Source of the DNA: Zopfochytrium polystomum
Lineage: Eukaryota; Chytridiomycota; Chytridiomycetes; Chytridiales; Chytridiaceae
DNA length: 64,000 nt
NCBI GenBank assembly: GCA_025765615.1
Contig: JAIVFJ010000018.1
Span: forward strand, 434,001 to 498,000
Reading direction: 5' to 3'
Part shown: positions 1 through 64,000 of the stretch, one piece after another
How positions within the stretch are numbered: the first letter of the stretch is position 1
Layout of the letters: each line of letters begins with the position of its first letter
Translations under genes and position numbers: made by a program
Notes under the pieces: generated by a model
The model's database searches: none
Told to the model about the DNA's origin: nothing
What the model saw: the letters and a program-made list of their open reading frames with translations, nothing else

Positions 1-1
1 C

Positions 2-1204
2 TTTGGTGCATCTCAGAACGGCCATTTGGAAGTTGTGAAGTGGTTGGTGCAGCAGGGTGCCACCATGGATGCTGAGAATAAGGACAAGTGGACACCACTC
101 CACAGTGCATCTTCTCACGGCCATTTGGAAGTTGTGAAGTGGTTGGTGCAGCAGGGTGCCACCGTGGATGCTCAGGATGTGGACAAGTGGACACCACTCC
201 ACTATGCATCTCAGAACGGCCATTTGGAAGTTGTGAAGTGGTTGGTGCAGCACGGTGCCACTGTGGATGCTGAGGAAGAGGACAAGTGGACACCACTCCA
301 TTTTGCATCGCAGAACGGTCATTTGGAAGTTGTGAAGTGGTTGGTGCAGCAGGGAGCCACCATGGATGCTCAGGATGTGGACAAGTGCATACCACTCCAC
401 TATGCATCTCAGAACGACCATTTACAAGTTGTGAGGTGGTTGGTGCAGCAGGGTGCCACTGGCGATGCTGGGGAAGAGGATGAGTGGAGATCACTCCACA
501 TTGCATCAGGGAACGGCCAATTGGAAGTTGTGAAGTGGTTGGTGCAGAAGGGTGCCACCGTGGATGCTGAGGATGTGGACAAGCGGACACCACTCCACAG
601 TGCATCTCATCATGGCCATTTCGAAGTTGTGAAGTGGTTGGTGCAGCAGGGTGCCACTGTGGATGCTGAGACCAAGGACAAGCGGACTCCACTCCATTTT
701 GCATCTCAAAACGGCCATGTGGAAATTGTGAAGTGGTTGATGCAACAGGGTGCCACTGTGGATGCTGTGGAAGAGGACAAGTGGACACCTCTCCATTTTG
801 CATCTAGGAACGGTCATTTGGAAGTTGTGAAGTGGTTGGTGCAGCAGGGTGCCACCGTGGATGCTGAGAACAAGGACAAGTCAACACCACTCCACATTGC
901 ATCTGGGAACGGCCATTTGGAAGTTGTGAAGTGGTTGGTGCAGCAGGGTGCCACTGTGGATGCTGAGGAAGAGGACAAGTGGACACCACTCCACTTTGCA
1001 TCTGGGAACGGCCATTTGGAAGTTGTGAAGTGGTTGATCACTCTGAAAGCAAAGGCCTTTGCTGTGAACTCTTATGGTGAAAGACCTTTGGATATTGCCA
1101 AAAGGTATGGCCACAAGGACATTGCTGAATTCCTCGATGGGCAATTTCCCTCAGGCAACCGTCGTCGCGGCCTCTTTGCGTTATTTAGGAGGTTGCAGGA
1201 GTAG
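2..1204 (+). CDS. C-terminal part of an ankyrin-repeat protein (partial, runs off left edge)
   Basis: The frame is already open at the left edge, so the start lies outside the window; it ends at a TAG. The protein is about 11 near-identical 33-residue ankyrin repeats (99-nt units, core pattern W-T-P-L-H-x-A-S-x-x-G-H-L-E-V-V-K-W-L-V-Q-Q-G-A). A diverged capping repeat follows, then a short basic tail RRRGLFALFRRLQE. Ankyrin repeats bind protein partners. Variation between units sits mainly in the three residues after D-A-E and around L-H-x-A-S-x-x-G-H. The tail and repeats match the 3' end of the TIR-NACHT-ankyrin gene at 41202-60045 (tail RRRGLFGLFRRSQK), so this is probably the 3' end of a paralogous receptor in the opposite orientation. 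No frameshift is visible in the part present. The domains upstream of the repeats are an inference from the paralogue. Confidence 0.85.
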   Translation, partial: FGASQNGHLEVVKWLVQQGATMDAENKDKWTPLHSASSHGHLEVVKWLVQQGATVDAQDVDKWTPLHYASQNGHLEVVKWLVQHGATVDAEEEDKWTPLHFASQNGHLEVVKWLVQQGATMDAQDVDKCIPLHYASQNDHLQVVRWLVQQGATGDAGEEDEWRSLHIASGNGQLEVVKWLVQKGATVDAEDVDKRTPLHSASHHGHFEVVKWLVQQGATVDAETKDKRTPLHFASQNGHVEIVKWLMQQGATVDAVEEDKWTPLHFASRNGHLEVVKWLVQQGATVDAENKDKSTPLHIASGNGHLEVVKWLVQQGATVDAEEEDKWTPLHFASGNGHLEVVKWLITLKAKAFAVNSYGERPLDIAKRYGHKDIAEFLDGQFPSGNRRRGLFALFRRLQE

Positions 1205-3019
1205 CATTTTCTATCCTTAATTCATATTACATTGTTTACTGTCAAAAGCATCTGTTGACATTTCTTCTGTTTTTGAATGTGTGCCCAACTCCATGTCCTT
1301 TTCTGAACTTGCCTTTTTGATAAAACATCCAAGCTGAAGCTGGCAGCTTCTTTTTTGCATGGCCTACGTGATGCCAGAAAATTTTTTTTCCTAAGAGAGA
1401 ATTGTTCATTGAAAGAGAAGATCAATTGAATTTCCTTTTTTGTTGAATATTGTTGCTGTGTCTTTGGCCCACAGTGCGTGTCTTGTTTTGTGAGTGAGCA
1501 GTGATGTGGAGTGTGCGTTGTTAGAGCATGAGCACATTAGTATTGTTTTTTTTTTAAGATTTCTGACACTTTTGTACTCTCCTGAGGGTTTTTAAGTGCT
1601 GCACGTTTAGAGGTTGGAAAAGAATTAATCTGGAGCCCTGGTTTTTTCTTCGGGTTCGACTGTCAGGCTTCTTTACTAGATGTCGAAAGTAAGGCTTGGC
1701 AGTTAGGATAAGTTCGGTTAGCAGAAGTTAACTGGAACCAGAACCGAACAAGGAACAGTGTAACTGTATGTGAACTGGCAGAGGGAGATAGGATTTGGGC
1801 TGCAGCATGCAGTGTGCTAAAAGTACCATGAGCGGAACGAGATGAGAGGGTAGGTTCTGTCCGCAAAAAAAAAAAAAGCTCTCCCAGCTTTCGTGAAGTG
1901 GCGGGCAGGTGGTGCAGGTTGCGCCTCAACTCACGGTCTCACTCATCAGCATGGGTGGTCAGGATGGGACGGGGGAGACAAGACAGCATTTCGAACTCCC
2001 AAGTCCGATCGGTCCTCGGCTAATAGGGAGACCGGGATGTCCCCTTTTAGGCACAGAAAGCCCAGATTGTCCTTTGACGCTTGGTGGGGGCTGGGCTAGC
2101 TAAAATAGAATTCGCTCTCTTACTTTGGAGCACTGAGCCAAGCTTTCTTTCTTTCCTTTTTTTTTTTTTCCTTTTTTTTCCTCGTAGTTTGGACTGTTTG
2201 CTTTATAGTTTCAAGGCAAGACTGGGACCAAAACGAAAGAGAAAGAGAAAGAGAAACAGAGGTGCGGTGGGGGGCTCACGCGGCAAAGGTGCTTCCACCC
2301 CCCCTCCACCCGAGGCCCGCCCAACGCTGAATCAAAAACACACACAGCTCTCGCTGATCCACAACAACAACAACTGCCTACAACCTCAACCCCACCCAAC
2401 GCAGCACCCAAGGCAGGAGAAAAGAAGTCAAAAGTGAACAGAAAGAAATGAAACAAAGAAACAAACGGACACACGCACACAGAAACCGGAAACGTTTGAA
2501 TAGAAAAGAGGAGAGGAGCACTCGACAACTGCCCGCACTTCACATCAAGAGTTGTGTCGATGGGACCAAAGGACGAAGGACTAAAGTATTAAGCCAGAAA
2601 GGAAAAAAAAAAGAGAGAGAGAGACTACGAGTTTGAAATAGGGGTGGGGAGAGGTGAAGAAAGAAGCGGACGCCACTAAACATATACTAGATGCAGAAAA
2701 AAGAGAAAAGGCCACCCGCAACAAAAGGAAAAAAAGTATAACTGAGCAGCCGCACAAGAGAAACAAAAGGCTAAAAAAAAAAAAAAAAAAAAAAAAAGGG
2801 AGCGACAAAAGGCGATCGCTAGAAAGGGAAGGGGGACGCCCGGAAGAACAGATAGGAGCACGGCGCAGAGCCTTGCGGGATAAAAAAGAAAAAAGGGGAG
2901 AAGGTGGGGAACTGGTTCCAGAGGCAAAAAAAAAAACGCGTCCCTTCATTCTCTCTCTCGCTCACCGCCCTTTTTTGTCTATAGCATGGATTTCTTCCCA
3001 CCACAATCTTTTGCCCCAT
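1205..3019. other. Intergenic, low-complexity region
   Basis: Between the stop of the ankyrin gene and the stop of the minus-strand repeat-protein gene, so these two genes converge. It holds an AT-rich 3' flank, A/T homopolymers (for example near 1866-1877 and 2776-2797), a GAGAAA-type purine tract near 2237-2260 and long purine-rich stretches. I see no convincing coding region; the open frames here are low-complexity. Confidence 0.6.
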
Positions 3020-6000
3020 TTACGGCCATCCAGCGTTAGCGGCCCCAAACGAGGCGCGCGCGCCGGCGTTGACGAACGGGTTCCCGCCGCCCACCTGGAA
3101 CGCCTGCGGAGGGCTCATTGGCGTGACACGGCCCCACTCGCCGCCGTGCAGCGACGACGCCGACACGGGGCTGTGCCCACGCTGCGGCGACGTGATCGAC
3201 GACGCCGACGCCGACGCCGGCGCGGCCGGCACCCCGGGCATCATGGCTGCCGGCGGTGGCCAGAACGTGGCGTGCACCGACGCTGGGCTCTTGATGGGCG
3301 ACATGGGGCCGACGCCGACGACGCTGCCAGGCAGGCCGGCCGCCGCCGCCGCCGCCGCCTGGCGTGCCCGGAGCGACGCGAGTTGCTGCATCTGCTCCTG
3401 GTGCTGCTGCTGCAGCTGGAGGAGCAGCTTCTGCTGCTGTTGCTGCAGCAGCGTGTACGCTTGCTGCTGCTGCTGCAGCGCCACGAGGCTGCGCGCTTCG
3501 TCCTGCTGCTGCTGCTGCTGATGTTGCATCGCCGCGAAGGGGTTCGAGCCGAGAGGAGCTGCCGGCTGGGCAGCAAACGGGTTCGGCGAGACGCCGGGCG
3601 CGGGGGACGGGTAGCGCGGGGGTTTCATGTGGGCCGCAGCAGCGGGCGTTGCTGGCTTGGCGACGGGAAGCACACCGCTCGCGGGGGCGCCGAGCATCGA
3701 CAGCCGGTGGGAGGTCGAGACGGCCGTGGAGATGGCCGTCGAGACGGACCCTGCCGTCGCGGAGCCCTGTGTGCTGCTCCCGCTGCTGATCAAGCTCATC
3801 CGCTTGGACGAAGTGTCTGCTCCTCCGGCAGGGGTCTGCGCAGGCCGGACGGGTGGTTGGTGCTTGTCGAACGGATTGCCGGGCTGCATCATGGGCGAGG
3901 CCGCGGACGTGTACATATCGGCAAACGCCTCGACTGTGTCGACGCTGTGAACCGATTCGGCGATGCTTCCGCGTCGCGACACCGGGCCCGCCGACTGGTA
4001 GCCAAGGTTCATAGAGAGCCGGTTGTTCGCGGCCGCTGCCGGCTTGCGGGCGGGGACCGCGTACTCGAACACGGGCGGTCCGGCAATGACGGGGGGAGCA
4101 GGAGCAGAGACGGGAGCGGCTGTGGGGGCGGCAGCTGGCGACGTGGCGCCAGGGGCAGTGGGTAAGGCAAGGGCGACGGCAGGCGTTGGGCCTGATGGGG
4201 AGGTGGGGTCCGCGCTGGGGGAAGGCCTCGAAGATTCCCGGCGGGGAGGGTTGCCGTTGGTATCCGAAACGCCCCTGAATTCTTGCATCTTCAGCACAAT
4301 GGCCGGCACAGACGTGGGAGTGGGTGGTAGGGGTGCAGCAGGTGGCGGGCCAGCCGGGAAGTCCGTTTGGGTGGAGATGGAGTAAGTTCGCGCAGCCATT
4401 TTGATCGTGTCTTCGACCCTCCGGCGGATCCACTCGGCCGTCCGCTCCTGCTCCATCATGGCAAGGCGCTCTTGCAAGAGAGCAATGGTATGCTGTCGAT
4501 CGTTGAGCTCTTCTTCGTTGACATTGATTCGAATTTCGAGCTCCGCGATCTCGGCCGTCAGAGTTTCGATCGAAATGTCCTTCTGCCGAAGGAGTGCTTC
4601 CAGCTCAGTGATAGTCTCTGCTTGAGTCGTTGCGATCAACGTGGCGTACGTGAGCCTGTTGGAGAGTGACAGCGCTTTGAGGGATGCATCTACACTTCCC
4701 GATATAGTGTTTGGTGGGAATTCGGTCTGGAGGGAGAGGGAAAAATGTCAAAACCTTGCAATACAAATCCAAGAAGAAACCTACCGATCCGCCCGAAGAG
4801 CCCGAGTCTGACCTCTCGCGCCGAATGCTTTCGATGGCGGCGATGGCGTCCGCCGATGAGTCGAAGCTCGCTGGCAGCTGCTTCATGCCCCTTCCGCTCG
4901 CCATCAAGGAGATCAAGCCTGCCGCGTCGGTTTGCGTTTCGACGTCCCTGAGGACGACATAGTCGTCCATAACGTCAACGCCTGTGGCGGTTGCGACTCC
5001 AGCGTCCGCAAAAACAATGTCGCCAGTCTCCTGCACGACGACAACGGCCGCAGCAGCTGCGGCTGCGACCGCGGCCTCGCCGACGACAAGCTCGTTTTGG
5101 AGCGCCAGGTGGTCCTCCTCCAGATCGCCGAGCTCGTTCTTGAGCTGCTCGCGATCCTCCTTGGCCCTCTTCAGCTCGTCCCGTAGCTCCTCGTTCTGCG
5201 CATCGAGATCCGCGGTTTGCTGCTCAAGTTCTTGTACCCGTCTTGCCGTCTCCATGATGGTGTTTTGCAGGTACTGGTCTCGCGCGCGGAGACGAGCTTC
5301 GGTGTCGAAGAGGCGGGTTTCGAGGTCCCTGGTGCGCTGGATTTGGGTCCGCAGGAACGCGACGTGGTGGGCAATTTCCGCCGGGAGCGTCGTTTCACCA
5401 AACGGTGTGCTGGGGAGGTGAAGGGCGGCGCGGAGCTGCGACGGGTCCGCGAGGCTCTGTCTCTTGGAGAGCATTTCCTGTGCAGCGGCAACGCACTCTT
5501 GCGACATGGCCTTCAGGTCGTGGGCAAACGACTGGATGAAGTGGTGGTCGACCGTCGCTTGGTGGACCTGCAGGGCGGCCAAAGCTAGAGTTGGGGAGGA
5601 CGGAGGCGAAGTCGACGTCGACGTAGTTGCCGTCGCTGTCTTTCCTACTGACCGCGCTGTTGGCACAGACCGTTCCACCACAGTCGCCCCCTTCTGCGTG
5701 GAAGCTGGGAGTGACCGCAGCGACTCGACTTCTTTTACCAGCCTTTGGAACACATCCATGTCCACTAGGATTTTCCCCTCCGGCACACTGGCGATTGGTT
5801 CGGCAACAACAGTGCCATCAGAGTACCTTGATGACGATCGGCGGTGTGCCGATGTTGACGGCTCGGTGGAGTGTGAGGCGACAGCCACCGGCTCTGGAGA
5901 CATACGTGACCGTGACAGCGCAATCTCGGCGTCGTCACGCTTGATGGTTTCAAACTCGATGAGATAGGACATTGCGAGGTGCAAGTCAACAACCATTTGA

Positions 6001-8990
6001 TCGTACGCGGCCGGGTCAATCGTTCGGTCGCTCCTTGCGGCTGCGGCGATCTGGTCTCGAAGCCTTGTGGCCGCTTCAATCCTGTAAGAGAGCGCCAAGT
6101 GCTCATCCACGATACGCTGCAACTCCAAGGCAGACGCTCGATCCAGCTGGTCGCGGAGGCGGGTGGCTGCTTCGACGCGGTACGACATCGCTAGATGATC
6201 ATCAACAACATTCTGGGCCTCGTCGGCCTCGAAGCCGTGGCGGAGTGTCTCCGCCTCGAGGCGGTAGGACAGAGACAGGTGGGAATCCACAGTGGCTTGC
6301 GCCGCGGACATTGCTTCCATTCGCTGAATGTCACGCGAAACTGTCGCTGCTTCAAGTTGGTGCGAAAGTAATAAGTGAGCGTCGGCAGTTCTTTGAGCAG
6401 TGGGGGTGGCCGGCGACCGAGGTGCCAGTCCACGTGGTACGATTCCCGCGACAGTGAGAGCAGCAGTCGGACGACCGCTTCCTTCTGTCACGATTGTCTG
6501 GTCCCGAAGACGAGTCGCGGCTTCAATGCGGTACGACAGTGCCAGGTGGTCATCGACAGTTTTTTGGGCGTCACCGGCAACGAGTGCGTCAGCAGTTGCG
6601 GGGGAGGATGCGAGGGGAACACCGCGGTTTTTGAGTCCAGCACCCTTCTTCGTCTCCGCGGCGATCTGGTCACGGAGCCGCGTCGCCGCTTCAATACGAT
6701 AAGACAGCGCCAAGTGGTCGTCCACCACCCGCTGTGGGTCATCGGCGTCGGCCGCTCTCCGAAGGGTCTCGGCCTCCAGTCGGTACGACAGGAGGAGGTG
6801 AGAATCGGCAGTCTTTTGACCCGTCGGAGAGACTGGGGGCAGGAACGATTGCATGGCGAGCACCATGTCCGCCCACGTTCTGCTGATTCCGTTGATCCCG
6901 AAGACGTGTAGCAGCCTCGATACGGTAGGACAGGCTGAGGTGGTCGTCCACCACTTTTTGGGCATCCGACAGAGGCAGGTCTCTCAGGAGAGTCTGGGAT
7001 TCCAGCAGATAGGAGGCGGCGAGGTGGGAGTCGAGAACGCGCTGGGCGTCGGCGACGGACTCAGAGAGGAGGAGCTGCTCACGGAGGGTGGCTGCCTCCG
7101 TACGGTAAGAAAGGAGCAGGTGGGCATCCAACGTGTGCTGATCGCCTTGCGCTGAAGTCGACACCGGACGTGCACCTGGTGTTGGTGGAATACCGCGCGA
7201 GGTTGAGACAGGCGCTGCGGCGGCGAGAGCAGACTTGGCCGCCACAAGGCGCTGCTTTTCAACAGCTTTACCGACAGCGACAGAGTGGTCCTCAACGACC
7301 TGCACCAAAGAGAAGATGCGATTGAGCCACGACTCTTCGACAGCAACGTAACCGGCCGGGAGGGTAGCTGCAGCCGAAGACTGGCTTTCTATTCTAGTGA
7401 GATCCGACTCTATTTTGGCAACAATGGAGATCATATGCGAGAGAACATCCTGATCCACGGGCGATTTGGTGACACTGTCAATGCTAGTCTCGATTCGGCT
7501 CACAAGGCCAAGGATTTGGGCGATATCTGCGGCGGAGGGGGTAGTTGCCGCAACTGGAATGGACGCTGAGGCCGCTTCGATCTGCTGAGAAAGGGCCAGA
7601 AGATGTTCAACGACTGCCGGGTCAACAGAATCGTGAGCCGCGCTTCGTTCGATTGACGCGTCGCGCGCTACAGTGAGTCCACTCTCGGGCTTTGGTTCAT
7701 CCTTTGGCCCGAGCATCGCGATGTCGCCTTCAATTCTGGCAACAAGGTCCATCAGATTTGCGACGGCCGCTTCGTCTTCAACAGCGTGATGAGGAGAAGA
7801 GTCCCACGCGGACGAGGCTGTAGACTCGGAGAGGCGCCTCGCTCCAGCTTCGATGCGGCGAGACAGAGCAACCAAAGTTCCCAGTTCGTCGTCGTCTTCG
7901 TCGGCGTCTATTGGTGAAGAGGTGGTGGTGCGCTTCAAAGCTGCGTCCCGTGCCCTTGTCTGCGCCTCCAACACGTAGGACAGGTTCAAATGGTCGTCCA
8001 CGGTCTTCTGCGAGTCTGAGACAGGGGTCTCTGTCGAAGTAGTCCGCTGGATCGTGGCGGCTTCCAACAGGTACGACAGCGCAAGGTGACCGTCCACCAC
8101 TTCTTGGGCTGCCCGTTGTGCCCTTTCGTAGTCCAAGTCTCTCGCTAGGGTCATCGCTTCGAGCATGTAGGAAAGGGCCAGGTGTTCGTCTACAACCTTT
8201 TGAGAAGCGGCGACCGCAGCGGCGGCGGCGTCGTCACGGGCACGGGTTTGCGATTCCACGAAATACGACAGGGCCAAGTGGTCGTCCAGCACTTTCTGGG
8301 CGGCGGCAACAGCAGCGGTATTTTCCGCGTCGAGGGCACGGGTCCGAGTTTCGATCACGTACGACAGTGCAAGGTGGTCGTCGACGACTTTTTGGGCGGC
8401 GGCGGCATCGGCGAGGGATTGAGCGTCTCGCACGCGGGTTTGGGCCTCGACGGCGTATGAGAGCATCAAATGCTCATCGGCGACTTTCTGTTGGAGCTGC
8501 TGCGGCGAACAAGGTTCGATGGGTGGGAGGGTATATGTGGAACAAGGAAGGGTCGGGTCAGTCAATCAAGCAATCAACCAAATCATGAGGATAAAAAAGG
8601 AAAATTTTCAATGCAGGAAACCCAATCAAATTGGCGCCCAACCAGCCCGCCCAATAGACAAAGGTGGAGGAAAAGTGGGATCGTGCGACGCCAGGGGGGA
8701 TTGGAACATACCTCTTCGCTGTTGTTGTGGGAGTAGTAGTGGTGGCTGTTCGAGTGGGTGTCAGTGGTGGGCTTTTGGTCAACGGCCGGCTTCGGGACCA
8801 GCCCGCCGCCAGTAGTAGTAAACCACTGTCCTGCTATCAGATTATTCGAAGACGGTCGCTGCTGCTGCTGATGCTGCTGCTCCTGAAGACGGGTTTGCAG
8901 CTCGTAAAGATACGACAGCGTCAGATGGTGGTCCACAAGAAGCTGGTCGTAGACCTGGCGTGGGACCGTGGCCACGGTCGACGCAGGCAT
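3020..8990 (-). CDS. Large DHLxLSY-repeat coiled-coil protein with NPF motifs (unrecognised family)
   Basis: The ATG is at 8988-8990 and the TAA at 3020-3022. Exon 1 (8990-8712) joins exon 2 at 8499 across a 212-bp GT-AG intron. The frame changes near 6820-6890 (short intron or frameshift). A 58-bp intron lies at 4727-4784. The product is about 1,900 residues. The N-terminal two thirds carry about 18 copies of a 28-45 residue unit, consensus Q-K-V-V-D-D-H-L-A-L-S-Y-x-I-E-A-x-T-R-x-R-D, separated by Ala-rich linkers. Next come a coiled coil (5000-5250), a block containing VETQTD, a second coiled coil (4450-4640), and a Pro/Ala/Gln-rich tail with four NPF motifs (NPFDK, NPFAA twice, NPFVN) and poly-Gln. 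NPF motifs bind EH domains of endocytic proteins, so an adaptor or scaffold role is possible; this is inference. I do not recognise the repeat. A decayed copy lies at 61690-62850. Confidence 0.75.
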
Positions 8991-8999
8991 GACGGAGGC

Positions 9000-9651
9000 G
9001 CTGGAGGGAGAGGGAGCGAGAGAGGTTCGTATTAGTGGGAATTGGGAATGCGGACGGAGAGGTGTGGCTGGTTTGTTGGTTCGGGTTGGCTGAAGCTGCC
9101 GTCATCGGTCATCAACCCTCCTTTCGGGATTGCCGCTGCTGGTCTTACCGCCGGAGCTAACAGTGACTCTCCGTCCTTCCGATCGATGGGAGGGGGGTGT
9201 CGTGTGCGTCGATCTCTTCGCCCCCCGACCACAAGGAAGGATGGGAAAGGACGGTTCCTCCTCACCTGCAAGTCTTGGCTAACGCCGATGAGGGCGAGGT
9301 GTGTGGAAGGGCTGGCGGGGTCGACTCCGCCGACGCGCACTTTGGTTTCTCTTTCTTTTTTTTTTTTTTTTTTTCCTATTTTTTTTTTTTTTTTTGGTTC
9401 GGTTCCTGCCCCTGTCTTGCTGTCTCTTCCTGTGTGACTGTCTGCCTGTCTGCTTGCCTGGTGTCTGTCAATCGTCTGGTCTGCCATGTCTTTTCTGTCT
9501 CTCTGTGTGTCGCTCTGCCTCCAGGTCGCGACAAACTTCGCCCACCACCCAAATCGAAGCGGCAATTTTTTCTTCCTCTGGTTGGTCCAACAAACCACTC
9601 CCCCCATTCTTATTCTTTCTATTCTTGGTGATGTCTCCGATTCGCTCTCTG

Positions 9652-9685
<34 letters not shown>

Positions 9686-9700
9686 GGTCTCTCTCTCACA
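9000..9700 (-). promoter_or_regulatory. Upstream region of the DHLxLSY-repeat gene with T and CT tracts
   Basis: About 700 bp upstream of the ATG at 8990. It contains two long poly-T runs (about 9356-9373 and 9378-9395) and a (TC)n tract at about 9644-9697. Pyrimidine tracts are common near fungal promoters, but I see no clear TATA box and no convincing gene. The open frames across it are homopolymer-driven. Confidence 0.35.
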
Positions 9701-11240
9701 AACACATACAGATTCGTGTGGAACACAATCAGTTCCAAGTCTGCAACAGCGTCTCCAACGTGGTCAGCGGAACCTTTAGTTTCCGCTATGAGCACTTCGC
9801 ATGCATACTGGAAAGATCTTGTGTTACTACGCTCAATCATCCACGCAATGTTGGCTGCAGCCACCACTTTGCCCACCGGCGCCTCAATTTGCTGAATTAG
9901 CTGGCCTCGCAGGAGCAGCAAGCTGGCCTCAACAAATGCCATGATGTGCAGGACGTGTGTGAGAAGTGCTATCACCCCTGCTAGCGCTCTGGCACATTTG
10001 CATAACGAGCCCTCGAATCTTGACGTGGTCCTCAGAGGTGGGACCAAGCGCACTCATCAGCTTGAGCCCTCTGAACTGACTGTAGAAATGAGAGCACAGC
10101 TCAATAAGTGGCTCTTGGCACAGCGGTTGGGAAAGAAAGTGTAGCGGGACTCGCACTGTTTTACGATACTGTCTGGAGAGGACGAAAAGACTTATTTGAA
10201 TCACGGTTCCGAGTTGCTCCCTGGCGTCCTGGCTGCATGTGCATTTTTAATGAATCCAGAAAGTCAGACAACAACTTACTCTCATTCTCAGTCTCTTTGT
10301 GCGACATGCTGACTGCACTCTGCGCAACATGGTAGTCCTTGATCGCGTTGGGTGCTGCCACCAAAGGCAGCGAGGCTTCCTTGTTCACCACTGTTGCACA
10401 TGCAGCATTGCCGCACTGGTAGCTCTGTCAGCGCTGCTTCGTGCCGTGGATGCAGCTGCCACAGGTCGATTGTGAACTGGCAAGCCACTGGTTCCTGATC
10501 CACTGGTACTAGCAACCAGGGCTGGAGGGCTGGGCAGCTGAGGCAAATGGCAGCTCGATGCAGGCTCCCCTTCCGCCTTGTCGTTGACCTTTGCAGCATA
10601 TGCGTCGTCCACCAAACTGCACGCTGGAAGCTCTCGCTGCTGCAAGGGCTGCTGCTCTAACGGCTGCTCCAGCTAGCGCTCCACCCTCTCTGGCAGCTGC
10701 ACTGGCACCAGCTCTGTCTGCTGCTCCGGCTGCTGTTCCTCCCACTACTGTTCTGCCCGCTGCTGTTCTGCCGACTGCTGTTCCGCCACCTGGTGTTTCA
10801 GTTTGAACTCTGGTCTGACTGTTCCGACTTGAATTGCAGCGCTTCCTTTTTTTGACCAGTGTTTGCGACGGGGGCTGTGCAGGCTGCTCTGACTGATGTG
10901 TTGCATCGCGCTGCGAGCGCAGCAGTTGTGATGGAGTTTGCAAAAACGTTCATTGTACCCAGACAGATTCCTCGTTGAGCTGCTGCCTGCAATGATGGCC
11001 TCCTTGCCCCCCTCGCGCTGCTGCTTAAATTGCGATTTAGCGCAACGCGATGACGATGGGGTAACCTTGAATTGCACCAATAATGTCAGAGAAGCAAGCT
11101 GATTGTAGCTGAATGGGTAAGATAAACCCTTTGCTTTCTTTGGCTTGCTTTCGGACTTTAGCATGATTGCTGTACCATAAAATCCTGTGTCGATGGCTGT
11201 ACTGTGGCGTCAAAAAAAGGGAAGTTACCAGCTGGCACAA
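9700..11240 (-). other. Uncharacterised minus-strand region, possible accessory ORF of the CACTA-like element
   Basis: Several medium minus-strand frames (9619-10053, 9929-10204, 10161-10391, 10385-10645, 10745-11164) could be exons of one gene downstream of the transposase. They contain a Gln/Ala-rich stretch and an Ala/Thr-rich repetitive part (10620-10800), but no family I recognise. CACTA elements often carry a second gene beside the transposase, so that is one possible reading. Intergenic noise is equally possible. Confidence 0.25.
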
Positions 11241-11316
11241 AGTTTGATTGACATTGACATCAGATGTACTTGCGGGGCTGAATCGAAACTTCTCGGAGCA
11301 GCCTGGAAATACAATC

Positions 11317-13828
11317 CTAAAGAAAGTTCTTCAGCATTTTAACAAGTAGGATGCGCTCAACTGACTGCTGTGCCACGTGGAGGCTGTTTCCCTCGATGTG
11401 CTGCAAGAGCTCGCAAACTTCCTGCGCCATCCATCGCTCAAATACTGACACCGAGATGTTGTGATTGTTGGTGTTGAGGAAAAGTCGTTTCAGAACACCA
11501 TTCATTGCCTCAAAAGTGAACACCCAATAGTCCCGAGGTGGTCCGAAGTTTTTGATAAAGTATTTCCAATGCGTGTGAAGATGAGTGTTCAATGTCACAA
11601 ATTCTGGCCGATTTTGAACGAAGTACTGCAGCAGCTTTTCCGTTCGGTCAAAGAGCTCTACTGCTTGATCTGCAGAAACTGAGTGCTGGCATAAAAGATG
11701 CGCAATTTGGACATGAAGGCACCAAAATCTGAACACCTCCAATTTGTGTTCGGTATTAAGAAGATCCGAGTCTGCAATTAAATATACTGATGCTTGGCAG
11801 AACTCTTTGATCCTGTGCGCTTTTAGTCCTTTGAACTCACTGGCAGAACTGAACTTGTAAAAGCTTGTGATCTTGTTCTCAGTGCAGTGCAATTTGTACC
11901 TTTCACACATGAATGAGTAAACAGCTGTTGGAGATCAGGAACCAGATAGAGTGTTGACCAAATGATCAAAGTCGTGGGGGAGATCGTTCAAAAAGAGCTG
12001 ATGCATGACATCCGTCAAGCATGATTGTGGTAATATGGAACCAGGCCATGCAACGGCCTCAGATATGCGCTCATAGCCCATTGCCACGAACGCAGACTTT
12101 AGACTTGGCTTAAAGTCACCTACAGGATAGCTTTTTAAAAGCGAACTTAAGACAGATCGTGGAGAACCAGCCATGATCTCGTTCGCTTCTGTGACTGTCT
12201 TCATGGTTTTCATATCAGCAATTCCCATTGTGCAGAAGTGACATGGTCTTCCAACATTGGTACTTGGGGAGAGTCCTGCCATTGCTTTGAGATGGTCAGA
12301 AGAAAAAAGAAAATGCATTGCCAATGCACCTTTTCGAGCGGGGATATCACCAACTAAGCACCATACATACGCAAATACCGTAAATGTTTCTTCACTCATA
12401 TTGAAATCTATTCCCTTGGCAAGTTGCTGAAGCGATTGAGTGAAAAGAGCAAGGATTGCATTCAGGTTATTTGTGTTGACAGTATTAGAGCTCGCTAGAG
12501 CGACGGGAATGACTGCAAGCGACATGGGCCGGCCTCGGACTCCTCGGGATAGTTCGTGGCAAGTGATCATCACAGCAGTTTGCTTCTTCTCTTTTTTGCC
12601 CGAACCCATCCATCCAAATTCGTCCATGTATAGAGAAAGGTGTAGAAATAGTGGCTTTCGGTTTTTCCTGTCCCGCTTCACTTCATCAAATTTTGGCCAC
12701 CACAGGAACCTTGATCATTGAAGTATCTTCAACCATTCCATTGAGCCTCTGGCGTCAGCAATGCCATGCTGCTGGAAGTCATCCTCCACATTTTGGATTT
12801 GTGATTGGAGTAAAACAGCATAGGTGATATACGGTAACGTGTTGTTGGATGCAACTATTTCCGATCGAAGATTTGGCGACGCAAGCCAAAAGCGAATAGC
12901 GTCCTCAAGCTCCAAGCTGGCTACAATAGGGTGACGAAGGTCGTGTCCTGGTTTTGACATATCTGTTTTTTTCATCACTAGAATGGGCTTTATGGCAGTC
13001 CACACTTTCTGTGAGAGGCTGGTGAGACGGCGTGGAACATGCTGCGGAGCGGTTTTAAAAATACGAAGGTTAAACAGCTCAACATATGCTGAATGAGTTA
13101 TCTTGTTTCTCATGCAATAAGACCATATGTCAACACAGTCACGAAAGTCTAAATTACGAAGAAGAATGGCAATGGTTGCGTCCACTTTTAGTGTTGTGTA
13201 ACTTGCGTTAGCATAGAATCAATCTTTCAGCAGGCTTACATGTGATGTTGTTGGTTTCCTCAGATACAGTGATCTCCTCATCAGTTCTTCCCAACCCGTC
13301 CCAGGCTTCTTCAAGGTCTTCCAAGGACTCAACTCTCTCTGTTCAAAGTAATGAACACGCTGGTGCGGTGGAAATTGAAACTAATACCATCACTTTCTTC
13401 ATGAGGTGCTCAGATGTAATCGTTGGATGAAATTGTCACTTTTATGCTCACCTTGTTCAATTTCATTTTCAGTTTCAGCAGTTGCCGAAGGTGCTGTTTC
13501 AATTTCTCTCGCAGGGCCAGGGTCACCATCAAATGACAGCGGTGAGCTTTCCGCATTGACGAACCACTCAGTGTATAGAATAATTTGATTGCAAGCAGAT
13601 ACAAACCATAGTTTGGGCCGCCTACCATGACTGTCCGACGAACATGCGTGGACAGATGATTAGCGATAACGCCTCCTTGCATCCCACCAAACTGTACAAC
13701 GCAAGTGGGCAGCCTAGGTTCTCGTTTCTTGGAAGGGTACTGTGTATGTGCTTTTTTCGCCGATAGTGCTCAACAAGCTGCGAAACAGGCTTGTTATACG
13801 AACAGCCCGTGAATTGACATCGAGGCAT
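11317..13828 (-). CDS. CACTA/Plavaka-like transposase (Tnp2-type), probably with introns or frame breaks
   Basis: The likely ATG is at 13826-13828, opening a short N-terminal C2H2-like finger (C-x4-C then H-x5-H). The frame then breaks several times down to 11317, by introns or decay. The piece at 11935-12681 contains SLYMDEFGWMG and a long segment ending GDIPARKGALAMHF and GRPCHFC. This matches the Tnp2 pattern of a D-x-P-A step followed by a Cys pair. The piece at 11317-11910 contains FGPPRDYWVFTFEAMNGVLK, the late conserved block of that family. Such proteins cut and paste CACTA DNA transposons. I could not define terminal inverted repeats. Helitron 1 begins only about 140 bp upstream of the ATG, probably separating the gene from its promoter. 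Family assignment is from motifs only. Confidence 0.65.
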
Positions 13829-14013
13829 AGTGTCGCTTTGTTGTGTTGTGAGCTCCTGTGCGTCTACAAAAGACAATCTCTTATTATATTCAAAATTAAG
13901 AAAGATTTTAAAACAAAAATTGTAATAAATCCGGAAAAGTATTTTTGTCCTTTCCGATTTTTTCTGATCTCTATATAATAAAAAAAACAAGGATTTGCGG
14001 CTAAACTGATTTT

Positions 14014-14027
14014 CTAATTGCAATTAG
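14014..14027 (+). repeat. Helitron 5' subterminal palindrome, element 1
   Basis: Perfect 14-bp palindrome CTAATTGCAATTAG, 44 nt inside the TC terminus. The same sequence lies at the same distance in elements 2 (15861-15874) and 3 (22297-22310). Two internal copies in element 3 (near 23073 and 23511) lack one T, which breaks the symmetry. It may be a RepHel recognition site; that is inference. Confidence 0.7.
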
Positions 14028-14119
14028 TGGAGCAGGGGGGGGGTTAATTTTTTGTCTTTGGTGCCCAATCAAAACTCGGCGGAAAAATCGGAAAAGGAAG
14101 GAGCTCAATGCATTGTCTG

Positions 14120-14705
14120 TCTATCAGAATTCTGTCTATCAGATTGTCTGTCTACCTCCCTGTCTGTAGGACTGGCAGTCGGTGGCTGTCTGTCTCTCTG
14201 TCGGTCTCTCTATCTCTTCGCTCTGTCTCTCTCTCTGTCTCTCACTCTGTCTCTCTGTCTCTTTCTCTGTTTCTCTCCCTGTCTCTCACTCCTCTTCCTC
14301 TCACTCTCTCTCTCTCCCTGTCTCGCTCTGCCTCTTTCTCCCTCTCTCTCTCCCTGTCTCTCTCTCTCTCTCCCTCTCTCACTCACTCTCTCTCCCTGTT
14401 GCTCTCTCTCCCTGTCTGTAGGACTGGCAGTCAAAGGGCTGTCTGTCTCTCTGTCGCTTCGAGCTCTCTCTCTCTGTCTCTCCTTCTCTGTTTCTCTCCC
14501 AGTCTCTCTGTCTCTGTCTCTCTCTCTCTCTCTCCCTTTCTCTCTCCCTGTTTCTCGCTGTCTCTCCATCTCTTCGCTCTGTCGCTCTCTCTCTCTCCCT
14601 CTCTCTCTCACTCTCTCCCTGTCCTTCTGTCTCTCGCTCTCTCTCTCTCCCTCTCTCTCTCTCTCTCCCTGTCCTTCTGTCTCTCGCTCTCTCTCTCTCT
14701 GTCCC
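14120..14705 (+). repeat. CT/CTGT-rich microsatellite inside Helitron 1
   Basis: Nearly uninterrupted CTCTCTGT-type sequence for close to 600 bp. All open frames across it translate to S-L repeats and are not genes. Similar tracts lie at 16090-16370, 16545-16600, 22390-22610 and 22650-22780 in the other two elements. Confidence 0.9.
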
Positions 14706-14736
14706 ACACACACACACTCTTACTCTCCTCTCTTTT

Positions 14737-14813
14737 GAGCAGGGGGGTTGAGGGGGGGCGGCAGCCCCCCCCACCGGGGGGCTCAGGGGGCGGGAGCCCC
14801 CTGACTCAAAAAC
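14737..14813 (+). repeat. G-rich hairpin module inside Helitrons (one of seven)
   Basis: Pattern: GAGCAGGGGGGTTGAGGG, then a C-run and a G-run that can pair, then GGGAGCCCCCTGACTCAAAAA. Related copies lie at about 15050-15107, 16612-16674, 22964-23024, 23367-23450, 23804-23866 and 24207-24280. All are inside the three Helitrons and each follows a CT tract. The runs could fold into a stable hairpin or G-quadruplex. Confidence 0.75.
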
Positions 14814-15189
14814 ATATTTTCCTCTGTCTCTCTGTCTTTTCCTTATCTCTCTATCTGTTTCACTGCCTCTGTCTCTGTCCCTCCCTGCAGTTCTTGGTTA
14901 CTTTCTTGCTTGGGGGTGGGGCGACTCTGACCATCTCATTGGAGGCAGACCAACCCATCAGACAAGGCAGCTGCAAGCAACTCGATGCAACCACAGGAAG
15001 GTGTCAGGATAGACAAGTGAGGAGTCTCTTTCTCTCTCTCTATCTCTCTTGATCGATTGAGCAGGGGTGGAGGGGGTTGGGGAGCCTCCTGACGGAAAAA
15101 ACAACCCAGCTTCTCTCTCCCTCCCTCCCGACCTCTCTCTCTCGCTCTCTCTCTTTTGCATTTCAATCATGCTCTAAAAACTAAAAATG

Positions 15190-15460
15190 GAATGAAGTCA
15201 ACGGGCTGTCTGTCTCTAAGAGTGGCAGTCAACGGGTTGTCTATCTCTGGGAGTGGCAGTCAATGGGCTGTGTGTCTCGATATCTATCTCTCTGTCTCTT
15301 TGCAGTCAACGGGCTGTTGTCTATCTATCAATCAATGACTGCCTCTTTGTTTGAACTAAAGTCAACGGGCTGTTTGTGTTTCTCCCTCTGGGTTCTGTGA
15401 GCACTTTGGAGCCAGTGCCCAGCTGACTGTTGCATTCAACAGGCTGTCAGTCTTCCTGTT
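15190..15460 (+). repeat. GTCAACGGGCTGTCTGTC-type minisatellite in Helitron 1
   Basis: At least six spaced copies of a unit close to GTCAACGGGCTGTCTGTC (15197, 15228, 15258, 15305, 15361, 15436). About ten more lie in Helitron 3 (23159-24110) and one at 16217. The unit shares GTCAACGGGC with the Helitron 3' terminus (GTCAACGGGCATCCCCTAG). Confidence 0.7.
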
Positions 15461-16313
15461 GCAGTCAAATGGGTTGCTCCATGAGCGGCCAAAGGCTGCA
15501 AGGGCAGCACTCAGTTTGTCAGAGGTCCCAGGTTTGCCAGTGTGGCTGTGCTGAAAGACTGCGACTTCTCTCTCTTTCTGTCCCCCTTTGTCTGTCAGTG
15601 TGTCAGTGGCTTGGGGCTAACTCTCCAAGCTTTGTTGGTCACTCTCTGCTTGGCCTGCCACACAACGTTCATTGTGGCATGCCACGGGACAGATTGCCTG
15701 TGTGTGGGACAACCAATATCCATTGAAGGGTTTGTCTTTCATCATTTTTTCTCTTCTTTCTTTTTTTTTTATGTTTTTTGGCAAGGATTGCTTACAAGTT
15801 GACGGGCATCCCCTAGTCAATCTACTAAAGAAAACAAAGCTTTGCGGGTAAACTGTTTTCCTAATTGCAATTAGTGAGGGGGGGGCTAATTTTTTGTCTT
15901 TGGTGCCCAATCAAAACTCGGCGGAAAAATCAGAAAAGGAAGGATTCCGAAAAGGAAGGAAGAGCTGAAGGGTTAAAAAGGAAGCGATTTTGTTGAAGAA
16001 GCCAAAGAGGGAATTCAAAAATTCAAAAATGCTCTTGATCCCAAAATGCTCTAGAGAGACAGACAGACACAGCAAGATTGCGTCTCTCAATCTGTCTCCC
16101 TGTCTGATTTCTTTGTTCTCTGTCTGTCTCTCTGTCTCTTCGCTATGTCTCTCTCTCTGTCTCTCTCTGTCTCTCTCTCTGTCTCTCTCCCTCTCCCCCT
16201 CTCTCTGGGACTGACAGTCAACAGGCTGTCTGTCTCTTTGCCTGTCTCTCTGTCTCTCTCAGCTCTTGGCGCAGCGTGCAAAAAAAATTTTCCTTCTCTC
16301 TCTCTCTCTCTCT

Positions 16314-16368
<55 letters not shown>

Positions 16369-16543
16369 CAGTCCTTGGTTGCCGTCTCGCTGGCGACTCG
16401 GACCATCTCATCCGAGACGGACCAACCCATCCGACAACGTGAACACGACGACGAGACGCAGTACGATCACGCTTGCCCGCACCCCACACCCCACACTGCA
16501 CACCGCACACCCCACGTACAAACACACACACACATGCTTGCTC

Positions 16544-16589
<46 letters not shown>

Positions 16590-16794
16590 TCTCTCTCGCA
16601 CACACTCTCTCTCGATCGAGCAGGGGAGGGGGGAGGAGCCCAGGCTCGAGCCCCTGGCGCAAAAAAAGCGACCCTACTGCTCTCTCTCTCTCTCTCTCTC
16701 ACACATGTGCCTCCTCGAGGGGTTCAGTTGGACCCAACTATCTGTTTCTGCAGTACGCTCCCCCATTAATGAATTTGCCAAACATAGGTGCTTC

Positions 16795-19700
16795 ATGTCC
16801 AAACGCTGTTGCCCAACATGTGGCGGTGTCGACCACCAACGATCGACCAGCAAGAAATGTCGCGCAAATCAGGGCTGCCTGTTCTGTGGCAGTGCTTCAC
16901 ATTTCAGTAACCAATCCTTCAACTGTCCCTCATTCCCTGGCTGCTCTTCATGTGGGCAGAGGACTCATTTAAATCAGGACTCGCATCTCTGCCCCCAATT
17001 TCCCGGCTGCACGTCCTGTGGACTCCTCAGTCACTCAAGCCCAAACTCCTGTCACTGCCCAAACCGCCAGCCATGCCCACGATGTGGCCTCAGGAACCAC
17101 CTTGACGAGCGCTCCCGCCTTTGCCCTCGACCTTGCCTCACTTGCTTGCGCAACAACGAACCTGCTGACATTGCGGAAACCCATGAGTCCCTGAATTCTC
17201 TCGACTGTCCCTATCGCCCAGCATGCGACACCTGTGGCAGCATGGATCACCTCAACTACCAGAGCAATGACTGTCCTGGCCACATCCCCTGCCGTGCCTG
17301 TGGCCAAAGAACCCATCGAAGCAGAAGTGATCGACGATGCCCATGGACAATTGCTCAGCTCGGAATAGCAGTGGCTAGGGAATTTCGTGCAGACCAGGTG
17401 AGTTCCATTTTCTTTTGCCTGCTGTGTTGGCCATTCCTCCTGACAGCCCATCCCGATATTCGCTTTTTTCCCCCCCTCAGATTCGGGCGGGCAAAGATGT
17501 TGACAAGGACCGTCGCTGCCACTTCCTCGGCCAGATGCAGACAGCCTGTCCACTCTGCAATGCAATCATGTTCATCCAAGAGCGCACCAGTGGATCATCA
17601 AAAAAAAACCCAACGTTTTCACTCTGCTGCAGTCGTGGTCAAGTCTCCCTGCTGCCGTTGGCTGGCCCAACTCCCTTCATCAGTGAGCTACTCCTGGGCA
17701 ATCACCGCCTGTCCAATGAGTTCCTGTCCAACGCACGCAACTACAACAGTCTCATGGCTTTTGCATCTGTTGGTGCAAACATCAAGAGCCACGGCCAAGG
17801 TGTTCCAGTCTTCACCATCAGTGGACAGCTTCACCACAGCATCTCCAACTTTTGCAACAACCCCCAGGACCAGCCCAAGTTCTCTCAGATGTACATTTAT
17901 GATTCTGCCCAGCAGTTCAACGCCAGAATGACAGTCGCTGGAGGATTTGGCTCCTTGCGCCCACTTCCAGAAATAGTGCAGAGGCTACAGGCTGAATTGC
18001 TGGAGGTGTGTTACTCTCTCTTCTGTTTGTGGTTCTTCAATGCCTGATGTTGACTCCCTTTTTTTTTCCTTTGCTCTTTCCCCACCAAAGTTCAACCCAT
18101 ATGCCAGGCTTTATCAGACAGCAGGAGAGTGTCTCCGTCGCAATCCATCAGAAAGCTTTTGCATCCAATTTTGCTCACCCTCTGCTCAGACTGGAGTTAT
18201 CAACCGGACTACCTACAATGCTCCGACTGGTGACGTCATTGCTGCAATCCTGCCTTCAGACCTGGAAGTGGAGGAAGGTGCCCATCGAAGCATTGTTGTT
18301 AGGGCGCTGGATGGCAGATTTGTTCAGATTCCTCCTGAACACCCCTGCTACCTGCCACTGGCCTACCCTCTGATCTTCCCCTGTGGTGACCAAGGCTGGA
18401 TGGATGGTATTGCAAAAATTATACCACGGACTGGACAGGATCAGGACAGGACAGGACAGGATCTGGACGGGACAGGACGGAATCTGGACAGGACTGGGGG
18501 TGGCCAGGGTGATGCGATTCGTGGTGATGACAATGAGGATTCTGACGACGAAACTCCTGGGGATGCCTATGGTGCTGCAGCAGATGATGCAGACCCTGAG
18601 GAGGATTTTGATCTGGAGGCAGATGGTGATAATGGCTCTGATGGTGACATTGCCAGCAGCCATGGTGGTGAGGGGAGGGCGAGGAGGCAGACAACTGTTA
18701 CAATGTCCCAGTACTACCGCTACCGGCTCATGGTCCGGCTGGGCTCTCACATGCACCTGTACAGAAAGCTGTTTCAGCAGCTGATTGTGGACCTCTATGT
18801 CAGTGTTGAGTCAAACCGCCTGCGCTTCATCCGACACAACCAAAAGAAGCTGAGGGCTGCAGATTATCATGGATTGCATGATGCTGTCAGGTCAGATGTG
18901 ACAAACCCTCTTCAGGTGGGGAAGCGGATAGTTCTTCCTTCCAGCTTCCCTGGCTCCCCACGCTTCATGCAGCAGCAGTACCAGGATGCAATGAGCATTG
19001 CACAAAAGTATGGGAAGCCAACTCTATTCATCACTTTCACTTGCAATCCAAAGTGGACAGAGATCACAAGCAACCTGCTTCCTGGGCAGAGTGCTGTTGA
19101 CAGGCCTGACTTGGTGTCAAGGGTGTTCAACCTGAAGCTGAAGAGCGTGCTGGAGGATTTGAAAACCTGCTTTGGCAAGCAGGTTGCAGTGGTTTGGGTG
19201 GTTGAGTTTCAAAAGCGTGGCTTGCCCCATGCCCACATTGCTTCCTGGCTGGACCCCAGTGACACACCACAGAGCCCAGATGACTATGACAGATTCGTGA
19301 GTGCAGAGCTGCCTGACCCTCAGCAGGATCCAGAGCTCTACAGGATTGTCACAGAGACCATGATTCACTCTTGCTCAGACCGTTGCAAACCTGCTGGCGC
19401 CTCAAAGTGCACAATGGGGTATCCCAAGCCGTGGGTTGATCAGACTCAGGTGTCTCCTGAAGGTGGCGTCAAGTACCGGCGCAGAAACAATGGACAGCAT
19501 TTCACCCTCCGAGGTGGCTTTGAAGTGGACAACCGGTGGGTGGTTGCATTCAACCGGTATCTGTCCAGAAAGTACCAGGCGCACATCAATGTGGAGATTT
19601 GCGCCACCATGAGGGCCATCAAATACCTCATGAAATACTTGCACAAGGGCCATGACAGAGCAAAGGTGGCAGTTGGCTCTGGAGAAGTCACTGTCTGCGT

Positions 19701-22140
19701 GGATGAGATCAACGAGTTCCTTGACGCCCGCTATGTGTCTGCTCAGGAGGCCTGCTGGAGGGTCTTCCAGTTCCACATGCAAGGCCGGATACCGTCAGTC
19801 ACAAGATTAGCTGTGCACCTCCCTGACCAGCAGTCGGTTTACTTTGACGAGGATGCTGATCTTGGGGAAGTCGCTGCCCTTCAGAGGGACTCCAAGCTTC
19901 TTGCTTTCTTCAGCCTCAACGAGCGCGACCTTGATGCAAGGCAGTGGCTGTACTTTGAAATTCCTGAGCACTACACGTGGAACCAGAGGCATGCCAGGTG
20001 GGCAAGGCGGAGGAGGCAGCAGGCTGCAGCAACCATTGGAAGGATGTATGCAGCAAGCCCTCGGGACTCTGAGAGATATTTTCTCCGCGTTCTCCTGGCC
20101 AACGTCCGAGGCCCTACCTCATTTGAACACCTCAGGACTGTGGACGGAACCACCTTTGGAACATTTCAGGAAGCCTGTGTGCGACGTGGACTGACTGCAG
20201 ACGATCGTGAGGCAGTTCGGTGCTTGCAGCAGGGTGTGCGCGTGATGACAAGCTCAAGGGAGTTCATCAGGCTGTTTGCATTGCTCCTTGCTTTCAATGC
20301 TCCGGCTGATCCAAGGGCTCTGTACAACGATTTTAAGCATGAGATGGTTGCCGACCAGCTTCGCGCAGCTCAGCTGGAGCATGGGAATCTGGATCTTGCC
20401 CCTACAGACCACATGTACTGCACAGCACTGAGGCTTCTGGACTCATCCCTGCAGAGTATGTCAACCTCACTACGCAACTTCCCCACCCTGCCGCAGCTGG
20501 AAGAGTTCCAACCTGAGCCTGTGCTGGCGCTGGAGGGCCGACTCCAGCTGATTTTTCAAAGGCTAAACGCAGAATACAATCAGCAGCAACTGGAGGCTGT
20601 TGTGGCAAACGCTGAAAGGAACTTCAACCAGGAGCAGGCCTTTGCTTACAGGGCTGTGGTGGATGCGGTTGAGCAATGTGGACAGCCTGGAGTGGTGCCT
20701 CCTCCAGAAGGCCGAATCTTCTACCTACAGGGAGTGGGAGGATGTGGCAAGACCTTTGTCTACAATGCCATCTTGGCAAAAGTCCGCAGCAGCCAAGGTC
20801 GCTTTGGACAGGGCCGCATTGCCCATGCTGTGGCTTCTTCAGGAATAGCAGCGCTTCTGCTTGCCGGCGGCACAACTGCCCACTCTCGATTTGCCATCCC
20901 CATTCAGCTTGATGCTGATTCTCAGTCTGGAATCAAAATGTCCACTGACCGTGCGCTGGAGCTGTACTTGGCTGATCTCATTGCGTTGGATGAGATATCC
21001 ATGCTCAACTCCTTGGCACTGGATGTCATTGACAGAGTCTTGCGTGATGTTGTCAAGCCCTTGGATCCTCAGATGGCTGAAACCCCCTTTGGAGGAAAAG
21101 TGGTGCTTCTTGGGGGCGACTTCCAGCAGACTGCACCTGTTGTGCCCAACGCCACAAAGACCATGATTTTGCAGGCTTCCTGCAAGTTCTCGAAACTTTG
21201 GAGGAATGTCAGGACGCTTGAGCTGAGAACCAACATGAGGCTTGCCCAGGGAACTGCAAATCAGGATGCAGTCAATTTTGCCCGATGGTTGGGCCACCTT
21301 GGCACAGGCAGCCTGGCGCATTTTGACACTCAAGATGGGACACCCAATCACGTCGTGGTCCCAGACTACATCAGTACCCTCACCTTTCCCGCAAACAATG
21401 GCAGTTTTCGTGTGAGGCAACTGTTTGAGGCAGTCTATGATGACTTTGGTGCAGTAGCTCAGCAGCCAGGAGAGGAATTTGCATCCTACTTGGCAGACAG
21501 GTGTATTTTGGCTGCAAAGAATGACGTGGTTCATCTGTTCAATGAGTATGCGGTGCAGCAGCTTCCAGGAGATGCCCAAGAGCTGCTTTCAGCAGACACC
21601 CCAGTTGGAGATGATGGAGGTGACGGACTTATCATCAGCCCTGAGTTCCTAAACACCCTCAGCCCTCCCAGCCTGCCTCCCCACAGGCTAACTGTCAAAG
21701 TGGGAATGCCTCTGATCCTGCTTCGCAACCTTACAGATGGACTCTGCAATGGGACACGCCTCATCCTACGGGAAGTCTGCCCCAACGTGCTGCTCTGTGA
21801 AGTTGTTGTGGGCAGCAGAAAAGGAGAGAAAGTCCTTCTTCCCCGAATCTCTCTGCAGCCCAGTGATTCAGGATTTCCCTTTGAGTTCACCAGAAAGCAA
21901 TTTCCAGTTCGGCCTGCCTTTGCAATGTCCATCAACAAGTCCCAAGGACAGACTTTGAAAAAGGTTGGCCTGGATATGTGGCAGGATGTGTTTGCACATG
22001 GACAGTCCTATGTTGCTTTTTCCAGAGTGACATCCCCAGCAGATCTTATAATAACTGCAAAACACAATGAAGAAAGAGGTGGACCAACTATTAGAAATGT
22101 GGTTTACAATGACTTGGTGAATCATCTTAGAGCTAATTGA
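16795..22140 (+). CDS. Helitron RepHel protein (HUH replication initiator fused to Pif1-like helicase)
   Basis: Three exons join in phase: 16795-17397, 17481-18005 and 18091-22140, with introns GT-AG of 83 and 85 bp, giving about 1,725 residues. Exon 1 encodes seven tandem zinc-knuckle-like units of the form C-x2-C-G-x3-H-x6/7-C. Exons 2-3 hold the Helitron-like N-terminal domain. The Rep domain follows: FITFTCNPKW, KRGLPHAHIASW (HUH) and IKYLMKYLHKG (two-tyrosine motif). The C-terminal helicase has GVGGCGKTF (Walker A), LIALDEISML (Walker B), GGDFQQTAPVVP, INKSQGQTLKKV and YVAFSRV. The protein nicks and unwinds DNA for rolling-circle transposition. All key residues are present and exon 3 is open for 1,349 codons, so it looks functional. 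A GGACAGGAC minisatellite (18428-18500) inserts an acidic Gly/Asp/Arg linker in frame. The ATG choice is the first in frame before the knuckles. Confidence 0.92.
18428..18500 (+). repeat. In-frame GGACAGGA minisatellite in the RepHel gene
   Basis: Degenerate tandem repeats of ACAGGACAGGATCTGGAC encode a G-Q-D-x-T-G linker between the Helitron N-terminal domain and an Asp-rich segment, without breaking the frame. Confidence 0.75.
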
Positions 22141-22252
22141 TTTTCAGCAGCTTCTCAAACTCTCTATGTGACCTTTCTACTTAATAATATTTCCCCTTTT
22201 TTTTCTTTTTTTTTGCAAGGACTGTTTATATAAGTCAACGGGCATCCCCTAG

Positions 22253-22420
22253 TCAACACACAAAAGAAAACAAGGCTTTGTGGGTAAACCTGTTTCCTAA
22301 TTGCAATTAGAAAACCTCTCTAATTTTTTGTCTTTGGTGCCCAATCAAAACTCGGCGGAAAAATTCCGAAAAGGAAAGAAGTCAATGCTCTGTCTCTCAC
22401 TCTGTCTGTCTATCAATCTC

Positions 22421-22494
<74 letters not shown>

Positions 22495-24409
22495 ACTCTC
22501 ACTCTCTCTCTCTCTTTAAGTCAATGCTCTGTCTCACCTGTCTGTCTATCTGTCTCTCTCTGTCTCCCTATCTCCTCTCGCTCTCCTCTCTCTCCCTCTC
22601 TCTCTCGCCTGCTAAAATATTCGAAAAGGAAGGAGCTCAATGCTCTGTCTCTCTCTCTCTCTCTCTCTCCCTCTCTTTCGGGCAGGGAAAAATTTTGCCC
22701 TCTGTCTATCTGTCTCTTCCCTATCTCTCTATCTGTTTCGCTGTCTCTCTCCCTCTGTCTGTCTCTCTCTCACTCTCTCTGCAGTATTGGCTGCTGTTGG
22801 GGGTGGCAACTCAGACCATCACATCTGAGGCCTCTGACAACTCAACGAAAGGACGAGACTCTGTACAGTCATGCATGCCCTCACCCCCCACCCAAACCCC
22901 ACACACACACACACACAGACCCTCTCTATTTCTACGCTCTCTTTCTCCATCTCTCTTGATCGATCAAAGGGGGGGGTGGAGGGGGGGGGGCAGCAGCCCC
23001 AAGCCCCCTGACTCAAAAAAACAACCCAGCCTCTCTCTATCTCTCTCTCTGTCTACTCTGTAAACCCGTTTTCTAATTGCAATAGTGGAGTAGGGGGGAC
23101 AGTGTGGGTTTAATGTTTTTTCTTTAGTGCCCAATCGAAACGCAAAACTCAAAAGGAAGTCAAAGGGCTGTCTGTTTATCTGAGTGGAAGTCAACGGGTT
23201 GTCTGTCTACCTCCCTCCATGTTGCTGAGTCTGAGAGTGGCAGTCAACTGGCAGTCAACAGGCAGTCAACAGATTGCCTGTCTTGCTCTCTGTCTCTGAC
23301 TCTGTATGTTGGCTGTTGATGGAAAAGGAATACAATTGTCTCTCTCACTCTCTCTCTGTCTCTTTCAAGCAGGGGGGTTGAGGGGGGGTGGCAGCCCCCC
23401 CCACTGGGGGGCTCAGGGGGCGGGAGCCCCCTGACTCAAAAAAAAACAACCCAGCCTCTCTCTCTATCTCTCTCACTCTCTCTCTCTGTCCACTATGTAA
23501 ACCCGTTTTCTAATTGCAATAGTGGAGTAGGGGGGACAGTGTGGGTTTAATGTTTTTTCTTTAGTGACCAATCGAAACGCAGTGGCAAAATTCAAAAGGA
23601 AGTCAACGGGCTGTCTGTTTATCTGAGTGGAAGTCAACGGGTTTGTCTGTCTACCTCCCTCCCTGTCTCTGAGTCTGAGACTGGCAGTCAATGGGCAGTC
23701 AACAGGTTGTCTGTCTTGCTCTCTGTCTCTGACTCTGTATGTTGGCTGTTGATGGAAAACGAATAAAATTTTCTGCAATCTCTCACTCTATCTCTGTCTC
23801 TTTCAAGCTGGGGGGTTGAAGGGGGGAAGCAGCCCCCACTGGGGGGCTCAGGGGGTGGGTGCCCCCATACAGAGAAGCGAGATGTGGCTGAACCCCACCC
23901 CCCACCAAACTAAAATACTATTTCTGCTTATGATTTTGCAAAGTCAACTGGGCTGTTGTTTCTATCATTCAATGATTTGTCACTCTCTGAACGTGGCAGT
24001 GAAATTCAAAAAGGAAGGAAGTCAACAAGCTGTCTGTCTATCTGAGTGGAAATCAACGGGTTGTCTGTCTACCTCCCTCCCTGTCTCTGAGTCTGGGAGT
24101 GGCAGTCAACGGGCAATCAATTGGTTCTCTGTCATCCTCTATGTCTCTTACTCTGGCTATTGGGCTGTTGGTGGACAAGTTATCAAATCAGCCGCGCCCT
24201 ATCTCTTTTGAGTGGGGGGGTTGAGGGGCATCAGTCCCCCCACAAGGGCTCAGGGGGTTCCTGCCCCCTGACTCGAAAACATTTTTCCCCTATCCCTCTA
24301 CATGGCGTGCCACTGCATTCATTGTGGACTGCCACACTCTTCAGTATCTTCTTTTTTTCTACTTTTTTTTTTGGGAAGGATTGCTTATAAGTCAACGGGC
24401 ATCCCCTAG
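22253..24409 (+). mobile_element. Helitron 3, non-autonomous, last of the tandem array
   Basis: It begins TC at 22253, directly after element 2, and ends CTAG at 24406-24409, followed by T. The palindrome is at 22297-22310 and the shared 5' box follows. The interior is a patchwork of CT tracts, four G-rich hairpin modules and a roughly 440-bp tandem duplication (about 23040-23370 repeated from 23466). Each duplicated unit begins with a degenerate copy of the 5' box (GCCCAATCG or GACCAATCG) and ends with a G-rich module. No transposase is encoded. Confidence 0.75.
23040..23800 (+). repeat. Tandem duplication inside Helitron 3
   Basis: The stretch from TAAACCCGTTTTCTAATTGC (about 23061) is repeated nearly exactly from about 23498. 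Both copies run through GTGTGGGTTTAATG, GTCAACGGG-type units, ATGTTGGCTGTTGATGG and a G-rich module. Because each copy starts with Helitron 5'-box sequence, this looks like internal iteration of a terminus-like segment. Confidence 0.7.
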
Positions 24410-25378
24410 TTCTTCAATAAAAGGATTTCGCATTCCCACCGGATTACCTTCGGATTGATTTGCGGTGTTCTTTTGCAATTTTTTTTCTTTCTCTCCACTG
24501 GCCTGAAGCCATTCGCCAGAACCTGCCCTTTGTCGCCGGTCCGTCGAACTTCTGCGGGACGACTCCGGAGCCCTCGTTTTCGTTCCGGCTCCGGTAGTCT
24601 GTCTTTTATATATTTTTTTTTCTCACATCTGGCGGCATTTTTTTCAAAGGCAGGGTATAAAGTGAAAAAAAAAGAGAAAAAAAAAAAAAAGAAAGAAAGA
24701 AAACACCCTTTCCCTGCTTGCATAGTCAACTGTCACTCCAAGAGGGTACCCTCCTCTGGTTCGGTGGTACATCTTAGTGCGCAATTATTTCGTGACTATT
24801 TCCCCTGGTGTGGCATTTCAAACGAAAGCGTATCCTTCTTGCAGAAAGAAAAATCCATACATCCAAAAAAGCGGGTGAGGTGAAACCGAGCTCTAACTTT
24901 ATTTTTTGTTTTGGGGTGGGCGAGGGGAGGGGGGAAGTCAAATCTCCATTTGAGAAGAAGGGGGTTTTCGCAGCCCTTTTCGACTTTCTTGTTTTCCCTT
25001 TTTTCTCCCCTGTCGGACGACGGGGTTTGAGCGCCGACGCGCTCCGTTCCCGACCCTCCCCACGGCGCCATCGACCCCCGGACGCGACGCCGCAAAGGAA
25101 ACTAAGCAAGCTCAACGAAAGAAAGAAAAATGGGAGCAGAGAAGAAAAGAAAAGAAAAAAAAGCAAAATAGGAAGCATTACCCCGAATCAACAGCATCCA
25201 CGGAAAAACGGGGGTGGGCTGGGGGGAGGGCAAGGACAACAAAACACGAGCGCAAACGCAACGAAACGGAGAGAAAATTTTGGAGGTCGAGGGAACGGCG
25301 CGGGGGCAAAAAATAGGGTATTTTTTAAACCCCAGCGACGCCAACCACAACCGGTTTTTTTTTTTTTCTTTTCTTTGA
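24410..25378. other. Region between the Helitron array and the tryptophan synthase relic
   Basis: It contains poly-T, poly-A and purine-rich segments. The frames at 24406-24729 and 24774-25437 are basic or low-complexity and I recognise none. The part from about 24990 (GAGCGCCGACGCG, CGTTCCCGACC) resembles 63305-63350, so it belongs to the duplicated segment around the second tryptophan synthase copy. Confidence 0.4.
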
Positions 25379-27020
25379 TTAGTGGCCTCCAGTCAACGGG
25401 GCAAACTCAATCTGTCCCTCGAAGCGAAGGTCCCTGATGGATGAAGGGGGTAGGTGAGGTGATGACGAAAGGGGGGAACTGAGCCCGTCCGGCCTGGAAG
25501 ATTTGGTTTTTTTTGTTCCAGACGGGCTAAAAAAAAAAAAAAAAGAAAAAAAAAAGAAAAAAAAAATAAAAAGGACAAACATGAAACACTCACCACCCGA
25601 TGCCGGTCCAATCTTGTGGCAAGCCCTCCGCGATCGACACCACGTCCTTGTCGCCGCGGCCCGACACGCAAATCACAACGTCCTGGTCCTTGCGCAGAGC
25701 TCGAACACGGCGTGCGCCGTCTCCAGCGCCGGGATGATGGTCTCGGACAGCAGCCGCAGCTTCATCGCGTCGGCATCCGTCGCCGCCACGTTTACTCGGC
25801 GCACCCCACGTTCTTGGGGAACGCGTGCTCGGGTCCGACGCCGGGTTAGTTCGTCTCGATAATCTGCCCGTCCGCGTTCTGCAAAAGGTACGTGCGCGTG
25901 CCGTGCAGCACGCCGGGCCGCCCCGCCGCAAGCGTCGCAGAGTGCCGCCCCGTCTCCACGCCCCGTCACCCCCGGCCTCGACGCCGACAAACGGGTGGAA
26001 CATGCGGATCGCATTGGACCCGCCCCCCACGCACGCCACCACCGCGTCCGGCAGCTTCCCCGCGCCGCCCTCCGCCGTGGGCCGCAGTATCGGCGCCCGC
26101 GTCTCGCGCCAAATCACCGACTGGAACTCCCCCGCGATCATCGGGAACGGGTCTGCTGCCAATGACGACCTCCTCGGCGCCCGCGCCGGCGACCTCGAGG
26201 AACTGCGCCGCGCGTCCCGACGCCGAAGCCAACCGCCCCATGACAGGCTCGTGACGCTCTTGATTCGCGCGAGCAACGCGGTGAGCTCCGTCGACACCGA
26301 CGCGTGCGCGCCTGTGACTCCGAGCGTGCTGACGACGTAGATGAACGAGTCGGCCGCCGCAGCCAGGTGCTCCATGCGCGTTCTTTGTGGTCGATGGTGC
26401 GATCAGAGGGATGTAACTCCGAAGGCTGGGAGAGAGTCAGAAGATGTGTTGGTCGGTGCCGAAATTCATCGATCAAATGATTGAAAAAATGGAAGGATAA
26501 AAAAAAAAAAGATGGTTAGAGCATGCCAAGAGGGACATTCACCATACACAGGCGGGGGAAAAAAAAGAAGGGACTGGGCCAAAACGCACTCAAACTCAGC
26601 CGCCAGGTCTCTGAACCGAATCGCCTCCTCGGGCGGCAGGTCGACGACGATGAACCCAGACACGCCGGCCTGCACCTAGTCTTGCATCAGCTTGACCCCT
26701 CGGTAGATCAAAAAAAGGTGTTGCAGTAGCCCATGAACACGACAGGGGCCGTCAGTCCCTTCTTTCGCGCGTCGGTGACAAACTGCAAGCATTTCGGGAT
26801 GCCGATTCCGTTTTGTAGTGCAATCTTGAAAAAGGGGGGTGTGTGGGGTTGCGGGCTGCGTGCATTCAGCAGAAATGAGCAGCGTTGGAATTCAGTAATT
26901 TTTGGACACGCGACGCGGCGCAACGCGTGGGCACCGAGAAATCAAATCCAGCTTCATTTTACAAAGGAGGAGGAGTCTTTGATGGTCTGGGCCGTCAGCG
27001 ATTGGATCAGGAAAAGGGCG
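25379..27020 (-). pseudogene. TRP5: Tryptophan synthase (alpha-beta fusion) pseudogene
   Basis: Read on the minus strand, pieces come in the order of the fungal bifunctional enzyme, which makes tryptophan from indole-glycerol phosphate and serine. Alpha part: PFPDPIADGP (about 27000), ALQNGIGIPKC and GLTAPVVFMGY (26720-26830), GFIVVDLPPEEAIRFRDLAA (26610-26660), [16 protein letters not shown] (26330) and AVGFGVGTR. Beta part: [29 protein letters not shown] (cofactor phosphate loop), SGRGDKDV and a last exon encoding DLRFEGQIEFAPLTGGH with TAA at 25379-25381. The end of alpha (VVIGS, about 26165) joins directly to mid-beta (DPFPMI), so the whole N-terminal half of beta, including the cofactor lysine, is missing. 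Several frameshifts occur and the N terminus is lost. It cannot be functional; a working copy must lie elsewhere if the organism makes tryptophan. Confidence 0.9.
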
Positions 27021-27062
27021 CGCCTGTGTCGTTGACAAACAAACAGCCTCCCCCCCCATTCA

Positions 27063-27110
27063 CGGTCGTTCGTTCGTTCGTTCGTCCGTTCGTTCGTCCG
27101 TTCGTAGTTC
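27063..27110. repeat. TTCG/TCCG tetranucleotide tract
   Basis: Tandem GTTC-type tetranucleotides (TTCGTTCGTTCG...TCCGTTCG). It replaces the expected 5' end of the tryptophan synthase relic. Similar tracts end the duplicated units near 60700, 61200 and 62960. Confidence 0.85.
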
Positions 27111-27233
27111 GCGGCGAATTCGGGGGAGGTGGTGGCGGAGTCGTCCTTCTTTTTCTTCTTTTCTTTTCCTTTCTTTTGTTTGTTCCGTTCGTTTTCGTGG
27201 ACTGAAACCTGCGGCCGCCAGCCCACCACTGCC

Positions 27234-27234
27234 A

Positions 27235-27271
<37 letters not shown>
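27234..27271. repeat. (AATC)n tetranucleotide microsatellite
   Basis: About nine uninterrupted copies of AATC/TCAA. Non-coding. Confidence 0.95.
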
Positions 27272-27272
<1 letters not shown>

Positions 27273-27955
27273 GGGTCTTGCTATAGCCAGCCCTCCGCGA
27301 CTTGGAGAAATTGCCAGCCCTGCCGCCCCCGCACATCCCCCTCCAGCCCTTTCTTGATTTTTCAATTCTTTATTTTCTTTCCATTTTGGGAGGAGACAAA
27401 TTTCGAAAAACAGACAGAAAAGGAAGGCATAAAGGAGTGAAGACAAAACAAACTCCTGCGTCAACCGACACTTCCTCTGCGTCACCGGACCCGAGCCGAC
27501 CCTGGAAACTCCGGTCTTATGTTCGTCGAGGGCAAGTGCACTTCTTGCGGCCTGGTAGATTGCAGTGGCTGCACTTTCGCTGCTGCTCCTGCGCTTCAAC
27601 ATGCTCAAAGTAACTGGGATCTCGTGTGATGGACTTTTGAGGTCGTCTGTTTTTTGCACCAGGTGGGCGACCTCGAGAAGACACCTTTGCAGGTTCCTTA
27701 ATCAACTGCGTCATTGTACCACTGAGAGTCTCATTGAGAATATCAAGTATTCGCTGCCGTTAAGCTGCTGGTAGTGTTGTGGCTATCTGCGCAATTTGGC
27801 TGATCTCGTTGATTACATTGTTTGGCCTGACAGTATGTTCAGCTGTGGCTGCCTCAGGCGCATCAATCAGCCAGTGCGGGTCAACGTCGTTGCAGTTGAG
27901 CTTGTGACCGCCAGCGATCAAAGCGCCTGTTATGAATCACCCTCTGGAAACCTCT

Positions 27956-28010
27956 GGAACCTTCTAGAACATTCCTTCATGGAACCTTGTGGAACCTTCT
28001 GGAACCTTCT
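27956..28010 (+). promoter_or_regulatory. Heat-shock-element arrays in the LTR
   Basis: 27956-27975 reads GGAACCTTCTAGAACATTCC: four perfect alternating 5-bp modules nGAAn/nTTCn. 27981-28010 holds six more modules with a single mismatch (GGAAC CTTGT GGAAC CTTCT GGAAC CTTCT). Alternating nGAAn and nTTCn is the binding-site code of eukaryotic heat-shock factor, which needs three or more modules. The site lies about 110-160 bp upstream of the TATA box. Confidence 0.8.
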
Positions 28011-28073
28011 TTGCTTTCCTGACTTGTCTTGTTGTCATTGGTATCATTGGTATCATTGCATTACTAATTGCTC

Positions 28074-28088
28074 TTTCTGGAACTTTCT
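28074..28088 (+). promoter_or_regulatory. Proximal three-module heat-shock element
   Basis: TTTCT GGAAC TTTCT: three perfect contiguous modules, about 30 bp upstream of the TATA box at 28120. Confidence 0.75.
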
Positions 28089-28119
28089 TGGAGTCTTGAC
28101 AAGGAACACTCTCAAAAGG

Positions 28120-28127
28120 TATAAAAG
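28120..28127 (+). promoter_or_regulatory. TATA box of the Ty3 LTR promoter
   Basis: TATAAAAG, 35 bp upstream of the predicted first transcribed bases (AAGTGAATTAT at 28155-28165). Confidence 0.8.
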
Positions 28128-28237
28128 GGGGATGGGGGACCTGTCCCATCCCTCAAGTGAATTATTGTTTCCAATACAATCATCACTCCTCTCAGTTCCT
28201 TGTCTGCCTTGTCCTGTCCTGCCCTGTTCCTGACATC

Positions 28238-28248
28238 ATAATTCACTT
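28238..28248 (+). promoter_or_regulatory. Self-priming primer-binding site
   Basis: ATAATTCACTT, 2 nt downstream of the 5' LTR, is the exact reverse complement of AAGTGAATTAT at 28155-28165 in the LTR, 35 bp after the TATA box. In Tf1 and its relatives the first 11 bases of the transcript fold back on such a site, are cleaved, and prime reverse transcription instead of a tRNA. The usual TGG start of a tRNA-type site is absent. Confidence 0.85.
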
Positions 28249-28275
28249 CACCCTCTCCCACTACTCTCTGCCATC

Positions 28276-29199
28276 ATGTCTGACCCAAACAACACCTTCC
28301 CTGATGCAACTGCCTTCCAAGCCTTGATGGACCAATTACAAGCCCTTTCAAGACAGACACACCAACTTCAAGAACAAGTCCTTCACCAGCAGCACCAGCT
28401 TCAACAACAACTTCACCAACAAGAACATCAAGCTCTTCCCCTGCCTCAAGCCAACCAAGCAAGAGAGCCCAAGGTTCCCAGCCCTGACAAGTTCACTGGG
28501 CTGGCCAAAGACCTTAGGAACTTCATGGCCACTGTGGAGAATGTCATCCTTCTCCAACCTTCAAGATTTCCCAGTGAGCAAGTCAAGGTTCTTTTCACAA
28601 GCACCCTCCTGTCTGGTCAAGCTCAATCATGGTACAGATCTCTCCCAAGCACACCCACCACCCTGCAAGAGCTCTGGGAGGGGCTGGAAGCTACCTTTGG
28701 TGACCCCTACGCATCTTGGACAGCAAGATCCAAGCTCAAGCATATCAAGCAAGGAAAGCAATCTTGTGTGGCCTACACCAACCAATTCAAGCAACTAGCC
28801 AGAGACTCTGGATACAATGATGCAGCTCTGATGGAGCTGTACCATGATGGTCTCCATGAGTCTATCCAAGACATGCTCTCCCAGTCTCTGCACATCCCTG
28901 AGACCTTGGAAGAGTACATTCTCCTTGCCATCAAGATTGACAACAGACTCTACTCCAAGAGGCTGAAGCAAAGACAAGTAGGAACTACATCAAGACCTAC
29001 CCCAGTTCCTCAAGCTCTTACAGTTCCTGAACCCATGCAAGTGGATGCAGTTGAGACACTTCCTAAGGGTCCTCTGAGCCAAGAGGAGAAAACAAGGAGG
29101 GCCCAGCAGGGACTGTGTTTTTACTGTGGCTCCAAGGAGCATGCTGTCAAGGACTGCCCAAGGAAGAAGCACCCAAACTCCCAGGTCCAGGCTCACTGA
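28276..29199 (+). CDS. gag: Gag of Ty3 copy 1
   Basis: 307 residues from ATG 28276. It has an N-terminal Gln/His-rich coiled coil (H-Q-Q-H-Q-L-Q-Q type), a central retrotransposon gag domain containing PSEQVKVLFTSTLLSGQAQS and WEGLEATFGDPYA, and one C-terminal CCHC knuckle, CFYCGSKEHAVKDC. Gag forms the particle that packages the RNA. It ends in frame 1 and overlaps pol by about 85 nt; the overlap contains CCCAAAC at 29172-29178. Confidence 0.95.
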   Translation: MSDPNNTFPDATAFQALMDQLQALSRQTHQLQEQVLHQQHQLQQQLHQQEHQALPLPQANQAREPKVPSPDKFTGLAKDLRNFMATVENVILLQPSRFPSEQVKVLFTSTLLSGQAQSWYRSLPSTPTTLQELWEGLEATFGDPYASWTARSKLKHIKQGKQSCVAYTNQFKQLARDSGYNDAALMELYHDGLHESIQDMLSQSLHIPETLEEYILLAIKIDNRLYSKRLKQRQVGTTSRPTPVPQALTVPEPMQVDAVETLPKGPLSQEEKTRRAQQGLCFYCGSKEHAVKDCPRKKHPNSQVQAH

Positions 29200-32100
29200 G
29201 GGGCAATTCCCTGGACCCTCCTCCAAGCTGCCCCTGTTTCATCACCACCACCAGCACCACAAACACCTCAGATTCCAAGCCCCACCAACTCACCATGGAT
29301 GTCAAGATTCAACTCTCACCCAAGTCAACCATCACAACCAAGGCCCTTATAGACTCTGGATCATCCTGCAACATCATTGATGCCACCCTTGCCAAGTCTT
29401 GTGCCATTCCTACGATCAAGAAATCCACACCTCTCAAGGTCCACTTTGCCAATCATGCTCTGTTCAAGGAAATCAGACATGAAACCAAGCTAAACCTCCA
29501 CATCCAAGACTTTCCACCATCCATGGTCAATCTGGAAGTATTGGATCTTGGCTCACCCACATTCTCTGTCATCCTGGGATTACCATGGCTGCAAGCCCAG
29601 AACCCTGCCATTGATTGGGTCACTGGTCAAGTCCAACCTCCACCAATTGGAACAGTCACCCAAAACTCAAGTCAAGCCCCCAAGTCTCATGCTCTCAAGC
29701 CCTTGATTCAAGATTCACAGCCAGCCAAGACTCCAGTTCCACAGTTCACAGTTCACAGTCAAGATTCAAGTAGAGCTCATAGAGCTCACAGTCATGGCCA
29801 TGACTCTTGTTCACAGAACCCACAGTCAAAGATTCAAGTACCACAGTTCACAGTCCACATTCAAGATTCAAGTTCCACAGCTCACAGTCTTTGCCAAGAA
29901 CAGAACTCTCAGTCAAAGATTCAAGAATCACAGTTCCCAGTCAAGATTTCAAGCCCCACTGCTGAGGAGCACGACAACCTGGACCCATCAGACCTTTTGC
30001 TGGCATCCAAGCTACCAAAAGAATATCTCCCTTATGCTGATGTGTTTTCCAAGACCAAGGCAGACCTGCTACCAGCTCAGAGGCCTTATGACTGTGAAAT
30101 CCCACTCAAGGATGAAACTTGCAGCCCACCTTTCAAGCCACTGTACCACCTCTCTCCACCAGAAGCCAAGGCCCTCCAAGAATACATTGAAGAAATGCTG
30201 AACAAGGGATTCATCCAACCTTCCAAGTCACCAGCTGGAGCTCCCATCTTTTTTGTCAAGAAGAAGGATGGGGGACTGAGACCCTGTGTGGACTACAGAG
30301 ATCTCAATGAGATGACAGTCAAGAACCGCTATCCACTGCCTCTCATCTCTGAATTACTGGACAAACTGAGCCATGCAAGGATATTTTCCAAGATTGACCT
30401 CAGAGGTGCCTACAATTTGGTCAGAATTAAGCCCCAGGATCAATGGAAGACTGCCTTCAGATGCAAATACGGTCACTTTGAGTACTTGGTTATGCCCTTT
30501 GGACTTACCAATGCTCCAGCTATTTTCCAAGGCATGATGAATGACATCTTCAGGGATATTCTGGACCTTTTTGTCATTGTCTACCTGGATGATATCCTGG
30601 TATTTTCATCTGACACTGCAAGCCATATGGGACATGTCAAGACTGTCTTGGAGAGACTCAGACAGCATCACCTCTATGCAAAGCTGGAGAAGTGTGAATT
30701 CCACAAGACCTCCATTGAGTTTTTGGGGTTCATTGTGTCTGACAAAGGGATCTCCATGGCACCAGACAAGATCCAAACTATTCTTGAATGGAAGGCTCCA
30801 AATTCCATCAAGGATGTTCAAAGCTTCCTTGGATTTTGCAACTTCTACAGAACCTTCATTGCCAACTATTCTGCCATAGCCAAGCCTCTCACTGATCTCA
30901 CCAAGAAGACCACCAAGTTTGAATGGACCCCAGCAGCAGAGCAAGCCTGGCTAGCTCTTAAGACAGCAACCACAAGTGCACCACTCCTTAAGCATGTGGA
31001 TCCCTTGCTTCCCTTCACCTTGGAAACTGATGCCTCAGACTATGCCCTTGGCGCTGTTCTGTCCCAGCCAAGCTCTCAGGAACCCTCTGCTCCTCTGCAT
31101 CCAGTGGCATATTACTCCAGGAAGCTGAACAGTGCTGAGTGTAACTACACAGTCCATGACAAGGAGTTGCTTGCAATTGTGGAAGCATTCAAATTCTGGA
31201 GACACTACTTGGCTGGTTCTAAAGGCATCTCTGTCTATTCTGATCACAAGAACCTCACCTTCTTCAGGGCAAGGAGGTTGCTCAAGCAGAGGCATGCCAG
31301 GTGGGCTGAACTGCTCTCTGAGTATGACTTTAAGCTGTGCTATTCTCCTGGCCACCTTAACACTGTGGCTGATGCCCTGTCAAGAAGAACAGACCTTGCA
31401 CCTGAAGGGGGAGATGGTTTCACCCCACCATCCAAGACACACCTTTCATTGCTTCCTGACAGTGTGTGGGCCAATGCTATTTCCAAGGACCCCAAGCCTC
31501 ACAAGATTCAAATCAGCCAAGAAGAGGAAAAACTTGAGATACTCAAGACAAGGCATGATGCAGCAACAGCTGGACACCCAGGAGAGCACAAGACATATGA
31601 GCTTGTTTCCAGAGACTTCTACTGGCCAGGCATGAGGAAGTACATCAAGAACTATGTCAGCAGCTGTGAAACCTGTCAAAGAAACAAATCCAGCAGACAC
31701 AAGCCCTATGGACTTCTGGAGCCCCTCCCAATTGCCATCAGCCCTTGGTCATCAATATCCATGGACTTCATTGTGAAACTGCCCCCATCCCATGGATTTG
31801 ACTCTATCCTTGTTGTCATCTGCAGAAGGACAAAGTTGGCCCATTTCATCCCCTGCACTGAGAATATAGATGCACAAGGAACAGCAGACCTGTTTTTGCA
31901 GCACATATTCAGGCTCCATGGGCTGCCTCAGTCAATCGTCAGTGACAGAGGACCACAGTTCAGATCTCAATTTTGGAAAGCACTCACAGCAGCCCTTGGA
32001 ATCAAGTCTCAACTGTCAACTGCTTATCACCCTCAGACTGATGGACAAACAGAAAGAACAAACCAGACTCTGGAGCAGTATTTGAGGTGCTATGTCAGCT

Positions 32101-32834
32101 ATCAACAGGATGATTGGCCCACCCTCCTTCCACTGGCAGAATTTGCTCTCAACAATTCTCTCCACTCAAGCACCCAGCTATCTCCTTTCTTTGCAACCTA
32201 TGGCTTCAATCCAAGAGGAGATCTTCTGGGACAAGAGACCCTATCCAATGTCCAAGCTCCTGCTGCGGCTTCACACTTACATAAGCTCAAGATCATCAGC
32301 ACCTTCCTGGACTCCACCCTGAAGCAAGCCCAAGAAGATGCCTCAAGATTTGCCAACACTCACAGAATGGACCATGACCTTGCTGTGGGTCAGCAAGTTT
32401 GGCTTCTGAGGAAGAACTTGCAGACCAAAAGACCAAGTCCCAAGCTAGACAACCTCAAGTTGGGTCCTTTCAAGATCTTGGAGCAAATCAATCCAGTCAC
32501 CTTCAAGCTGGATCTCCCTGCATCCATGAAGATCCACCCAGTTTTCCATGTCAGCCTTTTAGAGAAGTTTGTGGCCAATTCCATTCCAGGCAGAGTTGTT
32601 CCTCCTCCTCCTCCAGTTGAGGTAGAAGGTGAAGAGGAATTTGAGGTTGAACAAATCTTGGATGCCAAGTGGTTTGGAAGAACACTCAAGTTCCTTGTTA
32701 AGTGGAAAGGTTACTCAGATGCTGACAACACCTGGGAGCCTGAGTCAAACCTCACTCACTGCCAAGACCTTCTGCTCGAGTTCAAGACCAGGTACCCCAC
32801 CAAGTTGCAGAAGAGGCCTAAAAGGGGGAGATGA
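29115..32834 (+). CDS. pol: Pol of Ty3 copy 1 (protease, RT, RNase H, integrase, chromodomain)
   Basis: Open in the -1 frame relative to gag, with no good ATG at its head (29115 is a GTG), so it is probably made by -1 frameshifting at CCCAAAC (29172). Domains in order: protease ALIDSGSSCNII (D-S-G); RT with KKDGGLRPCVDYRDLN and YLDDILVFS (about 30580); RNase H TLETDASDYALGAVLSQ; integrase zinc finger H-x-H...CETC, then SMDFIVKLP, IVSDRGPQF and the following Glu; C-terminal chromodomain with ILDAKWFGRTLKFLVKWKGY. All active-site residues I can check are present. Chromodomains bind modified histones and steer integration, defining the chromoviruses. Residues 200-290 contain a Q-F-T-V-H-S-Q-D-S type repeated linker. 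Confidence 0.96.
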   Translation: MFLLWLQGACCQGLPKEEAPKLPGPGSLRGNSLDPPPSCPCFITTTSTTNTSDSKPHQLTMDVKIQLSPKSTITTKALIDSGSSCNIIDATLAKSCAIPTIKKSTPLKVHFANHALFKEIRHETKLNLHIQDFPPSMVNLEVLDLGSPTFSVILGLPWLQAQNPAIDWVTGQVQPPPIGTVTQNSSQAPKSHALKPLIQDSQPAKTPVPQFTVHSQDSSRAHRAHSHGHDSCSQNPQSKIQVPQFTVHIQDSSSTAHSLCQEQNSQSKIQESQFPVKISSPTAEEHDNLDPSDLLLASKLPKEYLPYADVFSKTKADLLPAQRPYDCEIPLKDETCSPPFKPLYHLSPPEAKALQEYIEEMLNKGFIQPSKSPAGAPIFFVKKKDGGLRPCVDYRDLNEMTVKNRYPLPLISELLDKLSHARIFSKIDLRGAYNLVRIKPQDQWKTAFRCKYGHFEYLVMPFGLTNAPAIFQGMMNDIFRDILDLFVIVYLDDILVFSSDTASHMGHVKTVLERLRQHHLYAKLEKCEFHKTSIEFLGFIVSDKGISMAPDKIQTILEWKAPNSIKDVQSFLGFCNFYRTFIANYSAIAKPLTDLTKKTTKFEWTPAAEQAWLALKTATTSAPLLKHVDPLLPFTLETDASDYALGAVLSQPSSQEPSAPLHPVAYYSRKLNSAECNYTVHDKELLAIVEAFKFWRHYLAGSKGISVYSDHKNLTFFRARRLLKQRHARWAELLSEYDFKLCYSPGHLNTVADALSRRTDLAPEGGDGFTPPSKTHLSLLPDSVWANAISKDPKPHKIQISQEEEKLEILKTRHDAATAGHPGEHKTYELVSRDFYWPGMRKYIKNYVSSCETCQRNKSSRHKPYGLLEPLPIAISPWSSISMDFIVKLPPSHGFDSILVVICRRTKLAHFIPCTENIDAQGTADLFLQHIFRLHGLPQSIVSDRGPQFRSQFWKALTAALGIKSQLSTAYHPQTDGQTERTNQTLEQYLRCYVSYQQDDWPTLLPLAEFALNNSLHSSTQLSPFFATYGFNPRGDLLGQETLSNVQAPAAASHLHKLKIISTFLDSTLKQAQEDASRFANTHRMDHDLAVGQQVWLLRKNLQTKRPSPKLDNLKLGPFKILEQINPVTFKLDLPASMKIHPVFHVSLLEKFVANSIPGRVVPPPPPVEVEGEEEFEVEQILDAKWFGRTLKFLVKWKGYSDADNTWEPESNLTHCQDLLLEFKTRYPTKLQKRPKRGR
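29172..29178 (+). promoter_or_regulatory. Candidate -1 frameshift site at the gag-pol overlap
   Basis: C CCA AAC fits the X XXY YYZ heptamer and is in register with gag codons (CCA at 29173, AAC at 29176). Slipping by -1 enters the pol frame, 21 nt before the gag stop codon. The same sequence is present in copy 2. I have not modelled a downstream RNA structure. Confidence 0.6.
32819..32834 (+). promoter_or_regulatory. Polypurine tract of Ty3 copy 1
   Basis: TAAAAGGGGGAGATGA immediately before the 3' LTR, the normal place for plus-strand priming; it also contains the pol stop codon. Confidence 0.8.
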
Positions 32835-33142
32835 TGTTATGAATCACCCTCTGGAAACCTCTGGAACCTTCTAGAACATTCCTTCATGGAACCTTGTGGA
32901 ACCTTCTGGAACCTTCTTTGCTTTCCTGACTTGTCTTGTTGTCATTGGTATCATTGGTATCATTGCATTACTAATTGCTCTTTCTGGAACTTTCTTGGAG
33001 TCTTGACAAGGAACACTCTCAAAAGGTATAAAAGGGGGATGGGGGACCTGTCCCATCCCTCAAGTGAATTATTGTTTCCAATACAATCATCACTCCTCTC
33101 AGTTCCTTGTCTGCCTTGTCCTGTCCTGCCCTGTTCCTGACA
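32835..33142 (+). repeat. 3' LTR of Ty3 copy 1
   Basis: 308 bp; I see no difference from the 5' LTR. It is followed by the target duplication GCGCC. Confidence 0.97.
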
Positions 33143-34439
33143 GCGCCGATGCGGTGCTTACACGGTAATCCATAGGCCACTGTGAACCGCCCTGAGCATG
33201 TCTCTGCAGGTTGAAGACCATCAACCAGCTGCAATTGATCCAATATCTTCGCCATCGCAAAGTGCGACACCTTTCCAAGTCCAGGAGCCAAGAATGAAAC
33301 ACAAAACTTCGTCGGGCGACGGGAGAGGACAGCAGATCGTACAGCGCTTTCGTTATCAGCTTGGTCTTTCAATGCTCGATGAATGCCCTCGACCGCTCCA
33401 AGTAGGTCTTTTGTGGATACCTCAATGTCTCTCTTCATGACAGAATGATTCCCTTCAATACGAGACGTAGCTGTGTGGCCAAGATGGCAGTGCCTGTCCG
33501 TCCACGCTGCAACGAAACGATCCTTGTACTTCAACCATCCTTCGAGGTAATCCATTACTCGTGGTCGGCCCAAAAGCTTCAATCGTAGGGCCATAACGGA
33601 CTCCTCGTATAGGTCGGTTGTGGAACTGGAGCATAGAACGTGCCACTGTCGAAGAATTTCAGTGCATTCTTCCACGCTTCCTTCTCCAGTAATCATCGTT
33701 TTCAACTTTGCATTCACATTCATGTTGATGTGCCATTTGCAGATAATGTTAGCTGGTGATGGAAAAACGACGTCGATTGCGTTCATGAGAGCCAACTCGC
33801 GGTCAGTGACAATGACTTTTGGAGCCTCAACGAGGAGTTTCGAAAGGCACTGAAGGGCCCATGTATAATCGCCTACTTCTTCGGTGGATAGGAAGGCGAA
33901 TGCAACATTCACTGTTCTGTTGTTTTCTGTGATAGAAACAATGCTGAGGAGAGGTAGGCCGCTTTTGTTTGTTTTGTACGTGCAATCCATCAACAAGAGC
34001 GTTGGACGCTTACGGATCTCCTTTATCCCGTTTGCAGGCGCAAGGAATAGCGACTCAATCCGCTTGCTTCCATCTGGTAGAGTATCAGCGGCAAGCTTGT
34101 ATTCCGAATAGTACTTTCGGTCGCTAAGTCGATCCAGCAGCGTTTCAATGGGTGACCGATCTTCCAGCTCTGTGACGCGCCTCTTCTGACGGTAATTGGC
34201 AATATCTTTTGGTGTTGTGAGAAGATCGGGGTGCTTGACCTTTAACGGGCGCAAAATGGTTTTTGTGTTCATTCCCGACTGAAGAAGCTCCTCAAAATCA
34301 TCTTGCGCATCGTCACTCAGCCGGGATCCCAGCTCGCAAGGGCGCACGCTGGGTCCCGCCACGCCGCCTTACCATCTGCCAGCGGAAATTGCAAGCCGAG
34401 AATTATGTAATGGGTATGTAACACCATACTCACACCCAA

Positions 34440-34678
34440 CCAAACTAACTCACCATCCATCCGCCCCCAAGCCTCGGATGAGATACCTCGCCCTCTCCCT
34501 CTCCCGCTCCCTCTCTACCTCCTCCTCCTCCTCCTCCTCCTCCTCCGCCTGCACCGCCGGCCGCCTCCGCACCGCCGGGTTGACGAACGCCCGCGTGCCC
34601 TCGCACGCGGCCTCGACCCACCCGTTCAGCAGCGCCTCGGCGGTCTCCTCGCGCAGCAGCGGGTTGGGTTGGGGTGTC

Positions 34679-34709
<31 letters not shown>

Positions 34710-35340
34710 CGCGCAGATTTCCGCCGCCAAACAGCAGGACGAGCTCGAGACGCGGGCACGCGGCGAGCGCGAGCGCGAGCGACGGGTGGTGGGTGGTGAC
34801 GTCGGTGACGTCGGCGTGGCGCAGTGACGGCGGCGGCGGGAAGAGCGGGCGGGAGCGGAACGGTCGCTGCCGTTCGCCGTTGTTGTCGCCTGCAAGACGG
34901 AGGAACGATCTGCCGCCGCGCCACGACAGGTACAGCTCGAGATGGGCGAGGAGCAGAGCGTGGGGCCGGACGGCCTCCACGAACTCGTCGACGCGGTCGT
35001 GGGTCCACGCGTCGTCGATAACATCTTCTACGACGACGCCCTGGGCGGGAGACTGTAAGTTTGAGAAAGGTGTGCTCCGGCGCGGTCGTCGTGAGTGCGG
35101 GGAGGACGGCGACGGCGTCGGTCCTTTCGACGCTCAAAAAGGGGTGCAGGCGCCGGAGGGCGGGGCAGGCGCGGTACCTCCTCCGCGAACCAGCTGGTCC
35201 TGAATCCGACGGGCAGGAATGTGGACGAGGTGCTGTGTCGCCGCATTTCGAGGTCCTCGAGGGTGCCGCCGCAGGCGTCAAGGATCGAACGTAGGCTCAC
35301 CTTCGTCATCCCCTCCACACGCGTCTTCATTGACATCATC
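34440..35340 (-). pseudogene. Leucine-rich-repeat-like gene fragment, frames broken
   Basis: Minus-strand pieces in three frames look like leucine-rich repeats of the RNI/F-box type: VSLRSILDACGGTLEDLEMR (35240-35300), ACPALRRLHPFLS (35130) and PSLALALAACPRLELVLLFG (34740). They end in an acidic, Glu-rich tract encoded by (TCC)n at 34520-34550. The frames must be joined by introns or frameshifts. A similar LELVLL segment occurs near 63230 beside the second tryptophan synthase copy. The assignment rests on leucine spacing only. Confidence 0.35.
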
Positions 35341-35840
35341 GACGCTGGCCTCCTCGGCGCCGGCAGCTACGGCGTCGTCCACCGCGCCCGCTATGACCAG
35401 CAGCCCGTCGTTGTAAAGACCCTGGTCGTCCGCTCGCTGTCGCACCGCGTCGCCGATTTTAAGCGCGAGGCCAGGCTCCTCGCGTCCCTCAACAACCCGT
35501 GCATCGTACGCTTCCACGGCGTCATCGTCGAGCCCGCGACCTCGGCCATCGTGGCATGGAGTACGTACCCCTCAGCTCGCTCTTTGACATTTACACCCTG
35601 TCCGCCGCTGCAGCCACAACCGACCACGTTGCTCCTGCGGACCCGTCATCCATCGCCGCGACAGCGCCCACCCCGTCGTCTGATGGCTCCGCGGCGGCGG
35701 CCTTGCGAAGCGGCCCCACGGTGGGGGGACTGGGGCGCTTTACGAAGCCGCGGGCGAGTAGGACGACTTTCACAAAACCGCGATCAGCGGCGAGGCGAAA
35801 CATTTTCGAGCACTTGATTGAAGTGTTGGATCGTTCGGAG
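35300..35840 (+). pseudogene. Truncated protein kinase N-lobe
   Basis: The plus strand encodes LLGAGSYGVVHRARY (glycine-rich loop), QQPVVVKTL (ATP-binding lysine), FKREARLLASLNNPCIVRFH (helix-C glutamate) and then, after a frame change near 35555, MEYVPLSSLFDIYT (hinge). These are the first four or five kinase subdomains. No HRD or DFG motif follows; the sequence turns into Ala/Pro-rich frames and then retroelement sequence. It is a broken fragment and overlaps the antiparallel LRR-like fragment at its start, suggesting a rearrangement. Confidence 0.65.
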
Positions 35841-35988
35841 CGTCCGGGAATTCACAGTGCTGCACTGTGCGGCGCAGCTCGGGCACCAGTCGAGCGTCGT
35901 TGATACTGGCGGTCGCAGTTTGGTGCGGCTTCGCCCCCCCTCCCACGCTGGGTGGAAAGCCGAATGGAGTGAGCGTGGATGTGGAACG

Positions 35989-36023
35989 TTGAGCCACAGT
36001 AGAAACACAGTCCCTGCTGGGCA
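35989..36023 (-). mobile_element. Small Ty3 gag fragment (zinc-knuckle region)
   Basis: GCCACAGTAGAAACACAGTC and the following CCTGCTGGGC closely match the CCHC-coding part of the Ty3 gag at 57429-57456, encoding QQGLCFYCGS on the minus strand. Only about 35 bp is recognisable. Confidence 0.5.
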
Positions 36024-36296
36024 GACCCCTCAAGTAGCCTGCGAAGATTTGTTTTTTTGACGGCAATCAGAGAAAAAGACAACCCAATTAGTGGGAGTGA
36101 AAAAAAAGTAGAAACATTGAAAAAACGAGCAAAAAAGTCGTCCCTGTTGAAATCCGGCAACGAGACGAGAGGATGGTGGAAGGCGATTGTTTGATCGGGG
36201 TTGCGAGAGCAGGAGGGCGTGACAAGTCAAGTCTGTGATCAATGTTCTTTTTTTTTTTTTTTCATACTGAATAATTGCACGGGGGCATATTCCAAC

Positions 36297-38517
36297 ACTC
36301 CCCCTTGCACACGTGCCCTTCCTAGACTTCAAACAAAAACCCTCCAGAGGTAAGAAACTGGGGAAGAGTGCTTGAAGCCCCTGCTTGGATGAAAAACCCA
36401 AATCAATTGGCCGATCTGGGAAAACCGTGGCAGGGAAAAGAAGTGAAAATATCTGGGAAAATGCTGAGGAGTGAACTTCAAAAGGGTAGGAATAGAAAAT
36501 ACATGAAGAGCAGAATAAGGCAAAAGGTAAACAAAAGTTTGTCCAGTGCCCTCCCCCTCCCTGTTGGGCCTCACCTGCTGATTTCCCTTTGTACGCCAGC
36601 CGCGCCTTCCACACCACAGCGTCGTCCAAGTTCTTCTGTTCCTTCTTCTTGATACTCTTTTGCGAATATGTTCCTCACGTCGTTTTGATCTTGTCTCTAG
36701 GATTTTCTTGTGGTGTTGCAGGTATCGTCTTGGTTTCTCAGTTGAGTCAACCAGTCCAAGTAGAGTCCGGCCCTCATAGACCATGTCATGTCCATGTGGC
36801 TTGGTGAGGAGGTCTGCAAGCTGGTCCATCGAGTGGACATACTCAACTTGCACAAGTCCCTCCACAACAAGTGACTGAATGTGGTGGTACCAAAGGCGGA
36901 TGCGCTTGGAACGATCGGTGTGAAGGTTTTTTAACTGTCATGTGGATTGATGGTGTGTTGTCCTTGTAGGCAATGATCAGTAGCTTGAGGGGATGCTGGA
37001 TTGATAGGTGGAGGTTGTTGATGGCCATAAGTTCCCGACCAAGCTCACTGAGTGTAATGTACTCTGCTGCTGAGGATGAAGTTGGGACTGTTGCCGATCT
37101 TGTTGACTTCCATGCTATGGCTCCCCCTGCTAATAGCACCAGGTATGCTATCTGTGAGCAAGAGTCGTGGTGGGAGTTGTACGATGCATCAGCATAGCCC
37201 ACAACTTGGTTGTTCCTGTCTGAGCTGTAGCGAAGTCCAACTGTGGAGGTGGAGTTGACATACCCCACAACGTCAAGTAGCTCGTGCCAGTGCCGCATGC
37301 ATGGGTCTTGAGCAAAGGAACCAAGCAAGCTGACACTGAGTTCCAGGTCTGGTCTTGTTGACGTTGCAGCGTAGTTGAGGCTGCCAATCACATGGAGGTA
37401 CTCAGTGCTGTCGACGCTCTCCTCACTTGGGTTGGTGGAGTGCCAGTCACGAGGGGTGAGCTTGGTTGTTACCTTGAGTGGCGCGTTGCGAGGCGTCACA
37501 GATCAGTGCTTAGCCTCAAAGCACAAGAGGAAGTTCTGGAGGAAGTTAGTCTGATGGAGAATTGTGAAGTTTGAACCATGAATAACTTTCATTGAGAGAA
37601 TGTAGCTGAGCTTTCCCAGCTCTCGAAGCTTGAACTCTGTCTTGAGGTCCGCAACAGCCTCCTTGATGGCAGCAGTGTGGCCAAAGAGTGGAAGGTCGTT
37701 GACATACACCAGAATGAAGCAGAGCCCGCACTTGGTCTGGCGCCAGAAAAGGCAGGGGTCTGCATGGCTCTGAGCAAAGCCTTTTGACTGAAGGTGGAGG
37801 GCTAGATGCCGATACCAAGTCCGTCCTGATTGCTTCAGCCCGTAGAGACCCTTCAGCAGTAGCCACACTAGTCCAGGGGAGATTGATACGCCAGGTGGTG
37901 GTGCCATGTAGATTGGTGTGTCTAGGATCCCATACAGGTAGGCTGAGGAGATGTCGATCATCTCCATGTCCCAGCCGTACAAGGTGCTGAGGGCAATCAT
38001 CCAACGAAGTGTGTTGCCTCATAACTGGCGAGTAGGTGAGGGTGAAGTCGACGCCGGGCTGCTGGGTGAATCCACGAGCAACAAGTCAAGCACGGAACCG
38101 CTCAATGGTGCTGTCAGGTTTGAACTTAAGCTTGTAGACCCACTTGCAGCTGACGATGTTGGTGTCAGGCGGAGCTGCTGACTCCACAAAGACTCCCATC
38201 TTGCAAAGCAAATCCAGCTCGTACTCTTCGGCCTCCTTCCACTGCTCTGCATGAGGCGATGCCATGGCCTCCTCGTGCGTCAGTGGGTCCTTGCATGTGT
38301 CTGTAGATACTTTGATCGAGTTGGAGTTGACGTTGAAGGCGTAGAGGAGTCTGTCTTCATCGTCAGCGTCAGACTCGTAGACTGACTGGATATTGTTATC
38401 GTCCAAGTCCTCGTCAGGCTCACACGCAAACAGCACATCTTGCACAACCAGGTGGTGGCCTGTCTGGGCTTGGGTAGTGTTCGCGGTGGGCAAGGGTGAT
38501 AATAGCAGCAGAGGCAT
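36297..38517 (-). mobile_element. Ty1/copia retrotransposon relic (RT, RNase H, start of 3' LTR)
   Basis: Minus-strand order: an RT start at 38290-38086 (AEQWKEAEEYELDLLCKMGV, CKWVYKLKFKPD), then RT at 38000-37503 with MEMIDISSAYLYGILD, LKGLYGLKQSGRTWY and LVYVNDLPLFG. RNase H follows at 37499-36930 (YLHVIGSLNYAATSTRPDL, GYADASY, SSSAAEYITL) and then a C-terminal piece, SMDQLADLLTKPHG. The catalytic Y-V-D-D is YVND, so the RT is dead. Each block is in a different frame. GCAAGGGGGAG followed by TGTTGGAATATG at 36297 is a polypurine tract and LTR start. No gag or integrase is recognisable. Confidence 0.85.
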
Positions 38518-38519
38518 GG

Positions 38520-39477
38520 CTGAGGTGGTGTAGTCTCAAATTCTTGGTGACGAGGAAGTGGAGCCCAAGACGTTTGGTGCAACAACCAACAGGAGTTCTA
38601 TTGCTTCTGTTGAATATGGTGCCAGGTTTATCCACATCCATAGACAAAGAACTTCCCACATCTGACCTGCACCACCACTTCTGCTTTGGCGTGATCTGCA
38701 ACTGCAACCTGTCTTGGCCTTGCTGAAACTTGTCCCTTGATCGCTTGAAAGTTGCTTGCACGTCACTCAATCATCCATCGCTCAATCAGTGCTGCCCCAG
38801 TCTTCAGTCTTGTCCAAGCTTTTTTTTTTTTGAAGACTTCTGCAAGCGCACCTCTGCTCACTGTGAGCACAAATTACTATTTGTCCCAAATGGGCTTTCC
38901 ACCCGGCCACCATGGAGTTCCAAAATAAAGAAAATGGGCTAGCAGGTTTGCCCCATAGGACCACCCAGCCAAGCCCACTGGGCGGGCCCAGGTGGCAAAC
39001 TGGCTTGCCCGACATTTTTGGTGTGATTTCATTGGAAATTCCGTTGTGTGGTCGTGGACATCCTGCTTTGATTGTCCAGAAATGCCAACACGTGGTGATG
39101 GGTTGCCCACTGCGGTGCAATAGGTCGCCCAATTCATTGAACTGGTCAGCCCAACCGTTCATACACGGCCAAAATCATTTATTTTTGTCCTTTACTGCTC
39201 TCACCAACAAAAAGATGCAGAAATGGACGATTTCACGAAAGAAGGAGGTGCACAAAGTTTGAAGAACAGAGACAGGAGAAAGTAGATCAGAAATTGAAGA
39301 GTGGGAGAAAGTCTTGTACAGATCCAACACCGCTGGCCTCAGCACCAGGAACGTTGACTGATTGTTCTGCAAGTGTGGCGAGACCCTATTTTTGCGAAAC
39401 GACAATAAACACAGGCTGTCCCAACTATACATCAATAAAAACTCACCTCTGCATCTCGTGTGAGGACAACAGGCTGT
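38520..39477. other. Region with no recognised gene
   Basis: The minus-strand frame at 38420-38770 may be remnant upstream copia sequence. From 38780 to 39477 I see only short frames with no recognisable domain. Confidence 0.4.
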
Positions 39478-39643
39478 CAACTTCTCTTGCACACTCAACC
39501 TACACAGCCCCCATCAGCAGCCGCACAACTGCTACTGCAACTCGACCCTCCCAGCCCATCTTCTTTGTTAACTTGCCTTCCCCAACCACCGTTTTCACAC
39601 CCACACCTTTCCCACTCCTCACCTCCCACCACTCCACATTCAC

Positions 39644-39645
<2 letters not shown>
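39478..39645 (+). mobile_element. Internal fragment of the LINE ORF2
   Basis: About 170 bp, nearly identical to the reverse complement of 45175-45330 in the full LINE (shared coding SSRTTATATRPSQPIFFVN). It is truncated on both sides and runs into a (CA)n/(CT)n tract at 39646-39700. Confidence 0.8.
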
Positions 39646-39680
<35 letters not shown>

Positions 39681-39702
39681 CTCTCTCTCTCTCTCAAACT
39701 CT
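39646..39702 (+). repeat. (CA)n followed by (CT)n microsatellite
   Basis: CACACACA tract then CTCTCTCT tract, directly after the LINE fragment. Confidence 0.95.
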
Positions 39703-39914
39703 CACTCCCTTGTCCTTAATTGTTTGAGAGGTTTTTAACTTTGATTGTTTTCTTTTCTTGAATGTATTTTCCAGCATTCAGAATATCTTCTTCCTGCCTG
39801 ACATTTACTGTGGCAGCTAATCAGGTTTTATCGTTCATTTTCTCTCATCCATAACCAAATAATAAAGAAATCTCTTGTGAGAAACAGGTATTTTCTGGCA
39901 TTTGGAACATCTTC

Positions 39915-40003
39915 AAGACAAGTCGAGGGGCAAAGAAGGTTCCAGAAAGTTCCACAAAGTTCCAGCCAGAAGGTTCCAGAAGGTTCAAGAGGGTGATTCA
40001 TAA
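39915..40003 (-). repeat. Diverged partial Ty3 LTR
   Basis: It matches the first part of the Ty3 LTR in minus orientation, ending GGGTGATTCATAACA. The GAA/TTC heat-shock modules are still recognisable (GAAGGTTCCAGAAAGTTCCA). The rest of the element is absent. Confidence 0.7.
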
Positions 40004-40689
40004 CACACATCGTCTGATTGCTCCAGAGTGTCACAGAGATTGCTTGTAAAGTTGAAGTTTTCTGAATTTGGAGACCAAGTAAACTCCATGGAGAAAACAT
40101 AGAGAGCTCTGTGAAACTTGTTGGAAAAAGGAGATTCTGGCATTTTGAACGTGCTATTGCACGATCGGATCTAATGGCAGAGTGAACCAGGAGAGGGTGC
40201 AAAAAAAGTTTGCCATCCCAAACAAAATGGCTCTAGAGATGAGTTGGGCTGATTTTGAATGTTGGAGTTGGTAGAGATTGTTGTTCTGAGCTGGAATCTG
40301 TGGTTGATGCAGCCAGATAGCTGGCATGCTGTTGTGTAACAGTGTACTCTGAGTGAGTGAGTGGAAGAGGTGAATGAAGTGGAGATGTGTGTTTGTGGGT
40401 GGTCCTTCTCCCCAACTGGGAAAGAGAATAAATCTGTTGTGAGTTATTGATAACTAATGATGATATACTTGCTATAATGTGTGACAAGCACAGGGTAAAA
40501 ACCTCTCATATATTATCTGCTGGAGCAGAGGAGGAGGAAAATATTAACACTTCCACTTAATACTTGGAGTATTTGTCAACAGCACATGCCAGCACCCAGG
40601 TCTGCATTGGCCATGGCTTGCTCTCCCCATGGGCATCATGAGAACAATAACTGACAGTCACAATAGGTTCAGGTCTGTCTTGTGCCTCT

Positions 40690-40840
40690 TGCTGCAAACC
40701 AGTCAGTTCCACCTAACTTCAACAATCAGCAGAACATCCTTCATGTTGTTGCTGGAATCTGATTGCTTCAATCCATCAACAACAATCTGCTTGAAATTCA
40801 CTTCAGGTGTTTACGAAAACAAACGGTGGATGACTTGTTT
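40690..40840 (-). pseudogene. Short diverged duplicate of the NACHT Walker-B region
   Basis: About 110 bp resembling 53225-53335 of the NACHT gene, read on the minus strand as a G-L-K-Q-S-D-S-S-N-N-M-K-D-V-L-L-I-V stretch. The Walker-B D-A-L-D-E-C is lost. It lies just past the 3' end of the receptor gene. Confidence 0.55.
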
Positions 40841-41201
40841 AGGAAAGGGAGCAGGCTCAACTAATGAGACCCAGTTCATAGACGAAGGTGGCAGAACAAT
40901 TGGATGAAGGAAAAAGATGTTGAGACGCAAGGAGTAAAAAGAAAAAGAAAAGGGAAAAAAAAGGGAATTGCGCTTCACTGCCTGAGGTTGACACAAGAAG
41001 CCAAAAAGAAATCTGTTGCAGTTGATTGACAGATCCAGACTCTGGATTCTCACTCCCTCACAAGAGTCCAGACGCACCAAGATGATTCACCCACGTACTT
41101 GAGGGTCTTAGTACTGGCAGAAAATTTATCCCAAGCCGACAGGAAAACAACCATTGAAGATGACACTTGTCAACAGAAAGCAAGTGAAAAAAAAAGGGTG
41201 A

Positions 41202-43139
41202 TCACTTCTGTGACCTCCTAAACAACCCAAAGAGACCACGACGACGGCTGCCTGGATTTCCCTGCAGCTGATCTGACGAAGCAACACTACTTGAACCACC
41301 ACCAGAATTTGCAGTAGAAGATGGAACGTCAATGAGACTCAATCCTTCAACCTGAACAATAATAGAAGATGCCAGGGAAGATTGGCCCACCAGGAAATCA
41401 GCAATGTCAGAACGACCACTTCTTTTGGCAACATCCAAAGGTATTTCACCATCTGCGTTAACTGCAGAAGTATTCGCATCCTCAGTGAGCAACAGCTTCA
41501 CAACGTCTAAATGGCCATTCTTAGCTGCAATGTGAAGCGGTGTCCACTTGAAGTTGATCTCAGCTTTAACATTGGCACCTTCCTGCACCAACCACTTCAC
41601 TACTTCCAAATGGCCGTTCTGAGATGCAATGTAGAGTGGTGTTTCCTTGTCCTTGTTCTCAGCATCCACAGTGGCACCCTTCTGCACCAACCACTTCACA
41701 ACGTCCAAATGGCCGTTCCAAGATGCACAATGGAGTGGTGTCGACATGTCCACATTCTCAGCATCCATGGTGGCACCCTGCTGCACCAACCACTTCACGA
41801 CTTCCAAATGGCCGTGATGAGATGCACTGTGGAATGGTGTCCACTTGTCCACATCCTCAGCATACATTGTGGCACCCTGCTGCACCAACCATTTCACAAC
41901 TTCCAAATGGCCCTTCTGAGATGCAATGTAGAGTGGTGTCCATTTGTCCTCTTCCTCCGCATCCACGGTGGCACCCTCCTGCACCAACCACTTCACAACT
42001 TCAAAATGACCGTCCTGAGATGCAATGTGGAGTGGTGTCCTCTTCCTCTTGCTCTCCGCATCCATGGTGGCACCCTGCTGCACCAACCACTTCACAACTT
42101 CCAAATGGCCGTCCTGAGATGCAAAGTGGAGTGGTGTCCACTTGTCCTTTTCCTCAGCATCCACAGTGGCACCCTGCCGAACCAACCACTTCACAACTTC
42201 CAAATGGCCGTTCTCGGATGCAAAATGGAGTGGTGTGCACTTGTCCTTGGTCTTAGCATCCACAGAGGCACCCTGCCGCATCAACCACTTCACAACTTCC
42301 AAATGGCCGTTCTGAGATGCAAGGTGGAGTGCTGTCCACTTGTCCTCTTCCTCAGCATCCACGGTGGCACCCTGCCACATCAACCACTTCACAACTTCCA
42401 AATGGCCGTTCTGAGATGAAAAGTGGAGTGGTGTCCACTTGTCCTTGTTCTCAGCATCCACGGTGGCACCATGCTGCACCAACCACTTCACAACTTCCAA
42501 ATGACCCTTCTGAGATGCACTGTGGAGTGGTGTCCACTTGTTGTTGCTCTCAGCATCCATTATGGCACCCTGTTGCACCAACCACTTCACAACTTCCAAA
42601 TGGCCGTCCTGAGATGCAAAGTGGAGTGGTGTCCACTTGTCCTCTTCCTCAGCATCCACGGTGGCACCCTGCCACATCAACCACTTCACAACTTCCAAAT
42701 GGCCGTTCTTAGATGCAAAGTGGAGTGGTGTCCACTTTTCCTTGTTCTCAACATCCACAGTGGCACCATGCTGCACCAACCACTTCACAACTTCCAAATG
42801 GCCGCTATAAGATGCACTGTGGAGTGGTGTCCACTTGTTGTTGCTCTCAGCATCCACGGTGGCACCCTGCTGCACCAACCATTTCACAACTTCCAAATGG
42901 CCGTTCTGAGATGCAATATACAGTGGTGTCCACTTGTCCACATCCTCAGCATCCATGGTGGCACCCTGCTGCACCAACCACTTCACAACTTCTAAATGGC
43001 CGTTTTGAGATGCAGTGTGGAGTGGTGTCCACTTGTTGTTGTTCTCAGCATCCACAGTGGCACCCTGCTGCACCAACCACTTCACAACTTCTAAATGGCC
43101 GTTCCAAGATGCAATATAGAGTGGTGTCTGCTTGTTGTT
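41202..43139 (-). other. Main ankyrin-repeat array of the receptor
   Basis: About 17 units of 99 bp, nearly identical in sequence, plus a diverged last repeat and a Ser-rich linker to the tail. Two more units lie beyond the LINE (51592-51700). Variable residues are concentrated after D-A-E (NNN, EED, DVD, SNN, NKD) and in L-H-x-A-S-x-x-G-H. The open frames on the opposite strand are shadows of this array. Confidence 0.9.
43121..43139. repeat. LINE target-site duplication, 3' side
   Basis: GTGGTGTCTGCTTGTTGTT, identical to 51573-51591. It is followed by the poly-T (poly-A of the element). Confidence 0.95.
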
Positions 43140-43465
43140 TTTTTTTTTTTTTTATTGTTCCAGCCCCAGAGGGGCTGGCGGGAAGAGAAAGAGCCATCAA
43201 CGGTGAACCGTAATGGACTACGTCCAGGTATCACCTCAGCAAACCCACCCCATGCGCTACGGACTTACAGGGTCGTCAGGCATCTCCACCGCACATAAAG
43301 CCACAATGATCAAAGGAGAAGGGGAAAACACAGAATCAAGAAAATAGAGAAGTGAGTCTGAAGGATGTCAGTGTAAGAGAGGGGAGCATCTGTGAAAGAT
43401 CGGAGGGTTGGGATAAGTCAGATTAGGCCGCAGCCCGTGTCAAGATTGAGAAGGGCAACAGTGGC

Positions 43466-46400
43466 TCAGTGAACGTCACGGGGCTCAGCAGGAGATGGGT
43501 GACGAGTGGCTCTTGCTTGTTGGCGTGAGGGGAGTTGCATTGTGTGGTGAAGCCAGATAATGCCTGCAACAAGTTTTATGCGGCCGAGGTAGTGGTCAAT
43601 CCATCTGGAAGAAGCCTTGGTGCGCAAAAGCCAGATGCCTGGGCAAGTGTCAGTGGAGTGCCGGCGACTACACGTGGTGCAGTGAGGTTGAGGGGGTTGT
43701 GAGGAGCTGTTACGAGTTCTGTGGGATGATGGAGTGGGAGGGAGGGAAGAGTTGATGTTTGGAGAAGACAGTGGGTGAGAGGCCGTGGAACGAGGGTGAG
43801 AGGCCTGGGAATTTGGTGGAGGGGATCTGCGGGGCTTGGAGCGCTTGTCAGAGGGCTTGATGGACTTTGACTTCTCCCAAGAGATAGTGTCGTCACAGCG
43901 GGGGATCCAAATAAGTCGATGGGCGTCAAGAAGGAGCTGATGGAAAGCGGTGACAAGGGTTTTAAGGACAGAGGCAGCAGGGTTATCACGTGAGAATAAG
44001 GTGTCATAAAAGGATTGAGGGATGAAGCCACGAAGGAGGGAGGAAAAATTGATACAAGATTGATCATCAAAGAGAAATTCAGGGCGGGAGAGCCAGTAAA
44101 TGGGATGGGCTTGGGGAGGAGAGCGACCATGAGGTGCAGGAGGAACAGAGGAGGAAAGAGTTTCAGCAAAGGTGTTGCGAATCATGGCAATGGCGTCAGC
44201 AGCTGCAGGGCATTGCCAGACATGCTCTGTGGTTTCCAGAGCGTGGTGGCATCGACGGCAGAGCCCATCAGGGTAGACTTGAGGGTGTCGTTGGTGTAGA
44301 ACTTTTGGGTGGGCAAAGTGTTGCTGAGGATTTGAAGTCGATACTTGCGACGAGCAGAGCCAGGGAGGGTGCCAAAGAGGGAAGAGGGTTTAATTCCAGA
44401 GTGGAGAACAAGAAATGTGGCTTCCCAATGAACTAGGTCAGGGTTGTGGGTGATGTGGGCAAAGGCTGAGGTGTTCAGAAGTGCAAAATGGTGAGAGAGA
44501 CCTGTGAGGAGTCGCAGTTGTCGTCGAAGTTGGCCCAAGATGGGGGTATTTGAGATGAAGGCAGTGGCTGGGAGGATCTGTTGTGAGAGGATTGGTAACA
44601 AAGTTGGGTCGGAAAGTCAAGGGTACAGATGATGCCAGCTTGTCTGCTCGTTCGTTGCCAGCGTCGCCGTTGTGTCCACGAACCCAGGAAACTTGTGGAG
44701 GGGGGCCAATCCAAGACTGTAGAGTGGCTGCAACACATGCCCAAAGGGTGGGGTGGGAAGTGGTGTGCAAAAGACGATGGAGGGAATCAGAGAGAGGAGG
44801 TGTGTTGAGCTCGCTGTGTGGATGGGGACTAAAGGAGTTTGGGGGAAAGAGTTTCTCAAAGGTGTGAACCACTCCAAGATTGTCAAGTCGAAAAGTGAGG
44901 GGCAGGGAAAGCTTTGCAGTGATGGTGAGGGCAGCAAGGAGAGCAGCAATTTCAGCAGTTGTGGAAGAGGCAGAGAGTGGAGGGAGGGCAAAAGAAAATT
45001 CAAAGTTAAGCTCAAGGCAAACAACAGAGCCAGCCATGAAGCCCTCCTCGCGAAGGGAGCCATCGGTGTCAAAGGTCAAGGATGGGTGGGTATGGGCAAG
45101 GTCAGCAGGGAGAAGGGGCACGTCCATTGGTTGATAGCAGGGATTTGTGAAGGGAGCTGGATTGAAAGTGGAGTGGCGGGAGGTGAGGAGTGGGAAAGGT
45201 GTGGGTGTGAAAACGGTGGTGGGGGAAGGTGAGTTAACAAAGAAGATGGGCTGGGAGGGTCGAGTTGCAGTAGCAGTTGTGCGGCTGCTGATGGGGACTG
45301 TGTAGGTGGAGTGTGCAAGGGAAGTTGGATTGTAGGGAGAGATGTGCTTGCTGCAGGGGTAAGAGAATGGGGGGGAGCCAATGGGGCAGCCAAGGCATTG
45401 AACCAAGTGGAAATTGTGGGAGGAAGGGTGAAGGCGTTCAGGGAGCCTGGAGTAGTGATGAGAAAGGAGTTGGGGGTTTGGGAGTGTGTGAGTCCAGTTA
45501 ACAATGCGGAAGAATTCCACTTGTGGTGGGGTCATCAGACGGAAAAAACTGCCACGAGCAAGGGGGGGATGGTGAAGGGGATCCAAAGAAGATGGGTAAA
45601 AGGGATTGTAAAGAGGACCATCAGGAGGGCTGTGGTAAAAGACTGGAGAGCCAAAGGTGGGAGCAGCAAAAATAAAGGTCTTAATGATGTGGTACACTTC
45701 ACAGAGTTTGTCAGGGAGAGAGCTGTCTTTGTAAGAAGGACTGGTGAGGCGGAGGTCAAAAAGTTGTTCAAAAAAGAAGACTGAGTGTGAACGGAGAGTG
45801 GGAAGCACTTTGAGAAAAATATGCCAAGGAACTAATGAGTTGATGGAGTGAGCATGAACAGAAAATAGGGGTGGACCAGAGTATTGGAAGGATGTTTGTT
45901 GGTTAAAAAGGAGGGGAATGAGAGACTTGGTGAAGTGTTTTTTTGGCTGGGACAAGGGTAAGGGATGTGAGAAAACTGGAGCTCCAGAGGCCAGGTCAAG
46001 TTGGAGGCGGTGCATCATGATACGGCTTATGTGGCCAATGAGAGAGGGGGAGTTCAAGCGAGAGTTGAGGTCAACAATCATGTCAGAGCAGTATTCATTG
46101 TAAAAGTCAGGGAAGTTATGGGTCATGGGGTGATGGAGGAGGGCATTGGGAAAAGAGGTGCAGTAGCCAACCAGGCGTTTGAAGGTTTTGCGACAGAGTG
46201 TGGTGAGGTTGTTGAGGAAAGTACGGGGGAGAATGGCAGTTTTCCACAGAAAGCGGACGCGTGGGAGGAGAACGTTACGGATGAGGTAAGAAGCAATTTT
46301 GTCACCCATCTTTTTGTGTTTGATAATGTCGAGGAAATTGGTGGTGGTGGAAAGGATTTGCTGCCGTGCTGCTGAGCTCATACCGTCTGCTGTGAAGTAG

Positions 46401-49124
46401 TTGCCTAAGGTGTCGAAAGGTGGTGTTTGGCGGGTGGATGGGAAGGACTGTGGTGCCCCAGTTGATGGTGGTAGGTGCTGATCGCGGGGTGTTGACGGCG
46501 GAGATGAAGATTTTCTTGGTGTTAGACTCGATGTCGTTATGTGACTGGTACTCAAAGAGGAGGTCGGCCTGAAGCTGCAGATCCTCCAGGGTGCTGGAGA
46601 GGGTGTTGGTGTCGTCGACAAGGGCAAAGCCAGTAACAGAGACAGGGGGTGGGGGGTTGAAGAATTGGACAGGGAAGTTACGAGGGGTGGGAACTGAGAA
46701 AATGAAACCGGTGGTACAGCGATCAAGAACGCAAAGAACAGGGTCCCAAAAGATACGCCAATCAAGGGGTCCCTCAAGGGAGCCTTGCTGAATCATAGTG
46801 CCAATGGGGAAGGAAGGGGATGGGCCAAAAGCTGTGATGACAGAGGAACGAAAACGACGTTGGGAATTGACACGCATGCGAACATAAGAAGAGGGGAGGT
46901 GAATACGTTCCCAGGAGGCAATGAGGCCAGCAACAGGGGCGCTGTCAAAAGCTTTCTTAATGTCGTTGAGGAGAAGGTATAAGGGCTGTTTAGTGGAATG
47001 GGCAAGGTCAAGGGCGTAGCGTACAAGGTGGAGAGGCGGGTCAGGAGAAGAGCCAGGTAGGGCAGAGAAGTTGCGACCAAGGAGTACATTGTGAGAAGAG
47101 AGGATGGAAGAGATACGAGAAAGACGGATGGATTGAACAACTTTGGCAGCAAGTTCGCAGAGGCTGATTGGACGGAGGTTAGTGATGTCACCACCCCACG
47201 CAGCTTTCTTGGGTATGGGGAAGATGGAGGAAGATGCCCAAGAGTCTGGGATGTCAAGGAAGAGAAAAGAGCGAATGATGAGGGAGGAGAAGAATGCAAG
47301 AGCATCAGGACCAGCTGCGAGGAGAAGCTCTCTGGAGATTTGGGAGGGGCCAGGGGCTTTGTTTGAGGCAAGAGATGTGAGAGCGTTTTTGACATCGTTG
47401 GCAGAAGGGGGCAGCATAACCTTGGAGAAAAGATCTGGGGGGATGTGGGGACGGGGTTGCATCTCAGAGTGAAATGGAGAGGATGGTGGGAAGGGAGTGA
47501 GGGTACGAGGGCGAAACCAGTGTTCAACCTGTTGTTGGCAGATACCAGGGACAAGGTCAGGATCGTGGGTGATTGAGGGACCTTCGGCAGTAGTATAGCG
47601 AATGTGGTCGATGCTAGAGTTGCTGCGCGTGCAGTTGAGGATGTTGTTGAGGACAGTCTTTATCTTGCCAGAAGAGAAAAGGTCGTGTCTATGTGTGAGA
47701 GCTGTGGCAATGTCCTCCATTTTGTGCTTTTCTGCTGCCTGGCGTTGGGCACGGTAGATGGCCTGGCGATGGCGGTTGAGGGCGGGGAGTAAAACATCAC
47801 GATAGTCAGTTGTGTCCAAGAAGCGGGCTTTGTACTGAGAGTGGATGTGGGACAAGAAGGAGTAAGACTGATCTGCGCCCCACTCAGATGGGGTCAAAGG
47901 AATGGAAGGGAAGATGTTAGCCAGATCATGCGCAGGGTCTTTGGCAAGTGCCCACAGTTTCTCTACTTTCCAACGTGCAACAAGGAATGGTTTGGCACGG
48001 CAATCTATCTTTGGCGCTACTGAGGAGGTTCCCTTGTGAGGAAGGAACTTTTTGCCAAGCCGAAGCAGTAACTCGTGAAATGATGTGGAGAGTGTGTCAA
48101 GGTGGCTGACGAGGAGTGATGCACGTTCTGGGGAGGGGTATTGAAAGGGTAGGGATGGAGAATGGAGGAACTCAAGCTCGGAGGGGAGAAGAATGCTGTC
48201 CAAGGCTGCAAGGGCTGCTGAGAGGGGGGCAAGCTCAACTGAGACGGCTGAAGTGTAATTGTCGAGTTGCTCCTCTGAAGCTTCCAGGGGTTTGATGACC
48301 TGCCGGCGCAGAGGGGAGAAGGGAAAAGTGTGGAAGGGGGAGGAAGCAAGAATTATGTTGAAGGGGAGGTGGTCTGAAGTGTCAGTGAGATGGGGCTCTT
48401 CAAGTGGAGAAGAAATGTTAGCTTCAGTGACGTAGTCAAGAGCAGGGGGTGAGAGCCAAATGCTGTCCAAACGAGAGGAGTAGGAGCCAGCAGTGTGTGT
48501 GTAAGAGGGTAAGTCTGGGTGCAGGTGTCGAAAGGAATCAACAAAGCCTTTCAGGGAGAGGGTGGGGAGGAACCCATGGCGGGAAGTAGGTGTGGGGGCT
48601 CTGGTGGAGTGGTCAAGGGGGTCAGTGATGGCATTCCAGTCACCAAACCAGTAGGCTTGGTGGGGTGAGGTGGAGTCAGATGAGGCAAGAGAGTTGCACC
48701 ATTTTTGCAAGTCAGGGAGTTCCTCAGATTGGGGGTCAGCAGGCCAGTAAATATTTCGCAGGAGGATGGAGCGTCGAGCAAAAGATAAGGTGAGGGCAAT
48801 GGCACGAGTTCCAAAGTGCGAGACGTCAGTGATGTGTGGTGCCAGGGAAGATGAAATGATGAAACCAACGCCAGCGTGACGGGAGGGGGTGGAGGATATG
48901 AAGAAACCTTTGTAATTCCTAGTGATGTGACGAATGGAGTGGGTGGCCTCTGTGTCAGAGCAGCCAGTTTCTTGAATGGCAAGGATGGTGGTTTTGGTGT
49001 GATCGAGCCAGTGGAAGATAGATGCAGCCTTGGTGGGGAAGGCACGACGGATGTTCCAAGTTGCAAAGCGAGGGAGGGGTGGTGGTGTTGGGGGTGGTGT
49101 GCAAGACACAGGGCTAGTTGACAT
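43466..49124 (-). pseudogene. LINE ORF2 (APE endonuclease, RT, RNase H), frameshifted
   Basis: ATG at 49122-49124. The endonuclease has RFATWNIRRAF, LAIQETGCSD, WFGDWNAI and SDHLPFNI, so all catalytic residues are present. The RT has LLLNDIKKAFDSA and FALVDDTN (V-D-D active site). RNase H has FDTDGSLREEGF, A-E-I-A-A-L-L-A-A-L and GHNGDAGNERADKLA. The C terminus has LCRRCHHALETTEHVWQC, a zinc-finger-like motif common in fungal LINEs. The frame shifts near 46425, 44580 and 44310, so this copy would not make a full protein unless these are assembly errors. ORF2 proteins nick the target and reverse transcribe the RNA in place. Confidence 0.88.
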
Positions 49125-49159
49125 AGTTGACTAAGGGGTGCAGGAAGTCCTGCTAATAA

Positions 49160-49166
49160 TGTCTCT

Positions 49167-49202
<36 letters not shown>

Positions 49203-49260
49203 GAGAGATAAGAGTGATATCAATAGCAAAGGGGCTTTCACAAAAAAAAAAAAAAAAGAT
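49160..49260. repeat. Poly-T and poly-A tracts between LINE ORF1 and ORF2
   Basis: A run of more than 30 T at about 49168-49200 and a run of 15 A at about 49243-49257 bracket about 40 bp that contains AGATAAGAGTGATATC. The element CTTATCT (minus strand) occurs on both sides. Confidence 0.8.
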
Positions 49261-49271
49261 AAGAATATTGG

Positions 49272-50936
49272 TCAAGTTGAGGCAGTGTTCCTAGTTTTTG
49301 AGGCAGTTTTTGGGGCAGGTTTGGGGGCAGGTTTGGCAGCAGGTTTGGGGACAGGTTTGGGGGCAGTTCTGTTGGGAGGAGTTGAAGAGGAACTGGAGCT
49401 TGAGTGTGTGGTGACAGCTGATCGAGCTGGGACAGTAGTAGTAGAAGAAGGTTCAGCGGAGGAACGGTCGTCAAGGTCCTCATCAATCGGGTCATTGTAT
49501 TTCAACCATTCTTCAATTGTCCGGAGGCGAGAGCTGAGGAGCTGGGTGGTTGTGTCCACTGTCGTGAGGCGGCTGTCCAATTGTGCAGTGAGTGGCTCCA
49601 GTGTGGTGACTCGCTGATTTAGGTTGTGGATGGCGCCAGCATGGTTTTTGAGTGAAGTATCCACGTTGGCTGCAGCAGCTGCAAGTCTCTGAATGTCGTG
49701 GTCCACCTTTGCTAAGCCGTGTTCCAGTGCTGCAGGGATTGGCTCAAGTTGGGAAAGCTGAGTGGTGAGTTTTTGGATGTCAGTGCGTACTGTTGTCTGA
49801 TGCTCTTTCAGCTCTGTGCGCAAGGAGGTCTGTTGTGCGAGAAGCTGTTGCTGGATGTTTTCAAGGACCTTCAAAATTGACTGCAGCTGTGGAGGAGGGA
49901 CAGGAGGGGGAGCAGGCAGGACAGGTGGGGGAGTTGTGGTGTCAGGAGGGGCCTGAGCTGTCTGGCTGTTGTCTTTGGAATCTGCTGAAGTGGCTTGGTT
50001 AAGGAGGGAGCCAGAGGGGCGGCCAGTTTTGCAAGATTGAGAGGTATGGTTGGAGTTTCCACAACGGCGACAGCAGGGGAAGGGAGTGAAATCTTCCTTT
50101 TGGAGTGGGTGAAATGGGAGTGCACGGCCATTGAAGACAACTGATTGGTTAGTTTTTTGCAACATCAATGCGCGGGTTGTAAAAACAAAATGGGCAGACG
50201 ACGAAAGGCCAGCAGTGCCCTTTGCTGAGTTGAAGAATCCTGGAATGCGAACTGACGTGCACCCAAACTCATATTGGATGGCCTGAAGGTCATAGATACT
50301 TGTGGAGCGACGAATGTTATAAAGGACAGCTGTGCGTTGCTTTTCATCGCTGATTCGCCGCTGGTTTTCTGCAGAAGGTTCCAGTGGTCGAATAGTGACA
50401 CCTGCACCCATAATAGTTATGAACTGAGGGGGATTGTGAGGAGGGCCGTCAAAAAGAACTGTGGCAGATGCGGAGGCAGAAAGCTGGTGGTGTGCAAAAT
50501 GAATAGCCATTATGGAGCCGCACGAGGATAAAGCAGAGGTGATTGCATGACGCAGGGAGTCCTTTTGCTCATCAAAGTTCTTTCTAGTAGTTCCAGGAGC
50601 CAGGTGTTGGAGTACGAGTTGGTTGGTAGGTTCGTTGGTGAATTCTGTGGCAGCAGCTGGTAGTCGACAGGTGTAAGAAAATTTAATGTGTGGGGATGTG
50701 GTCTGAAGACGGGCAGCCTGTTCGTTTGACAAAGGATGCAGAAGGCGGAGCGAGTAAGAAGTCTGGTCCTTTGAGAGCAAGGGCCGCTGTCGGATGGTGA
50801 GGTCGCAAGTGGAGATAAAGCGTAGGATGTCAAGTTCAGTGAGTGGGGCAATAGTGGGGTCTGGCTGAGTGGTGATTGTCAATATGTGTTGATCAGCGTG
50901 GGTGCCAAAGAACGTGGAGGGAGGTGAGCTGCTCAT
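49272..50936 (-). CDS. LINE ORF1 protein
   Basis: From ATG 50934-50936 to a stop at 49272, 554 residues; an upstream extension in frame to 51260 runs through the degenerate repeat and is probably 5' untranslated. The protein has an N-terminal region with no recognised fold, a CCHC-like knuckle CCRRCGNSNHTSQSC (about 50060), a Pro-rich stretch, a coiled coil (about 49500-49860) and a Lys/Pro-repeat tail (P-K-P-A-A-K-P-A-P-K). LINE ORF1 proteins bind the element RNA. The frame is intact. Confidence 0.85.
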   Translation of the reverse strand: MSSSPPSTFFGTHADQHILTITTQPDPTIAPLTELDILRFISTCDLTIRQRPLLSKDQTSYSLRLLHPLSNEQAARLQTTSPHIKFSYTCRLPAAATEFTNEPTNQLVLQHLAPGTTRKNFDEQKDSLRHAITSALSSCGSIMAIHFAHHQLSASASATVLFDGPPHNPPQFITIMGAGVTIRPLEPSAENQRRISDEKQRTAVLYNIRRSTSIYDLQAIQYEFGCTSVRIPGFFNSAKGTAGLSSSAHFVFTTRALMLQKTNQSVVFNGRALPFHPLQKEDFTPFPCCRRCGNSNHTSQSCKTGRPSGSLLNQATSADSKDNSQTAQAPPDTTTPPPVLPAPPPVPPPQLQSILKVLENIQQQLLAQQTSLRTELKEHQTTVRTDIQKLTTQLSQLEPIPAALEHGLAKVDHDIQRLAAAAANVDTSLKNHAGAIHNLNQRVTTLEPLTAQLDSRLTTVDTTTQLLSSRLRTIEEWLKYNDPIDEDLDDRSSAEPSSTTTVPARSAVTTHSSSSSSSTPPNRTAPKPVPKPAAKPAPKPAPKTASKTRNTAST

Positions 50937-50989
50937 GAAATAGGGGGGTGCCAATCCCAATTCAGCACAAAGGTTGTGATGTGGTTGCA

Positions 50990-51480
50990 ATGTGGTTGTG
51001 GTGGTGAAGGAGGAAAGTGATTGCTGGAGGCAATCTGGCAGCAATCTGAAGTCAATCTGACGATGATCTGACGACAATCGGATGATTATCTGGCAATCTG
51101 ACAAGAATTGGGCGTTCTGGTAATAATCTGGAGTCAATCTGGCGACAATCTGATGATGATATGATGATCTGGAGACAATCTGACGAAAATCTGACGTTGA
51201 CCTGACAATGATGTGACAATCTGACGAAGATCTGACGTCAATCTGACGATCTGGAGTCAATCTGATGAAGATCTGATGTCAATCTGATGATCTGGAGTCA
51301 ATCTGACGTTGACCTGACGATGGTCTGACGATCTGATGAAGATCTGACGTCAATCTGGCAGTGGCAAAGCGGTGGGGGGTGGTGGTGGAGGGTTCTGGAG
51401 TCAATCTGAAGTCGATCTGATGATGATCTGACGATCTGACAACAATCTGATGTTGATCTGACGTTGATCTGGCAGTGGGA
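50990..51480 (-). repeat. Degenerate AATCTGACGATCTG-type tandem repeat in the LINE 5' region
   Basis: Roughly 25 imperfect copies of a 10-20-bp unit such as CAATCTGACGATGATCTGAC, lying upstream of ORF1. Many L1- and Tad-type LINEs carry 5' tandem repeats that act as promoters; that role here is inference. Confidence 0.7.
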
Positions 51481-51572
51481 AGGCGGTGGAGGGCGGTGGC
51501 AAGGTGGTGGGGGGTGGTGGTGGTGGTGGAGGGTGCAGTCTTGAGTGTCTCTTGACAAGGTTTCGATTTTTT

Positions 51573-51591
51573 GTGGTGTCTGCTTGTTGTT
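51573..51591. repeat. LINE target-site duplication, 5' side
   Basis: GTGGTGTCTGCTTGTTGTT, identical to 43121-43139, within ankyrin-coding sequence. Confidence 0.95.
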
Positions 51592-53369
51592 GTTCTCAGC
51601 ATCCACAGTGGCACCCTGCTGCACCAACCACTTCACAACTTCCAAATGGCCCTTTTCAGAGGCAACATGGAGTGGCATCCTTCCAGTCGAGTCAACTTCA
51701 CCAAGGCTGCTGCTATTTGCAAGAAACCATTCATGAAGTTGCTGTTCATCATGAATACTTTCAAAAAATTGCCATTTGGGATCTGTGTTTGTCCGTTGCT
51801 GTTTGTGAGCATTCATCAGCCAGGATAAAAAAAAAAAAAGTAAATCCACTTACAGATTTTGCAATTCCTTCATCCATTTTGCAATAGTATATGTGCAGCC
51901 ATATTTGGAGGCTGTCCATCCATCTGCATCAACAAGGCTGGGTCACCCCCAACTCCAAAAGGGCAAGGACTGTTTGTGAATGTCTGTTCATTGCTGCAAC
52001 CATTAATGGGGTCCTGTTCTCTTCACCATATTCCATCTGTCACCCGAACTATTGCCTCTGGAATCAACATCTTCCCCTCCTTCCTCAATCAAAGATCTGC
52101 ATGCTGACGTCATTCCTCTCCTTGCAGCCTCGTAGAGCAGGTTTGATGAAAAGACTCTCAGTTGCATGGCCCTTGTGACGATTAACTTGCCATCTCCTGC
52201 AGCTAGAACACTCTCAACAAACCATTCCGACTTCCACATGATTCCCACAAAGCGCTGCTGGCCCAAACTTGTCCACATCAGCAAACTCCTTCCACTCAGC
52301 CCAACCGGCAACCACATCAGGCCCAGCTTCATCCAGGTGGTCAAACCAAACTTGAAGGCATACTGGGCTGTGGCATTCTCAGGGATGAACCCAGCAGTCC
52401 CATTCAGGGCTTCATACTTGTTTTCAACAGAATGATGGTGCTGCAGCATGATCCTCAAACAGGACTGAGCAATTTCATTTCTTGCTTCCAAAATATCAAT
52501 AAAGAACTGGGGGTCTGAACATCTCGTGCTTGAAACAAGGTGATCTGAGAGACTCTTGTGCATCACTTTGACCTTGCCATGGTCACTGACATCCAGAATA
52601 CGATGAATCTGCAATATTGTTAATATTGGTCATAAAAATCAAACTGAATTAGAATTAACACTTGCCTCAACAAGGACTTGGCCAACCACATGAGGTGCAA
52701 CACCCAGGAGCTCAGCAATGACATCTTGGGGTATGGGCTCCTTGGCAGCCAGAACAACCTTCATCACAAGTCGAAAGTTGTTGGTGTTGACCTTGCTGGA
52801 TCTGAAAAACTACTCATACACTCCATCAATGCCAGCACCAAATCCCTTGACGGTGCTGACAACTTTGTCTGCTGGAACTTGGGCCAGCTCATCGCAGGCA
52901 ATGCGAGCAAACTGGAAAATGCCAGAGGACCTCTCATAGATCTCAGCAGACACTGTCTTCACATCATCTGGACTCAGCACACCACCAGGAAATGACTTGG
53001 ACAGAGTGGCTTCAACAAACAGGTTCATGGCGTTCTTGTTTGCTTCATCACTGGCACAAGGACCATTGAGTCCATCTTCATCATGGTGTGGAACACATCC
53101 TGCTCAGGCCTTCCAGTGGTGAATATGCTGACAAAGGGAGGCAAGTTCCCTTTTTGCCTGCACAAAGGAGATCCAGCCGTTTCTTCCTCTTTCATTGCTG
53201 TCCAGGGAGCTCCGCACTCATCCAATGCATCAACAATCAGCAGAACCTTCTTCATCTTGTCGCTGGAATCCAATTGCTTCAATCCTTCAACAAACAATCG
53301 CTTGAAGGCCACTTCAGGGTCCTTGAGAATACTGGAAGCCTCCATTCTTGGCATCTTCAGCACAAGCAG

Positions 53370-53722
53370 TGTCAGGAACAGGGCAGGACAGGACAAGGCA
53401 GACAAGGAACTGAGAGGAGTGATGATTGTATTGGAAACAATAATTCACTTGAGGGATGGGACAGGTCCCCCATCCCCCTTTTATACCTTTTGAGAGTGTT
53501 CCTTGTCAAGACTCCAAGAAAGATCCAGAAAGAGCAATTAGTAATGCAATGATACCAATGATACCAATGACAACAAGACAAGTCAGGAAAGCAAAGAAGG
53601 TTCCAGAAGGTTCCACAAGGTTCCATGAAGGAATGTTCTAGAAGGTTCCAGAAGGTTCCAGAAGGTTCCATGAAGGAATGTTCTGGAAGGTTCCAGAGGT
53701 TTCCAGAGGGTGATTCATAACA
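53370..53722 (-). repeat. 3' LTR of Ty3 copy 2
   Basis: 353 bp, TG...CA ends in minus orientation, next to the duplication AGCAG at 53365-53369. Confidence 0.96.
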
Positions 53723-56700
53723 TCATCTCCCCCTTTTAGGCCTCTTCTGCAACTTGGTGGGGTACCTGGTCTTGAACTCGAGCAGAAGGTCTTGGCAGTG
53801 AGTGAGGTTTGACTCAGGCTCCCAGGTGTTGTCAGCATCTGAGTAACCTTTCCACTTAACAAGGAACTTGAGTGTCCTTCCAAACCACTTGGCATCCAAG
53901 ATTTGTTCAACCTCAAATTCCTCTTCACCTTCTACCTCAACTGGAGGAGGAGGAGGAACAACTCTGCCTGGAATGGAATTGGCCACAAACTTCTCTAAAA
54001 GGCTGACATGGAAAACTGGGTGGATCTTCATGGATGCAGGGAGATCCAGCTTGAAGGTGACTGGATTGATTTGCTCCAAGATCTTGAAAGGACCCAACTT
54101 GAGGTTGTCTAGCTTGGGACTTGGTCTTTTGGTCTGCAAGTTCTTCCTCAGAAGCCAAACTTGCTGACCCACAGCAAGGTCATGGTCCATTCTGTGAGTG
54201 TTGGCAAATCTTGAGGCATCTTCTTGGGCTTGCTTCAGGGTGGAGTCCAGGAAGGTGCTGATGATCTTGAGCTTATGTAAGTGTGAAGCCGCAGCAGGAG
54301 CTTGGACATTGGATAGGGTCTCTTGTCCCAGAAGATCTCCTCTTGGATTGAAGCCATAGGTTGCAAAGAAAGGAGATAGCTGGGTGCTTGAGTGGAGAGA
54401 ATTGTTGAGAGCAAATTCTGCCAGTGGAAGGAGGGTGGGCCAATCATCCTGTTGATAGCTGACATAGCACCTCAAATACTGCTCCAGAGTCTGGTTTGTT
54501 CTTTCTGTTTGTCCATCAGTCTGAGGGTGATAAGCAGTTGACAGTTGAGACTTGATTCCAAGGGCTGCTGTGAGTGCTTTCCAAAATTGAGATCTGAACT
54601 GTGGTCCTCTGTCACTGACGATTGACTGAGGCAGCCCATGGAGCCTGAATATGTGCTGCAAAAACAGGTCTGCTGTTCCTTGTGCATCTATATTCTCAGT
54701 GCAGGGGATGAAATGGGCCAACTTTGTCCTTCTGCAGATGACAACAAGGATAGAGTCAAATCCATGGGATGGGGGCAGTTTCACAATGAAGTCCATGGAT
54801 ATTGATGACCAAGGGCTGATGGCAATTGGGAGGGGCTCCAGAAGTCCATAGGGCTTGTGTCTGCTGGATTTGTTTCTTTGACAGGTTTCACAGCTGCTGA
54901 CATAGTTCTTGATGTACTTCCTCATGCCTGGCCAGTAGAAGTCTCTGGAAACAAGCTCATATGTCTTGTGCTCTCCTGGGTGTCCAGCTGTTGCTGCATC
55001 ATGCCTTGTCTTGAGTATCTCAAGTTTTTCCTCTTCTTGGCTGATTTGAATCTTGTGAGGCTTGGGGTCCTTGGAAATAGCATTGGCCCACACACTGTCA
55101 GGAAGCAATGAAAGGTGTGTCTTGGATGGTGGGGTGAAACCATCTCCCCCTTCAGGTGCAAGGTCTGTTCTTCTTGACAGGGCATCAGCCACAGTGTTAA
55201 GGTGGCCAGGAGAATAGCACAGCTTAAAGTCATACTCAGAGAGCAGTTCAGCCCACCTGGCATGCCTCTGCTTGAGCAACCTCCTTGCCCTGAAGAAGGT
55301 GAGGTTCTTGTGATCAGAATAGACAGAGATGCCTTTAGAACCAGCCAAGTAGTGTCTCCAGAATTTGAATGCTTCCACAATTGCAAGCAACTCCTTGTCA
55401 TGGACTGTGTAGTTACACTCAGCACTGTTCAGCTTCCTGGAGTAATATGCCACTGGATGCAGAGGAGCAGAGGGGTCCTGAGAGCTTGGCTGGGACAGAA
55501 CAGCGCCAAGGGCATAGTCTGAGGCATCAGTTTCCAAGGTGAAGGGAAGCAAGGGATCCACATGCTTAAGGAGTGGTGCACTTGTGGTTGCTGTCTTAAG
55601 AGCTAGCCAGGCTTGCTCTGCTGCTGGGGTCCATTCAAACTTGGTGGTCTTCTTGGTGAGATCAGTGAGAGGCTTGGCTATGGCAGAATAGTTGGCAATG
55701 AAGGTTCTGTAGAAGTTGCAAAACCCAAGGAAGCTTTGAACATCCTTGATGGAATTTGGAGCCTTCCATTCAAGAATAGTTTGGATCTTGTCTGGTGCCA
55801 TGGAGATCCCTTTGTCAGACACAATGAACCCCAAAAACTCAATGGAGGTCTTGTGGAATTCACACTTCTCCAGCTTTGCATAGAGGTGATGCTGTCTGAG
55901 TCTCTCCAAGACAGTCTTGACATGTCCCATATGGCTTGCAGTGTCAGATGAAAATACCAGGATATCATCCAGGTAGACAATGACAAAAAGGTCCAGAATA
56001 TCCCTGAAGATGTCATTCATCATGCCTTGGAAAATAGCTGGAGCATTGGTAAGTCCAAAGGGCATGACCAAGTACTCAAAGTGACCGTATTTGCATCTGA
56101 AGGCAGTCTTCCATTGATCCTGGGGCTTAATTCTGACCAAATTGTAGGCACCTCTGAGGTCAATCTTGGAAAATATCCTTGCATGGCTCAGTTTGTCCAG
56201 TAATTCAGAGATGAGAGGCAGTGGATAGCGGTTCTTGACTGTCATCTCATTGAGATCTCTGTAGTCCACACAGGGTCTCAGTCCCCCATCCTTCTTCTTG
56301 ACAAAAAAGATGGGAGCTCCAGCTGGTGACTTGGAAGGTTGGATGAATCCCTTGTTCAGCATTTCTTCAATGTATTCTTGGAGGGCCTTGGCTTCTGGTG
56401 GAGAGAGGTGGTACAGTGGCTTGAAAGGTGGGCTGCAAGTTTCATCCTTGAGTGGGATTTTACAGTCATAAGGCCTCTGAGCTGGTAGCAGGTCTGCCTT
56501 GGTCTTGGAAAACACATCAGCATAAGGGAGATATTCTTTTGGTAGCTTGGATGCCAGCAAAAGGTCTGATGGGTCCAGGTTGTCGTGCTCCTCAGCAGTG
56601 GGGCTTGAATTCTTGACTGGGAACTGTGATTCTTGAATCTTTGACTGAGAGTTCTGTTCTTGGCAAAGACTGTGAGCTGTGGAACTTGAATCTTGAATGT

Positions 56701-57442
56701 GGACTGTGAACTGTGGTACTTGAATCTTTGACTGTGGGTTCTGTGAACAAGAGTCATGGCCATGACTGTGAGCTCTATGAGCTCTACTTGAATCTTGACT
56801 GTGAACTGTGAACTGTGGAACTTGAGTCTTGGCTGGCTGTGAATCTTGAATCAAGGGCTTGAGAGCATGAGACTTGGGGGCTTGACTTGAGTTTTGGGTG
56901 ACTGTTCCGATTGGTGGAGGTTGGACTTGACCAGTGACCCAATCAATGGCAGGGTTCTGGGCTTGCAGCCATGGTAATCCCAGGATGACAGAGAATGTGG
57001 GTGAGCCAAGATCCAATACTTCCAGATTGACCATGGATGGTGGAAAGTCTTGGATGTGGAGGTTTAGCTTGGTTTCATGGCTGATTTCCTTGAACAGAGC
57101 ATGATTGGCAAAGTGGACCTTGAGGGGTGTGGATTTCTTGATCGTAGGAATGGCACAAGACTTGGCAAGGGTGGCATCAATGATGTTGCAGGATGATCCA
57201 GAGTCTATAAGGGCCTTGGTTGTGATGGTTGACTTGGGTGAGAGTTGAATCTTGACATCCATGGTGAGTTGGTGGGGCTTGGAATCTGAGGTGCTTGTGG
57301 TGCTGGTGGTGGTGATGAAACAGGGGCAGCTTGGAGGAGGGTCCAGGGAATTGCCCCTCAGTGAGCCTGGACCTGGGAGTTTGGGTGCTTCTTCCTTGGG
57401 CAGTCCTTGACAGCATGCTCCTTGGAGCCACAGTAAAAACAC
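53723..57442 (-). CDS. pol: Pol of Ty3 copy 2
   Basis: 1,239 open codons, differing from copy 1 at only a few residues. It has the same domains (protease D-S-G, RT YLDDILVFS, RNase H, integrase, chromodomain) and the same lack of a good ATG. It is presumably reached by -1 frameshifting at CCCAAAC. Confidence 0.95.
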   Translation of the reverse strand: MFLLWLQGACCQGLPKEEAPKLPGPGSLRGNSLDPPPSCPCFITTTSTTSTSDSKPHQLTMDVKIQLSPKSTITTKALIDSGSSCNIIDATLAKSCAIPTIKKSTPLKVHFANHALFKEISHETKLNLHIQDFPPSMVNLEVLDLGSPTFSVILGLPWLQAQNPAIDWVTGQVQPPPIGTVTQNSSQAPKSHALKPLIQDSQPAKTQVPQFTVHSQDSSRAHRAHSHGHDSCSQNPQSKIQVPQFTVHIQDSSSTAHSLCQEQNSQSKIQESQFPVKNSSPTAEEHDNLDPSDLLLASKLPKEYLPYADVFSKTKADLLPAQRPYDCKIPLKDETCSPPFKPLYHLSPPEAKALQEYIEEMLNKGFIQPSKSPAGAPIFFVKKKDGGLRPCVDYRDLNEMTVKNRYPLPLISELLDKLSHARIFSKIDLRGAYNLVRIKPQDQWKTAFRCKYGHFEYLVMPFGLTNAPAIFQGMMNDIFRDILDLFVIVYLDDILVFSSDTASHMGHVKTVLERLRQHHLYAKLEKCEFHKTSIEFLGFIVSDKGISMAPDKIQTILEWKAPNSIKDVQSFLGFCNFYRTFIANYSAIAKPLTDLTKKTTKFEWTPAAEQAWLALKTATTSAPLLKHVDPLLPFTLETDASDYALGAVLSQPSSQDPSAPLHPVAYYSRKLNSAECNYTVHDKELLAIVEAFKFWRHYLAGSKGISVYSDHKNLTFFRARRLLKQRHARWAELLSEYDFKLCYSPGHLNTVADALSRRTDLAPEGGDGFTPPSKTHLSLLPDSVWANAISKDPKPHKIQISQEEEKLEILKTRHDAATAGHPGEHKTYELVSRDFYWPGMRKYIKNYVSSCETCQRNKSSRHKPYGLLEPLPIAISPWSSISMDFIVKLPPSHGFDSILVVICRRTKLAHFIPCTENIDAQGTADLFLQHIFRLHGLPQSIVSDRGPQFRSQFWKALTAALGIKSQLSTAYHPQTDGQTERTNQTLEQYLRCYVSYQQDDWPTLLPLAEFALNNSLHSSTQLSPFFATYGFNPRGDLLGQETLSNVQAPAAASHLHKLKIISTFLDSTLKQAQEDASRFANTHRMDHDLAVGQQVWLLRKNLQTKRPSPKLDNLKLGPFKILEQINPVTFKLDLPASMKIHPVFHVSLLEKFVANSIPGRVVPPPPPVEVEGEEEFEVEQILDAKWFGRTLKFLVKWKGYSDADNTWEPESNLTHCQDLLLEFKTRYPTKLQKRPKRGR

Positions 57443-58281
57443 AGTCCCTGCTGGGCCCTCCTTGTTTTCTCCTCTTGGCTCAGAGGACCCTTAGGAAGTG
57501 TCTCAACTGCATCCACTTGCATGGGTTCAGGAACTGTAAGAGCTTGAGGGACTGGGGTAGGTCTTGATGTAGTTCCTACTTGTCTTTGCTTCAGCCTCTT
57601 GGAGTAGAGTCTGTTGTCAATTTTGATGGCAAGGAGAATGTACTCTTCCAAGGTCTCAGGGATGTGCAGAGACTGGGAGAGCATGTCTTGGATAGACTCA
57701 TGGAGACCATCATGGTACAGCTCCATCAGAGCTGCATCATTGTATCCAGAGTCTCTGGCTAGTTGCTTGAATTGGTTGGTGTAGGCCACACAAGATTGCT
57801 TTCCTTGCTTGATATGCTTGAGCTTGGATCTTGCTGTCCAAGATGCGTAGGGGTCACCAAAGGTAGCTTCCAGCCCCTCCCAGAGCTCTTGCAGGGTGGT
57901 GGGTGTGCTTGGGAGAGATCTGTACCATGATTGAGCTTGACCAGACAGGAGGGTGCTTGTGAAAAGAACCTTGACTTGCTCACTGGGAAATCTTGAAGGT
58001 TGGAGAAGGATGACATTCTCCACAGTGGCCATGAAGTTCCTAAGGTCTTTGGCCAGCCCAGTGAACTTGTCAGGGCTGGGAACCTTGGGCTCTCTTGCTT
58101 GGTTGGCTTGAGGCAGGGGAAGAGCTTGATGATCTTGTTGGTGAAGTTGTTGTTGAAGCTGGTGCTGCTGGTGAAGGACTTGTTCTTGAAGTTGGTGTGT
58201 CTGTCTTGAGAGGGCTTGTAATTGGTCCATCAAGGCTTGGAAGGCAGTTGCATCAGGGAAGGTGTTGTTTGGGTCAGACAT
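57358..58281 (-). CDS. gag: Gag of Ty3 copy 2
   Basis: 307 residues from an ATG at 58279-58281, almost identical to copy 1 (one difference noticed: a Gln-Asp-His where copy 1 has Gln-Glu-His). CCHC knuckle CFYCGSKEHAVKDC. Confidence 0.95.
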   Translation of the reverse strand: MSDPNNTFPDATAFQALMDQLQALSRQTHQLQEQVLHQQHQLQQQLHQQDHQALPLPQANQAREPKVPSPDKFTGLAKDLRNFMATVENVILLQPSRFPSEQVKVLFTSTLLSGQAQSWYRSLPSTPTTLQELWEGLEATFGDPYASWTARSKLKHIKQGKQSCVAYTNQFKQLARDSGYNDAALMELYHDGLHESIQDMLSQSLHIPETLEEYILLAIKIDNRLYSKRLKQRQVGTTSRPTPVPQALTVPEPMQVDAVETLPKGPLSQEEKTRRAQQGLCFYCGSKEHAVKDCPRKKHPNSQVQAH

Positions 58282-58308
58282 GATGGCAGAGAGTAGTGGG
58301 AGAGGGTG

Positions 58309-58319
58309 AAGTGAATTAT
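58309..58319 (-). promoter_or_regulatory. Self-priming primer-binding site of copy 2
   Basis: Plus-strand AAGTGAATTAT, 2 nt inside the 5' LTR end. It is complementary to 58392-58402 within the LTR, exactly as in copy 1. Confidence 0.85.
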
Positions 58320-58321
58320 GA

Positions 58322-58674
58322 TGTCAGGAACAGGGCAGGACAGGACAAGGCAGACAAGGAACTGAGAGGAGTGATGATTGTATTGGAAACAATAATTCAC
58401 TTGAGGGATGGGACAGGTCCCCCATCCCCCTTTTATACCTTTTGAGAGTGTTCCTTGTCAAGACTCCAAGAAAGTTCCAGAAAGAGCAATTAGTAATGCA
58501 ATGATACCAATGATACCAATGACAACAAGACAAGTCAGGAAAGCAAAGAAGGTTCCAGAAGGTTCCACAAGGTTCCATGAAGGAATGTTCTAGAAGGTTC
58601 CAGAAGGTTCCAGAAGGTTCCATGAAGGAATGTTCTGGAAGGTTCCAGAGGTTTCCAGAGGGTGATTCATAACA
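58322..58674 (-). repeat. 5' LTR of Ty3 copy 2
   Basis: 353 bp, one base different from its partner LTR. Contains the heat-shock arrays at 58547-58576, 58582-58621 and 58627-58646. Confidence 0.96.
58547..58646 (-). promoter_or_regulatory. Expanded heat-shock-element array in the copy 2 LTR
   Basis: 58582-58621 holds eight perfect contiguous alternating modules (plus strand GGAAT GTTCT AGAAG GTTCC, then two more AGAAG GTTCC pairs). 58627-58646 holds four more and 58547-58576 six with one mismatch. The extra 45 bp relative to copy 1 falls in this block. Confidence 0.8.
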
Positions 58675-59161
58675 AGCAGCATCACAAAACTTCCTGAAGG
58701 AAGGAAGCACACTGCAAAGATTCCAGATGGTGGTGGCAACAACATGCTGGGGGCTGCTCTTCTGCACATCATCATGCCTGCAGTAGAATATCGACCCCAA
58801 CACATACTTGGCAGGCAGATGCTGGCTGACAAGCCAAGCAATCACAGACTTTCCAAGACCTGCTCCACCATTCAGCCACAGCACATTACCCACATTGGCA
58901 GACTGGAGCCAAGAGTGCACATTATCCAGATAAAACTTCCTTGTTCCATCCACATAGGCACTCTTGTGCCTCTCAGCATCAACAGCAATATCCACTGGCT
59001 TGAGCCAAAGTTTCACTTGATCAACAGGTGTCTGAACAACAGCTACCACAGAGACAGGTGTCTGACTCTGACGCAGCTTAATCTCTTTCACAAGGACGGA
59101 CATCTGATCATTCCATTCAGGGGATCCAGGAACTTTCCCAGCAAAATCAGCATACAGCAAA

Positions 59162-60045
59162 CTGCGAGAATGTCAGCAGCATCCACTTGGAGTTTGAATT
59201 GCACAAACTCACCCTGCAGTGATTGCAAAGACTTCTCCCAGAGCATCCTCTCCCTGCTGCAACAGGCGCACAGGGACATTTGGTTTCTTGCGATCCTTGG
59301 CATATCTTATCTCCACCAGGCAGTTGTCAGATTTCTGGTCCCAGAGTGAGTAACAAGTGAATAACAAACCCAACAAACTGGTCACCTGGTAGGCAAGAGT
59401 GAGCACAGGGACAAACACTTTGCTGGAGTGAATCCCTTCAGCCATGGCCTGGTTGATGGACCCACTCATATTGTTCTCATCAAACCACACATCTAATCCA
59501 TGCTTCATTTTCAGGTCTTCAAATATCTTCTTCACAGTATCTTTGCTGTCCCACCTGAAAATGTCCAAGTCAATTGTGGAGATGCAGTGACACCACTGTG
59601 AGGCCACTTACTGGTACGAAAGGAAGCAGTCATAGACTTTGGACAAAGCAGAGGCAATGGGTGGAACACTTGGAAGAGCCTTGGCAACTGCAGCACCTTT
59701 GCCCTTCTTGAGCTGAATCTGAAAACGGGGCAGGTTGGGAAAAGATGATCCCTCAATCAAGTTCTGGACATAAGTGGGAGCTTGGCTGACACATTCCAGG
59801 TCAGGGCCAGACTTGAAATAAACTTCAATGTCTTGGCCGAGAAATGCATCTGCATTCTTGTAGATCTGTGATTATGGATTTCAGAATGAATGTTGCGTGA
59901 CTGGGCACACTACCTTCTCAGTCAAATTTTGCAAAGTGGGATGATCAAGCTCAAGGACCTGAACAGCAGGATCGTCAAGGTACTGGACTTTCACCAAGTG
60001 CTTTTGAGCGTTGAGAAGCACAAAGCCAGAAGTACTTGTAGACAT
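59162..60045 (-). other. N-terminal domain and TIR domain exons of the receptor
   Basis: Exons 60045-59914, 59865-59612, 59554-59386 and 59334-59213 join in phase. Residues about 10-75 show strand-strand-helix-strand spacing (LVKVQYLDDPAVQVLELD, then a helix, then DIEVYFKSG), suggestive of a beta-grasp or PB1-like fold; this is inference. The TIR begins at VYDCFLSYQWDSKD and retains the BB-loop-like region and the conserved Glu in NCLVEIRYA. Confidence 0.75.
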
Positions 60046-60300
60046 GACTGGTTCAGAAAAAAAAATGTCAGGAAAATTGAAAGCCACCAGCCATCAACCT
60101 GAAAGCAGAAGACTTGCAGAGGAAAGTGAAGAAGCAAATATTGATTCTTACCAGCGCAGAATTTGCAAGTTTTCGTCTTTGAGGGTTCAATCACGATGCT
60201 TCCAACGACTGCGTTTGCTGATCTGGACTCAACTTAGTGGCATGAAGTATGTGGGGTGGGGAATGGAGTTGTGGTTGGGCATTGGAATGATGCATCAAAC
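60046..60300. other. Upstream region of the receptor gene
   Basis: Short AT-rich stretch before the ATG at 60045, without a clear TATA box. It runs into the first copy of a duplicated repeat at about 60300. Confidence 0.4.
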
Positions 60301-61250
60301 GAGTGGGGTGCGGTCATTGTGGTGACAAGTTTGGTGGTTGTTGTGTGGATATGCCATCTTACCAGGGTGCAAGGTTACCAGATTGTTGCACTTGGGAGAA
60401 TCTGGATAATGCAGAGACCATGATCAGTCAAAGGATGCAAAATCCAACTGTTGCTGGGGGGTTGAAGTGGGGATTGAGGAAAGAGGAGAGGGAGATTGGA
60501 AGCAGGGGGGGAAGTGCATCTCTTTTCAAATGGCCAGTTCAATATGCTGCCAGATCAACTGATGGAGCAGGAGAGGTACACATGATAGGGGAGGAGGGGA
60601 GTGGATCATGTAGGGTGTGACTTGTGGATAGGTGCAGTCGTACAGGATATGTAACGAACCTTGTCCGTTCTGTCTTTTGACCGATCTATCGTTGGTTTGT
60701 CGATTCATTCAATGGACCGTTCGGTCCGTTCATTCAAGAGATCGTTTGGTTGAAGTGGGCGGGAAGGGTGATTGAGGTGAGATTGGGCGCCGCAACGATG
60801 CTCCAAGTGGGGTGCATTGTGGTGACAAGTCTGGCTGTTGTTGTATGGATAGGTGATCTTACCAGAGGGGCGCAACGTCAGCAGATCGTCGTACTCTCGA
60901 GAATCTGGACAAGGCAGATAGCATGATCAGATGAAGGATGCAAAGATCCAACTGTTGCGTGGGGATTGGAAGCGTGGAGATGGGAAGTGGGGAGATGCTC
61001 ATCCGCCATGGGCGTTTTTGCCACAGCAGGACATCGCTTTTCGAATGGGCGAGGATCTGCCGCCATTTCTGATCGGCGGATGCAGCGGGAGGGGTACGGA
61101 TCACGGGGGAGGAGCGCATCGTGCAGGGTAGGACCTGTGGATCACCCCCTGCGGATCTTACAGGATACGTTTCGATCACTTTTCGATCGATCGTTGGAAG
61201 GGTTCGTTCGTTCGGTGGATCGCTCGGTGCGGGCTGAGTTGTCTTTGTCC
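60300..61250 (+). repeat. Two diverged tandem copies of a 450-500-bp repeat
   Basis: Copy A is about 60300-60740 and copy B about 60805-61245. They share GTGGTGACAAGTTTGGTGGT or its variant, a CTTACCAG, AGAATCTGGA, GATGCAAA-ATCCAACTGTTG and CAGGATA, and end in GTTCGTTC-type tetranucleotides. A third partial copy (the last 130 bp) lies at about 62860-62990. No coding capacity is visible. It may be an unclassified short interspersed repeat. Confidence 0.6.
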
Positions 61251-61690
61251 TTTTCTTCTTCTTCTTATTTTTTTTTTTCTTTTTTTTTTTCTTTTTCCTT
61301 TTCGCTTTTTCCTTTCACCATTCGTCGCTCTCTTTGGAGCTCCTGTCGTCGTCCTCGTCGCCGTTGAACGTCACAGGGTTCCGCAACCCAGTCTCTCAGT
61401 CCCTCCCCCCAATAAGGCACCAGCTTCGACAATGGCTCTTCCAATCCGAATTGCATTATTTCATCATCATCATCATCGTCATCATCATCTCCCTCTGACT
61501 GCTCACTCACTCCCCCCTCAACCCCCCTCCCCGCGCTTTCACCCAACGACGGCGGCACCACACCTGAACATTCTGGCGGGCGCGCGGTCCCCTAAAATTA
61601 CAAGGTCCAACGCCGTGGACGGGCGGCGGTTGTTTCGCTTCATCGAACGAGAAGAGATCCACACGGCCCCCGGTGCAGCTGCACTTTTGC
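61250..61690. other. Non-coding stretch with (GAT)n tract
   Basis: Poly-T (61267-61300), a (CAT)n/(GAT)n tract at about 61465-61490 and GC-rich sequence. Minus-strand frames give an acidic Asp run and Lys/Glu-rich sequence without a recognised domain. Confidence 0.45.
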
Positions 61691-62850
61691 GTCCAAAAGA
61701 AAATGTCGGACGACGCAGCGAGTGATGGACAACCACTTGGCGCCATCTTATCGCGTCAAAGGGGGGCGGCAGCTCCGCGGCTCAGCGACCAGATCGCGGC
61801 GGAGGCGAAGAAAAGTGGTGGACTCACAAACCGCACCGTGCCCTTCGCGTCCTCCCCCGCGGAACTGCTCACAGGATACTGCGGCCGTGGTTGGCGTGCA
61901 CGAGACTGACAGCATGGTTTTTTTTTTCCGGACGCTGGAGTTCCAACCGCCACCGTCCTTGACGTCATGGTTGATTTCTACCTCAACGTCGTCGAAACGC
62001 AAACTGACTCATCGGGCTTCATTTCCGTAATGGCTAGCGGAAGGGGAATGAAGCATTTGCCAGCGAGCTTCGACTCATCGGTAGACGCCATCGCCGCATT
62101 CGGCGCGAGAGGTAACAAAGAGCCGGAATGGAAGGTTGAGGCCGTGGGTCATGTTGTGCTTTTCACGGTCTTGACATTTTCTTTCTCCCTCAAGAACGAA
62201 TTCCCATCAAACGCCATGCCGGGAACTGTGGGTGCATCCCTCAAAGCGCTGTCGCTCTGTAACAGGCTCCTGTACGCCACGTTGATCGGAAGGACTCAAG
62301 CGGTGAATATCACTGAGCTGGAAGCTCCGTTTCGGCAGAAGGACATTTGGATAAAACTCTGACGGCCCAGATCGCGGAGCTCGAAATCCGGAACAATGTC
62401 AGCGAAGAAGAGCGCGACAATCGACAGCATACCATCGCTCATTTGCAGGAGCGCCTGGCCCTGGTGGAGTACGAGCGCACCCGCCGAGTCGATCCGCCCG
62501 ACGTTCAAAATGGCCGCGCGAACTTACTCCATCTGCACTCAATCAGGCTTCCCGGCAGGCCCGCCGAAAGCTGCACCTCTACCACCCACTCCCACGTCTG
62601 TGCCCGGCGATTGTGCCGAAGATGCAAGAATTTGGGGGCACTTCGGATACCAATGGTAACCTACACACTGCTCCTGGCGCCATTTCCCCGGCTGCCCGAC
62701 TCCGCTCCTGCTCTCCCCCCTCTCATTGGTGACACCTCCCTGTTCGAGAACGCGGTCGACACCGACAGCTGCGGGCGGCGAACAACCGGCTCTAAATGCA
62801 AATGCAAATTGGCTACGAGACGCAATCCGTTGCCATTTTCTTATCCAGCG
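61690..62850 (+). pseudogene. Broken copy of the DHLxLSY-repeat gene
   Basis: Frames in order match the gene at 3020-8990. M-D-N-H-L-A-P-S-Y-R-V corresponds to a repeat unit, and DQIAAEAKKSGGLTNRTVPF to the linker after unit 12. VETQTDSSGFISVMASGRGM corresponds to VETQTDAAGLISLMASGRGM, then SLKALSLCNRLLYATLIG and the coiled coil AQIAELEIRNNVSEEERDN. The parental intron is still present (about 62140-62200, ending CTCAAG), so this is a DNA-level duplication, not a retrocopy. Most repeat units between are deleted and frames shift repeatedly. Confidence 0.85.
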
Positions 62851-62859
62851 AGAGAGTGG

Positions 62860-62990
62860 GAGTCATCGTGCCGGGTAGGAGTTGCGGATCACCCTCTCAG
62901 GTCTTACAGGATGCTTTGACTCCTGTGCCGTTCCCTCGATTGTTCGATCGATCGTTCGTTCGTTCGCTCGGTCGTTGGTTCTTTGTGCGA
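62860..62990 (+). repeat. Third, partial copy of the 60300-61250 repeat
   Basis: CATCGTGCCGGGTAGGA, TTGCGGATCACCCTCTCAG, TTACAGGATGC, then (TTCG)n. It aligns with the end of copy B. Confidence 0.6.
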
Positions 62991-63099
62991 TCAATCTTTC
63001 GGTACCGAGCGGCGGTGTCGTTATTCCCTTTTTTTTTTTTTTTGAGTTTTTTCCTTTATTTGTTTGCAAGTTTTTTCTCTCTGCCCTCATCCGAGGGAA

Positions 63100-63310
63100 G
63101 CGGGAATGTTGGCGGCCCCCCATTCATGAGACGCACGAACCGCCTAAGCAGTGCGTCGGCGTTGGCGGCCTCCTCCAGCAACGAGATGCCGCCTGCGGCG
63201 GGGGTGCAGGTCACGGCTGCCGTACAGCAGCACGAGCTCGAGCCACCAGGCGCGCAGAGGGCGAGGGCGAGGGTGAGGGTGAACGCGTGTCGGACGAGTT
63301 GGCTTGAGCG
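63100..63310 (-). pseudogene. LRR-like fragment beside the second tryptophan synthase copy
   Basis: Minus-strand WWLELVLLYGSRDLHPRRRR resembles CPRLELVLLFGGGNLRGRRR at about 34720-34760. At the DNA level CAGCAGCACGAGCTCGAG matches CAGCAGGACGAGCTCGAG. Too short to classify. Confidence 0.4.
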
Positions 63311-63366
63311 CCGAAGCGATTCGTTCCCGACCCACCCCCATGGCGAACCGGTGCTTTTTTCTTTGA

Positions 63367-64000
63367 TTAGTGGCCTCCAGTCATCGGGGCAAACTCAATC
63401 TGTCCCTCGAAGCGAAGGTCCCTGATGGGGATGAAGGTGGTAGATGAGGTGATGAGGAGCGGTAGGACGGAAAGGGCTGGGAAAGGAGCCCGTCAGAGAT
63501 CGGTCGTTTGTTTTTTTTTTTTTTTTGTTCCAGACGGGCCAAAAGAGAAACAAAAAAAAGAAGAAAGAAAAAGCAACAAAAATAAAAAACACACACACGA
63601 CAAACATGAAACGGCAAGCACGCGATCGACTCCACGTCCTTGTCGCCGCGGCCCGACAACACGCAACTCACGACGTCCTGGTCCTTACGCACCGTCGTCC
63701 TCGCGAGCTCGACCGAAACTTGAACACGGCGCGCGCCGTCTCCAGCCCCGGGATGATGGCCTCGATCTCAGACAGCTGCCGCACTCCCTTCATCGCCTCG
63801 GCGTCCGTCGCCGCCATAACCCGTACTCGGCTCGCCCCACGTCCTTGAGGAACGCGTGCTCGGGTCTCCGACGCCGGGGTAGTCCGTCTCGATAATCTGC
63901 CCGTCCGCGTCCCGCAAAAGGTTCGTGTGTGTGCCGTGCAGCACGGTCGCCCCGTAGCAAGCGTCACAGACTGCCGCCCCGTCTCGACGCCGTCACCCCC
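63367..64000 (-). pseudogene. TRP5: Second tryptophan synthase (beta C-terminus) pseudogene, runs off right edge
   Basis: The last exon encodes DLRFEGQIEFAPMTGGH with a stop at 63367-63369, and the exon before it contains [15 protein letters not shown] and ATDAEAMKGVRQLSE. It parallels 25379-26000 base for base over long stretches, intron included, but with different frameshifts and an insertion in the 63490-63600 intron. Its 5' part lies beyond the window. Confidence 0.85.

Follow-up and report, generated by a model that had tools for sequence, protein, structure and literature searches.

Arrays of heat-shock-element modules in the LTRs of a Ty3/gypsy chromovirus of the chytrid Zopfochytrium polystomum suggest a promoter driven by heat-shock factor

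A long terminal repeat (LTR) packed with alternating GAA and TTC triplets raises the question of whether the retrotransposon that carries it is controlled by the heat-shock factor (HSF) of its host. Such LTRs were found in a 64,000-nucleotide stretch of Zopfochytrium polystomum DNA, which is called the window here. A first-pass annotation had assigned one of them to a chromovirus, had interpreted its triplets as heat-shock elements (HSEs) and had proposed that the element transposes under heat or stress.

The window contained two copies of the element. Copy 1 (27928-33142, plus strand) was 5,215 bp long; its 308-bp 5' LTR (27928-28235, plus strand) was a direct repeat of its 3' LTR (32835-33142, plus strand) with an identity of 308/308, and the 5-bp target-site duplication GCGCC was present on each flank. 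Copy 2 (53370-58674, minus strand) was 5,305 bp long and had 353-bp LTRs that matched at 352 of 353 positions, with a confirmed target-site duplication of AGCAG. The interiors of the two copies differed at 15 of 4,599 bases, and in the open reading frame list the gag and pol frames were uninterrupted in both. The gag of copy 1 (28276-29199, plus strand) matched PF03732 (Retrotrans_gag, E 1.5e-12). According to the open reading frame list and the Pfam scan, the stop-to-stop pol frame of copy 1 (29067-32834, plus strand) encoded protease, reverse transcriptase (RT), RNase H, integrase, SH3_Tf2-1 and a chromodomain; the order of the Pfam matches in 29067-32831 was PF13650, PF00078, PF17917, PF17921, PF00665 and PF00385, the C-terminal one being the chromodomain. 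Paired LTRs, 5-bp target-site duplications and a gag with the capsid domain PF03732 were joined by gag and pol frames open in both copies and by a copy 1 pol ending in a chromodomain, and the element is therefore a Ty3/gypsy chromovirus, as the first-pass annotation had labelled it. A search with gag revealed 25 relatives, the best with 68% identity over 79% of the query; comparison of the RT segment with viral contigs revealed no relative.

Copy 1 adjoined a frame with a MULE-type transposase domain (PF10551; 33145-34368, minus strand), and it probably landed inside another transposon, since this frame lies beside it. An NPHP3_N (STAND/NACHT-type) domain was encoded by a minus-strand frame (52003-53369 and 58675-59172) that either contains copy 2 or adjoins it; copy 2 possibly interrupts a fungal NLR-like gene. 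Long ankyrin-repeat frames were present elsewhere in the window. Inverted blocks of 99-bp repeats were found at 1-1197 and 41376-43135, with paired arms 83-91% complementary among the pairs listed; the block at 41376-43135 encoded apparent ankyrin repeats (WLVQQGATVDAE...), judged by eye. A 1,387-codon open frame at 17977-22140 appeared by eye to be Helitron-type Rep/helicase-like, and the frame upstream of it contained cysteine-rich repeats.

The modules were mapped by scanning for runs in which perfect GAA and TTC triplets alternate every 5 bp. In the 5' LTR of copy 1 (plus strand), four perfect modules (GGAAC CTTCT AGAAC ATTCC, GGAACCTTCTAGAACATTCC) were located at 27956-27975, with cores at 27957-27974. 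Six modules with one mismatch (GGAACCTTGTGGAACCTTCTGGAACCTTCT) followed at 27981-28010, the last four of them perfect (27992-28009), and a promoter-proximal run of three modules (TTTCTGGAACTTTCT) was found at 28074-28088, with 32 bp between the end of its last core and the TATA box, TATAAAA. All three groups had been described in the first-pass annotation, the last as lying about 30 bp before the TATA box, and each was recovered. The 3' LTR of copy 1 contained the same runs (32864-32881, 32899-32916 and 32982-32994, plus strand). The array of copy 2, which had escaped the earlier annotation, was larger than that of copy 1. In the 5' LTR of copy 2 it extended over 58548-58645 (minus strand) with runs of four (58548-58565), eight (58583-58620) and four (58628-58645), in addition to a promoter-proximal three-module run at 58470-58482 (minus strand); in the 3' LTR it extended over 53596-53693 (minus strand), again with runs of four, eight and four, and there was a single base change within the promoter-proximal run. 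The perfect runs per LTR were thus 4, 4 and 3 in copy 1 and 4, 8, 4 and 3 in the 5' LTR of copy 2. A relic of an older LTR subfamily (39915-40003, minus strand), said earlier to keep the modules, indeed contained two runs of four (39935-39952 and 39969-39986); when used as a query, it retrieved itself and 39 related places, with 40 of 464 candidates being scored.

In total, 15 runs of at least three modules were found in the window, all within the LTRs of copies 1 and 2 or the relic. The 62,367 window bases outside the LTRs and the relic contained no run of three, the mean in 40 first-order Markov simulations being 1.0, and 31 runs of two, compared with a simulated mean of 47.75. Part of the array consists of near-identical 10-bp units repeated in tandem; its modules therefore did not arise independently of one another, and simple motif probabilities make the array look more surprising than it is. 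Simple motif probability was consequently dropped as the main argument, and the position of the modules, the host promoters and the classes of sites were used instead.

The motif was highly abundant in the genome assembly, which consisted of 80.16 Mb in 761 contigs. The four-module pattern GAANNTTCNNGAANNTTC had 7,339 matches, compared with 10 for the reversed pattern, and the exact 20-mer GGAACCTTCTAGAACATTCC occurred 2,523 times, compared with no occurrence backwards. Among the first 100 places listed for the 20-mer, 18 were a second site within an LTR already represented (hand count), and by extrapolation from these about 2,000 LTRs would carry the exact 20-mer. A total of 304 runs of at least four modules were found in 53.9 kb of sampled LTR sequence, in which loci overlap and the counts are not independent; 308.6 kb sampled outside LTRs, some loci again overlapping, contained no run of at least four and six runs of three.

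The position of the modules was examined relative to the predicted start of the RNA. The TATA box TATAAAA (GGTATAAAAGG) was located by script at 28120-28126 (plus strand). In Tf1-like self-priming, the 5' end of the RNA primes reverse transcription. Eleven nucleotides at 28155-28165 (plus strand), 35 bp downstream of the first base of the TATA box, were the exact complement of a priming site at 28238-28248, just past the LTR, and mark the likely RNA 5' end. This match was present in both copies, and 7 of 10,000 shuffles of the site matched equally well. A post-LTR priming site complementary to the predicted RNA 5' end is the arrangement of Tf1/sushi-type elements. Because of the TATA box and the 11-nt match, the RNA start was placed near 28155, which is likely. 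Relative to this predicted start, the modules occupied two intervals in the predicted U3, about -199 to -145 and about -81 to -67, both upstream of the core promoter. As in ONSEN-type LTRs, at least four adjacent alternating GAA/TTC modules therefore preceded the TATA box. Across 118 copies, the self-priming site showed 0.5% change compared with 3.1% elsewhere (P = 0.003), which demonstrates that constraint is visible in a sample of this kind; no special conservation was seen for the TATA box, with 2.4% change (P = 0.64).

If the LTR responds to the HSF of the host, HSF-type proteins and comparable sites in host promoters would be expected. The HSF DNA-binding domain had 14 matches in the genome, some of which were exons of a single gene or near-identical loci; the best four spanned 94-100 of 100 positions. 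All 14 loci showed FVRQLNMYGFHKV, and they comprised several sequence types. The HSP20 domain profile PF00011 had 33 matches. Two of the three HSP20 upstream regions that were read carried GGAATTGTCCAGAARCTTCC, a site of four modules with one mismatch located 63-65 bp before TATAAAA, in the form GGAATTGTCCAGAA(A/G)CTTCC; the third did not carry the four-module site. For comparison, when 200 stretches of 820 bp were drawn at random from the first 27 kb of the window, 3 of them held four modules in a row with at most one mismatch. Genome-wide, the HSP20 site had 11 exact copies, 8 copies with two mismatches and none backwards. Nine of the 11 exact copies preceded an HSP20 domain of the same strand by 347-388 bp, and among 13 full or nearly full HSP20 domains the exact site was upstream in 8 and not in 5; the HSP20 copies are paralogues and their sites are therefore not independent. 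The HSP20 promoters of the host and the LTR thus share one kind of module array.

The promoters of HSP90 genes served as positive controls, and no strong sites were seen in them. No run of three perfect modules was found in the 2.4-2.5 kb read upstream of two HSP90 genes, and one of these regions contained GAAGGTTCC, arranged with gaps, some 200 bp ahead of a TATA-like box. The host side of the ONSEN-type comparison was thus made up of encoded HSF domains and HSP20 promoters with the motif, and of HSP90 promoters without a run of three modules.

Three further observations were made at these loci. The HSP20 gene at G000:C1:203529-203831 (upstream region L148) had no four-module site near its TATA box and had an A-run where the paralogue sequence differed; an exact HSP20 site was found on the same strand at G000:C1:211596-211615, some 7.8 kb farther from the gene in the upstream direction. 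The promoter of this gene looks as though a poly-A-ended insertion had split it. Perfect four-module sites (GGAATTTTCCAGAANGTTCC), which are two-mismatch relatives of the HSP20 site, were located at G000:C15:210923, C63:173440, C247:31930 and C377:27095. Several HSF and HSP20 loci also occurred in pairs or triplets with identical or near-identical scores (contigs C17/C403, C7/C459/C655, C58/C256 and C133/C260/C283), which suggests separately assembled haplotypes or recent duplications, so that copy numbers may be inflated.

The variation of the array was analyzed in 110 LTRs, after identical rows had been collapsed and 12 of 122 rows that were nested, chimeric, mis-parsed or without an LTR start had been dropped. 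These LTRs consisted of an old form with an AGCT spacer (n = 13), two 308-bp forms (n = 12 and n = 51), a form with one extra 45-bp unit (n = 31) and a form with two extra units (n = 3). The median number of modules in runs of at least three was 7 in the AGCT-spacer form, 10 and 8 in the 308-bp forms with 12 and 51 copies, 16 with one extra unit and 23 with two. A run of at least four was retained in 100 of the 110 arrays, part of this set having been picked by its array. Among copies picked by the downstream part only, a run of at least four was present in 30 of 30 near-identical copies and in 47 of 56 other loci, the remaining 9 of the 56 having no run of four. Sixteen of the 110 copies were more than 4% diverged and 11 of these retained a run of four; searches with the tails of old LTRs again yielded young copies for the most part, and truly old copies remain few.

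Arrays were scored as enlarged when more than 115 bases lay between the LTR start and the array end. Among 86 tail-picked, uncollapsed loci, 5 of them without an LTR start, enlarged arrays were found in 24 of 33 copies with at least 99% downstream identity to copy 1, in 8 of 29 copies with 97.5-99% and in 0 of 19 copies with lower identity; shared descent and the presence of two LTRs per element make the association with age weaker than these counts suggest, and likeness to copy 1 is a proxy for age only. Collapsing rows identical in the LTR and 15 upstream bases, which removes many 3' LTRs, reduced 81 LTR rows to 62; on collapsed rows, enlarged arrays numbered 15/21, 8/29 and 0/18 with rising divergence. 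Copy 1 itself has a short array, and the association was therefore not built in by the choice of reference. These results showed that array growth by duplication of 45 bp (nine modules) goes with likeness to the young copy.

The first alternative to control by HSF is a neutral tandem repeat, in which slippage and unequal exchange multiplied one chance 10-bp GAAnnTTC unit. The modules would then be functionless, and the 45-bp growth would have hitch-hiked on a successful lineage. Near-identical 10-bp units are what this process would leave; the same LTR contains a second short repeat, ATTGGTATC, twice, and in L110 and L114 most of the array has been lost, the arrays having collapsed to a few modules, the opposite of the 45-bp expansion. 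A selection test bears on this alternative. Its premise was that, if the modules work, variants that have spread avoid the GAA/TTC cores and private changes made after insertion do not. Variants common to at least two copies fell at 10 free and 4 core positions, with 40% of sites being free (P = 0.018; one two-LTR element excluded), which leans against neutrality. Private variants showed no preference (22 free, 26 core; P = 0.25), as neutrality also predicts, and the contrast between common and private variants was not significant (one-sided Fisher P = 0.083). In the proximal run across the 118 copies, cores varied about three-fold less than free sites, again not significantly (1.0% compared with 3.5%, and 3.1% elsewhere; P = 0.12). 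Taken together, these data are suggestive of selection on the module cores and do not prove it. A neutral repeat also has to accommodate the separate run beside the TATA box, although this run is similar to the units of the array and may have arisen together with them, as well as the same motif in host HSP20 promoters and the lack of runs of four in the rest of the sample. On this evidence, we consider a functionless repeat unlikely.

The second alternative keeps the modules functional and assigns them to another protein with the HSF fold, Sfl1-like or Skn7-like, which would use the array for silencing or for development, such as zoospore formation, rather than for heat. Sfl1 binds inverted GAA repeats as a repressor, and proteins of the Sfl1 and Skn7 types carry the HSF DNA-binding fold. 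The several sequence types among the 14 HSF-domain matches leave room for such a protein; however, the module pattern matches that of the HSP20 promoters, which points to the ordinary heat-shock regulator, and the enlarged arrays nearest the young copy suit an activator better than a repressor. This alternative appears quite unlikely. That the array acts instead in the genomic RNA, where it would fold or bind a protein close to the 3' end, is very improbable: U3 of LTR elements is transcribed within the 3' LTR and the GGAA...TTCC units are self-complementary, but no such role is needed to account for the phasing of 5 bp, for the proximal run beside the TATA box or for the occurrence of the motif in HSP20 promoters.

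HSP20 promoters with the same type of array, the encoded HSF-type proteins and the position of the modules in U3 make control by HSF the best reading, and the LTR is likely to be an HSF-driven promoter. The element is probably triggered by heat or protein-damaging stress. Of the interpretation in the first-pass annotation, the HSF-type promoter has gained support from the U3 position, the HSP20 sites and the HSF proteins; the induction by heat and the transposition that it proposed are what we infer from such a promoter.

Under the HSF-driven reading, trimers of the host heat-shock factor would occupy both groups of GAA/TTC modules (about -199 to -145 and about -81 to -67), and under heat or other protein-damaging stress the bound factor would bring in the transcription machinery at the TATA box (28120). 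The RNA of the element would then be copied by its own gag-pol. Lineages whose arrays had grown by 45-bp (nine-module) duplications would have left many of the newest copies, because under this model more sites would be expected to mean more RNA during stress. Binding, induction and array growth as a cause of success are steps that we infer. A further reading is tentative and, on present evidence, rather doubtful: the family may be the main holder of strong HSF sites in the genome, and arrays may grow as LTRs with more sites win limited activated HSF. The tally behind the main-holder part of it was 7,339 four-module matches compared with 11 exact copies of the HSP20 site.

The family is a strong, testable case of a heat-shock-type transposon promoter in an early-diverging fungus. 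Its near-identical copies, predicted start and natural variants (medians of 7 to 23 modules) allow the dose of HSF sites to be compared with RNA output and genomic success. It also raises the question of how a heat-shock response runs with thousands of strong HSF sites in transposons.

Heat-shock promoter elements in terminal repeats have been known since the 1980s from DIRS-1 of Dictyostelium, a tyrosine-recombinase element of an order unrelated to the Ty3 chromovirus. The best-described LTR system is that of ONSEN/ATCOPIA78 and other heat-responsive copia elements of Brassicaceae, which, according to the passages of PMC3907296 and PMC5059998 on these elements, have LTRs in which nGAAn modules are clustered, the strongest class being that with four or more modules side by side. 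The same passages report that the ONSEN LTR is bound by HSFA2 and that full heat activation needs HSFA1 factors together with HSFA2 (PMC3907296, PMC5059998). The Zopfochytrium chromovirus is like ONSEN in its cluster of modules in the LTR. It differs in that ONSEN is a plant copia element with a cluster of four nGAAn modules, and TERESTRA of A. lyrata, in the same passages (PMC3907296, PMC5059998), has six; the chytrid element is a Ty3 chromovirus in which up to eight modules follow one another without a break and the subfamily medians range from 7 to 23 modules in runs. Helitrons of Caenorhabditis contribute a substantial share of the HSEs of their genome, in high-density clusters that are bound by HSF-1, as described in part of PMC6927752; unlike the chytrid chromovirus, they are DNA transposons without LTRs.

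Ty3 elements have also been studied under heat. PHRE1 and PHRE2 of moso bamboo are Ty3/gypsy LTR elements, like the present one, whose activity under heat stress was studied in PMC8656106; the terms HSE, heat shock element and HSF are absent from the main text of that paper. MAGGY and Pyret of Magnaporthe, LTR retrotransposons like the chytrid element, are associated with genomic instability under heat shock and copper in the relevant part of PMC3978060, the main text of which does not contain the terms "heat shock element" or "HSE". Both were placed in chromodomain-containing clades by PMC2864245, which, in the part concerned, treats self-priming in general terms. Among fungal LTR elements, the Ty3/gypsy element TCN3 of Cryptococcus has two putative HSEs in its LTR and TCN12 has one, according to passages of PMC12810828 (2026), whereas the chytrid element has arrays; the authors state there that activation of transposons by heat shock through host machinery is undescribed in fungi. 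In the passages concerned of PMC8656106, PMC3978060 and PMC12810828, such array length, copy number and array growth were not found, and searches of open-licence PMC papers brought up none that, as listed, described a comparable chytrid element or the growth of an HSE array by duplication. For the earlier statement that no Ty3 chromovirus with arrays this long was known, the passages on PHRE1/PHRE2, MAGGY/Pyret and TCN3 gave no counterexample in array length; it needs the qualification that Ty3 elements studied under heat have already been published. HSF-driven LTRs are thus already known from ONSEN and have been proposed for the fungal Ty3 element TCN3, and what is new here is the enlargement of the array by 45-bp duplication.
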